A DNA stretch of 64,000 nucleotides. It comes from an uncultured Spirochaetota bacterium. Lineage in GTDB: Bacteria; Spirochaetota; UBA4802; UBA5550. Both the position numbers and the translations under genes were made by a program. A model generated the notes under the pieces. It saw only the letters and a list, made by a program, of their open reading frames with translations. It did not search any database and was not told the DNA's origin. The DNA is taken from NCBI GenBank assembly GCA_937872225.1, contig CALMRZ010000016.1, positions 62,001 to 126,000 of the forward strand, read 5' to 3'. Below are positions 1 through 64,000 of the stretch, in pieces (position 1 is the first letter of the stretch; every line of letters starts with the position of its first letter).

Positions 1-1
1 G

Positions 2-322
2 GCCATGATCATGAAGATCATTTCCGGCGTAAGCGCCATCAGCACCGAGATACGGGAGATCTCGCAGCAGATGGAAAACCAGAAGGAGATCAACCGCAGG
101 GTCATCGAAGAGGCCGGTGCGGTCATGAACATGTCCGACGAGATCAAGAAGTCGATGGCCGACCAGAAGGCCTCCATGAGCGAGATCGTGAGGTCCATCA
201 CCAGCCTGAATGAGATCACCCAGGTCTACTCCGAGGGGGCCCGGAGGCTTTCGAAGAGTTCCCGGGGCCTGGACCGCATGGTGCAGGACCTCCACGGCAT
301 GGCCCAGATCATTGATGATTAA
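2..322 (+). CDS. Methyl-accepting chemotaxis protein, C-terminal fragment
   Basis: The open frame runs in from the left edge, so only the last ~107 residues are present and the start lies outside the window. The segment is predicted coiled coil with heptad spacing and repeated Ser/Ala/Glu-rich helices, as in the C-terminal leg of an MCP cytoplasmic signalling domain. It ends with a short acidic tail and has no CheR-binding pentapeptide. The same kind of tail closes the 7TMR chemoreceptor at 20.3-23.1 kb. It would relay receptor state to CheA/CheW. The hairpin tip that would confirm the family is missing. Confidence 0.75.
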   Translation, partial: AMIMKIISGVSAISTEIREISQQMENQKEINRRVIEEAGAVMNMSDEIKKSMADQKASMSEIVRSITSLNEITQVYSEGARRLSKSSRGLDRMVQDLHGMAQIIDD

Positions 323-453
323 GAATGCATGCCGGCAGTGGATGGGCGCGCGTCCCCGTACTATTTCAGGCATACCGCATAAAATCCTTGAATTAATGGG
401 ATCCCTCCGCGAGAAATGGCTTTCTGTACATTGTTCACAGGCCGGATATACCT

Positions 454-1155
454 ATGAGAAACCGTTTCTTTCACGATGAACTGCCAAAAGCGTTGATCGC
501 CTTTTTCGATCTGGACGAGACCATAACCGACGCGGACACGGATTCCCTCTGGGCCTCGTGGCGGTCCCGCCGTCACCTGAAGGGATGGGTCGAGCGGGCA
601 TGGCTCTCGAAGCTCTACCGGGACTTCCGTCGGGGCGGGATGAGCATCGAAGAATACATGCTCTACCAGAAATTCCGCATCGGCAGACTCGCGGCCGATG
701 AGTTCCGGGCGATGGGGGAGGATTTTTTCAAGGATGCCGGGCGGCGCCACGTGTACCGGGAAGCGGCGGACCTGATCAGGAGGCTGAAGCAAAACGGGTG
801 CCGGGTCGTTCTCCTGACGGCGCAGAACGAATGCATAGCCGGGCCCTATGCGCGATACCTCGACATGAATGACATGATCGCCAATCGTTTCCATGATGAC
901 GGCGTCCGTTTCACCGAGCCGGTCAGGCCGTACAGCTTCGGGGAGGGCAAGGTGGAACTGGGGAAGCGCTACGCCGCCGAAGCGGGCGTCGCCCTCGGCC
1001 GCTGCGCCTTTTTCGGGGACAGCATTTATGACGCGCCCTTCCTGGAAATGGTTGGATTTCCCTGCGCGGTAAACCCGGACCGCCTCCTGGAGGCGCGGGC
1101 CCGGGACAGGAACTGGCCTATTGCCCGTTTCAGCGGCCTGCACGTGGAGGGATAA
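454..1155 (+). CDS. HAD-IB (SerB-like) phosphatase
   Basis: A 233-residue HAD-superfamily hydrolase. Motif I is FFDLDET, with the nucleophile Asp19 and the general acid/base Asp21. Motif II is LLTAQ, and motif III/IV is FFGDSIYDAPFL near residue 190. The cap between motif I and II is helical, as in subclass IB enzymes (phosphoserine phosphatase, PhoE-like). The substrate cannot be told from sequence; a phosphomonoester is expected. It lies directly upstream of the SpoU methylase, with 7 bases between this stop codon and the next start. A second member of the family occurs at 11.7-12.4 kb. No strong Shine-Dalgarno precedes the ATG. Confidence 0.8.
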   Translation: MRNRFFHDELPKALIAFFDLDETITDADTDSLWASWRSRRHLKGWVERAWLSKLYRDFRRGGMSIEEYMLYQKFRIGRLAADEFRAMGEDFFKDAGRRHVYREAADLIRRLKQNGCRVVLLTAQNECIAGPYARYLDMNDMIANRFHDDGVRFTEPVRPYSFGEGKVELGKRYAAEAGVALGRCAFFGDSIYDAPFLEMVGFPCAVNPDRLLEARARDRNWPIARFSGLHVEG

Positions 1156-1162
1156 TACTATC

Positions 1163-1717
1163 ATGGCGGATGATGCAATCAGGAAGCTGACGCACCAGGA
1201 GCTGAAAACCGCCCGCCCCTCCCTTGAGGAACTGGGGAAGATGAAGCGGTTCCCGGTGACCGTGGTGTGCGAGGACATACGGAGCCTCTACAACGTGGGT
1301 TCCATCTTCCGGACATCCGACGGCGCCGGCATCGAGAAGCTCTACCTGTGCGGCTATACGGGCCATCCTCCGCGGCCGGAGATAGACAAGACCGCCCTCG
1401 GGAGCGTGGAAAGCGTTCCCTGGGAATACCGGCCGAACCAGTTTGAGGTGGTCCGCGGCCTCAGGGGCAGTGGTTACCGGATCGTGGCCCTGGAGCACAC
1501 CGGCCGGAGTGTCTCCTATGATGAAACACGGTATGAATTTCCCCTCTGCCTGGTCCTGGGCAACGAGGTGAAGGGCATTACCGATGAACTGCTGTCCCTG
1601 TGCGACATGGCGGTGGATATTCCGATGCATGGCCTGAAACAGTCCCTTAATGTCACCGTGGCCTATGGCATAGCGGTCTATCACCTGGCCGGTTTATGCA
1701 AAAAATCCGGGTTATAA
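1163..1717 (+). CDS. TrmH/SpoU-family RNA 2'-O-methyltransferase
   Basis: A 184-residue SPOUT methyltransferase. All three SpoU motifs are present: motif 1 NVGSIFRTSDG near residue 45, motif 2 LVLGNEVKGI near residue 130 and motif 3 IPMHGLKQSLNVTVAYG near residue 150. It should transfer a methyl from SAM to a ribose 2'-OH in tRNA or rRNA; the target nucleotide is unknown. The ATG at 1163 was chosen because a GGAGGG sits 10 bases upstream. An upstream in-frame ATG at 1121 lies inside the previous gene and adds residues that do not fit the family. It has no N-terminal RNA-binding extension, so it is a minimal TrmH type. Confidence 0.88.
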   Translation: MADDAIRKLTHQELKTARPSLEELGKMKRFPVTVVCEDIRSLYNVGSIFRTSDGAGIEKLYLCGYTGHPPRPEIDKTALGSVESVPWEYRPNQFEVVRGLRGSGYRIVALEHTGRSVSYDETRYEFPLCLVLGNEVKGITDELLSLCDMAVDIPMHGLKQSLNVTVAYGIAVYHLAGLCKKSGL

Positions 1718-1945
1718 AAAAAAATTAATTTCCCGTTGACGGATATCCCTCCAAAATTAAGCTTTACACTCTGCTGTTCCGGTGTGGTAAAATTCATATA
1801 TAAACAATGGTTTCTGGCTGAATTGAAGCGATGCGGCATTACAGGATTTGCTGTAGTGCCCTGATTGATGGTTTTTCCCTGCCGTTTCCGGCACAGGGAT
1901 AATTGAGAAAAAAATAATCTATACTATAAATCATATCGAGGCACT

Positions 1946-2821
1946 ATGAAAGGTATAATTTTAGCCGGCGGTTCCGGGACGAGGTTGTATCCCATAACAC
2001 ATATCATGTGCAAACAGCTGCTTCCGGTCTATGATAAACCGATGATCTACTACCCCCTTTCCACCCTCATGCTGGCTGGAATCAGGGATATTCTTATCAT
2101 ATCCACGCCCAATGATGTTCCTCATTTCAAGCAGCTCCTCGGGGACGGCAGCAGGCTGGGGATTAATCTTTCGTACAAAGTGCAGGAGTCCCCGCGCGGC
2201 CTGGCGGACGCCTTTATCGTGGGGGAGGAATTCATCGGCAGGGACCGGGTCTGCCTGGTCCTGGGCGATAATATTTTTTACGGCCACGGCATAACGGAGA
2301 TGCTTGTCGACGCGGCGGCATCGGAGTCTGGGGCGACCGTGTTCGGGTACTACGTGAACGATCCGGAGCGGTACGGCGTCGTTGAATTCGATGAAAAACG
2401 GAACGTCCTTTCCATCGAGGAAAAACCAAAGCAGCCGAAATCGAACTACGCGGTGGTGGGTCTCTATTTTTACGACAACGAGGTTGTCTCCATTGCTAAG
2501 TCGATCAAGCCGTCGGCAAGGGGCGAACTTGAAATAACCGAGGTCAACAACCAGTACCTGAAGAAGGGAAAACTCAAGGTCAAGATCATGGGCCGCGGCT
2601 TTGCCTGGCTCGATACCGGCACCCATGAATCGATGATAGAGGCGGCGCTGTTCGTCAAGGCAATCGAAGACCGCCAGGGGCTGAAGATATCCTGCATCGA
2701 GGAGATCGCCCACGCGAAAGGGTATATCAACGACGCGAGGCTGCGCGAGATTGCTGAGCCCCTGAGGAAATCCGGCTACGGCGAATACCTTCTGAAAATA
2801 CTCGATCAGGAAATGTTCTGA
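1946..2821 (+). CDS. rfbA: Glucose-1-phosphate thymidylyltransferase
   Basis: First enzyme of dTDP-L-rhamnose synthesis: glucose-1-phosphate + dTTP gives dTDP-glucose + PPi. The 291-residue length is standard. The N-terminal signature [13 protein letters not shown] is complete, followed by [16 protein letters not shown] and the metal/sugar-binding LGDNIFYG near residue 110. The C-terminal [10 protein letters not shown] and [10 protein letters not shown] motifs are typical of RmlA. It starts a tight four-gene operon (rfbA-C-D-B), and its TGA overlaps the ATG of rfbC by one base. The 228-base upstream gap contains a hairpin around 1876-1899 (TCCCTGCCG arm) that may be part of the leader. Confidence 0.96.
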
Positions 2822-3366
2822 TGCCATTCACATTTACAAACCTTGAAATAAACGGCCTTGTCATGGTGGAGCCCAGGGTGTTCCCTGACGATCGCGGTTT
2901 TTTTCTTGAATCATACAAGGAGTCCGATTTCGCCAGAGCGGGCATACCATTTCGCTTTGTCCAGGACAACCACTCCCGGTCAATCCGCAACGTCATCCGC
3001 GGTCTCCATTTCCAGCGACCGCCCCGGGCCCAGGGTAAGCTGGTGCGCGTTATCCGTGGAAAAGTATGGGACGTGGCGGTGGACATCAGGAAGGGCTCGC
3101 CCACGTACCGGCGCTGGGTGGGCGTCGAGCTTTCCGAGGAAAACAAGCTGATGATCTTCATTCCTCCGGGATTTGCCCACGGCTTCGTGGCGCTTACCGA
3201 CGATGTCCATATCATGTACAAATGCACCGAGGAGTACGACGCGGCCCTTGACGGCGGCATCAGGTGGGACGATCCGGACATCGGCGTCGCGTGGCCCGTC
3301 AAGGACCCGGTCGTATCCGACAAGGACAGGGTGCTTCCCTACCTGCGAGAGCTGGCTGACCTATGA
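2821..3366 (+). CDS. rfbC: dTDP-4-dehydrorhamnose 3,5-epimerase
   Basis: Third enzyme of the dTDP-rhamnose pathway: double epimerisation of dTDP-4-keto-6-deoxyglucose. It is a 181-residue cupin of standard RmlC length. Recognisable motifs include DDRGFFLESY near residue 23, FVQDNHSRS with the substrate-facing residues, the catalytic His in VIRGLHFQ near residue 62, and IPPGFAHGF near residue 118. It is translationally coupled on both sides: one-base overlap with rfbA and four-base ATGA overlap with rfbD. All four enzymes for dTDP-rhamnose are therefore made as a unit. Confidence 0.95.
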   Translation: MPFTFTNLEINGLVMVEPRVFPDDRGFFLESYKESDFARAGIPFRFVQDNHSRSIRNVIRGLHFQRPPRAQGKLVRVIRGKVWDVAVDIRKGSPTYRRWVGVELSEENKLMIFIPPGFAHGFVALTDDVHIMYKCTEEYDAALDGGIRWDDPDIGVAWPVKDPVVSDKDRVLPYLRELADL

Positions 3367-4226
3367 TCTGGCTCATCGGCAACAGGGGCATGCTCGGGTC
3401 GGATGTCGAGAAACTGCTTGAACGGCGTTCCCTGCCGTTCATAACGTCCGACATTGATGTTGATATAACTGATCCCGCCGCTCTCCGGGCCTTCGCAGGC
3501 CAGCGGCACATCGAATGGATCATCAACTGTTCCGCCTATACCGCCGTGGACGCCGCCGAAGACGAGCGGGACAAGGCCTTCCGGATAAACGCGGACGGCG
3601 TCCTGAATATCGCCAGGCTGGCGGAGGAGAAAGGCGCCGCTCTTGTCCATGTCTCCACCGATTACGTGTTTGACGGCGAAAAGCGCGGTGCCTACCGCGA
3701 GGATGACGCGACGGACCCCATCGGCGCCTACGGCGCCAGCAAGCTTGCCGGCGAACGGCAGATCGCTTCGGTCATGGAACGCTACTTCATAATCAGGACA
3801 GCCTGGCTCTATGGCCGGACGGGCAAGAATTTTGTCCTCACCATGATCAGGCTTTTTAAAGAGCGTGACGAGGTGCGGGTCGTGGCGGACCAGTGGGGCA
3901 GCCCCACCTACACCGGGGACCTTGCCGCCGCGATGGTGAAGATAGTGGAAGACAGGTCGGCGCGGTACGGCATCTATCATTACACGAACGAGGGTAAAAC
4001 CACCTGGCACGAGTTCGCGACGGAGATATGCGTCCTGGCGCGCAAACACGGACTGGTCGACCGGGACGTCCGGGTCGTGCCCATCACGACAGCCGAGTAT
4101 CCCACGAAGGCGCGCCGGCCTATGAATGCATATTTATCAAAAGAGAAAATTATCCGCGAGCTGGGAGTCCAGTGCCGGGACTGGCGTGCGGCGCTGGCGG
4201 ATTGCATCGGCAATCTACGGAAATGA
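3363..4226 (+). CDS. rfbD: dTDP-4-dehydrorhamnose reductase
   Basis: Final step of the dTDP-L-rhamnose pathway, an NAD(P)H-dependent reduction at C4. A 287-residue extended SDR. It starts with a Rossmann motif (GNRGMLGSDV, the RmlD form of GxxGxxG), then STDYVFDG near residue 100 and the catalytic YGASKLAGE (YxxxK) near residue 127. RTAWLYG and the C-terminal RRPMNAYLS motif are also typical of RmlD. The start overlaps the rfbC stop by four bases. It is followed by a 24-base gap to rfbB. Confidence 0.95.
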   Translation: MIWLIGNRGMLGSDVEKLLERRSLPFITSDIDVDITDPAALRAFAGQRHIEWIINCSAYTAVDAAEDERDKAFRINADGVLNIARLAEEKGAALVHVSTDYVFDGEKRGAYREDDATDPIGAYGASKLAGERQIASVMERYFIIRTAWLYGRTGKNFVLTMIRLFKERDEVRVVADQWGSPTYTGDLAAAMVKIVEDRSARYGIYHYTNEGKTTWHEFATEICVLARKHGLVDRDVRVVPITTAEYPTKARRPMNAYLSKEKIIRELGVQCRDWRAALADCIGNLRK

Positions 4227-4250
4227 TATTTTAGACACAGGGAGAATGAG

Positions 4251-5321
4251 ATGAGAAAGCTCACCAATATCATGGTAACCGGCGGGGCCGGTTTTATCGG
4301 CTCAAATTTTATCAGGTACCTGTTCGGGCAGAAGGGTTTTACCGGCACTGTCGTCAATGTGGACAAGCTTACCTACGCCGGCAACCCCGAGAACCTGACG
4401 GACATTGACGGCGCCCACGGAGGCAAGCGGTATTTTTTTGAAAAGGCGGACGTGTGCGATTTTGATGCAATCAAGGCGCTGTTTGAAAAGCACGCCATCG
4501 ACACGGTCATACATTTCGCGGCGGAATCACACGTGGACCGCTCCATCTTCGGCCCCAAGGAATTCATACAGACCAATATCATGGGTACCTTCAACCTGCT
4601 GGAAGTGGCCCGCGAATGCTGGACCGGCAGGGATGACGTGCTCTTCCATCATATCAGCACCGACGAGGTGTACGGCTCCCTCGGCGACTCCGGTTATTTT
4701 TTCGAGACGACCCCCTACGATCCGCGCAGCCCCTATTCCGCTTCCAAGGCATCATCGGACCACCTCGTGATGGCCTACAGCCACACCTACGACATGCCGG
4801 TGACCCTTTCGAACTGCTCCAACAACTACGGGCCGTACCAGTTTCCGGAGAAGCTCATTCCCCTGATGATCCAGAACATCAAGGATGAAAAGCCCCTGCC
4901 GGTTTACGGAGACGGCAGGAATGTCCGCGATTGGCTCTATGTCGATGACCACAATTCCGCGGTGTGGCTTATCGTCAACAAGGGGAAGGCCGGGGAAACC
5001 TACAATATCGGCGGGGAGAATGAATGGGAAAACCTGAAGCTCGTCCATGTCCTCTGCGAAAAGATGGGTGCCGCCATGGGCAAGGATAAGGAGTATTACA
5101 AGAAACTGATCACCTTCGTGAAGGACCGTCCCGGCCATGACCGCCGCTACGCGATCAACTGCGACAAAATAAAGAAGGAACTGGGATGGCGCCAGAGCTA
5201 TGACTTCGACGGGGGCCTTGACAAGACGATCCGGTGGTATCTTGATAATGAACAGTGGACGGCCCGCGTCAGGAGCGGAGAATACCGCAACTGGATCGAG
5301 AAGAACTACGATAAGCGCTGA
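4251..5321 (+). CDS. rfbB: dTDP-glucose 4,6-dehydratase
   Basis: Second enzyme of the pathway: NAD-dependent conversion of dTDP-glucose to dTDP-4-keto-6-deoxyglucose. A 356-residue extended SDR with TGGAGFIGSNF at the N-terminus, the active-site STDEVYGSLG near residue 140 (catalytic Asp/Glu pair) and YSASKASSDH (YxxxK) near residue 163. NNYGPYQFPEKLIPL and DWLYVDDH are family hallmarks. A GGGAGA Shine-Dalgarno sits about 8 bases before the ATG. It is the last gene of the rhamnose operon, which probably supplies an O-antigen or another surface glycan. Confidence 0.95.
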   Translation: MRKLTNIMVTGGAGFIGSNFIRYLFGQKGFTGTVVNVDKLTYAGNPENLTDIDGAHGGKRYFFEKADVCDFDAIKALFEKHAIDTVIHFAAESHVDRSIFGPKEFIQTNIMGTFNLLEVARECWTGRDDVLFHHISTDEVYGSLGDSGYFFETTPYDPRSPYSASKASSDHLVMAYSHTYDMPVTLSNCSNNYGPYQFPEKLIPLMIQNIKDEKPLPVYGDGRNVRDWLYVDDHNSAVWLIVNKGKAGETYNIGGENEWENLKLVHVLCEKMGAAMGKDKEYYKKLITFVKDRPGHDRRYAINCDKIKKELGWRQSYDFDGGLDKTIRWYLDNEQWTARVRSGEYRNWIEKNYDKR

Positions 5322-5366
5322 GGCAGCATGGTCCAGGCTGCACGAGCCTGCTGGTGAAACACATCT

Positions 5367-6473
5367 ATGGATTTCAAGTATACTGTTATCGGGGCCGGCG
5401 TCGTGGGTCTCGCGATCGCCAGGGCCCTGTCCGAAGCCGGGAATGACGGCGGCGATCTCCTTGTCGTGGAAAAAGAGAAGACCTTCGGCTGCGGGATCAG
5501 CTCCCGTAACAGCGAGGTCATACATTCCGGGATCTATTACCGCGAGGGGAGCCTGAAGCAGCGGCTCTGCGTGCGGGGCAGAAAGCTCCTGTACGATTAC
5601 TGCGCCCGGCGGGATATCCCCCATAACAAATGCGGCAAACTGATCATCGCCACCTGCCCGGAAGAAGAGCCGGAACTGGAGTGGCTCCGCATCCAGGCCG
5701 GAAAGAACGGCGTCGAAAATGTAGAGCTACTGGACAAAAACGAATCCCTCAAGCTGGAACCGCATATCAATGTAACCGCTTCTTTGTACCTGAAAGAAAC
5801 AGGCATAGTCGACGGTCATTCGCTGATGAAGGCCATGGCTTACGATGTGAAGCAGAATGGCGGGAGCTTGCTCTATAATGCGCCGGTGGTTTCGCTGCGC
5901 CGCAATGGACTGTACGTGCTTGAACTTGGCGACGGCAGCAGGTTTTCTTCAGAATGCGTGATCAATGCCGCAGGCCTGCACGCGACGGCCATGGCGGGGA
6001 TGATGGGGATACCGGTCCCGTCGATCCATCCCTGCAAGGGCTCCTATTTTTCGTATACCGGAAAACTCCGGTGCGGCCACCTGGTGTATCCGGTACCGGA
6101 AAAAAAATTAACCGGCCTGGGCGTCCATGCGACCATTGATATGGGCGGCAGGATCCGTTTTGGCCCCGATACCGAATACATAGGCGGCATTGATGATTTT
6201 TCCGTCACAGACAGCAAGAAGGATTATTTCTACAGATCAGCGAAAAAAATATTTCCGGCAATCATTCCTGATGAACTCCATCCCGATACCGCCGGCATAC
6301 GGCCTAAACTCCAGGGCCCTGACGACAGTGAAGTGAAAGATTTTTACATAAGGAATGAGGCCGATAAGGGCTTTCCGCGTCTGGTAAACCTAATCGGGAT
6401 AGAGTCGCCCGGCCTGACAAGCTCAATGGCAATCGGTGAATATGTGCGAGAGCTTGTTCGGCGGAACCCATGA
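5367..6473 (+). CDS. FAD-dependent oxidoreductase, L-2-hydroxyglutarate oxidase-like
   Basis: A 368-residue DAO-family flavoenzyme. The N-terminal IGAGVVGLAIARAL is a dinucleotide-binding fold, followed by SRNSEVIHSGIYY near residue 48, the signature of LhgO-type enzymes. The C-terminal FAD-contact segment GIESPGLTSSMAIG is complete. LhgO oxidises L-2-hydroxyglutarate to 2-oxoglutarate and feeds electrons to quinone; related proteins act on other 2-hydroxy acids, so the substrate is inferred. It follows rfbB after 45 bases and may be co-transcribed, although nothing links it to rhamnose synthesis. The neighbouring phosphatase suggests metabolite repair of 2-hydroxyacids and phosphoglycolate. 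Confidence 0.78.
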   Translation: MDFKYTVIGAGVVGLAIARALSEAGNDGGDLLVVEKEKTFGCGISSRNSEVIHSGIYYREGSLKQRLCVRGRKLLYDYCARRDIPHNKCGKLIIATCPEEEPELEWLRIQAGKNGVENVELLDKNESLKLEPHINVTASLYLKETGIVDGHSLMKAMAYDVKQNGGSLLYNAPVVSLRRNGLYVLELGDGSRFSSECVINAAGLHATAMAGMMGIPVPSIHPCKGSYFSYTGKLRCGHLVYPVPEKKLTGLGVHATIDMGGRIRFGPDTEYIGGIDDFSVTDSKKDYFYRSAKKIFPAIIPDELHPDTAGIRPKLQGPDDSEVKDFYIRNEADKGFPRLVNLIGIESPGLTSSMAIGEYVRELVRRNP

Positions 6474-6512
6474 AAGGGACCCGGCAATCATCTCAATAGG
6501 CTGAAGTTATAT

Positions 6513-7160
6513 ATGGATTATAAAGCGGTATTGTTCGACCTCGATGGAACGCTTCTCAATACCTTGGATGATATCGCGGATTCGATGAATTCGGTTCTTG
6601 AACGAAACGGGTTTGCCCCGCATCCTGTTGAACGTTACAAGAAACTTATAGGCGGGGGAGTCGGTGATCTGTCGCGGCGGGTTTTGCCTGACGGGTTTAA
6701 CAATGATGATCTTGCGGTGAAGATATCAGCCCAGATGCGGGATGAATATTCCCGCCGGTGGGGAGTTAAGTCACGTCTCTATCCCGGCATTGATTCTATG
6801 CTAGATGGTTTGAAAAAGTGCGGTGTGCCCCGGTCCATACTGTCAAACAAACCAGACGATTTCACGCAGACCATTTGCAACCATTATTTCTCGCGCTGGT
6901 ATTTTGAAATTATTCTTGGAGCAACTGAAAGGTTCCCGAAGAAGCCGGACCCGACAGCGGCATTGTTCATTGCCCGGGAAATGGGCATGGCTCCGGACGA
7001 CATTCTTTATCTGGGAGATTCCGGCACGGACATGAAGGCCGCGGTTGCGGCCGGCATGTACCCCGTGGGGGCCCTCTGGGGTTTCAGGGATGCCGAAGAG
7101 CTGCTGGCCAGCGGAGCGCGACTACTCCTGCAAAAACCGGAGGAATTGCTGGCTCTGTAG
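6513..7160 (+). CDS. gph: HAD hydrolase, phosphoglycolate phosphatase-like
   Basis: A 215-residue HAD-IA phosphatase. Motif I is LFDLDGTLLNT at residues 7-17, motif II is LSNKP near residue 112, and motif III/IV is KKPDP and LGDSGTDMKAA near residue 170. Cap size and overall length match Gph/PGP, which hydrolyses 2-phosphoglycolate. Other HAD-IA phosphatases share these motifs, so the substrate is probable rather than certain. It lies 39 bases after the LhgO-like gene on the same strand. A convergent minus-strand gene ends 33 bases beyond its stop. Confidence 0.8.
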   Translation: MDYKAVLFDLDGTLLNTLDDIADSMNSVLERNGFAPHPVERYKKLIGGGVGDLSRRVLPDGFNNDDLAVKISAQMRDEYSRRWGVKSRLYPGIDSMLDGLKKCGVPRSILSNKPDDFTQTICNHYFSRWYFEIILGATERFPKKPDPTAALFIAREMGMAPDDILYLGDSGTDMKAAVAAGMYPVGALWGFRDAEELLASGARLLLQKPEELLAL

Positions 7161-7193
7161 CTCCCTGGTCTCCGAGTTGGAATAATGGCGGAG

Positions 7194-7670
7194 TCACTTG
7201 ATGTTTGATATGGATACATAACCGCTAGGGCTGAAATAGGCCTCAATGTTGGGTGGATATCCCCAGATGAAGGTCCAATGTGTTATTCCATCGATGATTC
7301 TTTTTGTAATCATATAATTTTGAATTTGATTGTTATCGCCTTTTGTTGCCGTCATTATGCGCTTTAGATATTTTGTAACTGCAATGGAAAGAATAAGAGA
7401 AACTGACATCTTCAGGAGTTTCCTCAAGTCCAGGAGATATTCATAATCATCCGGGCGTAATTTTACATGCAGTGTATGCCATCCGTCCGCCTTCTCTCGT
7501 GCCTGATACCGCACCCTCCTGCCGCAGCGGATATCTTTTTCCCTCACATCCATGGCATATTTCAAAAGATGTGCGATAACCATTGTACGCGACATGCCGG
7601 TACGGCGGGCAATGTCGGATAATTTCATTAAGCAGTCAATGTGGATATTGATGGTGGTTTCAATAACCAT
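7194..7670 (-). CDS. Predicted protein with two ribbon-helix-helix-like segments
   Basis: A 158-residue protein that I do not recognise as a named family. The first ~40 residues (IETTINIHIDCLMKLSDIA, then RRTGMSRTMVIAHLL) have the strand-helix-helix pattern of MetJ/Arc/CopG DNA-binding domains. A second similar stretch follows near residues 68-105 (LHVKLRPDDYEYLLDLRKL, then a short turn and helix). The ATG at 7670 is preferred because GGAGGTG sits 4-5 bases upstream. An in-frame GTG at 7763 would add 31 residues but has no ribosome site. It is visibly more AT-rich than its neighbours, suggesting recent transfer. It could be a repressor, but no operator or partner is evident. Confidence 0.62.
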   Translation of the reverse strand: MVIETTINIHIDCLMKLSDIARRTGMSRTMVIAHLLKYAMDVREKDIRCGRRVRYQAREKADGWHTLHVKLRPDDYEYLLDLRKLLKMSVSLILSIAVTKYLKRIMTATKGDNNQIQNYMITKRIIDGITHWTFIWGYPPNIEAYFSPSGYVSISNIK

Positions 7671-7927
7671 GGGCACCTCCGGATTTATGATCATCCGGTT
7701 AACGAAATGAAACCATGTCTTTTTAAATTTTTCATCATTGAAAACCATATTTTTTACCGGCACGATGAAAAGGCAGTCATTATAGCATAAAAATTCTGCT
7801 CACATACTCGACATTTTAAGTATTTTAGATTATATTAATATAACATGAATTGTGATGTTTTAATTATATATTTGACAGATGTTTTATGTGGTGACAGATT
7901 GTTCAGCTAATTCGCAGGAGGTCTCCA

Positions 7928-8773
7928 ATGTGGGATTATACCGATAAAGTCAAGCAGTTGTATATGCACCCGAAAAATGTGGGCAAGCTTGACAATGCCA
8001 ACGCCGTTGCTGAAGTCGGCAGCATTGTCTGTGGCGATGCCCTTAAGCTGTATCTCTCCATCGATGAGAACCATATTATACGTGACGCGAAGTTCGAAAC
8101 CTTCGGTTGCGGCAGCGCCATCGCTTCATCATCGGCCCTGACCGAGATGATCATTGGCAAAACCGTCGAGGAAGCTGAAAAAATAACCAACAAGGACATC
8201 GCGGAATACCTGGGCGGGCTGCCGGAAGAGAAAATGCACTGCTCGGTCATGGGGAACGAGGCGCTCGAAAAGGCCATCGCCAACTGGCGCGGTGAAAAGA
8301 TAACCGATCATGTTGATAATGAAGGCGAGATCATCTGCCATTGCTTCGGCGTCACCGAGAACCTTATCAAAAATGTCATACGGGAGAATAACCTCAAAAC
8401 CGTGGAGGACGTCACCAACTATACGAAGGCCGGCGGCGCCTGCGGCTCCTGTATACCGAAGATAGAAGATATCCTTCACGAAATGGCCGGCGAGGTGCAT
8501 GAGGCCGAAGTCGCCAAGGCGGCGAGGAAGCCCCTCACGAACATTAAAAGGATGCAGCTGGTGGAGGAAACCATTACCAACGTAATCAGACCCATGCTGC
8601 AGAAAGACGGCGGCGATATCGAGCTCATCGATATCGACAATAAGAACGTCCATGTGGGCCTGCGCGGCCATTGCGTCAACTGCATGGTATCCGATGTGAC
8701 CCTGAAAAACCTCGTGGAGGCCAAGCTCCGCGAGTTTGTGGAAGAGGATATTGTAGTCCATGAAGTGAAATAA
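7928..8773 (+). CDS. nifU: Modular iron-sulfur cluster scaffold NifU
   Basis: A 281-residue three-domain NifU. Residues 1-125 are an IscU-like scaffold with the ligands in VCGDALK, FGCGSAIA and HCSVMG. Residues ~135-190 are a BFD-like [2Fe-2S] domain with CHCFGV and ACGSCIP. Residues ~205-281 are a C-terminal NifU domain with the GHCVNCMVS (CxxC) site. It assembles Fe-S clusters with sulfur from the adjacent NifS. A strong GGAGG lies just upstream. A TTGACA at 7872-7877 in an AT-rich leader is a candidate -35 box without a convincing -10. No nitrogenase genes are nearby, so this is probably the general Fe-S assembly system. Confidence 0.93.
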   Translation: MWDYTDKVKQLYMHPKNVGKLDNANAVAEVGSIVCGDALKLYLSIDENHIIRDAKFETFGCGSAIASSSALTEMIIGKTVEEAEKITNKDIAEYLGGLPEEKMHCSVMGNEALEKAIANWRGEKITDHVDNEGEIICHCFGVTENLIKNVIRENNLKTVEDVTNYTKAGGACGSCIPKIEDILHEMAGEVHEAEVAKAARKPLTNIKRMQLVEETITNVIRPMLQKDGGDIELIDIDNKNVHVGLRGHCVNCMVSDVTLKNLVEAKLREFVEEDIVVHEVK

Positions 8774-8800
8774 GCCGCAGGGCCGGCGGGGGGTGATGAG

Positions 8801-9994
8801 ATGGAACGTAATGTATATCTGGACAACAACGCCACGACAATGATAGCGCCCGAGGTCCTGGACGCGATGATGCCCTTCCTGAAAGAGCGGTACGGAAACC
8901 CTTCCAGCATGCACGCTTTTGGCGGGTCCGTGGCCAGGGAAGTGGCCCAGGCACGAATGAATGTGGCGAAGCTGGTCGGCGCTGACAACGATTATGAGAT
9001 CGTGTTCACCGGCACCGGGACCGAGAGCGACAACATGGCCGTCATGGGGGTGCTTGCCTATTATCATGACAGGCGCCATATCATAACCTCACGGGTGGAG
9101 CACCCGGCGATCCTTTCCCTTTACAAAAAGCTCGAGAAAGACGGGTATCGCGTGACCTATATTCCAGTTGACCACGCCGGCAACCTGGACATGAACGCAT
9201 TGAGGGGCTCTGTCGACGATGATACCGCCATCGTTTCGATCATGTATGCCAATAATGAAACAGGTGTGATTTTTCCCGTTGAGGAAATCGGTTCCTTCCT
9301 GAAGGAAAGGGGAGTTCCCTTCCACGTTGATGCGGTCCAGGCCGCGGGCAAGATCCCGATCGAAGTGAACAGGATACAGTGCGATCTCCTCACCATATCC
9401 GGGCACAAGTTCCACGCGCCCAAGGGCATAGGCGCCCTCTACGTGCGGCGCGGCACCAGGATGCGCCCGATACTCTACGGCGGCCATCAGGAAAAGGGGA
9501 GGCGTCCCGGCACGGAAAATGTACCCGGCATCATCGGCATGGGAACGGCCGCGGAGCTGGCATTGAAACACCTTCCCGATTATTCCACCAAGGTCAAGGC
9601 GCTCCGGGACAAACTGGAGAAGGGGCTGCTGACTTCCTTCAAGAATTCAAGCCTGAACGGTGAAGCGGGCAGGCGTGTCCCCAACACGACGAACGTGGGG
9701 TTCGGGTACATTGAGGGAGAAGCCATATTGCTGTATCTTGACGGCAAGGGCATTGCCGCGTCGTCCGGATCGGCGTGCTCCTCGGGGTCCCTGGAGCCCT
9801 CCCATGTCCTCAGGGCCATGGGAGTCCCCTTCACCTCTGCCCACGGATCGATCAGGTTCAGCCTGAGCCGTTATACCAAGCCGGAGGAAATCGATTATGT
9901 TCTTTCGGAGATGCCGGAAGTGGTGAATCGCCTCCTTGAAATATCCCCGTACTGGGACAGTGAAAAACAGGAACCGAAACCGATGAACCTGTAA
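8801..9994 (+). CDS. nifS: Cysteine desulfurase NifS
   Basis: A 397-residue PLP-dependent class V aminotransferase-fold enzyme that converts cysteine to alanine and a persulfide. YLDNNATT opens the protein. The PLP lysine is K203 in ISGHKFHAPKG, and the persulfide-forming cysteine is C326 in SGSACSSGSLEPSHVL. The short active-site loop and the NETG motif near residue 150 match the group I NifS/IscS type. It lies 27 bases downstream of nifU with its own Shine-Dalgarno, a two-gene operon. Sulfur from this enzyme goes to NifU and possibly to other thio-cofactors. Confidence 0.94.
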   Translation: MERNVYLDNNATTMIAPEVLDAMMPFLKERYGNPSSMHAFGGSVAREVAQARMNVAKLVGADNDYEIVFTGTGTESDNMAVMGVLAYYHDRRHIITSRVEHPAILSLYKKLEKDGYRVTYIPVDHAGNLDMNALRGSVDDDTAIVSIMYANNETGVIFPVEEIGSFLKERGVPFHVDAVQAAGKIPIEVNRIQCDLLTISGHKFHAPKGIGALYVRRGTRMRPILYGGHQEKGRRPGTENVPGIIGMGTAAELALKHLPDYSTKVKALRDKLEKGLLTSFKNSSLNGEAGRRVPNTTNVGFGYIEGEAILLYLDGKGIAASSGSACSSGSLEPSHVLRAMGVPFTSAHGSIRFSLSRYTKPEEIDYVLSEMPEVVNRLLEISPYWDSEKQEPKPMNL

Positions 9995-10001
9995 TACGCC
10001 A

Positions 10002-10031
10002 GGCGGCGTCCGATAGTTATCGCCCGCCGCC
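10002..10031. terminator. Two-part stem-loop between convergent genes
   Basis: GGCGGCG (10002-10008) pairs with CGCCGCC (10025-10031), and inside it CGATA (10011-10015) pairs with TATCG (10018-10022). It lies between the nifS stop and the end of the minus-strand gene at 10050. It has no T-run, so it may be a weak or factor-assisted terminator for both strands. Confidence 0.4.
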
Positions 10032-10049
10032 GTGCATGATGCGGCTTTC

Positions 10050-10811
10050 TTAACCAGCTTTTTTATCCGTCTGCCTTGAATCAAGCTGGTACATGATCGA
10101 GAAATCCACAAAGGCCTCGTAACCATGGCTGAAGGCGATCCTGTTCTTTTGGAAAAGTCCGCCGTTCCGGAAGGACATGCCTCCCGCGGTCGCGCCATAC
10201 CGGATGCCCCCGCTCGTGGAAAGTGTCACGTATTTCTTGAGGTCCACGTTTAGTCCCGCCACGAGCCCCAGGTCCAGGCCGGCAAGGTTGTATTTTGCTT
10301 TTCCATACTTATAGGATAATAGGGGTACAGGAATATAATACGAATATAATATCGCATTTGGTAAAGGATTGCTGTCAAAATAGTTGTAATTCGTTTTCCC
10401 GAAGAGATAGCGGACTCCGATTTGAGGTCCAAGCCAGAACTTGTAATAATCGTTTTTCGATACAACAAAACAGAACGTGTTAACAAAACTGAACCGGTAC
10501 AGGACCTGTTGAGAACCCTTGCTTATTGAATATCGATCCATGGTAATATTATATCGGTGGATATAATTTCCGTCAGCCCTTTCATCGTCGATGACCAGGC
10601 CGCCGCCGATGGACGATACATAGCCGTAATCCTGATAAATGAATGCGTACTTTTCATTTCGACCCTTTGTGTCAAAGGGTATCTCGTGATACACCATCGA
10701 TTCGCCTGTTGACGCGTTGATTGAGGCGCCGATGCTCAGGGCCATTGCCGGCCCTGCGCCGCATGCCATCAGTACGATCACTGACAGCGCATAACATGAT
10801 TTTTTGAGCAT
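10050..10811 (-). CDS. Exported outer-membrane-like beta-barrel protein
   Basis: A 253-residue protein of unknown function. Residues 1-24 are a clear signal peptide (MLKKSCYALSVIVLMACG, cleavage after AMA). The rest is a series of alternating hydrophobic/polar segments ending in aromatic residues, typical of a small outer-membrane barrel. A GGGGG ribosome site is 6 bases upstream. The segment VNTFCFVVSKNDYYKFWLGP resembles ANTFGFGF...RVWAGPQ in the protein at 55556-56194, so the two look like paralogues. The middle of the gene is more AT-rich than its neighbours. It is convergent with nifS. I cannot name a ligand. Confidence 0.7.
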   Translation of the reverse strand: MLKKSCYALSVIVLMACGAGPAMALSIGASINASTGESMVYHEIPFDTKGRNEKYAFIYQDYGYVSSIGGGLVIDDERADGNYIHRYNITMDRYSISKGSQQVLYRFSFVNTFCFVVSKNDYYKFWLGPQIGVRYLFGKTNYNYFDSNPLPNAILYSYYIPVPLLSYKYGKAKYNLAGLDLGLVAGLNVDLKKYVTLSTSGGIRYGATAGGMSFRNGGLFQKNRIAFSHGYEAFVDFSIMYQLDSRQTDKKAG

Positions 10812-11077
10812 AATAAACCCCCATGATAATAAATATTTTTTTCACGTAATCGCTCCAATGATTTTTAGAAGGTGTTACCCCGCACCGGTGATTGTAGTAC
10901 GGATGAAGAATAAGAGCAAGTATCTTTTCCTTTGTTACAAAAATAACGGGAAAATGATATATGGCGTTATGTGATGTTTTTCATGGGCTGATGAATGATG
11001 AAATTGTTCTTGTCATATCATTATTGCGGTCGTATAATGCTTTCATGACTTGAATCATTTGCACTAGTGAAGCCGGG

Positions 11078-11689
11078 ATGAAATTTCGTATCATTGTAAT
11101 AATAGTAATTTTGATCGTCATGGCTGCCGCGGTTCTGCATACGGTTGTCAGCTTTGTCTCCTACGGCGGCAACGCTGTCTCCGGTAAAGCCGACGCGGCC
11201 ATTGTCCTCGGCGCGGCGTCCTATGGCGACAGGCCGTCGCCGGTGTTCAGGGAGCGTATCAATCACGCGCTCTGGCTTTACCGGAACGGGTTTGTGAAAA
11301 AAATTATCTTTACCGGGGCCCGGGACAGCGGCAATGAGCCGCCGGCGTCAACCGTCGCATCCCACTACGCGGCCGGCCGGGGAGTGCCGATGGGGGACAT
11401 CCTCGGGGAGGACCGGTCACGGACCACGGAGGAAAACCTTTCCCGGGCCCGGGACCTGGCCGAAAAAAACGGATTGAAGACGTTCCTGATTGTGAGCGAT
11501 CCGCTGCACATGAAGCGAGCCATGAGGATTGCGCGGGACCTGGGCATGGCTGCACACCCCTCCCCGACCCCCACGACCCGCTACCGCGGTTTCATCAGCA
11601 GGATGCAATTCCTGGGGCGGGAGATGTATTTTTACGATACCTATGCCGCCCGGCAGTGGGCCCTGCGCGTTGCGCGGCATGTTCTATAA
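11078..11689 (+). CDS. SanA/YdcF-like (DUF218) membrane-anchored protein
   Basis: A 203-residue DUF218 protein. Residues 4-26 form one N-terminal membrane anchor, and the remainder should face the periplasm. Family motifs are AAIVLGAAS near residue 40, RTTEENLSRA near residue 112 and IVSDPLHMKRA near residue 136. SanA-type proteins affect envelope barrier function; the biochemical role is not settled. The following HAD phosphatase begins 26 bases after the stop, so the two are probably co-transcribed. The 266-base region upstream (10812-11077) is divergent to the outer-membrane-like gene and must hold both promoters; I saw no confident consensus in it. Confidence 0.8.
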   Translation: MKFRIIVIIVILIVMAAAVLHTVVSFVSYGGNAVSGKADAAIVLGAASYGDRPSPVFRERINHALWLYRNGFVKKIIFTGARDSGNEPPASTVASHYAAGRGVPMGDILGEDRSRTTEENLSRARDLAEKNGLKTFLIVSDPLHMKRAMRIARDLGMAAHPSPTPTTRYRGFISRMQFLGREMYFYDTYAARQWALRVARHVL

Positions 11690-11715
11690 TCAACATGGCA
11701 AGAGGGAGATGTACG

Positions 11716-12366
11716 GTGGAGAACAACCTGGCGTTTTTTGATTTGGACCATACCATACTGAGCACATCGAGCGGCCGCATCATGTTCAAGGGTTCTTACA
11801 AACACGGCCTCATCGGCAAAAAAGAGATCAGGAGTGCGATCCTGGTCAACACCCTCTATCGGATCGGCATCATCTCGGCGCAGAATGCCGTTTCACGCTG
11901 GATGAAATGGTACCGGGGCATGAGCGTGGAATCGATTGTCCCCATAGCCGCCGAATGGATTGAAGAGCTGAAGGGGCTGGTTCGGGAAGGCGCCCGGGAG
12001 GAGATCCGCCGTCACCGTGAAAACGGCACCCGCACCGTGATACTATCGGCATCGCCCGCGTTTATCTGCGAGGAAATGAGAAAAGAACTTGGGATGGATG
12101 ACGTCCTCTGCACGGAGCTGGAGGTCGCGGACGGCCGTCTCACCGGGAACCTCAGGGGAACCTATTGCCATGGCATGGGCAAGCTCGAACGGGCCCGCCG
12201 GTACTGCCGTGACCGGGGTTTTGCATTGGTGACCGCGCACTACTATGCCGATTCGATCGCCGATCTTCCGGTGCTGGAAGCGGTCGGCAATCCTGTGTGC
12301 GTGACCCCGGACCGGAGGCTGGAGCGGGTGGCGCGCAAACGCGGCTGGAAAATAGTCCGCTGGTAA
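11716..12366 (+). CDS. HAD-IB phosphatase
   Basis: A HAD-IB hydrolase of about 216 residues. Motif I is AFFDLDHTIL at the very N-terminus, motif II is VILSASP near residue 110 and the acidic motif is HYYADSIADLPVLEAV near residue 175. The pattern resembles SerB-like and CicA-type phosphatases. The GTG at 11716 was chosen because AGGGAG lies 7 bases upstream and places motif I at residue 5, as usual in the family. An ATG at 11695 in frame is the alternative. Motif I is of the same type as in the HAD-IB protein at 454-1155. The substrate is unknown. Confidence 0.78.
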   Translation: MENNLAFFDLDHTILSTSSGRIMFKGSYKHGLIGKKEIRSAILVNTLYRIGIISAQNAVSRWMKWYRGMSVESIVPIAAEWIEELKGLVREGAREEIRRHRENGTRTVILSASPAFICEEMRKELGMDDVLCTELEVADGRLTGNLRGTYCHGMGKLERARRYCRDRGFALVTAHYYADSIADLPVLEAVGNPVCVTPDRRLERVARKRGWKIVRW

Positions 12367-12437
12367 TCGGTTTTTCATCCGCCTGTTTTCTGAAAAAGTT
12401 ATTGTCAGACTGAAAATGGAGGAGTGTCTTCACGACC

Positions 12438-12821
12438 ATGGAAGTTATAAAAATCTATCTTGTCCCGGTGGCTGTGATCGGGGCTCTTCTCGTTCTCATC
12501 ATGTGGGACCTTGGTCCCGGTCCCTGCCTGGCGGCCCATGCCGTTACGGTGAAATGCGACGAAATCGGGAAGCGTTTCGATGATGTCCGCTCCGGCGCCA
12601 CCTACGCATGCCGGACCGACGCGGACTGCGGGTGTTTCGGACCGGCGACCATGAAATCACCCTGCGGCGGACTGGCCGACAAGAAAACAGCCGATCGCCT
12701 TCGGGCCATTGCGCAGGAATTCCGCAGCGCCGGGTGCGATCTGAAGGTCCGGTGCGGGCCGTGGTACTGTAAACCGGTCTGCGAGAAGGGGATCTGCATG
12801 AATAAAAGGCAGATACAGTAA
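12438..12821 (+). CDS. Small Cys-rich exported or membrane-anchored protein
   Basis: A 127-residue protein of unknown function. Residues 5-24 are a hydrophobic N-terminal segment that could be a signal anchor. The rest carries about ten cysteines in spaced pairs (YACRTDADCGCFG near residue 57, PCGG near 75, then C-WYC-VC-GIC towards the end), as expected for a disulfide-bonded extracytoplasmic domain. A GGAGGAG lies upstream but about 15 bases from the ATG, so the start is not firmly fixed. It sits between a phosphatase and a lipoprotein gene, with no operon-level clue to its job. Confidence 0.6.
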   Translation: MEVIKIYLVPVAVIGALLVLIMWDLGPGPCLAAHAVTVKCDEIGKRFDDVRSGATYACRTDADCGCFGPATMKSPCGGLADKKTADRLRAIAQEFRSAGCDLKVRCGPWYCKPVCEKGICMNKRQIQ

Positions 12822-12918
12822 CGCGTGATGGCGGCCTTATCCATGCCGTGCCGGATAATTTTTCGAGAACTAAAGCGGCCCTGTCCCGTCAAATATCATA
12901 TAATGAGGAGGAGTCGCC

Positions 12919-13824
12919 ATGAATAATTTCGGAATTCCTGCTGTGATACTGGTATGCGCGCTGGCCTTGTTCCCGTCGTTATCATGCAAAAAAGCCGAAT
13001 CTCCACGGGAACCCGAAGCGCCGGCTGCACTGGAGGAAAAGAGCGCCGTCCGGGAGCAGGCTGCAGACATTGCCGATGAAACGGCAGGGAAGAGAGAGCG
13101 TGAGGCGGCCGCCGGTGAAAAAGACGGCGGGAGAGGGGGGCTCATCGGGCATTTTCTCGCCCCCATGGAATTTGCGAAGGAGCGGCTCCTGGAATACCGG
13201 GTCGACCTGACCTATGAAAGCGGCGACCTGCCTGCATCACGGCGGGATCTGCTGGGGATCGTGGCGAAATACGGCTTCGTCAAGCAGGCCGGCACCTCCC
13301 TGGAAGACCAGCCGCCGACCGTCGTGTCCGATCTGCTGATCAAATCGGATAAGATCTACGAAGCCCTCCAGGACCTTGACCGGGTGGGCAGGCTGGTTTC
13401 CGAGAACATCAGCGTGACTGACCATACCGAGGAGATGGCCCTCCAGGAGCGGACGGTCAAGCGTGAACAGCTCCGGATTGCCCGGAAGAACGCCGCCGCG
13501 GGCCAGGTGGCGCCGGCCGTGAAGAGCTGGAGCGAAATAGACAATTCCCTGACCCAGAGCGAGGACCGCCTGGACACGGCCGAGCACGGTAAATGGAAGA
13601 TCCGCGACAAGGTCGCCTGGGCGTGGGTCCACGTTAACCTGAAGGGGCCGGACCGCATCACGGTGCCTGATTACCTCAACGCAGTAGTCGGCATGGTGAA
13701 TTTTTTATTGAGGCTTCTGTGGGTCGTCATATACCTCCTTCCCCTGGCCGCCATTGCCGGGCTGATCATTTGGAAGCGTAAGGCCATTGCGGCCTTTTTC
13801 AGGAGAAAGAAAAAGGCTGAATAG
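12919..13824 (+). CDS. DUF4349-type lipoprotein with C-terminal membrane segment
   Basis: A 301-residue predicted lipoprotein. The lipobox (FPSLSC) puts the acylated Cys at residue 23, followed by a Glu/Ala-rich linker to about residue 75. The middle (85-245) has the DUF4349 pattern: an initial beta segment (LEYRVDLTYES) and a long helical coiled-coil stretch. Residues ~255-280 are one transmembrane helix, then a Lys/Arg-rich tail (KRKAIAAFFRRKKKAE). DUF4349 proteins are common lipoproteins of unknown function. A strong AGGAGGAG site is 7 bases before the ATG. A perfect 15-bp hairpin follows the stop. Confidence 0.75.
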   Translation: MNNFGIPAVILVCALALFPSLSCKKAESPREPEAPAALEEKSAVREQAADIADETAGKREREAAAGEKDGGRGGLIGHFLAPMEFAKERLLEYRVDLTYESGDLPASRRDLLGIVAKYGFVKQAGTSLEDQPPTVVSDLLIKSDKIYEALQDLDRVGRLVSENISVTDHTEEMALQERTVKREQLRIARKNAAAGQVAPAVKSWSEIDNSLTQSEDRLDTAEHGKWKIRDKVAWAWVHVNLKGPDRITVPDYLNAVVGMVNFLLRLLWVVIYLLPLAAIAGLIIWKRKAIAAFFRRKKKAE

Positions 13825-13831
13825 CGAAAAA

Positions 13832-13869
13832 CCCGGCGTCATTCCGGCCTTGTACGGAATGACGCCGGG
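13832..13869. terminator. Perfect 15-bp stem-loop after the DUF4349 gene
   Basis: CCCGGCGTCATTCCG (13832-13846) is the exact reverse complement of 13855-13869, with an 8-base loop. The A-run is on the upstream side, so the T-run needed for intrinsic termination exists only on the minus strand. On the plus strand it may act as an RNA-stabilising 3' structure. Confidence 0.5.
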
Positions 13870-13971
13870 AGGGGAAATGCGGAACATCAGGATGCCGGAT
13901 GAATTAGGATGATAATTTATGCCTGTCCGTCCGATTAATTAATCGGAGCCTCACGGATGAGGAGGATGGCC

Positions 13972-14142
13972 ATGTTGAGAAAAAACACCGTTATTCATAT
14001 CCTGGACGCCTGCGACAGGATCCTCTTCAGCAGGGACGATGCCGATGACATCCGTTTCATCCTGGAACATGTATCGGAAGAGCAGGCGAACCGGTGCTAC
14101 CGGGCCTATCTGACCGAAATAGTACGGCAGTGCAGAGTGTAG
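13972..14142 (+). CDS. Small hypothetical protein (56 aa)
   Basis: A short open frame with a near-ideal GAGGAGG six bases before the ATG at 13972; in-frame ATGs at 13957 and 13966 overlap or abut that site and are less likely. The product (MLRKNTVIHILDACDRI onwards) is a charged, probably helical soluble protein with two Cys and no recognisable domain. It stands alone between the DUF4349 lipoprotein gene and a methyltransferase gene. The ribosome site is the main support. Confidence 0.42.
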   Translation: MLRKNTVIHILDACDRILFSRDDADDIRFILEHVSEEQANRCYRAYLTEIVRQCRV

Positions 14143-14290
14143 TGATTTTTTCAATTATGAACGCCCACTCTTCCTGCTGATTCTTGCCGATAATTGCATG
14201 GCCTGTAATTACTCCCCCGCTTTAATTATTTGTATTGCAAAAATAGTTGTCCCCATTACATTGTGATTCAATAACGCAGGGGATAACGCC

Positions 14291-15292
14291 ATGCCTGAAA
14301 GAAATACCGCGCCAATGATTGACGGACCGGACCAGATTATAGAAATGGTTTCAGCTTTCCAGAAAAGCAGGATCATACTTACCGCGTTCGAATTGGACGT
14401 TTTTACCGTTATCGGCAGCGGTCCCATGACATCAGCCGAGGTGGCGGAAGCCGTCAGGGCGGACCCCCGGGGCACCGACCGGCTCCTCAATGCCCTGTGC
14501 GCCCTCGGGTTTCTCAACAAGGAAAAGGGGCGCTTCGTGAATACCGCCCTTTCCCTCCGGTACCTGGTGAAGGGTTCGGAGGACTACCTTTCGCGCATCG
14601 GCCATTCGCTGAACCTGTACCGCTCCTGGGGAAGCCTGACCGACGCGGTACGGGCGGGAAAAACGGTCCTCGCCCGGGAGTACGACCCGGTTTCCCTCGG
14701 TCATTTCATCGAGGCGATGCATCACCGCGCCAAAAAGACAGCGGAGCGCCTGGTGTCGCACCTGGACCTGTCGGGAGTCCGGCGGGTCCTTGACGTGGGA
14801 GGCGGATCCGGCGTGTACTCCATGGCCTTTGTCCGGGCGAAGCCGGGCCTGCAGGCCGTGGTGCTCGACCTCCCCCGGGTGACGGAGCTCACAAGAAAAT
14901 ATATCGACGAGGCCGGCCTTTCCGACTGCATAACGACCATGGACGGCGACTATAACACCGGTGATTTCGGGACCGGTTTTGACCTGGTCTTCATGTCGGC
15001 CATCGTTCATATAAATTCCTACGATGAGAATGTCGCCCTCATGGCCCGGGCGTTCCGGTCGCTGAACCCCGGCGGCATGATCGTGATCCAGGACCACATC
15101 ATGGAAAATGACCGGACGGCCCCCGTGCGGGGCGCCCTGTTCGCCCTCAACATGCTGGTGAACACGCAGAGCGGCGATACCTTCACGGAAGAGGAAATGC
15201 GTGAGTGGCTTGAAAAGGCCGGCTGTGTCGATATCAGGAGAATACCGACAGGAATGGAAAATGATCTGATGACCGGCATAAGACCGGCATGA
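14291..15292 (+). CDS. Class I SAM-dependent O-methyltransferase-like protein
   Basis: A 333-residue two-domain methyltransferase. Residues 10-100 form a winged-helix dimerisation domain (TSAEVAEAVRADPRGTDRLLNAL) like that of plant and bacterial O-methyltransferases (AdoMet_MTase family 2). Residues ~155-330 carry the SAM-binding fold: VLDVGGGSGVYSMAF near residue 160, then FMSAIVHINS and NPGGMIVIQDHIM. The latter regions hold the catalytic His in true O-methyltransferases; here HI in SAIVHINS is in the expected place. Small-molecule hydroxyl methylation is likely, substrate unknown. The rhomboid gene follows after 16 bases. Confidence 0.82.
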   Translation: MPERNTAPMIDGPDQIIEMVSAFQKSRIILTAFELDVFTVIGSGPMTSAEVAEAVRADPRGTDRLLNALCALGFLNKEKGRFVNTALSLRYLVKGSEDYLSRIGHSLNLYRSWGSLTDAVRAGKTVLAREYDPVSLGHFIEAMHHRAKKTAERLVSHLDLSGVRRVLDVGGGSGVYSMAFVRAKPGLQAVVLDLPRVTELTRKYIDEAGLSDCITTMDGDYNTGDFGTGFDLVFMSAIVHINSYDENVALMARAFRSLNPGGMIVIQDHIMENDRTAPVRGALFALNMLVNTQSGDTFTEEEMREWLEKAGCVDIRRIPTGMENDLMTGIRPA

Positions 15293-15308
15293 TTGATGCG
15301 CCCGTGAT

Positions 15309-15956
15309 ATGAACCACCCCTATGTTACCTTCGCCATCATTGGCTTCACCGCGGCGGCTTCGATCGCCGGTTTCGGGAACAGGGGCCTTTTCGAAAAGAA
15401 CCTCTTCTCCGTACGGGCGATCCTGGTTGACAGGGAAGTGTACCGCCTTGTCACCTCGCAGCTGTTCCACGCCAACTGGGCGCACCTCCTCTTTAACATG
15501 ATAAGCCTATACTCCTTCGGCGATATCATTGAGCGGAATTTCGGTCCGGGACTGACCGCCGCGTTATACGGGGCCGGAGCGCTGTGCGGCGACCTCGTTG
15601 CCCTGGCCATAAGAAGAAAGAACATGAATTATTCCGCTGTCGGGGCTTCGGGGGCCGTTTGCGCCGTTATCTTCTCGTCTATATTCCTCCTCCCCGGCGG
15701 GAGCATCTATATCCTGCCCTTTCCCGTCCCGCTTCCTTCCTGGGTCTACGGGGTCCTCTTCATGGTGATATCACTGTACGGCCTGGGGAGAGGGGGATCG
15801 CTGATAGGACATGACGCGCATATCGGAGGGGCCCTTGCCGGCATCATCGGCGCAGTCGCGCAGCGGCCGTCAGTGGTGTATGAGAATTACATCCTCCTGA
15901 CGGCCCTGACCGTGCCGGTTGTTATCCTGCTCGTGTATTATATCAGGAAGGCATGA
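15309..15956 (+). CDS. Rhomboid-family intramembrane serine protease
   Basis: A 215-residue membrane protein with six predicted helices. The catalytic dyad is intact: S114 in VGASGAV and H171 in GHDAHIGGALAG. HANWAHLLFNM near residue 56 is the usual rhomboid HxxxxHxxxN motif of helix 2. It cleaves other membrane proteins within the bilayer; the substrate is not predictable. It lies just downstream of the methyltransferase gene and is the last plus-strand gene before a block of minus-strand signalling genes. Confidence 0.88.
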   Translation: MNHPYVTFAIIGFTAAASIAGFGNRGLFEKNLFSVRAILVDREVYRLVTSQLFHANWAHLLFNMISLYSFGDIIERNFGPGLTAALYGAGALCGDLVALAIRRKNMNYSAVGASGAVCAVIFSSIFLLPGGSIYILPFPVPLPSWVYGVLFMVISLYGLGRGGSLIGHDAHIGGALAGIIGAVAQRPSVVYENYILLTALTVPVVILLVYYIRKA

Positions 15957-16237
15957 ACGCATAGCGGCCGCGCGTACGGTCGATGGGACCGCTTCGCATG
16001 GCGCGCCGTCAGGCGATTTTATGGGCCCGGGTCTTTGCGCCCATGCAATAACGGATGGCTTCTTCTTCGGTCCTGTAGATTTTCAGCATGCACCCCGCGT
16101 TGATGTCATTTCTATCTATTTCGACATTTAGTGAAAATAATCATAAATTTTATTTTGTCAAGAAATAATAGTATGTCACATTAGAAAAGTACGGAAATTC
16201 ATTATCGCGCATAACGGACAGGTAACGCTTTTCGGGG
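15957..16237. other. Convergent intergenic region with a mini-ORF
   Basis: 281 bases between the rhomboid stop and the 3' end of a minus-strand kinase. The left half is GC-rich and holds a 26-codon minus-strand frame (16009-16089) starting MLKIYRTEEEAIRYC, which has no ribosome site. The right half (16130-16200) is AT-rich. I see no clear terminator. Confidence 0.4.
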
Positions 16238-18337
16238 TTATTCGGCGATCGGGAAGGTTATGGTCCAGGATGTCCCGCCGGTCCTGCTGACGGTGGAGGT
16301 CCCGTGGATCTGTTTTATCAGTACGTTGACCAGCTGAAGTCCCAGGGATGTTGTGTTCTCGATATCTATTGTATCGGGGATGCCGATGCCATTGTCGGTG
16401 ACCATAAGGGTAATATCATCGGTGCCGCTGCGCCGCAGCGATATGGTTATTGCATTGCCTTCGCCTCCATCGGGGAAGGCGTATTTCAGGGCATTGGTGA
16501 TCAGTTCGTTGACGATCAGGCCGCAGGGGATCGCATGGTCGATCCCGAGGTGTATATCGTCGGCTTCAATGTTCAATTGCGGGCTGTTAAGGGTGGTCGT
16601 GTAGCTCCCGTGCAGTTCTTCGGCGATCGTCTTCAGGTATGAAGTAAAATCGATTTTTGCTATGTCCTCGGAGCGGTAGAGCTTTTCATGGACAAGGGCC
16701 ATGGCCCTGATGCGGTTTGTTGAATCGTGGAACATCTTCAGCAGGGCGGCGTCCTTTATGTTGTTGGACTGAAGATTGATGAGGCTGATAATGATCTGGA
16801 AGTTGTTTTTAACCCGGTGATGAATTTCCTTCAGGAGCACCTCCTTTTCCCTGAGGGATGATTTTATCTGTTCTTCCGCCTTCTTCCGTTCGGTGATGTC
16901 CAGGATTATTGCGTTATAGCCGAGCAGGGTATTCCTGAACCGGTACGATGTGGGCGTTGAGTACATGTGAACCACGGTGCCGTCCTTGTGTATGACGCGG
17001 AATTCAATTTCAAGCCTGTCACGCGATTCCCTGATGCTGCTTAGAAAGCTGTCGAGAATGCGTTCACGGTCATCAGGATGGATGAAATCAATAAACTGTT
17101 TTCCCAACAATTCATCATTCCGGTATCCAACCATTCCGCACAACGCATCATTTACGAAGGAGAATTCTCCTTTGGGGCTGATCGTCGCTATGCCGATAAG
17201 GGTCTTTTCGACCAGGCCGCGATATTTTTCTTCAGAGAGCTCCATGAGTTCCTGGGCGCGCTTGCGCTCGGTAACGTCGCGGATGGTCGCCTGGAGAAAA
17301 GACCTGCCGCCTGCCACGCATTTTGAAAGGAGCATCGTGCCGGGGAATTCATTGCCGTCGAGGCGCCTGAACTGCCATTCGAAAAAGCAGCCTCCTTCCG
17401 CCAGGGCTTGCGCGGCCATCCGCTCGAATTTTTCGCCTGAGCCTTCGCGGTCAGGCTGGGTGCCGGGTGAGATGTCGCCGACAGCAAGGCAGGAGTGTTC
17501 ACGGGCGCCGCCTGCTACCCGGAACATGTCGTCGAATGTCCTGTTGGCCGTCGTAATGTTCCACGCCGGAGGCTCTATGGCTATTATTGCGTCCCGGGAA
17601 AAATCAAACAGTATGCGGTAGCGCTCCTCGCTTTCATGGAGCGCGTTCTCGGCGCGCCGCCGCTCGGCTATTTCTGTTTCAAGTTCCTGGTTCGTCTCGG
17701 TCAACTCTGCGCTGTAGGCTTCCAGCTCCGCCGCTGCTGACCGGGAGCGATTGAGGGCCACGCGGTACTGGCTGACCAGGAACCAGAGAAGCGCGGCAAT
17801 GGCGGTGTAAGAAATGGCCATAATGACTACCCGGTTCGCGAAGTGGCTTTCCGGGGTCCTGATTTGCCGGATGAGGCCCTGGATCTCTGCCAGCCCTATC
17901 GCGGTGAAAACAAGGGCGCTGAGGATTACGACAATCCACTGGGCCCGCGGTCCCTGCAGTATGGCGGTCAGGACAATGGAAAGGGCATAGAGTATCATGG
18001 CCGGCGCCCCCGGACCCCCAATGATATTGCCGTATACGGCAATGATGAAAACAAAGACGGGCGGCAGATGTCCGGCCGCCTTCCAGTAGCCTTTATCGGC
18101 GAGCTTCCATCCGCTGAAAAAAAGCAATGTTATAATAACCATTATTATAAGCGTGTCGGGTGGAATGAAGCTCAACATCCAGCCGATGAAAAACACAATA
18201 GTGAACAGGAGAGCGGTGAATCCCATAAGAAGGGAGCTGACCTTGGTCATGTATTCCCGGAGGGCTTCATCGGGATTCAATGCCCGGGGGGCTGTTGCAT
18301 CATTCCAGAGTTTATTTATGGCATGGTCTTTCATCAT
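16238..18337 (-). CDS. Membrane PAS-PAS sensor histidine kinase (HisKA_2 type)
   Basis: A sensor kinase of ~699 residues. The first ~190 residues hold five or six membrane helices, followed by a short coiled coil (RSRSAAAELEAYSAELTETN) and two PAS domains (RYRILFDFSRDAIIAI and KYRGLVEKTLIGIATI). The phospho-acceptor box is LLKEIHHRVKNNFQ, the HisKA_2 form. The ATPase domain has VNELITNALKYAF, DNGIGIP and SLGLQLV. The start at 18337 (MMKDHAIN) is preferred on content; an ATG at 18409 in frame adds 24 low-complexity residues, and neither has a good ribosome site. No response regulator is adjacent. The next gene upstream is a frameshifted relative with the same C-terminal architecture. Confidence 0.82.
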   Translation of the reverse strand: MMKDHAINKLWNDATAPRALNPDEALREYMTKVSSLLMGFTALLFTIVFFIGWMLSFIPPDTLIIMVIITLLFFSGWKLADKGYWKAAGHLPPVFVFIIAVYGNIIGGPGAPAMILYALSIVLTAILQGPRAQWIVVILSALVFTAIGLAEIQGLIRQIRTPESHFANRVVIMAISYTAIAALLWFLVSQYRVALNRSRSAAAELEAYSAELTETNQELETEIAERRRAENALHESEERYRILFDFSRDAIIAIEPPAWNITTANRTFDDMFRVAGGAREHSCLAVGDISPGTQPDREGSGEKFERMAAQALAEGGCFFEWQFRRLDGNEFPGTMLLSKCVAGGRSFLQATIRDVTERKRAQELMELSEEKYRGLVEKTLIGIATISPKGEFSFVNDALCGMVGYRNDELLGKQFIDFIHPDDRERILDSFLSSIRESRDRLEIEFRVIHKDGTVVHMYSTPTSYRFRNTLLGYNAIILDITERKKAEEQIKSSLREKEVLLKEIHHRVKNNFQIIISLINLQSNNIKDAALLKMFHDSTNRIRAMALVHEKLYRSEDIAKIDFTSYLKTIAEELHGSYTTTLNSPQLNIEADDIHLGIDHAIPCGLIVNELITNALKYAFPDGGEGNAITISLRRSGTDDITLMVTDNGIGIPDTIDIENTTSLGLQLVNVLIKQIHGTSTVSRTGGTSWTITFPIAE

Positions 18338-18469
18338 AATACTGATATGAAAAACGGGTGAACCAGTATCGTGATCCCCAAAGAAGAACACGTTGTATGA
18401 TGCAGTCATCGAAAAACATTAGTCAAGTAAATAATAAGATGCCGGTGGTTTCAGGCGTCCGGCAGCGCT

Positions 18470-20148
18470 TCAATCCGCCGCGAAGGTTTTGGGGGCGGCG
18501 AAAGTTATGGTCCATGCCGTGCCGCCCTCGCGGTCAATCCGGTACCGGCCGCCGATCTGTTCGACCAGCACGTGGACGAGCTGCAGTCCCAGCGTCGATA
18601 TGCCCTTCGGATCCGGGGTTTCGGCCATACCGACGCCGTTGTCCCGGATCATCAGGGTGACGGTTCCGTCGTTCTCCTGCCGCAGCGAGATCAGTATTTC
18701 GGCGTCGGCAGTACTGTCCGGAAAAGCATATTTCAGCGTGTTGGTAATCAGCTCGTTCACGATCAGTCCGCAGGGGATCGCCTGGTCCAACCCGAGATGG
18801 ATGATTTCCGCTTCGATGCGCAAACGGGGTCTCCCGTGGTGGATCGAGTTGTTGCTGATCAGGTCCTCGGTTATCGTTGTGATGTATGATGTGAAATCGA
18901 TTTTCCCGATATCTTCGGATTGATAGAGTTTCTCGTGCACGAGGGCCATGGCCCTGATGCGGTTCATTGAATCGTTGAAGATCCTCAGCAGGTCCCGGTC
19001 CTTGATGCCGCTGGTCTGCAGGCTCAGGAGGCTGATGATGACCTGCATGTTGTTTTTAACGCGGTGGTGGATCTCCTTCAGCAATATCTCTTTTTCATTC
19101 AGGGAGGCCCTGATCTGTTCTTCGGCCCGTTTTCTCTCCGTGACATCGCGCATGGTCACCTGGATCAGTGTCCTGGCGCCCAGTTCGGATTTTGACAGCA
19201 GCACCGTTGCCGGAAATTCCTCCCCGTCAGCGCGCCGGTGCTGAAACTCGTAAAAACACCATCCGTCGGCCAGGGCCTTCTCGATCATCCTCAGTGCCAT
19301 GTCGCGGGACTTCTCACCGTTGGGCTGTGTTTCCGGCGCCAGGTCCCAGGGCCCGGTGATGGGGATCCTGAGGCCGGCAGGGTTTATTCTGAACATTTCA
19401 AAGGCGGCTTTATTGATGTCGATATACGTCCATGTCGGCGCTTCGGTGATGATAATCGCGTCGCGGGAGTTTTCAAACAGAGTCCGGTACCGCTCCTCGC
19501 TTTCGCGGAGCGCTTCTTCCGCGTGGGTCCTTTCGCTGATCTCCCTGTTGGCCCGGTCCAGGGCCCTGCGGTTGATGGCAAAAATGCTGAAAGCGGTAAT
19601 GGTCATGAATATGAGGGCGATGGTATTGTCAGCGGTATAATCTATCAGCGAATTGCGGGGGATGTTGAACTGCTCCCCGAAAAAAACATGAACAGGTAGA
19701 GCATGGCCAGGTTGATACCGCCGTAGACTATGATGGCTGTTCCGTTCCGCGCCACAGCCAGGGGCGTCAGGGTAAGGATGCCGAAAATAAACGCGATGGT
19801 GTCCAGGCGTGAAACCACGAAAGAACGGTCTTCTATCATGACGGTCCATGCCGTCATGAGGAGCAGAACCAGTATGACATGGGCCGACGCGGTAAAATAT
19901 CCCCTGACAAGCAGCACCAGGATCGCGATGAACAAGCCCAAGGTGATGATCTGGGGCATGAGGATGGCGAAGTCAATTCTGTACCCCAGGACCGGGTTTT
20001 GAAGATGCAGGTATGTGGTGTAGGAAATGGTGACCGGCAGGATGACCAGGATAATCAGGCAGAGGAAAAAAAAGAACCTGGCCTTCATCTGGATCACGAT
20101 GTCGGAGTTTTCGTATTTACGCAGCGCTCTTTCAAGGATATGTGGCAT
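18470..20148 (-). pseudogene. PAS/HisKA_2 sensor kinase, frameshifted at a T7 run
   Basis: Two overlapping frames together make one kinase. The N-terminal part (20148 down to ~19685) is a membrane domain of five helices that ends properly in GGINLAMLYLFMFF. The C-terminal part continues in another frame as FGEQFNIPRNSLIDY, one more helix, a PAS domain, LLKEIHHRVKNNMQV and an intact ATPase domain. The join falls exactly on a run of seven T on the coding strand (A7 at 19680-19686); one extra T would restore a single protein of about 560 residues. Both halves look well conserved, so the break is recent, a slippage site or an assembly error. It is paralogous to the kinase at 16.2-18.3 kb. Confidence 0.75.
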
Positions 20149-20323
20149 GTTTGTCCGTCACGTCATGTCCATACTGCATTGACCCGGCTCTCGCAATCCC
20201 GTCACGGAGCCTCCAGCCGTTCTTCATGGTGCGCCGGCACCCCTGGATGATACCGGACAGGAAATGCCGTGTCAAGAAACTAATCCGGACCGGCATTTAT
20301 CCTGCAAACATCATACTGCTCCA

Positions 20324-23137
20324 TCAGTTCTTTTCCTCGATCAGCCTGTTGAGCTCCCGGGCCTTTTCGCTTATGGTTTCGGTAAAGGTGAGTATCCTCC
20401 GGTTGAGGGCTGCGACCTCGTCGGCGATCTCCGACAGCCGCTTCACGGCCCGGGCGCTGCTTTCCATGGACTTCATCTGTTCCACGGTCGATCCCGCGAT
20501 CTCGCCTGAAAGGCTGTTTATGATCGAGGCCTGCCGGATGACATCGTCGAAAGCCCCGGCCTGGCTCTCGATCATGGTTTCGACCTGGTCGATGCGGGAA
20601 TTTATCTCGTCAAGCACCGAGAAAATGGCCTCGGTGGATGACCTGGTGATGTCCACCATGTGCATGCCCTCGTTGATGTCGTTGAGGATCCTCGATATCT
20701 GCGACGATATCTCCTTCGAGTTGTCCGAGGTGGCCGTCGCCAGCTTCCCGATCTCGTCGGCAACGACGGCGAAGCCCCGGCCGTGTTCGCCGGCGCGGGC
20801 GGCCTCTATGGAAGCGTTCAGCGACAGGAGGTTGATGCGGTCCGATATATCGTTGATGATTTCCACGAAATTTTTTATGGCGGCCCCCCCGTCGTTGATG
20901 ACCTGCATTTTCCCGATCATTTCATTGATGATGCGTTCGGTTTCCCGCTTCGATTCCGAGATGCCCGAGATGGAGCCGAGGACGGAGTTGATCATCCCGG
21001 TGGCCCCGCTCTGCGTCCTGTTGAAGGTCTCGATTATGTCGGAGGTCTTCTTGCCTTCCGCCTCCTGGTTTCCCGCGGACTTGCTGATGGCGGTAATGGA
21101 GGCGGTAAGCTCGTCGAAGGTCTTCCTCATGTCTTTGCTGCTGGCGGACTGCTCTTCGGCAAGGGATGAAAAGTTGCGCTCGATCGCGGTCAGCTCGCTG
21201 CTGACGGACACCAGGTCTTTCGAAGCGACGTCAACGCCGCTGATGATGCCGGCAAGGTGGTCGGCCCGCCTGTTCGATTCGTTCACGGCTTCCGTGAGGT
21301 CGCGGTTGAGCGTGCCGACCTGCCGGTAGAGCTTCAGGATGCGGATGGACAGGATGCCCGCGACGCCAAGGATGAAGAGAAGGGTGCCGTAGGAAGACAG
21401 CCGGGCGCCCGTAATAATGTCACGGTCGAGAAGGATGTCATGGACCGCAGCGGCTATCATGATGAACACCGCGCTGATCATGAGGGCGCCGTCGGGGCCG
21501 GTCGCCATGACGCGGCTCATGAAGGGAGCGGGCTGCGCCCGCACGAGGTCAGCGAGACGTCCGGGGAGGGCGCCGGCCATCCGGTTCCACCGGTCCCGGG
21601 GCGCCGACGGAACATTGACCTCTGCGCCGCGGCGCCCGAGGACAAGCTTCACGATGTAGTAGAATGTTTCCCTGGTCATGAGGTAAACCACGTATATTAT
21701 CGGGACAAGCCAGGTGGCCTGCACGAAGGGGAGTATGGCGTTCCAGTAGCTGATGTCAGAACTGATGACCGGCAGCAGGACAAGGATGGCGGATACGGCC
21801 AGGTATGCGTAAATGGCGCCCCTGAAAAGCTTTTCCGTGATGGTCCCGCGCCTGACGAAAAAGTTGTGCATGAACAGGGACATGAAGGGAAGCAGCAGGA
21901 AGAGGACGATATATTCGACCCGTTTCAGTATGAAGAAATCATCAAAGATAAGGTACTTGGTCTGGGTCCTCAGGAAGAAATACGAAGACAGGCACAGGGC
22001 CGTGAAAGCATAAAAGAGGTGTTCCCGGTTCTCCCGCCTCTGCAGGAAGAGGAGCCCGTAATACAGACCGATGGTGAAATAGATCGCGACGATGGCAATG
22101 GCCATCGTTTCATGGAAGTGCAGGTCGCGAAGCTCCGTGTCCAGGTATCCGATCCTGAGGGCGTTTCCCTCTATGGTGCCGAAGAGGTAGTCCGTTGACC
22201 TGCCGGACAGGATGGTGACCCGGTGCAGCGATCCCGGTTCGAGGTACCGTTCCGGTATCGGATAGACCCGTATCCGGTCGTAGTAGAGCCGCCGCGGGTC
22301 CCCCGCGGTTCCCGTGGATCCGATCCGGTGTCCGTCAAAATACGCCTCGTCCGGACCGCTTATGGTGTCAATGTACAGGCAGAGGGGCCGTGACGGCATT
22401 TTTTCCAAAACGAAGGAGAACTCGGTCGTCAGGTGCCGGCTTCCGGTGACGCCGGGAACGTGGTCAGCGGTAGAAGGAGCCTGAATTACGGCGCATTGAG
22501 CATGGTCAATTTCGAATTCTTCCGGATCTTTTGTCATGTTCCGGTATTCATCTTCCGAGAGCACTTTCAGGAATACCGGACCGTTCAGGTCGGTTGTCCC
22601 CCTGTCAAGATCATCGGAGGTGATCCGGATGATGCCGTGTCGGAGCCGTTCGGTTCCGTCCGGGCAGGTCAGGTACACTGCCGGCATGATGCTGTCGCCG
22701 CGGCCGTGTTTGCCCGGGGTTACCTGAAGGGTGATGGTGTTTATGTCTTTCCAGAGGTGTCCGGGAACCTCGTAGAGGCATTCCGTATCGGAAAGAACCG
22801 TTACCGGCAGTTCCGTGCCGTTTAGAGAGGCGGAGACCGCCGTATCAGTCCTAATATACAGTGATGATATCTCCTTGGACCGGGGCCGGGCTAGTACCGT
22901 TTTTGCCGTTATTGGAGCATTGCTTGGGGCAATGTTCCGGTTTTGCAGGGCATGAAAAATGGAAATGACCTGGTCCGGCCCTCGGGCGGTTTCGCCGGGC
23001 GAGGCCATGCCTGATATCTGCCAATCCTTCTGGATCTCAATCCAGCAGGGGCCCTTTTCGGCATGGACATTCCCATAAAGGGCGAATATCATCAGAAATG
23101 CGGCTAATAATGGAAAAGGGGGGCTTAATTTTTTCAT
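20324..23137 (-). CDS. 7TMR-DISM chemoreceptor-like signalling protein
   Basis: A 937-residue receptor. Residues 1-26 are a signal peptide. Residues ~27-340 form an extracellular sensory domain of mostly beta structure (7TMR-DISMED-like). Residues ~345-620 hold the seven-helix 7TMR-DISM membrane domain, interrupted by a ~70-residue basic loop ([13 protein letters not shown] region). Residues ~640-937 are an MCP signalling domain with the hairpin-tip region [19 protein letters not shown]. It senses an extracellular ligand, possibly a carbohydrate, and talks to CheA/CheW. The tail resembles the chemoreceptor fragment at the left edge of the window. It is on the same strand as the rod protein gene 135 bases upstream. 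Confidence 0.88.
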
Positions 23138-23272
23138 TGGGTATAACTATCTATTGTATATCACTGATATGATACTAGATGGTTATCGGGCTTTTGTCAA
23201 GCACCTTGTATAAAGGCGGGGGACCAGTCGTTATCCTTGTCCCCCGGGCGTGTCAGTAGTGTTGAGCTGATT

Positions 23273-24103
23273 TTATCGCGCGACTTCGTTGATAAGCCTT
23301 CCCAGTTCCGTGTCATGGGTCTGGACGGTCTTCTGGTTTGCTTCATAACTCCGCTGGACTTCGATCATGTCGACCATTTCCCGTACCATGTTGACATTCG
23401 ATTTTTCCAGGAAACCCTGGACTACCTTAACGTCACCCGGGGGTATGGGCGGCCCGGAGAATTCGGTTTCCTTCCAGAGGGAGTCGCCTTCTTTTTTAAG
23501 TTCGCGGATTTTTTCAAAATCAACCAGTTTCAGCCGGTCGAGCACCACCGGCTGGCTCCAGTCGTTGTCCGCCATGCCGACGACGCCGTTCGGGTCGATG
23601 GCCCCGTTGACGAGGATCTCCCCCCGCTCATTGACGATGAAGTTGTTGTGCTGTACCCTGATGATGCCGTTCTCGCCCATCACGGGGTAGCCGTTATGGG
23701 TCATGAGGATGCCGTCCTGGTTGATGGTGAAGGAGCCGTTCCGGGTATAGCGCTCGCCGCGTTCGGTTTTGACCGTAAGGAAGCCGCGCCCGTCAAGGGC
23801 CAGGTCGAAGTTGTTTTCGGTCCGCTGGAGCGACCCCTGGTCGAAATCGGTGTATACTTCATTGACTTCCACGCCGGTGCCGAGCTTGCCGACGTAGGGC
23901 ATGGTGTCGTATGAGCCGGCCGGGGTAATGCCCAGGCCGTTATCGTTCAGCCGCCGGATCAGCATGTCCGGGAAGGCCTTGAAAATGGCGAGGTCCTTCT
24001 TGAAGCCGGTTTTATCAACATTGGCCAGGTTGTTGGCTACAACGTCCAGGCGCGCCTGTTGTGCGATCATGCCGCTGGCGCCGGTGTAAATTCCTCGAAG
24101 CAT
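23273..24103 (-). CDS. Flagellar basal-body rod protein, FlgF/FlgG type
   Basis: A 276-residue flagellar rod protein. The N-terminus MLRGIYTGASGMIAQQARLD with VVANNLANVDKTGFKKD is the conserved flg_bb_rod region. The C-terminal flg_bbr segment is LEKSNVNMVREMVDMIEVQR, SYEANQKTVQTHD, TELGRL. Length fits FlgF or FlgG; spirochaetes have two such genes, called FlhO and FlhP in some species, usually in tandem. Only one is present here and I cannot assign it more closely. A GGGGGA site precedes the ATG. It is divergent from the PadR gene across a 258-base AT-rich region. Confidence 0.88.
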   Translation of the reverse strand: MLRGIYTGASGMIAQQARLDVVANNLANVDKTGFKKDLAIFKAFPDMLIRRLNDNGLGITPAGSYDTMPYVGKLGTGVEVNEVYTDFDQGSLQRTENNFDLALDGRGFLTVKTERGERYTRNGSFTINQDGILMTHNGYPVMGENGIIRVQHNNFIVNERGEILVNGAIDPNGVVGMADNDWSQPVVLDRLKLVDFEKIRELKKEGDSLWKETEFSGPPIPPGDVKVVQGFLEKSNVNMVREMVDMIEVQRSYEANQKTVQTHDTELGRLINEVAR

Positions 24104-24285
24104 ATTGGTCCCCCTGCACTATGTCGCTTTAATTATCGGCTGGGGGATTATCGACAATAATTAAAATTTCAATTCTTTACCTTATTATTAAATGGATGGC
24201 TCGATATCGGTACCTGTTTTAGATGGAACAAGGAGTATCAAGCTTAAAAAACTATATTAATTCTTTATATAAACTTAAAAAAATA

Positions 24286-24330
24286 TTGACAACTATATAT
24301 AATCTATATATATATAAAATATATAATTAA
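24286..24330 (+). promoter_or_regulatory. Candidate padR-cluster promoter and AT-rich palindromes
   Basis: TTGACA (24286-24291) is followed by 17 bases and TATATA (24309-24314), about 48 bases before the PadR start. A stretch of overlapping TATATA palindromes spans 24294-24330. Such symmetric repeats over a promoter are a plausible operator for the PadR protein itself; autoregulation is typical of that family. The assignment is by eye only. Confidence 0.5.
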
Positions 24331-24361
24331 TAATAGTTATTATTCAATTTCGGTTGGTGCC

Positions 24362-24913
24362 ATGTCAATAAAATTCGCTATCTTGGGCCTGTTAAACTAC
24401 ACGGATATGCACGGCTACCGCATCAAGGAGCATATTGAGAAGAATTTCGGGCACATGTGGTCGATCAATTTCGGCCAGATCTATCCGAATCTCAGGGACC
24501 TTGAACAAGACGGATTGATCAGAATGATCGAACTGTCGCCGTCGGATGACGGTGGACCCCATAAAAAGCTGTATTCAATAACTGAAAAAGGGGTGGAGGA
24601 GTTTTCGCGATGGCTGTCGGAGTCACCCGAACGGCCCATGCTGATCAGGGACCCGTTTCTGCTCAAGTTCACATTTTTCGGATTCGGCGACAGCGGGCGC
24701 GCCCTGGAGCTTATTGACGAACAGATCGCGCTGTACGAAGCGCAGCTGCACCGTCGGAAAAATAATTTCATGCGATGGGAGCACCAAGGAGTCTACGCGC
24801 GGCTCCTCGCCGAGCTCGGCATCACGCAGAACGAGATGTATCTTGAATGGCTGCGCAATGCCCGCTCCGAAATCGAGAAGAACGCGTCAGAGGCGGTCCT
24901 GGAAAAGGCGTAA
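24362..24913 (+). CDS. PadR-family transcriptional regulator
   Basis: A 183-residue PadR regulator of the two-domain kind. Residues 1-85 are the winged helix, with FAILGLLNYTDMHGYRIKEHI, FGQIYPNLRDLEQDGLI (recognition helix) and KKLYSITEKG (wing). Residues ~95-178 form a C-terminal helical dimerisation domain (PadR-type Vir_act_alpha_C). PadR proteins usually repress catabolic or efflux genes and are released by a small ligand, often aromatic or lipophilic. It is the first gene of a co-directional run to 36.3 kb, with 34 bases to the next start, and is the likely regulator of that cluster. Confidence 0.88.
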   Translation: MSIKFAILGLLNYTDMHGYRIKEHIEKNFGHMWSINFGQIYPNLRDLEQDGLIRMIELSPSDDGGPHKKLYSITEKGVEEFSRWLSESPERPMLIRDPFLLKFTFFGFGDSGRALELIDEQIALYEAQLHRRKNNFMRWEHQGVYARLLAELGITQNEMYLEWLRNARSEIEKNASEAVLEKA

Positions 24914-24947
24914 CTGGCTCACACTACCGAGTGGGAAAGGGGGGCGT

Positions 24948-25949
24948 ATGGAATTTACCGGAATTACCCTCGTCACCGGCGCTGCCGGATTCATGGGGAG
25001 CCACCTTGTGGAATATCTCGCGCGCAGGGGGGTCCGCGTCAGGGCCACGGCGCGGCCCCGGAAGGACACCTCCTTTTTTACACGTCTGGGCGTTGAATAC
25101 GTCGCGGCGGACCTGACAAAGCCTGAAACCCTGCCGCCCCTGTTCGAAGGGGGCGTTGACCGCATTTTCCATCTCGGCGCCATCTGCAATTTTTCCACGC
25201 CCTATGAGGCCCTCTATCCAACCAACGTGAAGGGCGTCGAGGAGATCACCGGCCTTGCCCTCAAGAACGGCGTCAGGCGGTATGTCCACGTGGGGTCCAC
25301 CAGCGTGTACGGCTACTACAAGGGAACGCCCTTCCGGGAGGATTCCCCGCGGGAGCCGCGGGATTCCTACGGCCGGAGCAAGCGGGACGGCGAGGACGTG
25401 GTGTGGCGCCGCATGCAGGAAGGGCTGCCGGCAATCATCACGCGGCCCTGCACCGTGTACGGCCCCCGGTGCAACGACGGGGCGGGGAAGGCCTTCTCGC
25501 GGCCGACCAGCATCACCGCCATACCCGGCAGCGGCGCCCAGCTCCTGTCCAACGTCCGCGCCGAGGATGTGGCCGCTGCGGTGGAGCATCTCTCCTACCT
25601 TGACTCGGCAGTGGGGCAGGCCTACAACCTCGCCGAAGACACCCATCCCTCCCTGGAAGAAGCCCTCATGCTCGCGTCCGAGGCGTTCGGCACGAAACCG
25701 CCGAAGCTGCACCTGCCCCTCTGGCTGGTGAAGGGAGTGGCCAGGATGGACGGCATAGTGTCTGCCCGCCGGGGCCGCATCCCGGACCTCGAGCTCGACG
25801 CGGTGCGCTACCTCTATGACGATTACATCGTCGACAACAGCAAACTGAAATCAACCGGATACCGCATGATATATCCTGAATTCAGGGGATCCATGAAACA
25901 GATAGCGGAATGGTACCGGGCGCAGGCGACCGGTACAAAAACAGCTTGA
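24948..25949 (+). CDS. NAD-dependent epimerase/dehydratase (extended SDR)
   Basis: A 333-residue extended SDR. TGAAGFMGSHL is the NAD-binding motif, with the acidic/basic switch region following beta 2 (RATARPRKD). The catalytic residues are Y141 and K145 in DSYGRSKRDG, preceded by VGSTSVYGYY. RPCTVYGPR is the substrate-binding region. The C-terminal third is longer than in plain reductases, as in 3-beta-hydroxysteroid-dehydrogenase-like or sugar epimerases. The start at 24948 follows an AAGGGGGGC site; the frame is open upstream but overlaps padR. It sits 17 bases before the SDR gene. Its substrate is unknown; context suggests a hydroxy/keto intermediate of the cluster's pathway. Confidence 0.82.
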   Translation: MEFTGITLVTGAAGFMGSHLVEYLARRGVRVRATARPRKDTSFFTRLGVEYVAADLTKPETLPPLFEGGVDRIFHLGAICNFSTPYEALYPTNVKGVEEITGLALKNGVRRYVHVGSTSVYGYYKGTPFREDSPREPRDSYGRSKRDGEDVVWRRMQEGLPAIITRPCTVYGPRCNDGAGKAFSRPTSITAIPGSGAQLLSNVRAEDVAAAVEHLSYLDSAVGQAYNLAEDTHPSLEEALMLASEAFGTKPPKLHLPLWLVKGVARMDGIVSARRGRIPDLELDAVRYLYDDYIVDNSKLKSTGYRMIYPEFRGSMKQIAEWYRAQATGTKTA

Positions 25950-25966
25950 TAACCGGGAGGTTTTGT

Positions 25967-26797
25967 ATGGGACAGGTCGTGGTCATAACCGGATGCGCTG
26001 ACGGCATGGGGCGCCACGTCGCGGCAATGCTGGCCGCGTCGGGCCATTCCATAGCGGGGTTCGATGTTGACGCCGACGGCATCGCTTCTTTAAAGAAGGA
26101 GCTTGCCCGGTTCGGCGGCGGGCATTTGCTCGAGGTCATGGATATAACCGACCGCAAGGGGATCGGGAAATTCCGGGACCGCGTCCTGGAAAAGTACGGC
26201 CACGTGGACACGGTGCTTTCCAACGTGGGGATCGGGTTCTTCAGCCCCTTCGAGGAGGCCGATCTCGACAAGGCGCTCAAGTGCCTTGAGATCAATGTCA
26301 TCGGCGCCTCGGCGATTTTCCAGGCCTTCATCCCCTCCATGCGGGAGCGCCGCTCCGGAAAGCTCATCGCCATGTCGTCCCTGGTGGGGCGCATCCCCTT
26401 TCCCTTTGAATCGATATACTCCGCGAGCAAGTTCGCCATCACCGGGCTCGTGCTTTCCCTCAAGTACGAGGTCGAGCCCTTCGGCATCAAGGTGGCGCTG
26501 ATTGAGCCGGCGCAGGTGTCCACCACCTTCGCGGCCAAGATCCACGTGCTGCCGCCGGAAGGATCGGCCTACCGTGACCGGGCGCGGCGGTTCATTGAGC
26601 GCGACGACGAGCTCATCAAGACAGCGCCGACGCCCCCCGACGCGGCCAGGAAAATCGTGAAGGTGATCGAGGCGAAAAAGCCACGCATATTCAACCAGGT
26701 CGACTTCATGAGCAGCTTTTTCCTGTGGCTCAACCAGTTCCTTCCCCGTTCGCTCCGTGACGCCATACTGGTGAACCACATGCATATTAAAGTTTAA
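25967..26797 (+). CDS. Short-chain dehydrogenase/reductase
   Basis: A 276-residue classical SDR. TGCADGMGRHVA is the cofactor motif, SNVG near residue 88 matches NNAG, the catalytic serine is in AMSSLVGR, and Y151/K155 lie in YSASKFAITG. It should interconvert an alcohol and a ketone with NAD(P). The start at 25967 has GGGAGG six bases upstream. The C-terminal ~40 residues (FFLWLNQFLPRSLRD) are hydrophobic and may dock to a membrane or a lipid-like substrate. It follows the epimerase gene closely and is 50 bases before the glycyl-radical enzyme. Confidence 0.85.
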   Translation: MGQVVVITGCADGMGRHVAAMLAASGHSIAGFDVDADGIASLKKELARFGGGHLLEVMDITDRKGIGKFRDRVLEKYGHVDTVLSNVGIGFFSPFEEADLDKALKCLEINVIGASAIFQAFIPSMRERRSGKLIAMSSLVGRIPFPFESIYSASKFAITGLVLSLKYEVEPFGIKVALIEPAQVSTTFAAKIHVLPPEGSAYRDRARRFIERDDELIKTAPTPPDAARKIVKVIEAKKPRIFNQVDFMSSFFLWLNQFLPRSLRDAILVNHMHIKV

Positions 26798-26846
26798 GGG
26801 TGCATCCCAAAACTTGGGACGCATTCCGGAAAACAGGAGGTTCCCC

Positions 26847-29234
26847 ATGAGCACGCAGCACGCCCTGAGCCGGCCCCCGACGCGGTCCCGCGTCGACACC
26901 CTCCGCTGGAGGATAATAGAAGCGCCGCAGGAGGTGTGCGTCGAGCGGGCCCGCTATCTCACGGAGGCGATGAAACAGCACTGGGACCAACATCCCCTGA
27001 CCAGGATGAGCCTGGCCTTCGAGCACATTCTGAAGAACATCAGCGTCATCATACGCGACGACGAGGTCATCGTGGGATGCCGCACCTCCAAGCTCAAGGG
27101 GGCGCCCCTGTTCCCGGAAAACAAGTCCCTCTGGATAGAGGGGGACCTGGAGAACTTCGACGTCCGCGCCCTCCAGCGGGCGCTGATCACCGGGGAAGAG
27201 AAGAAAGAGCTCGCGGAGGAGATGCTTCCCTTCTGGAAAGGCAGGACCGTGGAAGACCGGATGAAGGAGCTGATGCCGGCGGACATTCTGGAGGACATGG
27301 ACAAGTACATCTTCACCATGATGCTCGAGATAACCTACGGGATCGGCCATTTCACCATGGCCCATGACCGCGTCCTGGCCCGCGGCCTCCGCGGCGTCAT
27401 CGAGGACGCCGAGGGTACCATGGCGGCGCTTTCGCCCGCTGACAGGGAGGGCGAAAAGGGCCTCTTCTATGACGCGGTGATACGCTCCTGCCGGGCGGTC
27501 ATATCCTTCGCCCGGCGCTACGCGGACCTGGCCCTGGCCATGGCTGAAAAGGAGCGGGACAGGGCCCGGGCCGCGGAGCTTATGGAGGTCGCCCGCGTGT
27601 GCGGCCGCGTGCCCGAGTACCCGGCCGAAACCCTCCACGAGGCGGTCCAGAGCGTCTATTTCATCCACCTTGTCGCCCAGATCGAGTCCGGAGGGAACTC
27701 CATATCCCTGGGACGCATCGACCAGATACTCTTCCCCTATTACAAAAAGGACGTTGACGCGAACCGGGGGAGCGCGGACAGGGCCCGGGAGCTCGTGGCC
27801 ATGCTCTTCATAAAGACCAACGAGATCTGGAACGTCCTGGAGGAGGCCTTCATCCCCGGCGGCGAGGGCACCGAGGGCAAGACCACGCAGAACGTCACCG
27901 TGGGCGGGGTCGGGCCCGACGGCCGCGACGCCACCAACGACATGAGCTATATCGCCCTGGACGCCTACGCTGACGTGCGGACCGTGCAGCCCAATTTCGG
28001 CGTCCGGATTTCGCCCGACTGTCCCGCGGAGCTGTTGAACCGGGCCGTGGACTATGACCGGGACGGCGTGCTGATGCACCTGTTCAACGATGAGGCCATC
28101 ATCCGGTCCCTGGTAAAGGCGGGCCATTCGATCGAGGACGCGCGGAATTACGGCATGGTGGGCTGCCTGGAGCCGAACGCCCAGGGCAGGACCTTCGGGT
28201 CCACCTTCGCAGTGCAGTTCAACGGCATCAAGTGCGTCGAGCTGGCCCTGGCCAACGGGATTGACAACATCTTCGGTTACCCCAGCGGGATAGAGACAGG
28301 AGACCCTGCCGGGTTCACGAGCTTCGAAGACGTGTGGGCCGCCTATGACGGCCAGGTGAGGCATTTCATCGGGCAGATGGTGCGGGGCATGGAGGTGCTC
28401 GACCGCGTGATATCGGAAACCGTTCCTTCTCCCTTCGCTTCGGCCATGGTCGACGGCTGTCTCCAAAAGGGAAAGGACCTCACTGCCGGGGGAGCCATCT
28501 ACAACTCCACGGGGGTCCAGTTCATGGGCTTTGCCAACGTGGTGGACAGCCTGTACGCGGTGAAGAAGGCGGTCTTCGAGGAGAAGCGGTTCACCATGGG
28601 CGAGCTGGCCGAGTGGCTGTCGCAGGACTGGCAGGACGCGGAGGAGAAGCGCGTCTACTTGCGCAACAAGATCCCGAAATACGGGAATGACAACGACGAG
28701 GTTGACGCCATGGCTGTTCGGGTTGTCGACCATTACTGCGATATTCTCGCTGGTTATCGGAATTTCCGGGGCGGATTTTTCTGGCCGGGAATATTCTCGG
28801 TCGGTTTTCACATAACCATGGGAGCCTTCACGGCGGCAACGCCCGACGGGCGCTTCGCCGGCGATGTCCTGGGAAACGGCGTTACCCCCACGACCGGGAA
28901 CGCCATGTCCGGGCCGACGGCGATCATGAACTCCGTGACCAAACTCCCCATCACGCGGGTATACAACGGCGCCAACCTGAACATGCGCTTCCAGGGAAAA
29001 AAGATCAGCACCGCCAACCTGGTGTCGCTGATCAGGGGCTACTTCAAGCGGGGCGGCACCCAGGTGCAGTTCAACATGGTGGACTCGGCCGTGCTCAGGG
29101 ACGCGCAGGCCCATCCGGAAAAGCACCGGGACCTCTTCGTGCGGGTGAGCGGCTATTCCGCGGAATTCACCGGGCTGAGCGAGATCGCCCAGGAAGAGAT
29201 CATAAGCAGGACTGAGTTCGAAATGCGGCCGTGA
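26847..29234 (+). CDS. Glycyl-radical enzyme (PflD/dehydratase-lyase clade)
   Basis: A 795-residue glycyl-radical enzyme. The radical site is G769 in VRVSGYSAEF, and the thiyl cysteine is C440 in MVGCLEPN. The Cys-X-Glu arrangement (E442) is the one found in dehydratases, decarboxylases and lyases (glycerol dehydratase, CutC, hydroxyproline dehydratase, hydroxyphenylacetate decarboxylase), not in pyruvate formate-lyase, which has adjacent cysteines. It initiates C-O, C-N or C-C cleavage by hydrogen abstraction. The ATG at 26847 has AGGAGG six bases upstream. No radical-SAM activase gene is next to it or elsewhere in the window, which is unusual for this family. The substrate is unknown. Confidence 0.93.
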   Translation: MSTQHALSRPPTRSRVDTLRWRIIEAPQEVCVERARYLTEAMKQHWDQHPLTRMSLAFEHILKNISVIIRDDEVIVGCRTSKLKGAPLFPENKSLWIEGDLENFDVRALQRALITGEEKKELAEEMLPFWKGRTVEDRMKELMPADILEDMDKYIFTMMLEITYGIGHFTMAHDRVLARGLRGVIEDAEGTMAALSPADREGEKGLFYDAVIRSCRAVISFARRYADLALAMAEKERDRARAAELMEVARVCGRVPEYPAETLHEAVQSVYFIHLVAQIESGGNSISLGRIDQILFPYYKKDVDANRGSADRARELVAMLFIKTNEIWNVLEEAFIPGGEGTEGKTTQNVTVGGVGPDGRDATNDMSYIALDAYADVRTVQPNFGVRISPDCPAELLNRAVDYDRDGVLMHLFNDEAIIRSLVKAGHSIEDARNYGMVGCLEPNAQGRTFGSTFAVQFNGIKCVELALANGIDNIFGYPSGIETGDPAGFTSFEDVWAAYDGQVRHFIGQMVRGMEVLDRVISETVPSPFASAMVDGCLQKGKDLTAGGAIYNSTGVQFMGFANVVDSLYAVKKAVFEEKRFTMGELAEWLSQDWQDAEEKRVYLRNKIPKYGNDNDEVDAMAVRVVDHYCDILAGYRNFRGGFFWPGIFSVGFHITMGAFTAATPDGRFAGDVLGNGVTPTTGNAMSGPTAIMNSVTKLPITRVYNGANLNMRFQGKKISTANLVSLIRGYFKRGGTQVQFNMVDSAVLRDAQAHPEKHRDLFVRVSGYSAEFTGLSEIAQEEIISRTEFEMRP

Positions 29235-29295
29235 GCCGCATCTTCGGACCGGGCTCTGCCTGCGGTTTTCACATGACACATCAAGGGGGACGGGC

Positions 29296-30231
29296 ATGGG
29301 AAAGATAATGACCACCGCCGATGCCGTGAAGAAGTTCGTCGGGGACGGCGACTTCCTGTTCATCGGGGGTTATATCTGCAGGCCGCCCTTCGCGGCAATC
29401 CACGAGATCATCAGGCAGAAGAAGAAAGACCTTACCATCACGCGAAGCAACGCCGCCGACGATTTCGACATGCTCATCGGCGCCGGTTGCGTGAAGCGCT
29501 TCATCGCCACCTTCATTTCCCTGGGGCTGTACGGCCTGGCGCGGTGCTACCGGCGGTCGATAGAGAAGGGGATCCCCCGCAAGATCGAGCTGGAAGAATA
29601 CACGAACCTTTCACTTCCCCTCATGCTGATGGCCGGCGCCATGGGGATGCCCTTCGTGCCGGTAAAGGACATGGTGGGGACCGACCTGATGAACATACAG
29701 TCCTTCATGGGCGACAACAAGTACAAGATGATTGAGTCCCCCTTTGACGGGACCCCGGTCATGGTGGCCCCGGCCCTCAGGCCTGACACCGCCATCATCC
29801 ACGTGCAGCAGTCGGACGAGGACGGGAACGCCCAGATGTGGGGGATCGGCGGCGACTGCAAGTGGGGGGCCAACGCCGCGAAAAAGGTGATCGTGAGCTG
29901 CGAACGCGTCGTGAGCCGGGAGACCGTGGGCAAGGACCCCTCCCGCACCATCGTACCTTCGTTCAAGGTCGTGGCCGTAACCGAGGAGCCCTTCGGCGCC
30001 CACCCCGGGTACACGCCGGGCTTTTATGACGTGGACCTGCAGTACGGGAACCTCTACAAGGAGGCCTCCAATACCGTCGAGGGCTTTCAGGCTTTCCTGG
30101 ACGAATGGGTCTTCGGCGTCAAGGACCGCACCGAGTATATCCAGCACTACATCCAGAAATTCGGGTACGCGCAGTACAAGCGCCTGCAGGCGAAATTCGA
30201 TTACGGGTATACCGTATCGTATGCCTACTGA
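29296..30231 (+). CDS. Class I CoA-transferase, alpha subunit (GctA-like)
   Basis: A 311-residue alpha subunit of a family I CoA-transferase. The glycine-rich CoA-binding region is near the N-terminus (GDFLFIGGYICRPPFAAIHEI). VGTDLM, PDTAIIHVQQSDEDGNAQ and GAHPGYTPGFYDVD are typical of the GctA/IpdA branch (Pfam CoA_trans). It pairs with the next gene; together they move CoA between acyl-CoA and a free acid. Similar alpha/beta pairs include glutaconate CoA-transferase and the steroid-ring hydrolase IpdAB. AAGGGGGA precedes the ATG. The beta-subunit active site (next entry) favours transferase rather than hydrolase activity. Confidence 0.87.
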   Translation: MGKIMTTADAVKKFVGDGDFLFIGGYICRPPFAAIHEIIRQKKKDLTITRSNAADDFDMLIGAGCVKRFIATFISLGLYGLARCYRRSIEKGIPRKIELEEYTNLSLPLMLMAGAMGMPFVPVKDMVGTDLMNIQSFMGDNKYKMIESPFDGTPVMVAPALRPDTAIIHVQQSDEDGNAQMWGIGGDCKWGANAAKKVIVSCERVVSRETVGKDPSRTIVPSFKVVAVTEEPFGAHPGYTPGFYDVDLQYGNLYKEASNTVEGFQAFLDEWVFGVKDRTEYIQHYIQKFGYAQYKRLQAKFDYGYTVSYAY

Positions 30232-30245
30232 CCGGGAGGTGGGAA

Positions 30246-31046
30246 ATGAGCAATCATCCAGATGATTATATCAAGCCGGAATTGATGGCCTGCTGCGGCG
30301 CCCGCGAAATCAGGGACGGCGACATCGTCGTGGTGGGGACCGGGTTCCCCACCATGTCGGCCAATATCGCGCGGTACACCCACGCGCCCCGGGCCATGCT
30401 GATGCAGGAATCGGGCGTCTTCGACGCGCGGCCGGCGCGGCCGGCCCTTTCCGTGGGCGATCCCTGCCTGAACCCGGGCGCTGCCATGATCGGCGGCCTG
30501 GTGGAGATCATGGGAATTTTTTTACAAGGCGGATGGGTCGACGTGGGGTTCCTCGCCGGGAGCCAGATCGACAGGTTCGGCAACATCAATACCACCGTCA
30601 TCGGGCCGTACGAAAGCCCGAAGAGCCGCCTGCCCGGGTCCGGCGGGGCAAACCCGATCGGCGCCCTTGCGAAGCGCACCCTCATCATCGCCCTGCACAA
30701 CACCCGGAGCCTGGCGGAAAAAGTGGATTTCATTACCACCCCGGGGTACCTCGACGGCCCGGGAGCGCGGGAGAAGTGGGGGCTGCCGCCCGGCACCGGC
30801 CCCCAGGTGATGATAACCAACAAGGCGGTCATGCGCTTCGACAAGGACACGAAGGAGGCGTACCTGGAGAGCTATCATCCCGGGTCCTCCGTGGACGAGG
30901 TGGTGAAGCTCACGCCCTGGAAGCTAAAGGTGAGCGACGACGTGCACGAGACCGAGCCCCCGCGGGAGGAGGAGATCCGCGCCCTGCGGGAGGTCCTCGA
31001 CCCTCATCGCATGATACGGATTTACGAGAAACGCGGGTACGTGTAA
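30246..31046 (+). CDS. Class I CoA-transferase, beta subunit (GctB-like)
   Basis: A 266-residue beta subunit. E55 in MQESGVFDAR sits where glutaconate CoA-transferase GctB has its catalytic Glu54, the residue that forms the glutamyl-CoA thioester. FLAGSQIDRFGNINTTVIG and GSGGANPIGALAKRT are family signatures. The start at 30246 follows GGGAGGTGGG. It begins 14 bases after the alpha subunit, as expected for a 1:1 complex. In IpdB the equivalent glutamate is reported absent, so its presence here argues for acid activation by CoA transfer. The acid is probably a product of the cluster's upstream steps. Confidence 0.87.
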   Translation: MSNHPDDYIKPELMACCGAREIRDGDIVVVGTGFPTMSANIARYTHAPRAMLMQESGVFDARPARPALSVGDPCLNPGAAMIGGLVEIMGIFLQGGWVDVGFLAGSQIDRFGNINTTVIGPYESPKSRLPGSGGANPIGALAKRTLIIALHNTRSLAEKVDFITTPGYLDGPGAREKWGLPPGTGPQVMITNKAVMRFDKDTKEAYLESYHPGSSVDEVVKLTPWKLKVSDDVHETEPPREEEIRALREVLDPHRMIRIYEKRGYV

Positions 31047-31058
31047 AGGAGGCGGGTC

Positions 31059-32426
31059 ATGGAATACACCAAGGAACTGGTCAAATTCTGCTCTGACATA
31101 TCCTTTGAAAAATTGCCCGGGGACGTCAGGCACAAGGCGAAGCTCTGCGTCCTCGATTACATCGCCAACATTTACGGGTCCCTGGAACTCGACGCGGTGC
31201 GGTCAGTCGTGGATTTCGTGCGCTCCCTCGGCGGCCCGGAAGCGGCGACCGCCCTCGGGTGCGGGTTCCGGACCGGTCTGCAGAACGCGGCCTTCATCAA
31301 CGGCACCACGGCGGAGGCGATCGAGGCGCAGGACGGCCTCAGGTTCGGCGGCAACCACCCGGTATCGGCGGTGATCCCGGCCGTATTCGCCGCGGCGGAA
31401 TCCATGGGCCGGTCGGGCGCCCGCGTGATCGAGGCCATCGTGGCCGGGTACGAGGCGGCGGGACGTTCGGCAGCGGCGGTGCACCCCTTTCATACGCTTT
31501 CCGGGTTTCTCCCCACCGGAACCTGCGGAACCCTGGGGACCGCGGTGGCCGTCTCCAAGCTGATGGGCCATGGGTTTGAGAAGATGCTGAACGCGATCGG
31601 GATATCCGGTTACCTGCTGCCGCTTTCCATGGCGGAGCAGCTGATGGGCGGGTATACCGTGAAGATAGTGCAGGGAGGTCAGGCGGCGAGCGCCGGTATC
31701 ATGGCCGCCGGGCTGGCTGACCGCGGAATAACCGGCAGCCCCTTTGTCCTGGAAGGCACGGCGCTGAAGGGCGGGTTCACCCAGATCACGGTGAAGCAGG
31801 AGCCGAAGCCGGAGCGCATAACCGATAAGCTGGGCGAGCATTTTTCCATCATGGATATCTATTTCAAGCCGTACACCGCCTGCCGGCACACCCATGGCGC
31901 GGCCCAGGCGATGCTGGAGCTGGTAAAGGAAAAGAACGTCAAGGCGGCGGATATAGAATCCATCGCGGTATTCACCTACGCCATAGCCGCTCTTGCCGTG
32001 GGAAAGGGCGTCCCTGATGGCGGGTCCTTCGTGTCAGCTCAGTTTTCCATCCCCTACGTGGTGGCCGCCTGCCTCCTCGACGGCACGCTGGGGCCGGGGC
32101 AGCTCACGGAGCGGAGGCTCGCCGATCCTGCCGTGATAGCGCTCTCCAGGAAGGTGACGGTGCAGCCGGACGACGCCCTGAACAAGCTGTACCCGGACAA
32201 GACCGCGAGCCGGATCGAGGTCCTCATGAAGAACGGGGAGCGCCTGGTGAAGCAGGTTGACATTCCCAAGGGGGACCCCCGCGATCCGATGGAGGCCGGC
32301 GACATCTCGGAGAAGGTGCGCTTTTTCGCCGGGAGTCGCGACCGGAAAAAGATCGACCGGATCATCGACGCGGTCATGGACCTGGATAAAGCGAAAAACA
32401 TCAGGGACCTGGCTTCGCTGATATAA
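31059..32426 (+). CDS. MmgE/PrpD-family protein
   Basis: A 455-residue MmgE/PrpD protein. The N-terminal helical domain contains RHKAKLCVLDYIANIYGS and FINGTTAEAIEAQDG, and GTCGTLGTAVAVSKLMG lies near residue 155. IYFKPYTACRHTHGAAQAM near residue 265 matches the conserved active-site loop. The family includes 2-methylcitrate dehydratase, cis-aconitate decarboxylase and iminodisuccinate epimerase, so it probably acts on a di- or tricarboxylic acid, by dehydration, decarboxylation or epimerisation. A strong AAAGGAGG precedes the ATG. It is 12 bases after the CoA-transferase and may supply or consume its acid. A palindromic repeat follows the stop. Confidence 0.85.
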   Translation: MEYTKELVKFCSDISFEKLPGDVRHKAKLCVLDYIANIYGSLELDAVRSVVDFVRSLGGPEAATALGCGFRTGLQNAAFINGTTAEAIEAQDGLRFGGNHPVSAVIPAVFAAAESMGRSGARVIEAIVAGYEAAGRSAAAVHPFHTLSGFLPTGTCGTLGTAVAVSKLMGHGFEKMLNAIGISGYLLPLSMAEQLMGGYTVKIVQGGQAASAGIMAAGLADRGITGSPFVLEGTALKGGFTQITVKQEPKPERITDKLGEHFSIMDIYFKPYTACRHTHGAAQAMLELVKEKNVKAADIESIAVFTYAIAALAVGKGVPDGGSFVSAQFSIPYVVAACLLDGTLGPGQLTERRLADPAVIALSRKVTVQPDDALNKLYPDKTASRIEVLMKNGERLVKQVDIPKGDPRDPMEAGDISEKVRFFAGSRDRKKIDRIIDAVMDLDKAKNIRDLASLI

Positions 32427-32431
32427 TTGGA

Positions 32432-32515
32432 AGTAGTCCCCCTAAATCCCCCGGAGGGGGACTTGTGTGATTTGAATGAACTACAAAAGCCCCTCTCGGG
32501 GGGTGGGGGGCTGAG
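32432..32515. repeat. Short palindromic intergenic repeat (REP/MITE-like)
   Basis: Two hairpins in tandem: AGTCCCCC (32435-32442) with GGGGGACT (32456-32463), and an imperfect one from AGCCCCTC to GGGGGGCT (32488-32512). G/C-tract palindromes of this sort occur as dispersed intergenic elements in many genomes. It splits the catabolic cluster into two transcriptional halves or acts as an internal attenuator. Confidence 0.6.
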
Positions 32516-32582
32516 ACAAGCATCAATATCGTTGGGTTATGCGATACATTAAATTTATTTTGAATCGGAAAAAGGAACGGGA

Positions 32583-33749
32583 ATGGATTTCACATTGAGC
32601 GAAGAACAGCAGATGCTGGTCGATACCATCAGAAAGATGGGGCAGAGGGACAAGTTCAAGGAGCTGGCGAAGCATATCGACGAGACGGGGGAATTCCCCT
32701 TTGAGCTTATCGGCAAATACGGCGATATGGGACTCCTGGGGATGACCCTTTCGACGGAGCACGGCGGCGGCGGCCAGCCCGCCATGAACGCGGTCCTCTG
32801 CATCGAGGAACTGGCTAAATTCAGCCCCATGATCGCTGCGCCGGTGTTTGAGTCGAACGTGGGGCCGGTGCGGGTCATCGACCTCTTCGGCACCGAGGAG
32901 CAGAAGAAGACCATCGTCCCGGGGGTGTGCCGGGGTGAATACAGCGTGTCGGTCTGCATGACCGAACCGGAGGCCGGGTCCGACCTCACGGCCCTCACGA
33001 CCCGCGCTGTCGAGGACGGCGACTCGTACATCCTTAACGGCAAAAAGTGCTTCATCACCGGCGGCGGCCACGCCAGCCACTATATGGTCTACACCCGCTT
33101 CGGTGATACGAAAGGATATAAGGGCATCGGCGGACTCCTGGTGGAAAAAGGAACACCGGGCTTCACCTTCGGCAAGCAGGAAACATTCATGGGCCTCAGG
33201 GGCATGCCGTCGTGCGACCTGTACTTCGACGACGTCAGGGTCCCGAAGAAAAACCTGGTGATACCGCCGGGCGAGTTCAACAAGCTCATGTCCACCTTCG
33301 ATATCGAGCGGTGCGGCAACGCGGCCATGTGCCTGGGTGTGGCGGGCGGCGCTTTCGAGGAAGCGAAGGCTTATGCCATGGAGCGCAAGGCCTTCGGCAG
33401 GCCCATATGCGAGTTTCAGGCCGTGCAGTTCATGATGGTGGACATGGCGACCAGGCTGGACGCGGCGCGCCTCCTGGTGTACCGCGCCATAAGCGGAGCG
33501 GGCCGGGGCCTTCCCTCCATATACGAGGCCTCCATGGCCAAGGCGTACGCCAACGAGATGGCCGTGGACGTGACGAACCTGGCGATGCAGGTCTTCGGCG
33601 GATACGGCTACAGCCATGAATTTCCCATGGAGCGGATGTACCGCGACGCAAAGGCGTGGGGCGTCGCAGGGGGCACCATCCAGATGCTTAAAATCGGTAT
33701 CGCCGGCATGATCTTCGGCAGGCGCTTTGACCAGAGGAAAGGGCAGTAA
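32583..33749 (+). CDS. Acyl-CoA dehydrogenase with relocated catalytic base
   Basis: A 388-residue acyl-CoA dehydrogenase. CMTEPEAGSD, then YILNGKKCFITGG, and the C-terminal QVFGGYGYSHEFPMERMYRD with AK are standard FAD-binding motifs. At the place where MCAD-type enzymes have the catalytic Glu (YEGT) this protein has AGGT, with G363 instead of Glu. A glutamate is present at E242 in STFDIERC, which corresponds to the alternative base used by isovaleryl-CoA and long-chain dehydrogenases. It would form an alpha,beta double bond in a CoA ester and pass electrons to ETF; no etfAB is in the window. AAGGAAC precedes the ATG. Confidence 0.87.
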   Translation: MDFTLSEEQQMLVDTIRKMGQRDKFKELAKHIDETGEFPFELIGKYGDMGLLGMTLSTEHGGGGQPAMNAVLCIEELAKFSPMIAAPVFESNVGPVRVIDLFGTEEQKKTIVPGVCRGEYSVSVCMTEPEAGSDLTALTTRAVEDGDSYILNGKKCFITGGGHASHYMVYTRFGDTKGYKGIGGLLVEKGTPGFTFGKQETFMGLRGMPSCDLYFDDVRVPKKNLVIPPGEFNKLMSTFDIERCGNAAMCLGVAGGAFEEAKAYAMERKAFGRPICEFQAVQFMMVDMATRLDAARLLVYRAISGAGRGLPSIYEASMAKAYANEMAVDVTNLAMQVFGGYGYSHEFPMERMYRDAKAWGVAGGTIQMLKIGIAGMIFGRRFDQRKGQ

Positions 33750-33772
33750 CTTTAAACCAAGGGAGGATAAGC

Positions 33773-34210
33773 ATGAGCACATATTACAAGGACGCCGATG
33801 ACCTGTATAAAATTTACGGATATTTCCTGGAGCGCGTATTAAAGGACGAGAAAATCGGCACGAAAATGAGCAAGGCCGGCATCATAATTAAGTTCATATA
33901 CACTGATCCGGACGCGGAGATCACCATTGATCTGAAAAATCCTCCGGCAAAGGAAGGATACTACGGGACCTTCTACCTGGGCCCCTGCGACCTCAAGGAG
34001 GACGTGTGGTCAAAACAGCCTGCCGACCATTCGCACCGGTTCTGGCACGGCCTGGAAAACCCGATCGCCGGCGTCACCAAGGGCATCATCAAGCAGGGCG
34101 GGAAAGTGACCGCCATGCTGAAGCTTCTGCCGGTCATCAAGCCGGCCTTTAAGATGTATCCGATAGCCCTGAAGGAGATGGGGCTGGAGCACCTGATCGT
34201 TTCGAAATAG
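33773..34210 (+). CDS. SCP2-like sterol/lipid-binding protein
   Basis: A 145-residue protein resembling the SCP2 sterol-binding fold: an N-terminal helix pair, then beta strands (GIIIKFIYTDPDAEITIDLK and GYYGTFYLG) and hydrophobic C-terminal helices (MLKLLPVIKPAFKMYPIAL). Proteins of this fold hold long-chain or polycyclic hydrophobic ligands. GGGAGG lies seven bases before the ATG. It sits between the acyl-CoA dehydrogenase and the aldehyde oxidoreductase, suggesting that the pathway handles a hydrophobic CoA ester or aldehyde. The fold assignment is from sequence pattern only. Confidence 0.68.
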   Translation: MSTYYKDADDLYKIYGYFLERVLKDEKIGTKMSKAGIIIKFIYTDPDAEITIDLKNPPAKEGYYGTFYLGPCDLKEDVWSKQPADHSHRFWHGLENPIAGVTKGIIKQGGKVTAMLKLLPVIKPAFKMYPIALKEMGLEHLIVSK

Positions 34211-34233
34211 CACGATGGAAGCGGGGGTCCGAT

Positions 34234-36111
34234 ATGAACGGCAACACGGGGAACATTGCTGACATCGACTTGACTGCCGGCACGGTCACTGCGCTTCACC
34301 TGCCGGAGGAAACCTACCGCCGTTTCATCGGCGGCAGCGGCCTCGGGGCGAAGATATTCTGGGACCGCGCGGATTTCTCGGCCGACGCGCTTTCTCCCGA
34401 AGCGCTGTTCATCCTGATGAACGGCCCTCTGGCCGGCATACGGCTTTCCGGCGCGAGCAGGATGAGCGCCACGGCCCGATCCCCCCTGACCGGGGGCCTC
34501 GCCGAGTCCTCCTGCGGCGGGTATTTCGCGCCGGCCCTGAGGCAGGCCGGCTACGACGGCCTGGTCATTACGGGCAGGGCGGCACGACCGTCGGTCATCT
34601 GTATCGATAGGGATATAATCACGATTGAAGACGCCGCCGTGCTGTGGGGCAAAGGCATCGGGGAAAGCACGGCAGCGCTCCGTGACATGTGTGGCAAGAA
34701 ATCGACATCACTGGTCATCGGTCCGGCAGGCGAGAACCTGGTGCCCTTTGCCTGCGTCCTGAACGAGGCCCACCATGCCTTCGGCCGCTGCGGCATGGGC
34801 GCGGCCATGGGATCAAAAAACCTGAAGGCCATTGTAGTGAAAGATGCGAAGAGAGAGCTCTCGCTGGCCGACCCGGACCGGGTGAAGGCCCTGATCAAGG
34901 AGCTTACGCCGCGGATACGGGAACATCTCATATCCCAGGTGCTGCACGACTTCGGCTCTTCCGGCAACCTCGAGGGCCATATGTACAGCGGGGACGTGCC
35001 GGTGAAGAACTGGACGTCGAATTTTGACGAGGAGATGGGGAATGCCCTGACCGGGAGCACCCTGTCGGAGCGGTTTCTCAAGAAGACGGCGACCTGCGCC
35101 TACTGCGCCGTGGCGTGCAAGCGCATCGTGCAGGTAGACGAGGGACCCTTTGCCATCCCGGAAGGGCCGGGACCGGAATACGAGACCGTGGTCTCCTTCG
35201 GCAGCCTCCTGGGGACGTCGGACCTTGCGGCGGTGTGCAAGGCGGGAAGGGTGTGCAATGACCTGGGTATGGACACCATCAGCGCGGGCGCTACCATAGC
35301 GTGGGCCATGGAGGCGTACGAGCGGGGCGATCTCACCGATGAACATACCGGGGGCATGGCCCTCCGGTGGGGCGATATGGAACGCGTGGTGGACAGTATC
35401 CTGCCGATGATGTCGTCCCGGAGCGGGAAACTGGGCGAGCTCCTTTCAAAAGGAAGCGCCGGCGCCGCCCGCGCAATCGGCGGCAGCTCAATCGATTACA
35501 CGGCGCAGGGCAAGGGCCTGGAGGCCCCCATGCACGATCCCCGGGGCTGCCACGGCCACGCCCTGGCCTACGCGGTGAGTACCCGCGGGGCCTGCCATGT
35601 ACAGACGGCGATGCATTTCATGGAGACCGGCGCCTGCAACTACCCGGAGATCGGGTTCGAGTTCGATCTCGAAGCGCTCACCGGCGACAAAAAGCCGGAA
35701 ACCATGGTCCTGGCGGCCGCCATAGGCTGCATCGAGAACAGCGCCTGTCTGTGCCAGTACGCTGACCGTTCCTTGACCATGCAGGAAATCGCAGACCTCA
35801 TCAATGCCGCGGCCGGTTACGGATATGATCTGCGGGAGATGATGGACGCGGGAATGCGCGGGTATGACCTGAAGCGCTGTATCAATTACCGCCTGGGCTT
35901 TACGGCGGCGGATGACGCGCTGTCGCCGAGACTGCTCGAGCCGGCCCGTGACGGCGACACCGCCGGCATCGAGGTCCACTTCGAAGAAATGAAAAAGAAG
36001 TTTTACTGCCTGATGGAACTTGACCCGGTGAAGGGCGTGCCGTCGCGCCGCAGGCTTGTAGCCGAGGGGTTGTCGGAAGAGGCAGAGCGGATATGGCCGG
36101 GGACTTCATAA
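34234..36111 (+). CDS. Aldehyde ferredoxin oxidoreductase (W/Mo pterin enzyme)
   Basis: A 625-residue AOR-family enzyme. The N-terminal domain has RFIGGSGLGAKIFWD and RMSATARSPLTGG. The [4Fe-4S] ligands are C288, C291 and C295 (CAYCAVAC) and C505 (ENSACLCQ). RCGMGAAMGSKNLKAIVV is the pterin-binding region, and DPRGCHGHALAYAVSTRG is the second. It oxidises aldehydes to acids while reducing ferredoxin, or reduces acids in reverse, with a tungsten or molybdenum bis-pterin. Length is normal for the family. The acid formed could be handed to the CoA-transferase of the same cluster. Oxygen-sensitive enzymes such as this fit an anaerobic lifestyle. Confidence 0.92.
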   Translation: MNGNTGNIADIDLTAGTVTALHLPEETYRRFIGGSGLGAKIFWDRADFSADALSPEALFILMNGPLAGIRLSGASRMSATARSPLTGGLAESSCGGYFAPALRQAGYDGLVITGRAARPSVICIDRDIITIEDAAVLWGKGIGESTAALRDMCGKKSTSLVIGPAGENLVPFACVLNEAHHAFGRCGMGAAMGSKNLKAIVVKDAKRELSLADPDRVKALIKELTPRIREHLISQVLHDFGSSGNLEGHMYSGDVPVKNWTSNFDEEMGNALTGSTLSERFLKKTATCAYCAVACKRIVQVDEGPFAIPEGPGPEYETVVSFGSLLGTSDLAAVCKAGRVCNDLGMDTISAGATIAWAMEAYERGDLTDEHTGGMALRWGDMERVVDSILPMMSSRSGKLGELLSKGSAGAARAIGGSSIDYTAQGKGLEAPMHDPRGCHGHALAYAVSTRGACHVQTAMHFMETGACNYPEIGFEFDLEALTGDKKPETMVLAAAIGCIENSACLCQYADRSLTMQEIADLINAAAGYGYDLREMMDAGMRGYDLKRCINYRLGFTAADDALSPRLLEPARDGDTAGIEVHFEEMKKKFYCLMELDPVKGVPSRRRLVAEGLSEEAERIWPGTS

Positions 36112-36329
36112 CCATAGGGGTGGCCGGCAAGGGGCCGGTGAGGAAATATATCTCGCGGAACAAGGCGGTGGTTCCGAGCGGCTCCACGGTTTCGACGCTT
36201 ATAGCCGGCCTGCGCTTACCGGCAGAGCTTAGGGTGATATGCATGAGGGACGGCAAGCGGATGCCGCCGACAGCGAAGCTCAATGACGGCGACAGCGTCA
36301 TCATGATTTCCATGGTTGCCGGCGGTTGA
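36093..36329 (+). CDS. MoaD/ThiS-like sulfur-carrier protein
   Basis: A 78-residue ubiquitin-like protein. The pattern of beta-grasp strands and the C-terminal VAGG match MoaD/ThiS, where the terminal Gly-Gly is adenylated and thiocarboxylated. It overlaps the aldehyde oxidoreductase gene by 19 bases and so is translated with it. MoaD-like proteins beside AOR genes are thought to serve pterin-cofactor sulfuration for that enzyme. There is no MoaE or MoeB partner here, so it must use enzymes encoded elsewhere. A long basic loop (RDGKRMPPTAKLNDGD) precedes the last strand. Confidence 0.8.
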   Translation: MAGDFITIGVAGKGPVRKYISRNKAVVPSGSTVSTLIAGLRLPAELRVICMRDGKRMPPTAKLNDGDSVIMISMVAGG

Positions 36330-36395
36330 CGCTGCTGCCTGTCTCCGGGGAGCCGCCCGCCCCGGCGCGCAATCTGCCCGACAGGTTACAGTAAA

Positions 36396-36421
36396 AAGGC
36401 GGGATGTTGCCACCCCGCCTT
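36396..36421 (-). terminator. Intrinsic terminator of murA
   Basis: AAGGCGGG (36396-36403) pairs with CCCGCCTT (36414-36421), loop 10 bases. On the minus strand the stem is followed by TTTTTAC, a good intrinsic terminator just past the murA stop. On the plus strand it may partly stop the catabolic cluster, but no T-run follows. Confidence 0.8.
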
Positions 36422-36450
36422 CCTGTGTGGGATAAAATAGGTTAGGAAAA

Positions 36451-37719
36451 TCACATTCCGCCGCCCTTGACGCGCTGTATGTCCGCTCCCAACGATGCCA
36501 GCTTCCGGTCGAGGTGCTCATAGCCCCGGTCGCAATGGTAGATACGCCGTATCTCCGTCTCGCCCTGGGCCGCAAGGGCGGCGACCACCAGGGCCGCCCC
36601 GGCCCGGAGGTCCGACATCATGACGGGGGCGGACATGAGCTTTTTAACTCCCTTGATGATGACGACGCCGCCCTCGATGGTTATATCGGCGCCCATGCGG
36701 CGCAGTTCCGCCACGTGGGTGAAGCGGCGTTCGAAAATTGTTTCTATGATGACGTTGATCCCGGGGATAATCGTCGCGAGCGCCATGATGGGGGCCTGGA
36801 GGTCGGTGGGAAAGCCGGGATAGGGAAGGGTCCTGATCATGGTGCCCTTCAGCACCTTGCCCGGTTTGACCGAAACCCAGTCCTTGCCCGATTCAATAAT
36901 GTATCCCATTTCGGAAAGGGAGTCCATGCATGCCCCCACGTGCTCCGGTATCGCTCCGGTAATGGTCACGGAGCCCCTGGTCGCGGCTCCGGCTATGAGA
37001 TAGGTGCCGGCCTCGATCCGATCGGGGATGACCGTGTAGGTCACCGGCTGGAGCTTCTTGACCCCCTCGATTTCAATGCGTTCGGTCCCCAGCCCGGATA
37101 TATTCGCCCCCATCTTAATGAGGAAATTCCCCAGGTCGACAATGTCCGGCTCCATGGCGCAGTTGTCGAGAACGGTCTTTCCCTTTGTCAGCACGGCGGC
37201 CATCATGAGGTTTGCGGTGGCCCCCACGGACACGGTCCGCATCTTGAATTCGGATCCCCTGAGGGATGCCGCCCGGGCCTTGATGTAGCCGTGGTCCAGG
37301 CTGACCTCTGTGCCCAGGGCCTCAAAGCCGGCCAGGTGTATGTCCATCGGCCTTTCGCCGATGGCGCATCCTCCCGGCAGGGAGACATCGGCCTCCCCGA
37401 TCCGGGCAAGAAGCGGCCCCATGACATAATAGGAGGCCCGCATGGTTTTGACCAGTTCGTAGGGAACCTCGGCGTTTTTTATCGAATTTACCTTTATGCG
37501 AAGGACGTTTTTTTCGGTATTGAAATCGTATTCGGCCCCGAGGCACTGGATCACCTGGAGCATGGTCCGGATGTCTTTGAGGTCGGGGACGTTCTTCAGA
37601 ACCGTTTCCCCGTCGGCGAGAAGGCTCGCCACGATGATGGGAAGGGCGGCGTTCTTGGCGCCCGAAATCGGGACTTCGCCGGAGAGAACCTTTCCGCCTT
37701 TTATTTTATACATGTCCAT
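36451..37719 (-). CDS. murA: UDP-N-acetylglucosamine 1-carboxyvinyltransferase
   Basis: First committed step of peptidoglycan synthesis: phosphoenolpyruvate transfer to UDP-GlcNAc. About 422 residues. SGAKNAALPIIVASLLADG at the N-terminus and the PEP-binding C118 in SLPGGCAIGERPMDIH are intact. A Cys at this place normally means fosfomycin sensitivity. The C-terminal FERRFTHVAELRRMGADI is the second conserved region. The ATG at 37719 (MDMYKIKGG) fits the family start; an ATG at 37749 adds ten residues that do not. It is transcribed away from the lytic transglycosylase gene on the same strand and ends at an intrinsic terminator. Confidence 0.94.
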   Translation of the reverse strand: MDMYKIKGGKVLSGEVPISGAKNAALPIIVASLLADGETVLKNVPDLKDIRTMLQVIQCLGAEYDFNTEKNVLRIKVNSIKNAEVPYELVKTMRASYYVMGPLLARIGEADVSLPGGCAIGERPMDIHLAGFEALGTEVSLDHGYIKARAASLRGSEFKMRTVSVGATANLMMAAVLTKGKTVLDNCAMEPDIVDLGNFLIKMGANISGLGTERIEIEGVKKLQPVTYTVIPDRIEAGTYLIAGAATRGSVTITGAIPEHVGACMDSLSEMGYIIESGKDWVSVKPGKVLKGTMIRTLPYPGFPTDLQAPIMALATIIPGINVIIETIFERRFTHVAELRRMGADITIEGGVVIIKGVKKLMSAPVMMSDLRAGAALVVAALAAQGETEIRRIYHCDRGYEHLDRKLASLGADIQRVKGGGM

Positions 37720-37913
37720 GAGTATCCCGTCTCCCGTATCAGGTGACACCGGTTTACCATCGTCATCTTTTGTGACAAGAGATTTTTATATTTTTTTTCC
37801 CGGGGAACGTTCCCGGCGGCGGAAGGGATGATCATGATGCTCCACGCGGCGGAAGGGCCGGTTTCAATACGGCACGTATATGATGCTGCCGGTCCGGAGG
37901 GACCTCGGGTTTT

Positions 37914-39029
37914 TTATCTTGTTATATTTGAGGATGAGTGCAGTTTTTTTTTATACAGCCGGGCGATGGCGGTAACGCTTTCACCCTTTTTGACCCGGTG
38001 CTCCATGACGCCGGTGATCCTGGTTTTATACAGCGCATCCGCCTTTGCGTCGAGGTTCTTTCTGGCCTCAGAGGGGATGCGGAGCCGGTAGTTTTTTATC
38101 CCCGGGGGGGTCAGGGTTGAGTTGATTTCGGGATTCAGGTCCCTGATGGTCTGCAGGGAGACGCCGCCGAGGCGGGAAACGTCGCGCAGGTCCACGGGGT
38201 GCTGGAGCGTGTATAGTTCGGACCCGGTTTTTTTCGGCACTTTGATCTCGTCGCTGACGCCAAAGAGGCGCTGGTTTTTATATATGACCATGAGGGCTAT
38301 ATACTTCGGGATATACTCGCTGGTTTCGTCCCTGAGAAATCCGCCGTCACGGAGCTTCCAGAAGTCCTGTATCCCCGTTTTTTCCATGGTGCGCTTCACG
38401 TATCCAGCGCCTCCGTTATAGGCGGCCAGGGTCAGGGCCCAGTCGGGGAAACACCCCCGTATGTTGCGGAGGTGCCGGACCGCGGCGGCCGTTGACTTTT
38501 CAATATCCCGCCGTTCGTCGATCCACCGGTCACTGCGCAATCCCAGGGGCCGTGCCGTGTTGTCGACAAACTGCCAGAGACCCACGGCGCGGCTGCGCGA
38601 AACCGCTCGGGGGTCAAAACAGCTTTCCAGGAGCGGCAGCAGCGCCAGTTCAGCCGGGATGTCGCTGTTTTTGTTCATCACGTCCTGTATCATGTCGTCA
38701 TACCGGTAGGAACGCTCGATAGCCCGGACCAGGTACTCCCGCTTGCTGGTGAGGTAGAGGTAGATGTGCTTGCGCACCGATTTGTTCCTGCATATGGAAA
38801 GGTCGCGGGATGATTCGAATATATCCTTCCCCTTCAGCGGCGGCAGGTACAGGATGTCCCGGTCAGGATCAAAGGCTTCGACTTTCTCCAGCCCCTCCCG
38901 GCTGTAGCGGGTGTCGGTGAACAGGTTGAAAAGCCCCCAGGAAAGGAGCTGCGTATCGGTCCATAGCAGGGATATGGCAACGATTACGGTGCTGCAGATG
39001 ACTTTTGCCGGTTTTATTTTATGTCGCAT
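37914..39029 (-). CDS. MltD-like lytic transglycosylase, LysM domain cut by frameshift
   Basis: A 371-residue membrane-bound lytic transglycosylase. Residues 9-30 are a signal anchor. The SLT domain has PAELALLPLLESCFDP with the catalytic Glu, SRSRAVGLWQFVDNTAR, and ALTLAAYNGGAGYVKR. Near the C-terminus a LysM begins (HRVKKGESVTAIARLYKKK) and then runs off into SSSNITR and stops. The shift is at a run of nine A on the coding strand (T9 at 37944-37952). One extra A, or two fewer, would give TALILKYNKIKNPRSLRTG and end in IIYVPY, a proper LysM end, with the stop moving to 37864. The enzyme cleaves peptidoglycan strands; the LysM would bind them. Confidence 0.85.
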   Translation of the reverse strand: MRHKIKPAKVICSTVIVAISLLWTDTQLLSWGLFNLFTDTRYSREGLEKVEAFDPDRDILYLPPLKGKDIFESSRDLSICRNKSVRKHIYLYLTSKREYLVRAIERSYRYDDMIQDVMNKNSDIPAELALLPLLESCFDPRAVSRSRAVGLWQFVDNTARPLGLRSDRWIDERRDIEKSTAAAVRHLRNIRGCFPDWALTLAAYNGGAGYVKRTMEKTGIQDFWKLRDGGFLRDETSEYIPKYIALMVIYKNQRLFGVSDEIKVPKKTGSELYTLQHPVDLRDVSRLGGVSLQTIRDLNPEINSTLTPPGIKNYRLRIPSEARKNLDAKADALYKTRITGVMEHRVKKGESVTAIARLYKKKLHSSSNITR

Positions 39030-39193
39030 GGCATCCCTGAATTTTGGTCAAAAAACAGCATCCTGGTTGGAATGGCAAGTATCTTTTTGTTGTTTTTTTC
39101 GGCCTCCATGCCGGTTTCCGGTGGAGCGATGTGACCGGGGGCGGCTTTTCCCGTTGATGCGGGCGGTTGTTCTGCCGGGAGCGCATTGAACGC

Positions 39194-39245
39194 CCGCGGA
39201 GTTTCCGCGGCGGGAGAACACCGCGGTTTTATGGAGAAACCGCGG
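39194..39245. repeat. Pair of perfect GC-rich hairpins
   Basis: CCGCGGA (39194-39200) pairs with TCCGCGG (39204-39210), and CCGCGGTTT (39221-39229) with AAACCGCGG (39237-39245). They occupy the 298-base gap between the transglycosylase gene and the small plus-strand gene at 39328. Past them the gap turns AT-rich with long T-runs, probably the promoter of the plus-strand genes. Without a T-run after the stems, termination is uncertain. Confidence 0.55.
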
Positions 39246-39327
39246 CGGATGGGGGCCGGTGACAACTTGTCTGTTTTTGTTTTTTATTTATTGAAAAATA
39301 TTCATTCTGTTCTATCGTGGTTCTAAT

Positions 39328-39615
39328 ATGGAAAATGAGGGACCGCCAGTGGATGTCACGGTTAATCTTCACATAAAAAGCCATTGCATAGAGACCGAGG
39401 CACGGAACGAATTCAGCCGGCTGATGGACACCTATTTCAGCACGGATGACCTCGAAGGCGAACTCGATGGCAAGATAGAGCTCTTGAGGGATTTTCTTGA
39501 GAACAGCGATTTCCCGAAGCTCAGGTCATCGGACACACGGCTTTCAGGAGGGCAGGAATCGGATGTTGTCCTGAAAAGAAACGACAGGGGCGGGATCGTC
39601 CTTGAGATCCGCTGA
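39328..39615 (+). CDS. Hypothetical 95-aa soluble protein
   Basis: A 95-residue acidic protein of unknown function. It opens with a beta-like segment (VDVTVNLHIKSHCIETEA), followed by helices rich in Glu/Asp/Leu (EGELDGKIELLRDFLEN), then a short charged end. No signal peptide or membrane segment. No clear Shine-Dalgarno is seen, and the AT-rich leader upstream is the only other support. The next gene starts 153 bases downstream on the same strand. Codon use looks like the neighbouring real genes. The spirochaete-type context suggests a lineage-specific protein. Confidence 0.5.
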   Translation: MENEGPPVDVTVNLHIKSHCIETEARNEFSRLMDTYFSTDDLEGELDGKIELLRDFLENSDFPKLRSSDTRLSGGQESDVVLKRNDRGGIVLEIR

Positions 39616-39768
39616 ACCGGCGCAGTCATCACGCGGCACCGTTCCCTGTCCCGGCGCGAAAGCCATGACAGCCGGCATTCATGGCCGCGGCGTAGGGTAA
39701 GTCAAAAAAGTAGTTGTAATTTTTATCATAGTGCATATTTCTTTCAAAGTAAGATACGCGGTGGGGAT

Positions 39769-40650
39769 ATGGAAATGGACAAGGTGACTATCTGGTATTT
39801 GAGGGATAACGAGGCCGGGACCAAAATCGTTAACGCCATCACCGGCCTCGGCCTGACCGTCAATCTGATCACCGGACACAAGCTGCATCACGCCAACATT
39901 GTCGAGGATGAGATCAATATTTTCATTTTTGATATCATCACTACAGACCCGGAACAGCTCATCAAGGAAATGGCCAAGGATGAGCGCCTCCAGTCGCACC
40001 TGAAATTCATGATGGTTAAAAAGAGCCAGGTCAAGGAGATCGCCAAGCTCAATTACAACCTGATGCATCTTGAGCTTCTGAACAGGCCGGTGGACATGCG
40101 CGAATTCCTTCTCCTCCTCGAGAAATCGATCATTGTCGAGCGCTACCGCGAGATCATGAAGTTTATTTCCAGGGAGGCCGAATCGAGGATCGAGGCGTAT
40201 GAGGGGCTTATGGACATCAACCGGAAAAACGTCTTTGAGTCCGAAAAGGAGAAAGAGGCTTTTGAGAAGATCCTGGATTTCGAAAAGAACCTTATCCGGC
40301 AGCAGACCAACCTGAGCACGGCCATCCGCGATTTTACCCTGCTCCGCCAGATCAACCTCTTCGATATGCGCGACCGTATCAAGGCCGAAGAGATGCTGGC
40401 CGATTTGCGCCGCAAGGAGCTGATGGACGCCAGGGACGTGATCAAGGCGCAGGAATCGGTCATTGATTATTCGGCCAAAGAGCTGGATGACGCGAAAAAG
40501 ATTATTGATGCGCAGGAAAAAGTGGAAGAACTTTCCCGTGCCGAACTGCTGGATCTGCACAGGGAGATCAGCCGTCAGAAGGATCTTAACAAGCAGCTGG
40601 CCGACCAGGTCAACCGTCTTCTATCTGACGTGAAGAACCGCACGGAATAG
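39769..40650 (+). CDS. Degenerate receiver-like domain with long coiled coil
   Basis: A 293-residue protein. Residues 1-120 read like a response-regulator fold: strand (KVTIWYLRDN), a second strand ending in FIFDII at the phospho-Asp place, then MMVKK where the receiver Lys would be. The acidic pocket at the end of strand 1 is lost, so phosphorylation is doubtful. Residues ~125-290 are a continuous charged coiled coil (ERYREIMKFISREAESRIEA, then Glu/Lys/Asp heptads). It could be a scaffold or a partner of the signalling genes; no kinase is adjacent. GTGGGG precedes the ATG. Identity as a receiver is an inference from hydrophobicity pattern. Confidence 0.62.
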   Translation: MEMDKVTIWYLRDNEAGTKIVNAITGLGLTVNLITGHKLHHANIVEDEINIFIFDIITTDPEQLIKEMAKDERLQSHLKFMMVKKSQVKEIAKLNYNLMHLELLNRPVDMREFLLLLEKSIIVERYREIMKFISREAESRIEAYEGLMDINRKNVFESEKEKEAFEKILDFEKNLIRQQTNLSTAIRDFTLLRQINLFDMRDRIKAEEMLADLRRKELMDARDVIKAQESVIDYSAKELDDAKKIIDAQEKVEELSRAELLDLHREISRQKDLNKQLADQVNRLLSDVKNRTE

Positions 40651-40777
40651 TCCCGCAGGGGGACAACCGGCCCGGAAATGCATCTTCGCTGTGCCGGGCT
40701 CTTTGAACATCAGGCGGGACCCCGGGGGCGGGGTCTTGCGCAAAACTGAAACTGACAGAGGATTTCGGGATTCATAT

Positions 40778-41056
40778 ATGGCTATGGAATGGGAAACAAT
40801 ATTATCCGATGCCGTGCAAAACGGGAAGATCAGGGAGCTGCACCTGAGCAAAATCCCTGTCCTCAAGACCACGACCAACTGGAAAAGGGTCGAGCTTCTG
40901 GGCTGGGTGGACCATCAGCTGAAGTACACCCACTACCGGGGCGCCCTGGTCAAGCTCAACGATAAGCTTTTTTTTGTGAAGGAAAACACCATCCAGGCGC
41001 TTCAGCAGTACGTGAACTGGAAAACGAAGAACATGATTCAGGTGGTCAAGGACTAG
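40778..41056 (+). CDS. Hypothetical 92-aa protein
   Basis: A 92-residue basic, probably soluble protein of unknown function (MEWETILSDAVQNGKIRELH near the start, then WVDHQLKYTHYRG and KLNDKLFFVKENTIQAL). It has a mixed strand/helix pattern and no membrane segment. The start at 40778 (or ATG at 40784) is chosen on content because the longer upstream frame is Arg/Gly-rich and non-coding in look. A GAGG lies about 15 bases upstream. Its stop overlaps the stop of the convergent gene by four bases (CTAG). Confidence 0.55.
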   Translation: MAMEWETILSDAVQNGKIRELHLSKIPVLKTTTNWKRVELLGWVDHQLKYTHYRGALVKLNDKLFFVKENTIQALQQYVNWKTKNMIQVVKD

Positions 41057-42912
41057 TCGTCCTCTTCAAGCTCGTTGAACAGCGAGATAACGGCGTCTTT
41101 TTTCCTCGCGATTTTGATTATTTCATCGATATACTCTTTTTTCACCAGGGCGTGGGTCTGCGATATCCGCTCCACGATCCCTTCCTTGGCGATTCCCAGC
41201 GTCAGCTCGTCAATGAATTCCCCATGGCTTGACGTGAGGAGTATGTGCTGGGATATCTTGATGTTGATGGTCTGGTTCGACCATTCCCGCAGCAGAAAGT
41301 CCAGGTTCTGGGGCAGCTCGTTTTTCGAGTAGAGTTCCAGCGTTTCGAGGAACCGGTTGAGGGACATGCCCCGCTTCTGCGCCCGCACGATCGCGGGCCT
41401 GCTGATGACCGTGTTGATGATGACGTCGTGCTTTATGATGTCGGTATGGGTCAGCAGATGATAGAGGGCCTCCGACGGCATTTCCTGGGCCGGGATGATC
41501 AGGGTGAAATCGGGGTTGATGTAGATGTTCTTCTTTGCCGGTGCCGGCTCTTCCGAGTAGGTCTTCAGCATCTGGCAGGCGATGTCCCTGCCGATATCGG
41601 ACAGCATGATCCTCCCGCCGTCGATGTCGAGGATCCCCATGATGCAGAGAAAGTTCATCACGGTGCCGAACCGTTCCATTTCGTCCTGCAGGTCCAGGAG
41701 ATTGTCGGCGAAGGCCTTTTCGCCCGCCTCAGACAGGGACCTGGTGAGTATCGTGATCTTCAGATAGCCGTAGGTGACGGACTTGAGCTTGTACAGGAGC
41801 TTGATTATCGATTTGATGAAGTCATACGACGGTATGTCGAAGGGCGGTTTGAAAAACGGCTCGTAGGTGCCCGTGCCCCCGACGATCTTCAGGATCCGCT
41901 TCATGAGGAGGAGCGGCTGCTCGAGCTCCGCGCGGAGTTCGAAGAGCGAAATGGCGGCAATGTCCTTGTTCAGTTTCAGGCACCCCAGCCGGTTGAGGAT
42001 GAACATGGAAAGCTGCGCCGATTCCTCGGAAGGAAGGTCGGTCCCGTTCTGGTCCTTCAGGGGGAGCATCGCCTCGGAAATGCGCCTGATGTCGATTTTC
42101 CTGAATTCCTGCTGCTTGGTGAGAAAAAGTCCGAAGGTCGAAATTACGTCGAAGGCGTTCAGGAGGTTGTTGATCTGGAAGTAGCGGTTGCTGACTTTCA
42201 GCTTCTTCCTCGTGTCGTCGTGCTCCTCAAGGGAAGCCAGGGTTGGGCTGATTTTTTCGTTGAGGACCAGGTACGAATTGAATTCCGGGCGGTAGCACTG
42301 GTAGAGGTGGACCATGTTCTGGGAGATCATGCCGGCAATGATTTTTTCGGCGGATTTCTGCGGCAGCCGGTCTTTCGCGGCGTCAAGGGTGACGATGCAG
42401 CCCGATTCGGCCATGAACTTGAGGAAGGCCCGCGCCTCGCGGTCTTTCAGGCTTTTGTCAAATTCTGAATGCTGTTTCTGCGTTTCAAGGTGGAGGAAAT
42501 TTTTATGGATCCGGTCCGTCAGGGTCTTCGGCTCGACGATGCGCAGCAGACCCGCGACCTCCGTGATGCCGTGGGCCTTGTCCATCTTGGTGTTGAGCAT
42601 CTGCCTGTTCTTGATGGTGTAGATGAGGAGGCACCGCGACAGGGTGTCGGCCGTTTTTTCTATGACGGGAATATCGAGCTTCAGCTCCTTCTGGATTTCG
42701 ACGAAGGTAACGCCGTCCGGAGCCCCGTATACCGCCTTGAGGAGCCGGTGGCTGTTGGAGTCCAGGCTCTTGAGCAGGGTATGGAGACCCGTAACGGTCG
42801 ACAGCGCTCCCACCAGGTCGCGCTTGGACTTGTTCTTAAGCTGGAGCCTGACCCCGAGCTCCTTGAAGTCCTCTGCCGACAGTTTTTTGACCGATTCGCT
42901 TATTTCTTTCAT
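41053..42912 (-). CDS. XPB/Ssl2 N-terminal-like (Helicase_C_3) protein without helicase motor
   Basis: A ~619-residue protein with no Walker or DEAD-box motif. The C-terminal 180 residues (NIYINPDFTLIIPAQEMPSE, HDVIINTVISRPAIVRAQKR, MSLNRFLETLELYSKNELPQ) match the XPB helicase N-terminal domain (Helicase_C_3), which in XPB precedes the motor. The rest is helical and winged-helix-like. A GTG at 42933 is also possible; a TATAAA lies about 10-15 bases further upstream. Stand-alone proteins with this domain occur in actinobacteria and others, with unknown role, perhaps DNA repair. No XPB motor gene is next to it here. Confidence 0.65.
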   Translation of the reverse strand: MKEISESVKKLSAEDFKELGVRLQLKNKSKRDLVGALSTVTGLHTLLKSLDSNSHRLLKAVYGAPDGVTFVEIQKELKLDIPVIEKTADTLSRCLLIYTIKNRQMLNTKMDKAHGITEVAGLLRIVEPKTLTDRIHKNFLHLETQKQHSEFDKSLKDREARAFLKFMAESGCIVTLDAAKDRLPQKSAEKIIAGMISQNMVHLYQCYRPEFNSYLVLNEKISPTLASLEEHDDTRKKLKVSNRYFQINNLLNAFDVISTFGLFLTKQQEFRKIDIRRISEAMLPLKDQNGTDLPSEESAQLSMFILNRLGCLKLNKDIAAISLFELRAELEQPLLLMKRILKIVGGTGTYEPFFKPPFDIPSYDFIKSIIKLLYKLKSVTYGYLKITILTRSLSEAGEKAFADNLLDLQDEMERFGTVMNFLCIMGILDIDGGRIMLSDIGRDIACQMLKTYSEEPAPAKKNIYINPDFTLIIPAQEMPSEALYHLLTHTDIIKHDVIINTVISRPAIVRAQKRGMSLNRFLETLELYSKNELPQNLDFLLREWSNQTINIKISQHILLTSSHGEFIDELTLGIAKEGIVERISQTHALVKKEYIDEIIKIARKKDAVISLFNELEEDD

Positions 42913-43112
42913 ACGAAAAAAAATTGTAGACACTGAAATATGTCTATTTTATATAGATGCTGTTATTTTAGCAATACATTTTATTGTTTTAAACGTAACG
43001 GGCTATTCAGCGTCCTTTCTGTTGTTTTGCGGATCAGATGCCATTCAGGGGATACAGCCGAATATCCTTCATCCGTTATCCTTTGTATGCACATGTGGCA
43101 AGGAGCACCCCA

Positions 43113-44207
43113 ATGATTCAGTTTTTACGCTTTGACAGTTCAACCATTGAAGAATCCCGGTTTTCCATAATTTCCGGCAGGGACAGCGTCCTCTTTTTTG
43201 TAAAGCGGGCCGTGTACCTTCTTTTGTTCGTGTATTCCACCCTCTTCCTTGCCGTGGCCATACCCTTTGTGAAGACCCCCTTTGTCCCCATATACTTCCT
43301 GGGCGGATGCGCCACCGCCGTGCTGGTCATGAGGATCGTGAACTATGTCGCGCTGTTCGTGAGATACCGGAACGGCGGAATCATCGTCACCAAAGAGGGA
43401 CTTGAACTCAGGGAGCGCGGCGCAACGATAAGGATCCCTGCGGCTGACATAACATACCTTGAGAGAACATTTGTCGGCAATGTCCTCATACGCCAGAAGT
43501 ACGCCAAGACCTCGTTCCCCTTTATGCTCCTCCCAGAAGACGACCGCGAAAAGTTCCTTGCGCTTTTCCAGGACATGGCGCCCCGGCGGTCGGTCCTGCT
43601 GCGCAAGATATGGGATTTTGTCGATGCCATCGTGGTCGCCCTGGTGCTGGCGGTCCACATCATACAGTATATCATCCAGGCCTATTACATACCGACCGGT
43701 TCGATGGAAGACACCCTGAAGGTGGGAGACCATCTCTTCGTTGAGAAGATCACCTACGGTCCGGTGGTTCCGCAGATGATCGGGATGCAGAAGCCGGTCC
43801 ACCTTTCCTGCCTGGGTATCCGCAAGATAAGGCGGGGCGACATCGTCATCTTCAGGCCGCCCCATGACGAGGACAAGGACTACATCAAGCGATGCATCGC
43901 GGTTCCCGGAGACCGGTTTGAGATAAAAGAGGGCGCCGTCTTCATCAACGAGAAAAAAACCGAAGAGCCCTACGTCAAGGGCGTCACCAAGCCCTTCAAC
44001 TTCGGCCCGACACGGCAGAACGAGATCGAGGGCGTGGTCCCGCCGGGCAAGGTCATCGTCATGGGCGACAACCGGGAGAATTCGCAGGACAGCCGCTTCT
44101 TCGGGTATCTCGATATCGAGCGCGTCAAGGGCAAGGCGTTCATCCTCTACTGGAACACGAGGCAGGTCTTCAAGTTGGATTTCTCGCGGTTCGGCCTGAT
44201 CCGGTGA
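43113..44207 (+). CDS. lepB: Signal peptidase I with N-terminal PH-like extension
   Basis: A 364-residue signal peptidase I that removes signal peptides from exported proteins. The catalytic pair is S197 (YIPTGSMEDTLKVGD) and K259 (KDYIKRCIAVPGDRF), and the C-terminal GDNRENSQDSRFFG is intact. The first 175 residues are unusual: two membrane helices (VKRAVYLLLFVYSTLFLAV and ATAVLVMRIVNYVALFVRY), then ~85 residues of beta pattern (GGIIVTKEGLELRERGATIRI) resembling a bacterial PH domain, before the usual membrane anchor and catalytic core. AAGGAGC precedes the start. The next gene is an FtsI-type protein. Confidence 0.9.
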   Translation: MIQFLRFDSSTIEESRFSIISGRDSVLFFVKRAVYLLLFVYSTLFLAVAIPFVKTPFVPIYFLGGCATAVLVMRIVNYVALFVRYRNGGIIVTKEGLELRERGATIRIPAADITYLERTFVGNVLIRQKYAKTSFPFMLLPEDDREKFLALFQDMAPRRSVLLRKIWDFVDAIVVALVLAVHIIQYIIQAYYIPTGSMEDTLKVGDHLFVEKITYGPVVPQMIGMQKPVHLSCLGIRKIRRGDIVIFRPPHDEDKDYIKRCIAVPGDRFEIKEGAVFINEKKTEEPYVKGVTKPFNFGPTRQNEIEGVVPPGKVIVMGDNRENSQDSRFFGYLDIERVKGKAFILYWNTRQVFKLDFSRFGLIR

Positions 44208-44279
44208 AGCGCCGGCCATGCCGCAGGGGCGCGTCATTCCCTGCCGGCGAATCCCGTTTAACGGTTTACCGGGTGTTGT

Positions 44280-46124
44280 ATGAACCAGAAGGTATTTAAA
44301 CGGCGGGTCTACAGTGCCGGCCTGATATTCGCGCTGCTCTCCCTTGCCTTCATCGTCAGGCTTTTCAATCTTCATTTTTCCTCCCGGATCGTCGTTCCCG
44401 ATGCGGACAAACAGGAAGTGCGCCGCGGCTTCATCAGCGACCGGAACGGCTATCTCCTGGCTCTTTCCGTCGAGAAGTATTCGCTGTTCGCCAATCCCGA
44501 GGAGATACAGAAGCCGGAGGAGACCGCCAGGGTCCTGTCGAGGCTCCTGTCGATGCCGGCCGATACGCTCCTCGGCAAACTCACGAAGAAGAAGCGCTTT
44601 ATCTGGATCAAACGCAAGATCGAGGATTCCCAGGCCGGGGAACTGCGCCGCATCAACATCCCGGGGCTCTATCTGAAAAAGGAATACCGGCGCATGTATC
44701 CCCACGAGGGACTGGCGTCGAACATCGTCGGCTTCACGGGGTTGGACAACAACGGCCTGGCCGGCATCGAATACAATTATGACAGGGTCCTTTCCTCGCC
44801 GGCGGACGGGGCCGCGGTGGAAGCAGGCGGCGTTTCCTTCGGGCATAACATAACCCTTACCATTGACCGCTTCATCCAGTACCGTGCCGAGCGCGAGATC
44901 GAGAATGCCGTCGCCCGGTACCGGGCCAAGCAGGGCGCGGTGCTGGTCCTCGAAGTGAAAACCGGGAGGATCCTGGCCTTTGCCAAGAGCCCCGGCTATA
45001 ATCCCAACCGGTATTACGAGTATCCCCAGTTCGCTCTCAGGAATTTTTCCTTCATCGATTCCTTCGAGCCGGGGTCGACGATGAAGATCATTTCCCTGGC
45101 CTCCATGCTCGAGCACAATCCCGCCATTGCGAACCGCCACTTCACCTGCCGGGGGTGGATCGATATCGCCGATGTGCGGATCAACTGCACCGGCGTCCAC
45201 GGCACCATCGGCATGGCGGACGTTATCAGGCATTCGTGCAACGTCGGCGTCATCGAAGCGGTGAAGGGGATCAAAAAGAAAGACCTGTATGATACGCTGG
45301 TTAAGTTCAGGTTCGGACAGAAGACCGGCGTGGAGCTTCCCGGCGAGACCGAGGGGATCCTGCGCCCCTGGAAGAAGTGGTCGGGGCTGTCGAAGTTCTC
45401 CATGGCGATCGGGCAGGAAATAGCCGTCACATCGGTCCAGCTTGCCGCCGCCTTCTGCGCCGTGGCCAACGGCGGCGTCTACCTGTCGCCCTCCATCATC
45501 GAGTCCATCGAGAGCCATGACGGCGCCGTTCTCCGGTCATTCAAACCCGCCGTCAGGGAACGGGTCATGAGCAGAAGCATCAGCAGGAAACTGATGGCCA
45601 TGATGCGCGGCGTCGTGGCGGGCGGCACGGGACAGAAGGCCGCCTCCCCCTACTTCTGCGTCGCCGGCAAGACCGGCACGTCCCAGAAATTCATCCGCGC
45701 CCGGGGATACTCTGACCGGGTGCTGTCCTCCTTCATCGGTCTCGCCCCCTGCGAGGATCCGACCGTGTGCATCCTGGTCATCATCGACGACCCTGCGGAC
45801 AAGCTGTCGGGCGGACAGATCGCCACCCCGGTGTTCGCGAACCTTGTTGACCGGGTGCTGGCCCGCCAGGGCGCGCGCCGCCAGTCCCTGAAGGCGGCGG
45901 CGCCGGTCCCCATGAAGGCGAAGAGGGCCGATTTTGACGGCACAACCATGCCCGATTTCCGGGGCATGCGGATGCCCGAATCGATTGACCTCATCATGCG
46001 GATGAAAAGGAGCTTCGCGGTCCGGTATTCACTGCACGGAACCGGCCGGGTCTCCAGCCAGCGGCCGCTCCCCGGCGCGCCCCTGGATGATTCGGTTCTG
46101 GTGGTCCTGGAATTCAGGGAATAG
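44280..46124 (+). CDS. ftsI: Penicillin-binding protein FtsI/PBP2 type with PASTA domain
   Basis: A 614-residue class B peptidoglycan transpeptidase. One N-terminal membrane helix (residues ~12-28) is followed by the PBP dimer domain. Catalytic motifs are S266-TMK (PGSTMKII), S319-CN and K464-TG (AGKTGTSQ). The last ~60 residues (MPDFRGMRMPESIDLIMRM to the end) are one PASTA repeat, which senses muropeptides or beta-lactams. It starts 72 bases after lepB. FtsI acts at the division septum; the PBP2 alternative is possible, but PASTA usually accompanies FtsI-type proteins. Confidence 0.9.
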   Translation: MNQKVFKRRVYSAGLIFALLSLAFIVRLFNLHFSSRIVVPDADKQEVRRGFISDRNGYLLALSVEKYSLFANPEEIQKPEETARVLSRLLSMPADTLLGKLTKKKRFIWIKRKIEDSQAGELRRINIPGLYLKKEYRRMYPHEGLASNIVGFTGLDNNGLAGIEYNYDRVLSSPADGAAVEAGGVSFGHNITLTIDRFIQYRAEREIENAVARYRAKQGAVLVLEVKTGRILAFAKSPGYNPNRYYEYPQFALRNFSFIDSFEPGSTMKIISLASMLEHNPAIANRHFTCRGWIDIADVRINCTGVHGTIGMADVIRHSCNVGVIEAVKGIKKKDLYDTLVKFRFGQKTGVELPGETEGILRPWKKWSGLSKFSMAIGQEIAVTSVQLAAAFCAVANGGVYLSPSIIESIESHDGAVLRSFKPAVRERVMSRSISRKLMAMMRGVVAGGTGQKAASPYFCVAGKTGTSQKFIRARGYSDRVLSSFIGLAPCEDPTVCILVIIDDPADKLSGGQIATPVFANLVDRVLARQGARRQSLKAAAPVPMKAKRADFDGTTMPDFRGMRMPESIDLIMRMKRSFAVRYSLHGTGRVSSQRPLPGAPLDDSVLVVLEFRE

Positions 46125-46217
46125 GTGAAGGGTCAGGGCCTGTTTTCCATTAATTTCATTGACTTGATTCGCAGCCCGGTGATACCTTCCCTTCATACGT
46201 TACTGGGGGATTGGATC

Positions 46218-48224
46218 ATGTCCGGACCTGGCTTGTATAACAGCCGCATTATCAACACGTACCTGAAATATATAAAAAAGAATTTTCCTCATGTCGACAT
46301 CGATGAGCTCCTTTCGCATGCCAGGATGAAGCCCTACGAGGTGGCCGACCAGAGCCACTGGTTTACCCAGGAACAGGTCAACAGGTTCCATGAGAAGATG
46401 GTAGGGTTGACCGGGGACGAGAATATTGCCCGAGAAGCCGGCCGGTACGCCGCGAGTCCCGAATCGATCGGCATCATGCGACAGTATGTCCTCGGCTTCG
46501 TAAACCCCGCCAGGGTCTATGAAATTATCGAAAAAGCCGCCCGGGGATTTACCCGTTCCAGCAGTTATGAATACAAAAAGTTAGACCCAAAAAAAGTCGA
46601 GATAACCGTAACGCCCCATGAGGGGGTTTCCGAGAAAAAGTTTCAGTGCGAAAACCGGATGGGGTATTTTGAATCGATCGGCCTTGCCTTCGATAACCGG
46701 ATCCCCGGGATAGAACATCCCGAATGCATCTTTAACGGCGGAAAAAAATGCCGGTATATCATAACCTGGGAGAGCAATCTTCTGTCTGTTCTGAAGCAGT
46801 TGAGGAACAGCGCCGCGGTACTGGGTCTGGCTGCCGGCGCCGCGCTTTCTGTTATCCTGCCGATAACAACCGTTATTTATTATTATCCCGCGGCGCTGCT
46901 TGTCGTTTTCATCCTGACGTTTTTATGCGATTATCTGACAAAGAAGGAACTCCGGAAGTCCCTTCTCAACCGCGAGAGTTCCCACGAGGAGCTTGTGCGA
47001 CAGATGGACATAAACTACAACAATTCACTCATGATCAATGAAATCGGACAGGCGGTAAGCAGGCAGACAAACATCGAGGGTATCCTTAAAATCGTGATGC
47101 AGATATTCAGGAAACGCCTTGATTATGACCGCTGCATGCTGCTCATGAGAAATGAAAAAAAGGACGCCTTGATATTTCAATCCGGCTTCGGGTATACTTC
47201 CGCGCAGCTTAAAACTCTGAAGAATACGGAGTTCAAGCTTCGGAAGAAGAAAAACGGGGACATCTACTCGGTTTCATATAACGAGAGAAGACCGTACCTG
47301 GTAAACGACATCTCCCGAATCGATGAAAACCTTTCGCCGCTGAGCATGCAGTTTGTCAGGGACCTGGGCGCCCGCTCTTTCATCTGCTGCCCGATCGTGT
47401 GCGACAGGGAGCCGATGGGTGTCCTGGCGGTGGACAATGTAAAAACAAAACGGCCCCTGATCCAGAGCGATTTGCAGCTGTTGATGGGCATCTCGTCGGT
47501 CATCGGCATCAGCATCAGGAACGCGGAGCTCTACGACGCCAGGGCGAAGCAGCTGCAGTCAATATTGAACGTGCTGGCCGCAAGCATTGATGCCCGGGAC
47601 CCGTACACCGCGGGCCATTCGGAAAAGGTGACCGAGTACGCGATAGGGATATGCAGGGAGATGGGGGTCCCGCGGGATTACGCCGAGATCGTCGGGATCG
47701 CGGCGGCGCTCCACGACTACGGGAAAATCGGGATATCCGATTCGCTTTTGAAAAAGAAGGGGAGCCTCACGGATAGCGAGCGCGAAATAATCAAGACCCA
47801 CGCGGAAAAAACGAGGCAGATCCTCGATCGGATCAATTTCATGGGCGAATACAACAAGATCCCCGAGATCGCGGGCTCCCACCATGAGAAGCTGGACGGG
47901 AGCGGGTACCCGCGGGGGTTGAAGGGCTCCGAAATACCCCTGGGCTCCCAGATCATAGCTGTGGCCGATTTCTTCGAAGCAGTAACCTCGCGGCGCCACT
48001 ACAGGGATTCACTGTCCCTCAATGAGGCGTTCCAACTGCTGAGGGGAGAGGGCGGGAAGCACTTTGACAAGAATATTATCAAGGCTTTCATCAATTATTA
48101 CAAAAGGACAAAGATCCGGAGCGCGTACGCATCCCTCCTGGCTGAACTGGAAAAGGAGAAAGACACCTCCAGGAGAAGCATTATCCTGGACAAAATCGAC
48201 AGTCTGAAAATCGGACCGTATTGA
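46218..48224 (+). CDS. V4R-like/GAF/HD-GYP signalling protein
   Basis: A ~668-residue cytoplasmic-facing signalling protein. Residues 1-175 read as a small-ligand sensor of the V4R type, ending in HPECIFNGGKKCRYIITW. Two membrane helices follow near 190-235, then a GAF domain (~275-430), then an HD-GYP phosphodiesterase: HD at H499/D500, HHEKLDG at H555/H556 and GYP at 563-565. It should hydrolyse cyclic di-GMP in response to the sensed ligand. The ATG at 46218 has a GGGGGA ribosome site; an upstream GTG at 46125 is in frame, but its 31 residues lack a clear signal. It follows ftsI on the same strand. Confidence 0.85.
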   Translation: MSGPGLYNSRIINTYLKYIKKNFPHVDIDELLSHARMKPYEVADQSHWFTQEQVNRFHEKMVGLTGDENIAREAGRYAASPESIGIMRQYVLGFVNPARVYEIIEKAARGFTRSSSYEYKKLDPKKVEITVTPHEGVSEKKFQCENRMGYFESIGLAFDNRIPGIEHPECIFNGGKKCRYIITWESNLLSVLKQLRNSAAVLGLAAGAALSVILPITTVIYYYPAALLVVFILTFLCDYLTKKELRKSLLNRESSHEELVRQMDINYNNSLMINEIGQAVSRQTNIEGILKIVMQIFRKRLDYDRCMLLMRNEKKDALIFQSGFGYTSAQLKTLKNTEFKLRKKKNGDIYSVSYNERRPYLVNDISRIDENLSPLSMQFVRDLGARSFICCPIVCDREPMGVLAVDNVKTKRPLIQSDLQLLMGISSVIGISIRNAELYDARAKQLQSILNVLAASIDARDPYTAGHSEKVTEYAIGICREMGVPRDYAEIVGIAAALHDYGKIGISDSLLKKKGSLTDSEREIIKTHAEKTRQILDRINFMGEYNKIPEIAGSHHEKLDGSGYPRGLKGSEIPLGSQIIAVADFFEAVTSRRHYRDSLSLNEAFQLLRGEGGKHFDKNIIKAFINYYKRTKIRSAYASLLAELEKEKDTSRRSIILDKIDSLKIGPY

Positions 48225-48252
48225 GAAATTCGCGGACCCTTTCCCGCACGCG

Positions 48253-48555
48253 TCAATCCAACCCGAGAAGTTCCGGCCTCGGGTGGTCCGTTTTTCCCTT
48301 CCGCTTCATCTGCCCCCCGTCCCGGGATTCCGCCGGAGGAAGTGACGGAGAGCGCCCTTGTTTCTCCTGGAGGTCCATGACAAAAAACCACGAGCTGCGG
48401 GTAGCCGAGACCAGGAGCATGATCATGCCCGCCATGACCAGGAACAGGCTCTGCGTGTCCAGGAAAAACAGGACGTGGAGCGCGGCGAATACGATTCCCG
48501 AGAAGGCGGGGGCGGGCCACCCATGGCGGCGCAGCGCGGCGCCATATTCCTTCAT
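48253..48555 (-). CDS. Small membrane protein, possible CPBP-protease remnant
   Basis: A ~100-residue protein with two hydrophobic segments (GIVFAALHVLFFLDTQSLF and LFLVMAGMIMLLVSAT) and a basic tail. The first resembles the FxxxH stretch of CPBP (Abi) intramembrane proteases, and LLMKEYGAALRRHGW could be the region preceding it. The EExxxR motif is not visible. The start is uncertain: the ATG at 48555 has no ribosome site, and the frame is open upstream across the end of the radical SAM gene. It may be a truncated gene or an unrelated small membrane protein. Confidence 0.38.
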   Translation of the reverse strand: MKEYGAALRRHGWPAPAFSGIVFAALHVLFFLDTQSLFLVMAGMIMLLVSATRSSWFFVMDLQEKQGRSPSLPPAESRDGGQMKRKGKTDHPRPELLGLD

Positions 48556-48608
48556 GAGGAGCCGGGAGATGAGGCCCCGCGCAGCCCCGCTGCCGTGGGT
48601 GGTTGCCC

Positions 48609-49958
48609 TTAGATGCCCGTGTACCACTTTCTTCCCTTGACGCTGACCCATGCCAGTGTCATTGCAAGTTTCGGGTTGCGCGTTATCCTGAGGAACCGCA
48701 TTGAACGGAAAAAGATCTTGTGCGGGGAATAGAAGTTCATCCCCACTTTTTTCATCCACCCCTGGAGCTGTTCCTCGGTCAGGTTTTTCATCTTGAAATG
48801 GATGCCCGCCACGAATTTTTCCCTCGTCCGGTCCCAGTCATCGGGGAACTTGTTCAGTTTCAGCCGGCCTTCCTGTTCCATTTTTTTATAGAACCGGGTG
48901 CCGGGCAGGGTCTGCTTGGCATAGAGCCGGAGGATGTCAAAGGACGCGCTCTCGAGATAGCGCTCCGTCTGCGCCAGCACGTCGGCGTTGTCGGCGTCGT
49001 TCCCGAAGACCATTTCCGCGGTGATGATGATCTTCCGCTTCCGGGCGTTGTCCACCAGCTCCGAGTATTTCTCGGGAGGGTATTTTTCCAGGTTGAGCGT
49101 CTTGTTCATGTCTTTCAGCGATTCGGGGTTGATCGATTCAAAGTCGATCAGCATGTTCCTGCATCCCGCCGCGGAGGCCAGGTCCAGGGCCTCTATGTCG
49201 GCCAGGGCGTTGATGGAGGCAAAGCAGATGAAATAGTTGAAGGGCATGTTCCCTTTTTTTCTCTCTTCGATAATCCTCCTGCACAGGGTCTTGAAGCGTC
49301 TCACTTCGCGGGGCGAATTGCCGTAGATATTGCCGTCGGTAAAATAGATCATGTTGTTTTTTTTCGGCAGGGACGCGAGCTCGTGTATGATGTCCTCCAC
49401 GTCCCTCTGGCGGTACACGTTTTCGTAGAAGGCGTTGATTGCGCAGAAGTCGCAGTCAAAGGGACAGCCCCTGCTGGTGGCGATGGGCGTAAAACGGTAG
49501 ACCGGCTTGAACAGGTCATGGCGGGGGAGCTTCATGCCTGTCAGTGGCCTTGCCTCGGATTTGTATTTTTTCTTCAACCGGCTATGCTCGAAATCGTCGA
49601 GCATCTCCGCGATCACGTGTTCGCCGTCGCCGATGCATACGGCATCGCAGTAGTTCAGGGCCTCGTCGGGGTACATGGATGCATGAACGCCGCCCATGAT
49701 GACCTTTTTCCCCCTGGCCCGGAACGCGGCGGCGATCCGGTAGGCCTGGTTCACATAGAGGGTGATGGTCGTTATGCCGATGATGTCGGCATCGGTGTCA
49801 TAGGTGATCTTCTCCAGTTCTTCGTCGACAAACTCGGCCTGCCAGTGGTCGGGGAGGTGGGCCGCGAGATAGGCGAATCCGAGGTTGTACATCGCGTCCC
49901 GCATCTGGTACATTTTATCGATGCTGAATTTCGGCTGGATGAATAAGATTTTTTTCAT
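48609..49958 (-). CDS. B12-binding-type radical SAM protein
   Basis: A ~449-residue radical SAM protein. Residues 1-130 form a cobalamin-binding-like Rossmann domain (KKILFIQPKFS, ADIIGITTITL, VIMGGVHASMYPDEAL, CIGDGEHV). The [4Fe-4S] motif is SRGCPFDCDFC (CxxxCxxC) near residue 160. DUF4070-like C-terminal residues follow. The family includes BchE-like oxidative cyclases and hopanoid/lipid methylases; substrate unknown. The start at 49958 (MKKILFIQ) is preferred over an ATG at 50072. It is not the pyruvate-formate-lyase-activase type, so it is not the missing activase of the glycyl-radical enzyme at 26.8 kb. It is divergent from the hydrolase gene. Confidence 0.84.
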   Translation of the reverse strand: MKKILFIQPKFSIDKMYQMRDAMYNLGFAYLAAHLPDHWQAEFVDEELEKITYDTDADIIGITTITLYVNQAYRIAAAFRARGKKVIMGGVHASMYPDEALNYCDAVCIGDGEHVIAEMLDDFEHSRLKKKYKSEARPLTGMKLPRHDLFKPVYRFTPIATSRGCPFDCDFCAINAFYENVYRQRDVEDIIHELASLPKKNNMIYFTDGNIYGNSPREVRRFKTLCRRIIEERKKGNMPFNYFICFASINALADIEALDLASAAGCRNMLIDFESINPESLKDMNKTLNLEKYPPEKYSELVDNARKRKIIITAEMVFGNDADNADVLAQTERYLESASFDILRLYAKQTLPGTRFYKKMEQEGRLKLNKFPDDWDRTREKFVAGIHFKMKNLTEEQLQGWMKKVGMNFYSPHKIFFRSMRFLRITRNPKLAMTLAWVSVKGRKWYTGI

Positions 49959-50312
49959 ATTGCTCTTGGACCTGCTTGACGGTGAATTTATTTTATTGAG
50001 GGCCAAATCGTAAATAAGGGGGGGTGTGTCCAGCACTATTTCCCGCAAGGCGATGACCAAATTCAGATACAATCGCGCTTTATCCGGTGCTTTTCCCCCG
50101 GGTTGCCGTGGGATACAACATGACGCACCATCCCCGTAGTTTTTTACATTCGTTTAATGTTAGTGGGTTGACATTATATCCTCATTTTGCATTTTTTAAT
50201 TGATGCATTTTACCGCAGATGATCGTATATTTTCCCGCAGGTGGAATCGTCTGCACCGGAACCGTCCCGGTTTTCTTACTGCGCGGCAGGAGCGTCCAGA
50301 GGAGGTGTCAAT

Positions 50313-51200
50313 TTGCCAAAAAAGGCGCGATCGTTCAAAACCACGCTGCCGGCCAAGTACAGGGTAGGCGAGGAGCATCGTTTCATCGACCTGAAGGGGG
50401 TCCGGATCTCCTACAAGGTGAGCGGCGGCGGGCCGCCCCTGGTGTTCCATCACGGATGGATCGGCAACGAGGACACCTTTGCCATGTGCCACCAGGAGTT
50501 TGCCCGTTATTATACCGTGTACCGTCCCGCGTGGCCCGGATACGGCGACAGCTCTCCCCTGAAGCGTTTTTCCATTGAGGACCTGGCGGAGCTGTCCCGC
50601 GAATTCATCGAGCGCCTCGGCCTGCAGGGCGCGGTAATGATAGGCAACTGCCTCGGCGGCAACGTGGCGATGGAACTCGCGAGGGCCCATCCCCGCCACA
50701 TTTCAAGGCTCGTGCTGGTGGAGGTCTATGATTTTTTCCCGGGGGCATACCGGCTTCTCCTGGTCCCGGGGCTCAACCGGATCCTCTACGATCTGCTTTT
50801 CAAGACCGGAACCGGCTTCAACCTGCTCAATGCATTCATGCCGCTGCAGATGACCAACGGCAACAATGGCTGGGAGTACACCAGGGAGGGCTTCCTGCGC
50901 ACCAACACGGGATGCGCCCTCGAGTACCTGCGGGCCATCTATCATTATTCCCGGTGCGAGAAAAACAGGTACCGAGTGGAGTACCGCTCGGACATCCCCG
51001 CCATATACGTTTCCGGGGGCAAGACCTTCGGACCGGCGGCGGAATTCGGCAGGATCGTCAGCATTCTCTTCGAAAACCTCACGGTGGTATCGATACCCGA
51101 AGGCCTGCACAACCCGGTGGTTGAACAGCCCGAGGCCTTCCGGGAGAAGGTGCTTGATGCCCTCGGCTGCCGCGCGGAGGCTACCGTGGCCGGGAAATAG
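50313..51200 (+). CDS. Alpha/beta hydrolase with Cys nucleophile
   Basis: A 295-residue alpha/beta hydrolase. The oxyanion-loop region is HHGWIGNED, and the nucleophile elbow is IGNCLGGN with C113 in place of the usual Ser. SDIPAIYVSGG carries the likely acid and GLHNPVVEQP the catalytic His. Cysteine in the elbow occurs in dienelactone hydrolases and a few others. The start codon is TTG at 50313 with AGAGGAGGTG six bases upstream; a GTG at 50241 has none, so TTG is the better choice. It stands alone and ends at a bidirectional terminator shared with the cold-shock gene. The substrate is unknown. Confidence 0.8.
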   Translation: MPKKARSFKTTLPAKYRVGEEHRFIDLKGVRISYKVSGGGPPLVFHHGWIGNEDTFAMCHQEFARYYTVYRPAWPGYGDSSPLKRFSIEDLAELSREFIERLGLQGAVMIGNCLGGNVAMELARAHPRHISRLVLVEVYDFFPGAYRLLLVPGLNRILYDLLFKTGTGFNLLNAFMPLQMTNGNNGWEYTREGFLRTNTGCALEYLRAIYHYSRCEKNRYRVEYRSDIPAIYVSGGKTFGPAAEFGRIVSILFENLTVVSIPEGLHNPVVEQPEAFREKVLDALGCRAEATVAGK

Positions 51201-51266
51201 GGATACGTGCCCGGGAGGCATGCCGTCCTGTTGCCTGATTGTTATCCGGTCTGCCGCGGGCATAAA

Positions 51267-51296
51267 AAAAACCCGGCACGGTAATGCCGGGTTTTT
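51267..51296. terminator. Bidirectional intrinsic terminator
   Basis: AAAAACCCGGCA (51267-51278) pairs perfectly with TGCCGGGTTTTT (51285-51296), loop CGGTAA. T-runs flank both sides, so it terminates the hydrolase (plus) and the cold-shock gene (minus). Confidence 0.88.
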
Positions 51297-51317
51297 GATT
51301 TTTCATGGTTTGAAAAA

Positions 51318-51521
51318 CTACTGAACGGTCCTGACTGATACCGCGCGGGGGCCCTTGTCGCCCTTTTCAACCTCGAATTCAACTCTGTCGCCTTCGTAAA
51401 GGGTCTTGAAGCCGTTCCCGGCAATGCCGGTGTGATGGACGAAAAGATCCGTTCCGTCGTCGTGTGACAGAAAACCAAAACCTTTCTTCTCGTTGAACCA
51501 TTTGACTGTTCCTTTAGCCAT
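51318..51521 (-). CDS. Cold-shock domain protein
   Basis: A 67-residue CspA-type RNA chaperone. RNP1 is [11 protein letters not shown] and RNP2 is DLFVHHTG, both intact. [17 protein letters not shown] is the canonical N-terminus, and the length is standard. It binds single-stranded RNA and prevents structure at low temperature or during growth transitions. It is preceded by a ~127-base untranslated leader and its own promoter, the arrangement that allows cold-dependent translation in cspA genes. It ends at a strong bidirectional terminator. Confidence 0.94.
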
Positions 51522-51654
51522 TAAAAAAACTCCTGTGAAATTAATGCGGGTTACACCCGAAGAATAAGACTCATAAAAACTGCAATTACTTAAGCCAGGA
51601 TTGAACTCGAGGGTAAGAAAATTGAAGCATTTTTGAAACTATTCAGTTGGGAGC

Positions 51655-51683
51655 AATGTAATGAAGTATGGATTTACTGTCAA
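51655..51683 (-). promoter_or_regulatory. Promoter of the cold-shock gene
   Basis: On the minus strand TTGACA (51683-51678), a 17-base spacer and TACATT (51660-51655) form a good sigma-70-type promoter. Transcription would start near 51648, leaving a leader of about 127 bases (51522-51648), long enough for a cspA-like thermosensor. The remaining gap to 51819 is AT-rich and holds no gene. Confidence 0.65.
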
Positions 51684-51819
51684 TAGGTATTCGAAAAAAC
51701 ATAGGAATAATCGGAAAAAAGTGAAAATACATGATCATAAATACAGATATGGGCACCTATTTGCATGTCCGGAGATTGAATTTCCTGGATACCATGGCCG
51801 TACGGCCCGGCCTCTGCGG

Positions 51820-53172
51820 TTAGCTCCCGTGCACCAGCTCCCCGCTCTTCCAGACCTTCTTCACCCGGGAGAGATTGCGCAAATCCTTCACCGGGTCGCC
51901 CTCAACGAGCACCAAGTCGGCGATTCTGCCTGTCTCGATCGTGCCCAGCTCGTGGCCGAGACCCAGGACCGCCGCGTTTATCCTGGTGGCGGTTTCGAGT
52001 ATCTGGTAGTTTCCCATGCCTGCCTCGGACATGAGCCGCATTTCCAGCCATGGCAGCCCGAAAAGGCAGGTATCGGTTCCGCCGGCGTCGGTGCCGAAGC
52101 TTATGCGCACCCCGGCTTCACGGAGCCTTGTAAGATTCTTCACCATGGTACCGTATTTTTTTCTCAGAAAATGGCAGTCGATCATGGTGCTGCTTTCCTT
52201 CCCGGCGATGACCCGGCCGATAATGTCCAGGGTCTCTTTCCGCGCTTGGGGAACCAGATAGTTATCGGTAGCGGTGATGATATTCCTGAGGACCGGCATC
52301 AGGTCTTCACGGTACATCCCCGGGGCGATCAGCGTGGGGATAACCGTGATGCCCGCATCTTTTATCATGCGCACGTCTTCTGCCGTTAATTCCTCCAGAG
52401 GCAGGTGCTCGAGCGTGTCGACCTTCAGCTCGATTCCCTTGCGGATACCCTTCAGGGAAAGGGAGTGGAGGGCGAGCTTTTTGTTCCGGGCCCGGGCGGC
52501 GCGCGCTATTGTCCCGTAGGCGCTGTCAGGCAGTACTGCAAGCCGCGGATGCCCGAAGAGGTATGATTCCTCCTGGTACACGGTCTTGATCCATGCCGCG
52601 CCCCGGTCGGCAAGCCGGTGCACGGTTTGTTCAGCCTGCTCGTCTCCGGTGATCCTTTCGGCGAACTGCCCGCCGAGAAGGAGCCTCTGGATCCCCCTGA
52701 AGGGCGGCACCATGTCCGGGTATCCGCCGGGGCAGGTTATCATCGAGAAGGAGGGAACGATGCGCGGCCCCGTCATCAGCCCTGAGTCTATCAGGCCCAT
52801 GAGCTGCGCGATGCCCGGCGGCGAGCCCATGTCGCGGACCGTGGTCACGCCGCCGCGTATGCAGCTGCGCAGGTTTTCCCTGACCTGGCCCATGACGGCG
52901 GCCACCCGGGAGAGTTTGACCGCTTCCCGGGGATTGATAAAGGGATTGGTGCAGTGGACATGGATGTCTATCAGGCCGGGGAGCAGGTAACCGCCGCCGC
53001 AATTCACAAGAAGGCGGTCGTCCTGATCGCGGTCATGATGCCCGCCGGCATCAAGGATCGATTTGATCCTGCCGTTTTCAATGACCACGGATTTATTCTT
53101 CTTGATGCGTTCCCCTTTGCCTGACATGTCAACCAGGTTTACGTTGCGCAGTATTGACGGGTTTTTTCCCAC
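51820..53172 (-). CDS. Amidohydrolase (imidazolonepropionase-like)
   Basis: A 450-residue amidohydrolase-superfamily metal enzyme. LLPGLIDIHVHC gives the HxH metal site, IKTVYQEE near residue 195 is where the carboxylated Lys or bridging ligand sits, HSLSLKG and EHLPLEEL supply the metal His residues and FGTDAGGTD the catalytic Asp. It closes with the ADLVLVEGDPVKDL strand typical of the composite beta domain. The family includes imidazolonepropionases, prolidases of the Xaa-Pro type and isoaspartyl peptidases, so a cyclic amide or dipeptide is likely. The start is GTG at 53172 with AAGGAA upstream. It is not in an operon. Confidence 0.83.
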   Translation of the reverse strand: MGKNPSILRNVNLVDMSGKGERIKKNKSVVIENGRIKSILDAGGHHDRDQDDRLLVNCGGGYLLPGLIDIHVHCTNPFINPREAVKLSRVAAVMGQVRENLRSCIRGGVTTVRDMGSPPGIAQLMGLIDSGLMTGPRIVPSFSMITCPGGYPDMVPPFRGIQRLLLGGQFAERITGDEQAEQTVHRLADRGAAWIKTVYQEESYLFGHPRLAVLPDSAYGTIARAARARNKKLALHSLSLKGIRKGIELKVDTLEHLPLEELTAEDVRMIKDAGITVIPTLIAPGMYREDLMPVLRNIITATDNYLVPQARKETLDIIGRVIAGKESSTMIDCHFLRKKYGTMVKNLTRLREAGVRISFGTDAGGTDTCLFGLPWLEMRLMSEAGMGNYQILETATRINAAVLGLGHELGTIETGRIADLVLVEGDPVKDLRNLSRVKKVWKSGELVHGS

Positions 53173-53383
53173 AACGGTTTCCTTTATTCTAATAAAATTG
53201 GATTTTACGAAATTATTTCAGCATCATGTATCTTCTCAATTATAGAGTGTATAACCGGTTAATCAATTATTATTTGCCGGTACGATTATTTTTGCAAATA
53301 ACCTGTCATGGCTGGTTTCGTGATCCGGCCGAACTCCGATATTTTCATTGAAATTTAACGCCGGATCATACGATAGGTATCCC

Positions 53384-55264
53384 ATGGGACATTTTGAAAG
53401 CAACATGGCCGTGTTGAAGCAACGCTTCCCGGACCTGCACGGACGCGTCGCCGCCGCCGCGGATGACGGCTCCGTCGAGGCCGTGGAAACGAAGACGGGC
53501 GGCCATGTTCCCGCGGTCACGAAGGAGGGGAAGCGCCTCTTTGTCCATAGCAGGTTTGATCCCGTAAAAGAGGCGGAGCGCTTCATCGGCGAGATCGACA
53601 CCTCCGCCTTTGACCTCTATATTGTTTTCGGCTTCGGCTTCGGATATCACCTGGAGGAGCTCCTGAAGAGAACGGGTGGCGATTCGCTGGTCCTGGTCAT
53701 TGAGAAGAGCCCCCTCATGCTCCGGAAGGCGATGGAGCGCAGGGACCTGGCCCCGGTCCTTGCCGGCGAACGGTTCTTCATGCTCGTGGAGCCGACCGAG
53801 GAGGCGATTGCCGACGCGCTGAAGGGGAAATCTTCGCGCCGGACGAGCCTCATCCTCCACCGGGGGTCCTTCCAGGCCGAGCCCGACTATTACGGCAACA
53901 TGCAGCAGGTCGCGCGGTCGTACCTGTCTACGAAGGAAGTGAACATCGCCACCCTGGCGAAGTTCGAGAAGGTCTGGGCGTCCAACATCGCCCGTAACAT
54001 CGGCGCCTTCATAAGCGCGCCCGGCGCGAACATATTTTACGATAAATTCCGGGACGTCCCGGCCATCGTCGTTGCCGCCGGCCCGTCGCTCCACCGGAGC
54101 CTCGATTTCATGCGGCGGAACCGGGACCGCGCGGTCGTCATTGCCGTGGACACCTCGTACCGCATATTGATGAAAGCGGGGATCGTGCCGCACTTCTGCG
54201 TCGTCGTCGACCCTCAGGTGATCAACGCGCGCTATTTCGAGGGATCCGCGGACAGTGAAACGATCCTGGTGGCGGATCCCACGGTGCACCCCTCGGTGTT
54301 CCGCCTCTTCCCCGGCCGCGTCGCCGTGACCGGCGTCGCCTTCGATCTGATGAAATGGATTGAAAGGCTCTCCGGCGAAAAGGGGGAGATCACCCACGGC
54401 GGGTCCGTGTCGACCAACGCCTATGACTTTGCCCGGCGCCTGGGGGCGTCGCCCGTCTATCTCACCGGGCAGGACCTCGCCTTCACCGGCGGGTACGCCC
54501 ATGCCCGCGGCTCATACCTGGACGAGCAGGTGCACCTGCGCACCGGGAGGCTCTACACGCCGGAGATGTTCAACCGCTTCCAGCTCACGGCGCTGCCGAA
54601 GATCTTCGTCAAGGGGATCAGGGGTGGGACGGTGCACACGAACCAGAAGATGATGATATTCCTCTCCTGGTTCCAGAAGCGCGAAGACGGCAATCTTGTC
54701 AACGCGACCCATGACGGCGCCCTGATCCCCGGGGTGAAACACGTTCCCGCGGCTGACATCACGATAGCCGATTCGCCGGTCAGCATCGGGGAACGCATCG
54801 ACGCACTGTTTGGAACACAGCCCGGCGGCACTGCCGGCGGCGTGGTGCGGGAACGCCTTGAAAAAAAGATCGGCCTTATCCAGGGTGAAATAGAATCGCT
54901 CCTGCCGGTCCTGGAAAAGGCGGTGGGATACTCCGAGCAGCTCCAGGACCTCATGAGGGAGAAAACCGGGGGGCGGGGTTCTGCCGGCGATCAGGGCAAG
55001 GTGGACTATCTCCTCAAAAAGCTTTCGGAAACGGACCGCGTGGTGGAATCGAAGCAGGGGGCCAAGGACATGATCAGCTTTACGATACAGCGCGTCGTCC
55101 ATACCATCACCGAGGGATACGAGATCGACGAGGAGGACCGCGGCCTCGGCGAAGATGAGCTGGTGGCGAAACGCTCCCTCTACCTGTACCGGGGCATCCT
55201 CGACGGCGCCCGGTTCAACGCGAGGATCCTGAAAAAGATGGCCGCCATCATCGGCCGTGTATAA
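53384..55264 (+). CDS. DUF115 motility accessory factor (Maf-type) protein
   Basis: A ~626-residue protein with the DUF115/MAF_flag10 fold. The central part has IVVAAGPSLHRSLDFMRRNR, VIAVDTSYRILMKAGIVPH and YLTGQDLAFTGGYAHARGS, the conserved glycosyltransferase-like (MptE-like) core. These proteins attach nonulosonic or other sugars to flagellin in several motile bacteria, and spirochaetes carry such genes. The ATG at 53384 is chosen on content; a TTG at 53348 is in frame. It stands alone, without flagellin or pseudaminic-acid genes nearby. The C-terminal ~120 residues are a helical, coiled-coil-like region. Confidence 0.85.
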   Translation: MGHFESNMAVLKQRFPDLHGRVAAAADDGSVEAVETKTGGHVPAVTKEGKRLFVHSRFDPVKEAERFIGEIDTSAFDLYIVFGFGFGYHLEELLKRTGGDSLVLVIEKSPLMLRKAMERRDLAPVLAGERFFMLVEPTEEAIADALKGKSSRRTSLILHRGSFQAEPDYYGNMQQVARSYLSTKEVNIATLAKFEKVWASNIARNIGAFISAPGANIFYDKFRDVPAIVVAAGPSLHRSLDFMRRNRDRAVVIAVDTSYRILMKAGIVPHFCVVVDPQVINARYFEGSADSETILVADPTVHPSVFRLFPGRVAVTGVAFDLMKWIERLSGEKGEITHGGSVSTNAYDFARRLGASPVYLTGQDLAFTGGYAHARGSYLDEQVHLRTGRLYTPEMFNRFQLTALPKIFVKGIRGGTVHTNQKMMIFLSWFQKREDGNLVNATHDGALIPGVKHVPAADITIADSPVSIGERIDALFGTQPGGTAGGVVRERLEKKIGLIQGEIESLLPVLEKAVGYSEQLQDLMREKTGGRGSAGDQGKVDYLLKKLSETDRVVESKQGAKDMISFTIQRVVHTITEGYEIDEEDRGLGEDELVAKRSLYLYRGILDGARFNARILKKMAAIIGRV

Positions 55265-55555
55265 TCCTTCATCCCCGTTTCCCACAGGACCTGGACGGAG
55301 CCTGCGACCGCCTGGCGGAAAATTACGCCCGTATAAAGTAATGATGTCCCAATCGTATGTCGCGTGGCATGGCAACTGTCATCACCAGCGGAGCGATGGG
55401 GTCAAATGACAGATATGCACCAGGGTCGGCGCCGATAACGACATCATATTCGAAAAGGCCGGGGATGTAAGCTATTTGACCTGCCGTGCCGGCATGGGAT
55501 TGACATTCTGAACCGTGCAACCCTGCGCAACCCGGCATTAACGGCGAAACGCGGA
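55265..55555. other. Intergenic region with a decayed minus-strand coding trace
   Basis: 291 bases between the DUF115 stop and the outer-membrane-like gene. A minus-strand frame across 55323-55480 reads FEYDVVIGADPGAYLSFDP and on to a stop, with coding-like character but no start or ribosome site. It could be a remnant of an outer-membrane gene. No terminator is evident. Confidence 0.3.
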
Positions 55556-56194
55556 TCAGACCCCGGAGGGATCGAAGAAGTCCCAGGACCTGAAAATAAG
55601 CCTGACAGAGGCGATGGGCTCCACCTTTGACTCGACCAGGGAGTTGGCCGGTGATTTCGCCATGTCAAACCCGAAGCCGGTCCGCAGACCCATCTCAACG
55701 GCGAAAGTCATGTTGTTCCCGGCGTGAATGTTCACTCCCACCACGGATCCGATCTTGTTGTAAAGCACCGGGTTGAAAATGGCGCTGTTCCTGTTCTTGA
55801 ACTCGTAGGTGAGGGCAAGCTGCGGACCCGCCCAAACCCTCATGAAGGGCGTCCTGATAAACCCGAACCCGAAGGTGTTGGCTACGGTGAGGCGGTTGAT
55901 GCTGTAGGATATGTTTGCGAAGACCAGGTCTTTCTGCACCATCATGCTGTTGCAGTCGATGCTGAAACGGTAATTGAAAAGCCGGTCCTTGGCCACGGCG
56001 GTGTCGAGAATAACCGCCAGTCCCTGTATGCGGTCAACGAGGCGATTGAATACCGATGAGTAGGAGATTTGGGGTTCGGGCATGACGCTGGAACTGTTCT
56101 GGCGGCTCAAGGCAAGGCCGATGGCGTGGACAGATTGTACCGGGGCCCCGGCCAGCACAATGGCGGCGAATACTAAGGTAATAAACTTCTTCAT
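55556..56194 (-). CDS. Exported outer-membrane-like beta-barrel protein (paralogue)
   Basis: A 212-residue protein of unknown function. Residues 1-24 are a signal peptide (MKKFITLVFAAIVLAGAP, cleavage after VHA). The remainder alternates short strands and turns, with VANTFGFGF and RVWAGPQLALTYEF aligned to the similar motif of the protein at 10050-10811. It ends in a short beta segment (VRLIFRSWDFFDPSGV) rather than the classic terminal Phe. Like its relative it lies by itself, without a clear operon. The upstream 346-base region is AT-rich. Confidence 0.7.
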   Translation of the reverse strand: MKKFITLVFAAIVLAGAPVQSVHAIGLALSRQNSSSVMPEPQISYSSVFNRLVDRIQGLAVILDTAVAKDRLFNYRFSIDCNSMMVQKDLVFANISYSINRLTVANTFGFGFIRTPFMRVWAGPQLALTYEFKNRNSAIFNPVLYNKIGSVVGVNIHAGNNMTFAVEMGLRTGFGFDMAKSPANSLVESKVEPIASVRLIFRSWDFFDPSGV

Positions 56195-56540
56195 TGGTAA
56201 AATTACGTTCTTTATTTATTATTTATTCGAAAAGCAGAATCAGAGACCTCTATACTGACCAAGTAATACATCGTCAAGTATTTTCCTGATAATTAATCCT
56301 AATCTTTATCCTGGCAGATGGAAATAACAGCCAGAACGGGTTTATAATGAAACACATTCAGCAGCCCTATCTGTCACCCGGGCAAGAATTTTTAACATTC
56401 TATTTCTCTCACCGCCGTTCCGCCGCTGCTGATGCAATCAGGAAAGCTACCCCGGGGCCGGAACGGTACCGTATGCCATTCCGGCCCCGGCAATAATCAA
56501 CACTATGTTTGGGAGATGATTATTTCTTTATAATATATGC
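56195..56540. other. AT-rich gap with one hairpin
   Basis: 346 bases without a supported gene. CCGGGGCCGGAA (56452-56463) pairs with TTCCGGCCCCGG (56479-56490), loop 15 bases, with no T-run. A TATAAT at 56530 lies only five bases from the ATG at 56541, too close to be its -10 box. The left half is the promoter region of the outer-membrane-like gene, but I found no convincing boxes. Confidence 0.5.
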
Positions 56541-58404
<1,864 letters not shown>

Positions 58405-58410
<6 letters not shown>

Positions 58411-59682
58411 GGAATCTTCTACCCGTATCAGCATCACGTCGCCGTGGATGAAGCTGTACTTCTTGATCTCCTCCAGGGCCCGCATCATCCCTTCCTCCAC
58501 GGCCTCGTGGGTCATGAAGATGAGGGGCACGTGCTCGGCGTGGAGCTCCTTCTGGATGACGGACGCGATGGATATGTCGTGCCTGCCGAAGACCCCCGCT
58601 ATCTGGGAGAGTATCCCGGGCCGGTCGTCGGTCTGCATGCGCAGATAGTAGCGGCACACGCGCTTCCCCGGCTCGATGAGACGCGCGTTGCCGTCGGTCA
58701 CCAGGGGGGACACGTAGGCCGGTCCCTGCTGGGCGATCTGGACGATGTCGGAAAGCACCGCGGAGGCGGTGGGCGCGGCGCCCGCTCCCCGGCCGGTGAG
58801 GATCACGGGGTCGGTCATGTCGCCGTCGAACATGATGGAGTTGTACTCGTACCGGACCGACGCCAGGTGGTGCCCTTCCGGTATCATGGTCGGGTGCACC
58901 CGGATGTCGATGTTGCCGTCGATGTCCTTGGCGATGCCCAGGAGCTTTATCACGTAGCCCATGTCGCGTGCATAGGCGATGTCGGCCTTGCTGATGTGGG
59001 ATATCCCCTCGATGCGGATGTCCCGGTACGCGATATTTTTATTGAAGGCGATCATCGCCAGCAGGGCGATCTTGTGCCCCGCGTCGAAGCCCTCTATGTC
59101 GAAGGTCGGGTCGGCCTCGGCGAAGCCTTTTTCCTGGGCGTCCCTGAGGGCGTCGGGGAAGGGCATGTTGTTTTCCCGCATCATGGTGAGGATGAAGTTG
59201 GTGGTCCCGTTCAGGATCCCCATGATGGAACGCATCCGGTTCCCCGCCAGGCCGTGGCGCAGGGCCAGTATGCAGGGGATGCCGCCGCCCACCGCCGCCT
59301 CGAAGCCGATGCGCCCCGGGCCGGCATTGGCCTCCCTGAATATATCCTTACCTTCCTCGGCCAGGAGCTTCTTGTTGGCGGTGACGACGCCCTTGCCGTT
59401 TTTCAGCGCTTCCATGATGATGGATTTCGCCGGCTCGATGCCGCCGATCAGCTCCGCCACGATGTCGATCGATTTGTCCTTCACGATCTCCTTCCAGTCG
59501 GCAACGAACGCCGCGCCGGGGGCGGTTTTCTTCACGTGGTCGGCCCTGGCGTCGCAGACCGCCCTGACGGCAATGTCGATGCCGGTCCGCCGCGCTATCA
59601 CCCCGGCGTTTTTCTCGAGGAGGTTGTAAAGGCCGCCTCCCACGGTGCCGAAGCCGATGATGGCGATGTTCAGTTTCTTCAT
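58405..59682 (-). CDS. hom: Homoserine dehydrogenase
   Basis: Reduces aspartate semialdehyde to homoserine with NAD(P)H. A 425-residue protein: NAD-binding domain with IGFGTVGGGLYNLL, catalytic domain with VTANKKLLAEEG, GGGIPCILALRHGLAGNRM and MGILNGTTNFILT, and FAEADPTFDIEGFDAGHK. The C-terminal ~80 residues are an ACT domain (YYLRMQTDDRPGILSQIAGV), typically the threonine feedback site. AAGGA lies eight bases before the ATG. It is the first gene of the hom-thrC operon. No aspartokinase gene is fused or adjacent. Confidence 0.94.
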
Positions 59683-59792
59683 GGAATAGGTCCTTGCCTG
59701 AATTGTCTGCTTTTGTCATAAACCGGGCGCGGTTTTTGTCAATAGATTATTTGTTACAAGTCCGCTACGGTGAGAAGTTACATCATATTTCT

Positions 59793-59982
59793 ACCCCCCG
59801 GCCCCCGTAGGGGGCGACCTCACCCCGCCTCAGGCGCGCCCTCTCCTTACTAAGGAGAGGGCTCCCGAATTGGTAGTATTATCCGGATATGAATATTTTC
59901 AATTCCCCCTTCTCCATTTTATGGAGAGGGGGTTAGGGTGTGAGGGCGAACAAGCGGCGAGGGGCCGGGGGTGAGGATGACA
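59793..59982. repeat. MITE-like palindromic element
   Basis: A ~190-base imperfect palindrome. Outer arms are CCCCCCGGCCCC near 59794 and GGGGCCGGGGG near 59960-59971. Inside are a perfect 12-bp hairpin (59838-59849/59851-59862) and an imperfect one from CCCCCTTCTCCAT to ATGGAGAGGGGG (59905-59932). There is no open frame, so it would need a transposase in trans. It occupies the 412-base gap between hom and the FecR gene. The rest of the gap holds a TTGACT at 60023-60028 upstream of the FecR gene, with no convincing -10. Confidence 0.65.
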
Positions 59983-60094
59983 TTCGGAAGTGCGCGCTTA
60001 ACGGGGAGGGCATTATTTATCCTTGACTTTTTAATGTTCGGTCGGTATTGATAATTGCGTGGCATAATTCATGTTTCAACGAATGGAGGAAACT

Positions 60095-61018
60095 ATGAAA
60101 CGAATGTCGTATCTGGCTCTGGCTGTGCTCCTGGTCGCCTGCCTCTGCTGTAAGAAGCAGGCAAAGGTCGAGCGCGAGGGTATCGTGAACTTCATGAACG
60201 GCACGGTTACCATCATTGACGGCGGGAAGAGGACGCCGGCGAAGGTGGGCGACGCGGTGAAGAAGGGAATGAAAATCGAGACCGGCGACAGGTCCTTCGT
60301 GGATATATTCTTTGACGAGAACGCGATAAAGATCCTCGAGAACAGCGTTGTGGAAATCAGCGATCTGGAGCTGAACGTGAATGAGGGTTCCGAAAAGACC
60401 GGGTTCCAGATCATGAAGGGGAAGGTCTTCGCCAAGGTGGCGCGTAAGCTGGCGAAGAACGACCGGTTCCAGGTCAGCACCCCGACCGCGACGGCGGGGG
60501 TGCGCGGCACCGAGTTCCTTGTCGCCGAGGTTGACGGAAAGGGCCTGGTGGCCTGCCTCAAGGGAACGGTGGAGGTGAAGAACGAGGCATCGCCTGACAA
60601 GGGGTCCGTTGATGTAACCGATAAAAAGGAAGTCACGGTCGAGAAGGACAAGGAGATGGTCGTCAAGGACCTTTCGGCGGAAAACAGGCGGTTGATGGAG
60701 GACATCTCAAAGAACTTCCGGGACATGAAGCAGGACATCCGCGAGCGCTTTGAAAAGAAGCGCGAAGAGATCAGGAAGGCCGTCGAGGACCAGCGGCAGA
60801 AGAACATTGAATCGGTGGAACGCCAGAAGGCGAAAGACCGGGAGAACGTGGAAAATCAGAAAGCCAGGGACAGGGAAAACGTGGACCGCCTGAAGGGAAT
60901 ATCGGAAAAGACCGGCACCGAGGCAAAGGAGGGCGTCGAGAGGCAGCAGCAGGAATCGCAGCAGAAGCTTGAAGGCGTGAAACCGAACATCAAGAAATTC
61001 AAGAGCTCCGTGGACTGA
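60095..61018 (+). CDS. FecR-domain lipoprotein
   Basis: A 307-residue predicted lipoprotein. The lipobox (LLVACLCC) is near residue 16. Residues ~30-175 are a FecR domain (GTVTIIDGGKRTPAKVGDAV, FQVSTPTATAGVRGTEF, LVACLKGTVEVKN), as in spirochaete outer-envelope FecR proteins. The last 100 residues are a highly charged coiled coil with repeated RQKAKDRENVENQKARDREN units. The start at 60095 has GGAGG six bases upstream; an ATG at 60071 adds eight residues. FecR domains bind peptidoglycan or modify signalling; the role here is unknown. Three hairpins follow the stop. Confidence 0.85.
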   Translation: MKRMSYLALAVLLVACLCCKKQAKVEREGIVNFMNGTVTIIDGGKRTPAKVGDAVKKGMKIETGDRSFVDIFFDENAIKILENSVVEISDLELNVNEGSEKTGFQIMKGKVFAKVARKLAKNDRFQVSTPTATAGVRGTEFLVAEVDGKGLVACLKGTVEVKNEASPDKGSVDVTDKKEVTVEKDKEMVVKDLSAENRRLMEDISKNFRDMKQDIRERFEKKREEIRKAVEDQRQKNIESVERQKAKDRENVENQKARDRENVDRLKGISEKTGTEAKEGVERQQQESQQKLEGVKPNIKKFKSSVD

Positions 61019-61039
61019 TAACGGGCATCATTCATGACG

Positions 61040-61128
61040 CAGGCGCGGTTTCTGAACCGCGCCTGTATGCCGCCAGAGAGGCCTCCGATGAGGCCTTTTT
61101 CTGTTAGCAGGGGGTTTTAACCCCCTGC
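61040..61128 (+). terminator. Three-hairpin terminator region after fecR-like gene
   Basis: CAGGCGCGGTT (61040-61050) pairs with AACCGCGCCTG (61055-61065). AGGCCTC (61079-61085) pairs with GAGGCCT (61090-61096) and is followed by TTTT, the actual intrinsic terminator. GCAGGGGGTT (61107-61116) pairs with AACCCCCTGC (61119-61128). The last stem is closest to the convergent kinase gene and may serve it. Confidence 0.7.
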
Positions 61129-61136
61129 ACGCTGTC

Positions 61137-61156
61137 AGCCTATAATCTCCTTTCTG

Positions 61157-61175
<19 letters not shown>
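61137..61175. repeat. Tandem direct repeat across a kinase stop codon
   Basis: AGCCTATAATCTCCTTT occurs at 61137-61153 and again at 61159-61175 (period 22). The second copy covers the last codons and stop of the kinase gene. It looks like a small tandem duplication at the gene end. Confidence 0.75.
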
Positions 61176-63805
<2,630 letters not shown>

Positions 63806-64000
63806 CGGGGGAACCTCCCCTCAATGACCGCGAAATGCCGTTGTGCGGGCAGGGCGCTGTCATGGTGGCCCCGGGCGCACCCTGCCGCGTGCCGTGAAAC
63901 CGCGCTATGGTTACCCGACATAACCCGGATTCTGCTCTTTATGTTTCTCATACCTTATGCTGAATGCAAGTGTAAAAGGAAATCAGATGAAAGGCAACCA

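Follow-up and report, generated by a model that had tools for sequence, protein, structure and literature searches.

The window analysed here, a 64,000-nucleotide stretch of the 4.69 Mb genome of an uncultured Spirochaetota bacterium (G000), holds an operon that probably lets anaerobes degrade a bulky, oily alcohol without oxygen. Its eleven genes are intact and all co-directional on the + strand (positions 24362–36329); they were assigned to families by profile search, using Pfam for the family calls and NCBIfam for equivalog cut-offs. The set is a real, self-contained unit, and since its order and content are kept across phyla, it lies far beyond chance. The original prediction of an eleven-gene cluster was borne out: every gene was present, undamaged and matched to its family by Pfam or by fold. 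The likely gene starts at 24948 (epimerase), 25967 (short-chain dehydrogenase, SDR), 26847 (glycyl-radical enzyme, GRE) and 30246 (CoA-transferase subunit B, CTB) differ from the first start codon available in each open frame. The features are as follows.

24286–24325, + strand: putative promoter and PadR operator, with a TTGACA -35-like box (24286–24291) and overlapping TATATA-N7-TATATA palindromes (24294–24325)
24362–24913, + strand: PadR-family regulator with Vir_act_alpha_C domain (PF03551, 3e-17; PF10400, 2e-9)
24948–25949, + strand: extended SDR, NAD-dependent epimerase/3beta-HSD-like (PF01370, 2e-33; PF01073, 2e-15)
25967–26797, + strand: classical short-chain dehydrogenase (PF00106, 1e-41)
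26847–29234, + strand: GRE of an uncharacterised clade (PF02901/PF01228, tree and site table, PDB comparison)
29296–30231, + strand: family I CoA-transferase subunit A (CTA), glutaconate-type (1POI_A, E 1e-54)
30246–31046, + strand: family I CoA-transferase subunit B (CTB), with ESG motif (1POI_B, E 9e-55)
31059–32426, + strand: MmgE/PrpD-family enzyme (PF03972, 7e-56; PF19305, 5e-40)
32583–33749, + strand: acyl-CoA dehydrogenase (ACD) with LCAD/IVD-type base position (Glu242; Gly363 replaces the usual Glu)
33773–34210, + strand: SCP2-fold small protein, possible hydrophobic-ligand carrier (by fold)
34234–36111, + strand: aldehyde:ferredoxin oxidoreductase (AOR), W/Mo family (PF02730, 5e-71; PF01314, 5e-101; 1AOR, 4e-103)
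36093–36329, + strand: ThiS/MoaD-like protein ending in Gly-Gly, its gene overlapping that of the AOR (PF02597, 2e-6, 28.5 bits versus a cut-off of 22.5)

The same gene order was found in about 60 loci of Spirochaetota, Desulfobacterota/Syntrophales, Dehalococcoidia, Geothermincola-type actinobacteria and SAR324, and the hosts are, by name, anaerobes of sediment, sludge and groundwater. Co-occurrence was analysed within Spirochaetota (247 genomes), where 13 of the 15 genomes with any of the GRE, PrpD and SCP2 orthologues had all three (Fisher p 1e-19). PrpD orthologues (at least 670 bits; next paralogue 286 bits) and SCP2 orthologues occurred in exactly the same 14 of the 247 genomes, 13 of which had the GRE. 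That is, the second half of the set was not seen to be conserved alone. Neither the genes upstream of locus L073, which look ordinary and unrelated, nor those upstream of L040 and L041 (HGD-D, BadF-type ATPases, CdhC-like) were taken as part of the pathway; the latter look like a separate double-cubane/CODH-type cluster and were found in these two loci only.

Of the 36 loci that reach at least 3 kb upstream, 30 had a PadR orthologue 5' of the epimerase gene. A TATATA-N7-TATATA element with at least 11 of 12 matches preceded the PadR gene in 29 of 35 loci (mean of mononucleotide shuffles, 0.39 of 35), and the exact pattern occurs at a single place in the host genome. The classical PadR site ATGT-N8-ACAT was not enriched (7 of 35 loci versus 4.5 in shuffles). 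Since the palindrome stands at the TTGACA box in most copies and has one genomic site, control of the operon by PadR via this putative operator is likely, in support of the single PadR-controlled unit claimed before.

The GRE matched the PFL-like and Gly_radical Pfam models at 2e-195 and 1.5e-26, and its motifs are Cys451-Leu-Glu453 and RVSGYSA with Gly780. Its closest solved relatives are glycerol dehydratase (GD; 1R8W/1R9D, 703 bits) and propanediol dehydratase (PD; 5I2A, 661 bits). In the tree the GRE did not fall inside a known clade but formed its own, with support of 1.0 and a long stem, and GD, PD and 9RCO grouped apart from it; identity was 62–89% within the clade and about 41% or less to outside sequences. 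The catalytic C451 and G780 of the Gly-radical loop are invariant in 27 clade members, and the pocket signature is likewise invariant, unlike that of GD or PD (sites, numbered from 26814: C451, E453, H179 and G780; N295, T358, F465 and Q468). The GD active-site set of H164, H281, S282, C433, E435 and D447 is kept in part: H164, the Ser, the Cys and the Glu are retained, H281 is Asn, and D447, which contacts glycerol, is Phe. Because of these two exchanges, diol-dehydratase chemistry stays a proposal; the His at GD position 164 is weak evidence, as nearly every GRE in the comparison has it. Assignments as glycerol or propanediol dehydratase, CutC or sulfopropanediol dehydratase were rejected (under the NCBIfam cut-offs and, where tree-tested, outside their branches), as was trans-4-hydroxyproline dehydratase (548 bits versus the NF043068 cut-off of 1100; separate branch). 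The eleven-gene operon of the window encodes no GRE activase. Three SAM activases are encoded in the host genome, each adjoining another GRE, and activation in trans is therefore possible; in four relative loci, an activase gene lies directly downstream of the operon. Another GRE of the host genome also stands after an AOR gene.

The AOR has the AFOR_N and AFOR_C domains and the 4Fe-4S cysteines, with Cys288/291/295/507 invariant; it is predicted to be tungsten-type and aldehyde-oxidising. ThiS/MoaD-like homologues were found 3' of the AOR gene in L043, L046 and L118. In relatives, a phenylacetaldehyde/betaine-aldehyde-type dehydrogenase (ALDH) takes the place of the AOR or joins it, and this interchange within one operon suggests an aldehyde intermediate. 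A universal role of the AOR in the operon was not supported: among the 33 loci that extend at least 8 kb downstream, 19 had AOR or ALDH near the GRE and 14 had neither.

Both CoA-transferase subunits matched the CoA_trans Pfam, and the catalytic-Glu motif ESG of CTB was found in 42 of 42 orthologues. The PrpD protein has both the N- and the C-terminal Pfam domain and did not reach the 2-methylcitrate dehydratase equivalogs of NCBIfam; the extended SDR reached none of the NCBIfam equivalog cut-offs. In the ACD, Glu242 and Gly363 are both invariant in 24 sequences, which places the base in one of its two known positions, the one found in LCAD and IVD only; LCAD has a wide cavity suited to bulky acyl-CoAs (PMC11153573). 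No Pfam model reached the SCP2-fold protein of the window, and a weak Pfam SCP2 match was obtained in one relative only. Its AlphaFold model (pLDDT 82) matched human SCP-2L in Foldseek (probability 1.00, TM 0.58–0.72, E ~1e-3), so the earlier SCP2-like call was right by fold, not by Pfam; the protein is a possible carrier of hydrophobic ligands. Related domains occur as fusions with an Fe-alcohol dehydrogenase and with a 2-oxoacid dehydrogenase E1.

From gene content, conservation, the operator-like element, motifs and fold, we infer a substrate class, an order of steps and a role for PrpD. The two SDRs would adjust hydroxyl groups in oxidation state or stereochemistry. A SAM activase encoded elsewhere would activate the GRE, and the GRE would abstract a hydrogen next to a hydroxyl and eliminate water to give an aldehyde, which the AOR (or the ALDH of relatives) would oxidise to the acid; the ThiS/MoaD-like protein may aid assembly of the AOR cofactor. 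The glutaconate-type transferase would turn the acid into a CoA ester, and the ACD with its LCAD/IVD-placed base would introduce an alpha,beta double bond. PrpD could act as dehydratase or isomerase on a carboxylate intermediate, while the SCP2-fold protein may hold poorly soluble intermediates. We see about an even chance that the unit follows this complete order of steps as a catabolic operon of anaerobes, repressed by PadR and directed at a hydroxylated compound that is bulky and hydrophobic. Three earlier proposals gained support: radical lyase or dehydratase to aldehyde to acid (AOR in the operon, ALDH exchange in relatives), CoA activation with acyl-CoA dehydrogenation, and a hydrophobic substrate (SCP2 fold, LCAD/IVD-type base). 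Against the scheme, a glutaconate-type transferase and PrpD would better fit a polar dicarboxylate than a greasy acid; the 14 loci with neither AOR nor ALDH, the Asn and Phe exchanges in the GRE pocket and the lack of an activase gene in the operon also speak against it. Going further is tentative, and we lean somewhat against it: the operon could encode an as yet undescribed anaerobic catabolic pathway that sediment anaerobes have passed on by transfer. Its GRE, with a new function, would remove water from a large hydrophobic polyol or ether, such as a hopanoid, a steroid or a glycerol-ether lipid, and AOR, CoA transfer and the LCAD-like ACD would follow.

The CoA-transferase/PrpD block was absent in 5 of these 33 loci that extend at least 8 kb downstream; the operon therefore seems to consist of a core and a block that can be inserted. 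Two pathways might share one promoter, the core (epimerase, SDR, GRE, SCP2, AOR) making an acid from a hydroxylated substrate and an inserted block (CTA, CTB, PrpD, ACD) handling another or a later di- or tricarboxylate, such as an intermediate resembling glutaconate or methylcitrate. In L037, L058, L073, L079 and L093, the GRE is indeed followed by SCP2 without CTA, CTB and PrpD, the transferase is closest to glutaconate CoA-transferase, and PrpD-family enzymes are known for polycarboxylates. We nevertheless consider this division rather unlikely, given the shared 14 genomes of PrpD and SCP2. Moreover, only the ACD follows the GRE in L050 and L074, and in L073 and L093 a CoA ligase stands in place of the block, together with a second ACD from the same subfamily, so that CoA activation and dehydrogenation, at least, are steps of one route.

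An improbable variant is cleavage of alkylglycerol or glycol ethers. Here, the GRE would dehydrate the free glycol end to a 3-alkoxyaldehyde, the AOR would form the acid, CoA transfer and ACD would yield 3-alkoxyacrylyl-CoA, and hydration would give a hemiacetal that releases a long-chain alcohol. A diol-dehydratase-like GRE with Phe replacing the glycerol-contacting Asp, the SCP2 fold and the named habitats of the hosts agree with it, but this chemistry is conjectural: the operon has no ether-specific gene, its glutaconate-type transferase is no obvious match for a long alkoxy acid, and the literature search found no paper tying a GRE to ether lipids. AORs are reversible, and the two SDRs could use an aldehyde or ketone; a biosynthetic or fermentative operon in which the AOR reduces an acid to the aldehyde with ferredoxin is still very improbable, as NAD-type ALDHs substitute for the AOR in relatives, and the CoA-transferase, the ACD and the MFS carrier of some relatives (oxalate/bile-salt/lactate type) fit uptake and catabolism. 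Hardly credible is a fumarate-adding X-succinate synthase with CoA-transferase and ACD as its usual downstream partners, which X-succinate pathways also employ (PMC12583861), given profile scores of 703 bits for glycerol dehydratase versus 348 for TutD and 341 for MasD, the Cys-X-Glu motif, and an operon without small subunits, thiolase or mutase set.

Much of anaerobic carbon chemistry begins with a GRE, and each assignment of a further clade has opened a pathway. The present clade is sharply bounded, and its single operon is conserved among anaerobes of sediment, groundwater and sludge that belong to several phyla. With GRE, AOR, CoA-transferase and ACD the operon supplies an assay chain, and the GRE substrate, once found, would show an oxygen-free degradation route for some recalcitrant hydrophobic compound.

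Our literature search found no paper joining these genes or describing the operon. Papers on limonene and benzene were rejected as precedent (other enzymes are concerned), and so was the naphthalene CoA-transferase ThnP as counterpart (another subgroup). The limonenylsuccinate synthase operon resembles ours in combining GRE, CoA-transferase and ACD for a hydrophobic substrate in anaerobes, but its GRE is a fumarate-adding enzyme of the benzylsuccinate/alkylsuccinate branch (PMC12583861). Like GD and PD, the operon GRE keeps Cys-X-Glu, His164, Ser282 and the Gly-radical loop; unlike them, it has His281 to Asn, Tyr/Phe339 to Thr, Asp447 to Phe and Phe450 to Gln, and stands in a separate clade and a different operon. 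Both transferase subunits match glutaconate CoA-transferase (1POI) over nearly their full length with ESG kept, but in this operon do not lie beside hydroxyglutaryl-CoA dehydratase genes. The ACD shares with human LCAD and isovaleryl-CoA dehydrogenase the base Glu in 'FDxER' and the Gly at the usual Glu site (PMC11153573), whereas overall it is closer to bacterial butyryl/caffeyl-CoA-type ACADs. At the AOR position relatives have two AOR types (56–78% and 36–40% identity). The AOR of the window resembles 1AOR and its relatives in its full-length match (4e-103), cluster cysteines and ThiS/MoaD-like partner and, unlike them, sits in a GRE operon.

The window comes from a 4.69-Mb draft genome (G000, contig C16) whose relatives are Spirochaetota. 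The cluster described in the original prediction was confirmed as observed:

24362-36329, + strand: eleven intact genes, an operon whose order recurs across phyla

By Pfam and NCBIfam, the genes encode PadR, an extended SDR (epimerase), a classical SDR, a glycyl-radical enzyme (GRE), two CoA-transferase subunits (CTA, CTB), MmgE/PrpD, an acyl-CoA dehydrogenase (ACD), an aldehyde:ferredoxin oxidoreductase (AOR) and ThiS. The 145-residue product of the remaining gene had no Pfam match; its AlphaFold model matches SCP2 proteins. For four operon genes, the likely start lies downstream of the open frame's first start codon. The operon has a G+C content of 61.4% (versus 55.7% in the rest of the window), among the richest stretches of equal length there. 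Elsewhere in the window (16238-19849), two adjacent sensor-kinase-like proteins with similar C-terminal halves probably reflect a duplication.

Scanning genome contigs with the GRE as query yielded 63 loci. Those above 60% identity belong to Spirochaetota, Smithella and other Syntrophales, Desulfobacterota, Dehalococcoidia (one copy on a 2.2-Mb contig), Geothermincola, Solincola, SAR324 and one Fibrobacteres bin, with some bins perhaps misassigned. The recurring order is PadR, epimerase, SDR, GRE, CTA, CTB, PrpD, ACD and SCP2, often followed by AOR. Among loci with at least 3 kb upstream, PadR was present in 30 of 36, the epimerase in 34 and the SDR in 35; with at least 8 kb downstream, CTA, CTB and PrpD were found in 28 of 33 loci, ACD and SCP2 in 30 each, AOR in 16 and aldehyde dehydrogenase (ALDH) in 6. 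Across 247 Spirochaetota genomes, wide score gaps separated orthologues from paralogues (911 to 605 bits for GRE, 670 to 286 for PrpD, 281 to 87 for SCP2). PrpD and SCP2 occurred in an identical set of 14 genomes, 13 of which also encode the GRE, as does one other genome (Fisher p 1e-19); both exceptions are fragmented assemblies. That is, the second half of the operon is not conserved alone.

Five loci (L037, L058, L073, L079, L093) lack CTA, CTB and PrpD; two of them, L073 and L093, have a CoA ligase of the AMP-forming type plus another ACD (60% identity). In L050 and L074 the ACD directly follows the GRE. Accessory genes in some loci encode ALDH, an MFS carrier, an arylesterase/SMP-30-like protein, DUF362, Fe-alcohol dehydrogenase and, in four loci, a GRE activase (TIGR02494). 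Just upstream of the operon, two Desulfobacterota encode a second, different GRE (L061:4557-7001, L062:3776-6292; 34-35% identity), and two loci (L040:3-7160, L041:1-5452) a double-cubane/HGD-D reductase, together with BadF-type ATPases and a CdhC-like protein accompanied by a MinD-like ATPase.

A TATATA-N7-TATATA palindrome lies next to a TTGACA box 5' of PadR, with a match of at least 11/12 in 29 of 35 loci versus 0.39 in mononucleotide shuffles. In L055 and L081 it precedes a transporter gene that itself precedes PadR; away from such promoters, the loci examined hold only one further match (L066). In G000 the exact pattern occurs at this position only. A reversed control pattern matches equally often in that genome, which is what an alternating TA run should give and leaves the exact half-site undefined. 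PadR probably acts through this operator-like element.

In the tree, the operon GREs form a monophyletic clade (support 1.0), separate from glycerol dehydratase (GD), propanediol dehydratase, HypD, Archaeoglobus PFL2, 9RCO and 8ID1; they do not fall inside a known clade. Our search of the open-access literature found no description of the operon. Both the GRE clade and its operon context are new. Spirochaetota GREs are not one group within the clade: those of the window and its congener G042 fall among sequences from Smithella, Syntrophaceae and other taxa (support 100). Constraining Spirochaetota to one group was rejected (AU p 4e-48). Transfer between phyla is likely on this phylogeny. Since the three activases of G000 each adjoin one of three other GREs, activation in trans is assumed.

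G000 holds a second AOR-GRE pairing, a 1182-residue radical-SAM activase-GRE fusion immediately downstream of a 797-residue AOR gene (L119:2518-8572, contig C28). A 4-kb Mycobacterium pinniadriaticum contig (L088) carries a GRE-like gene at 31% identity; such a gene is unexpected in that genus and possibly reflects contamination. Distant relatives of the SCP2-fold protein occur in other Spirochaetota, fused C-terminally to iron-containing alcohol dehydrogenases (L112:1656-3419, L113:328-2100; Pfam analysis on L112) and N-terminally to a protein that combines the alpha and beta parts of 2-oxoacid dehydrogenase E1 (L114:3574-6285). A second G000 cluster (L111:6900-14906, contig C78) joins a distant SCP2 paralogue with a DUF2148 ferredoxin, CoA ligase, ACD, thiolase-like protein and SDR.

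The pathway predicted originally is supported in part. An aldehyde intermediate finds its best support in the exchange of AOR for ALDH. This support is not universal, because 14 of 33 loci (at least 8 kb downstream) have neither gene nearby. The SDR enzymes would work on hydroxyl groups, radical dehydration by the GRE would give an aldehyde, and AOR or ALDH would oxidise it; CoA transfer and alpha,beta-dehydrogenation would follow, with the SCP2-fold protein as putative carrier. A bulky, hydrophobic compound is the probable substrate, but a polar dicarboxylate stage would also fit the glutaconate-type transferase and PrpD.

The AOR keeps its four cluster cysteines, and in the window, L043, L046 and L118 a ThiS/MoaD-like protein with a Gly-Gly end follows it. 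CTA and CTB align almost end to end with glutaconate CoA-transferase, and the ESG motif is retained. Compared with GD, the GRE keeps the catalytic Cys, Glu and Gly, whereas GD His281 is replaced by Asn and GD Asp447 by Phe; H179, N295, S296, T358, C451, E453, F465 and Q468 are invariant in the clade at GD-pocket-equivalent positions. These residues suggest a less polar, differently shaped pocket. The ACD has Gly363 where the J-K loop usually has Glu, and an invariant Glu242 at the position of the base in long-chain (LCAD) and isovaleryl-CoA dehydrogenase, the only members with the base there among those compared (PMC11153573); the LCAD cavity accommodates bulky substrates (PMC11153573).
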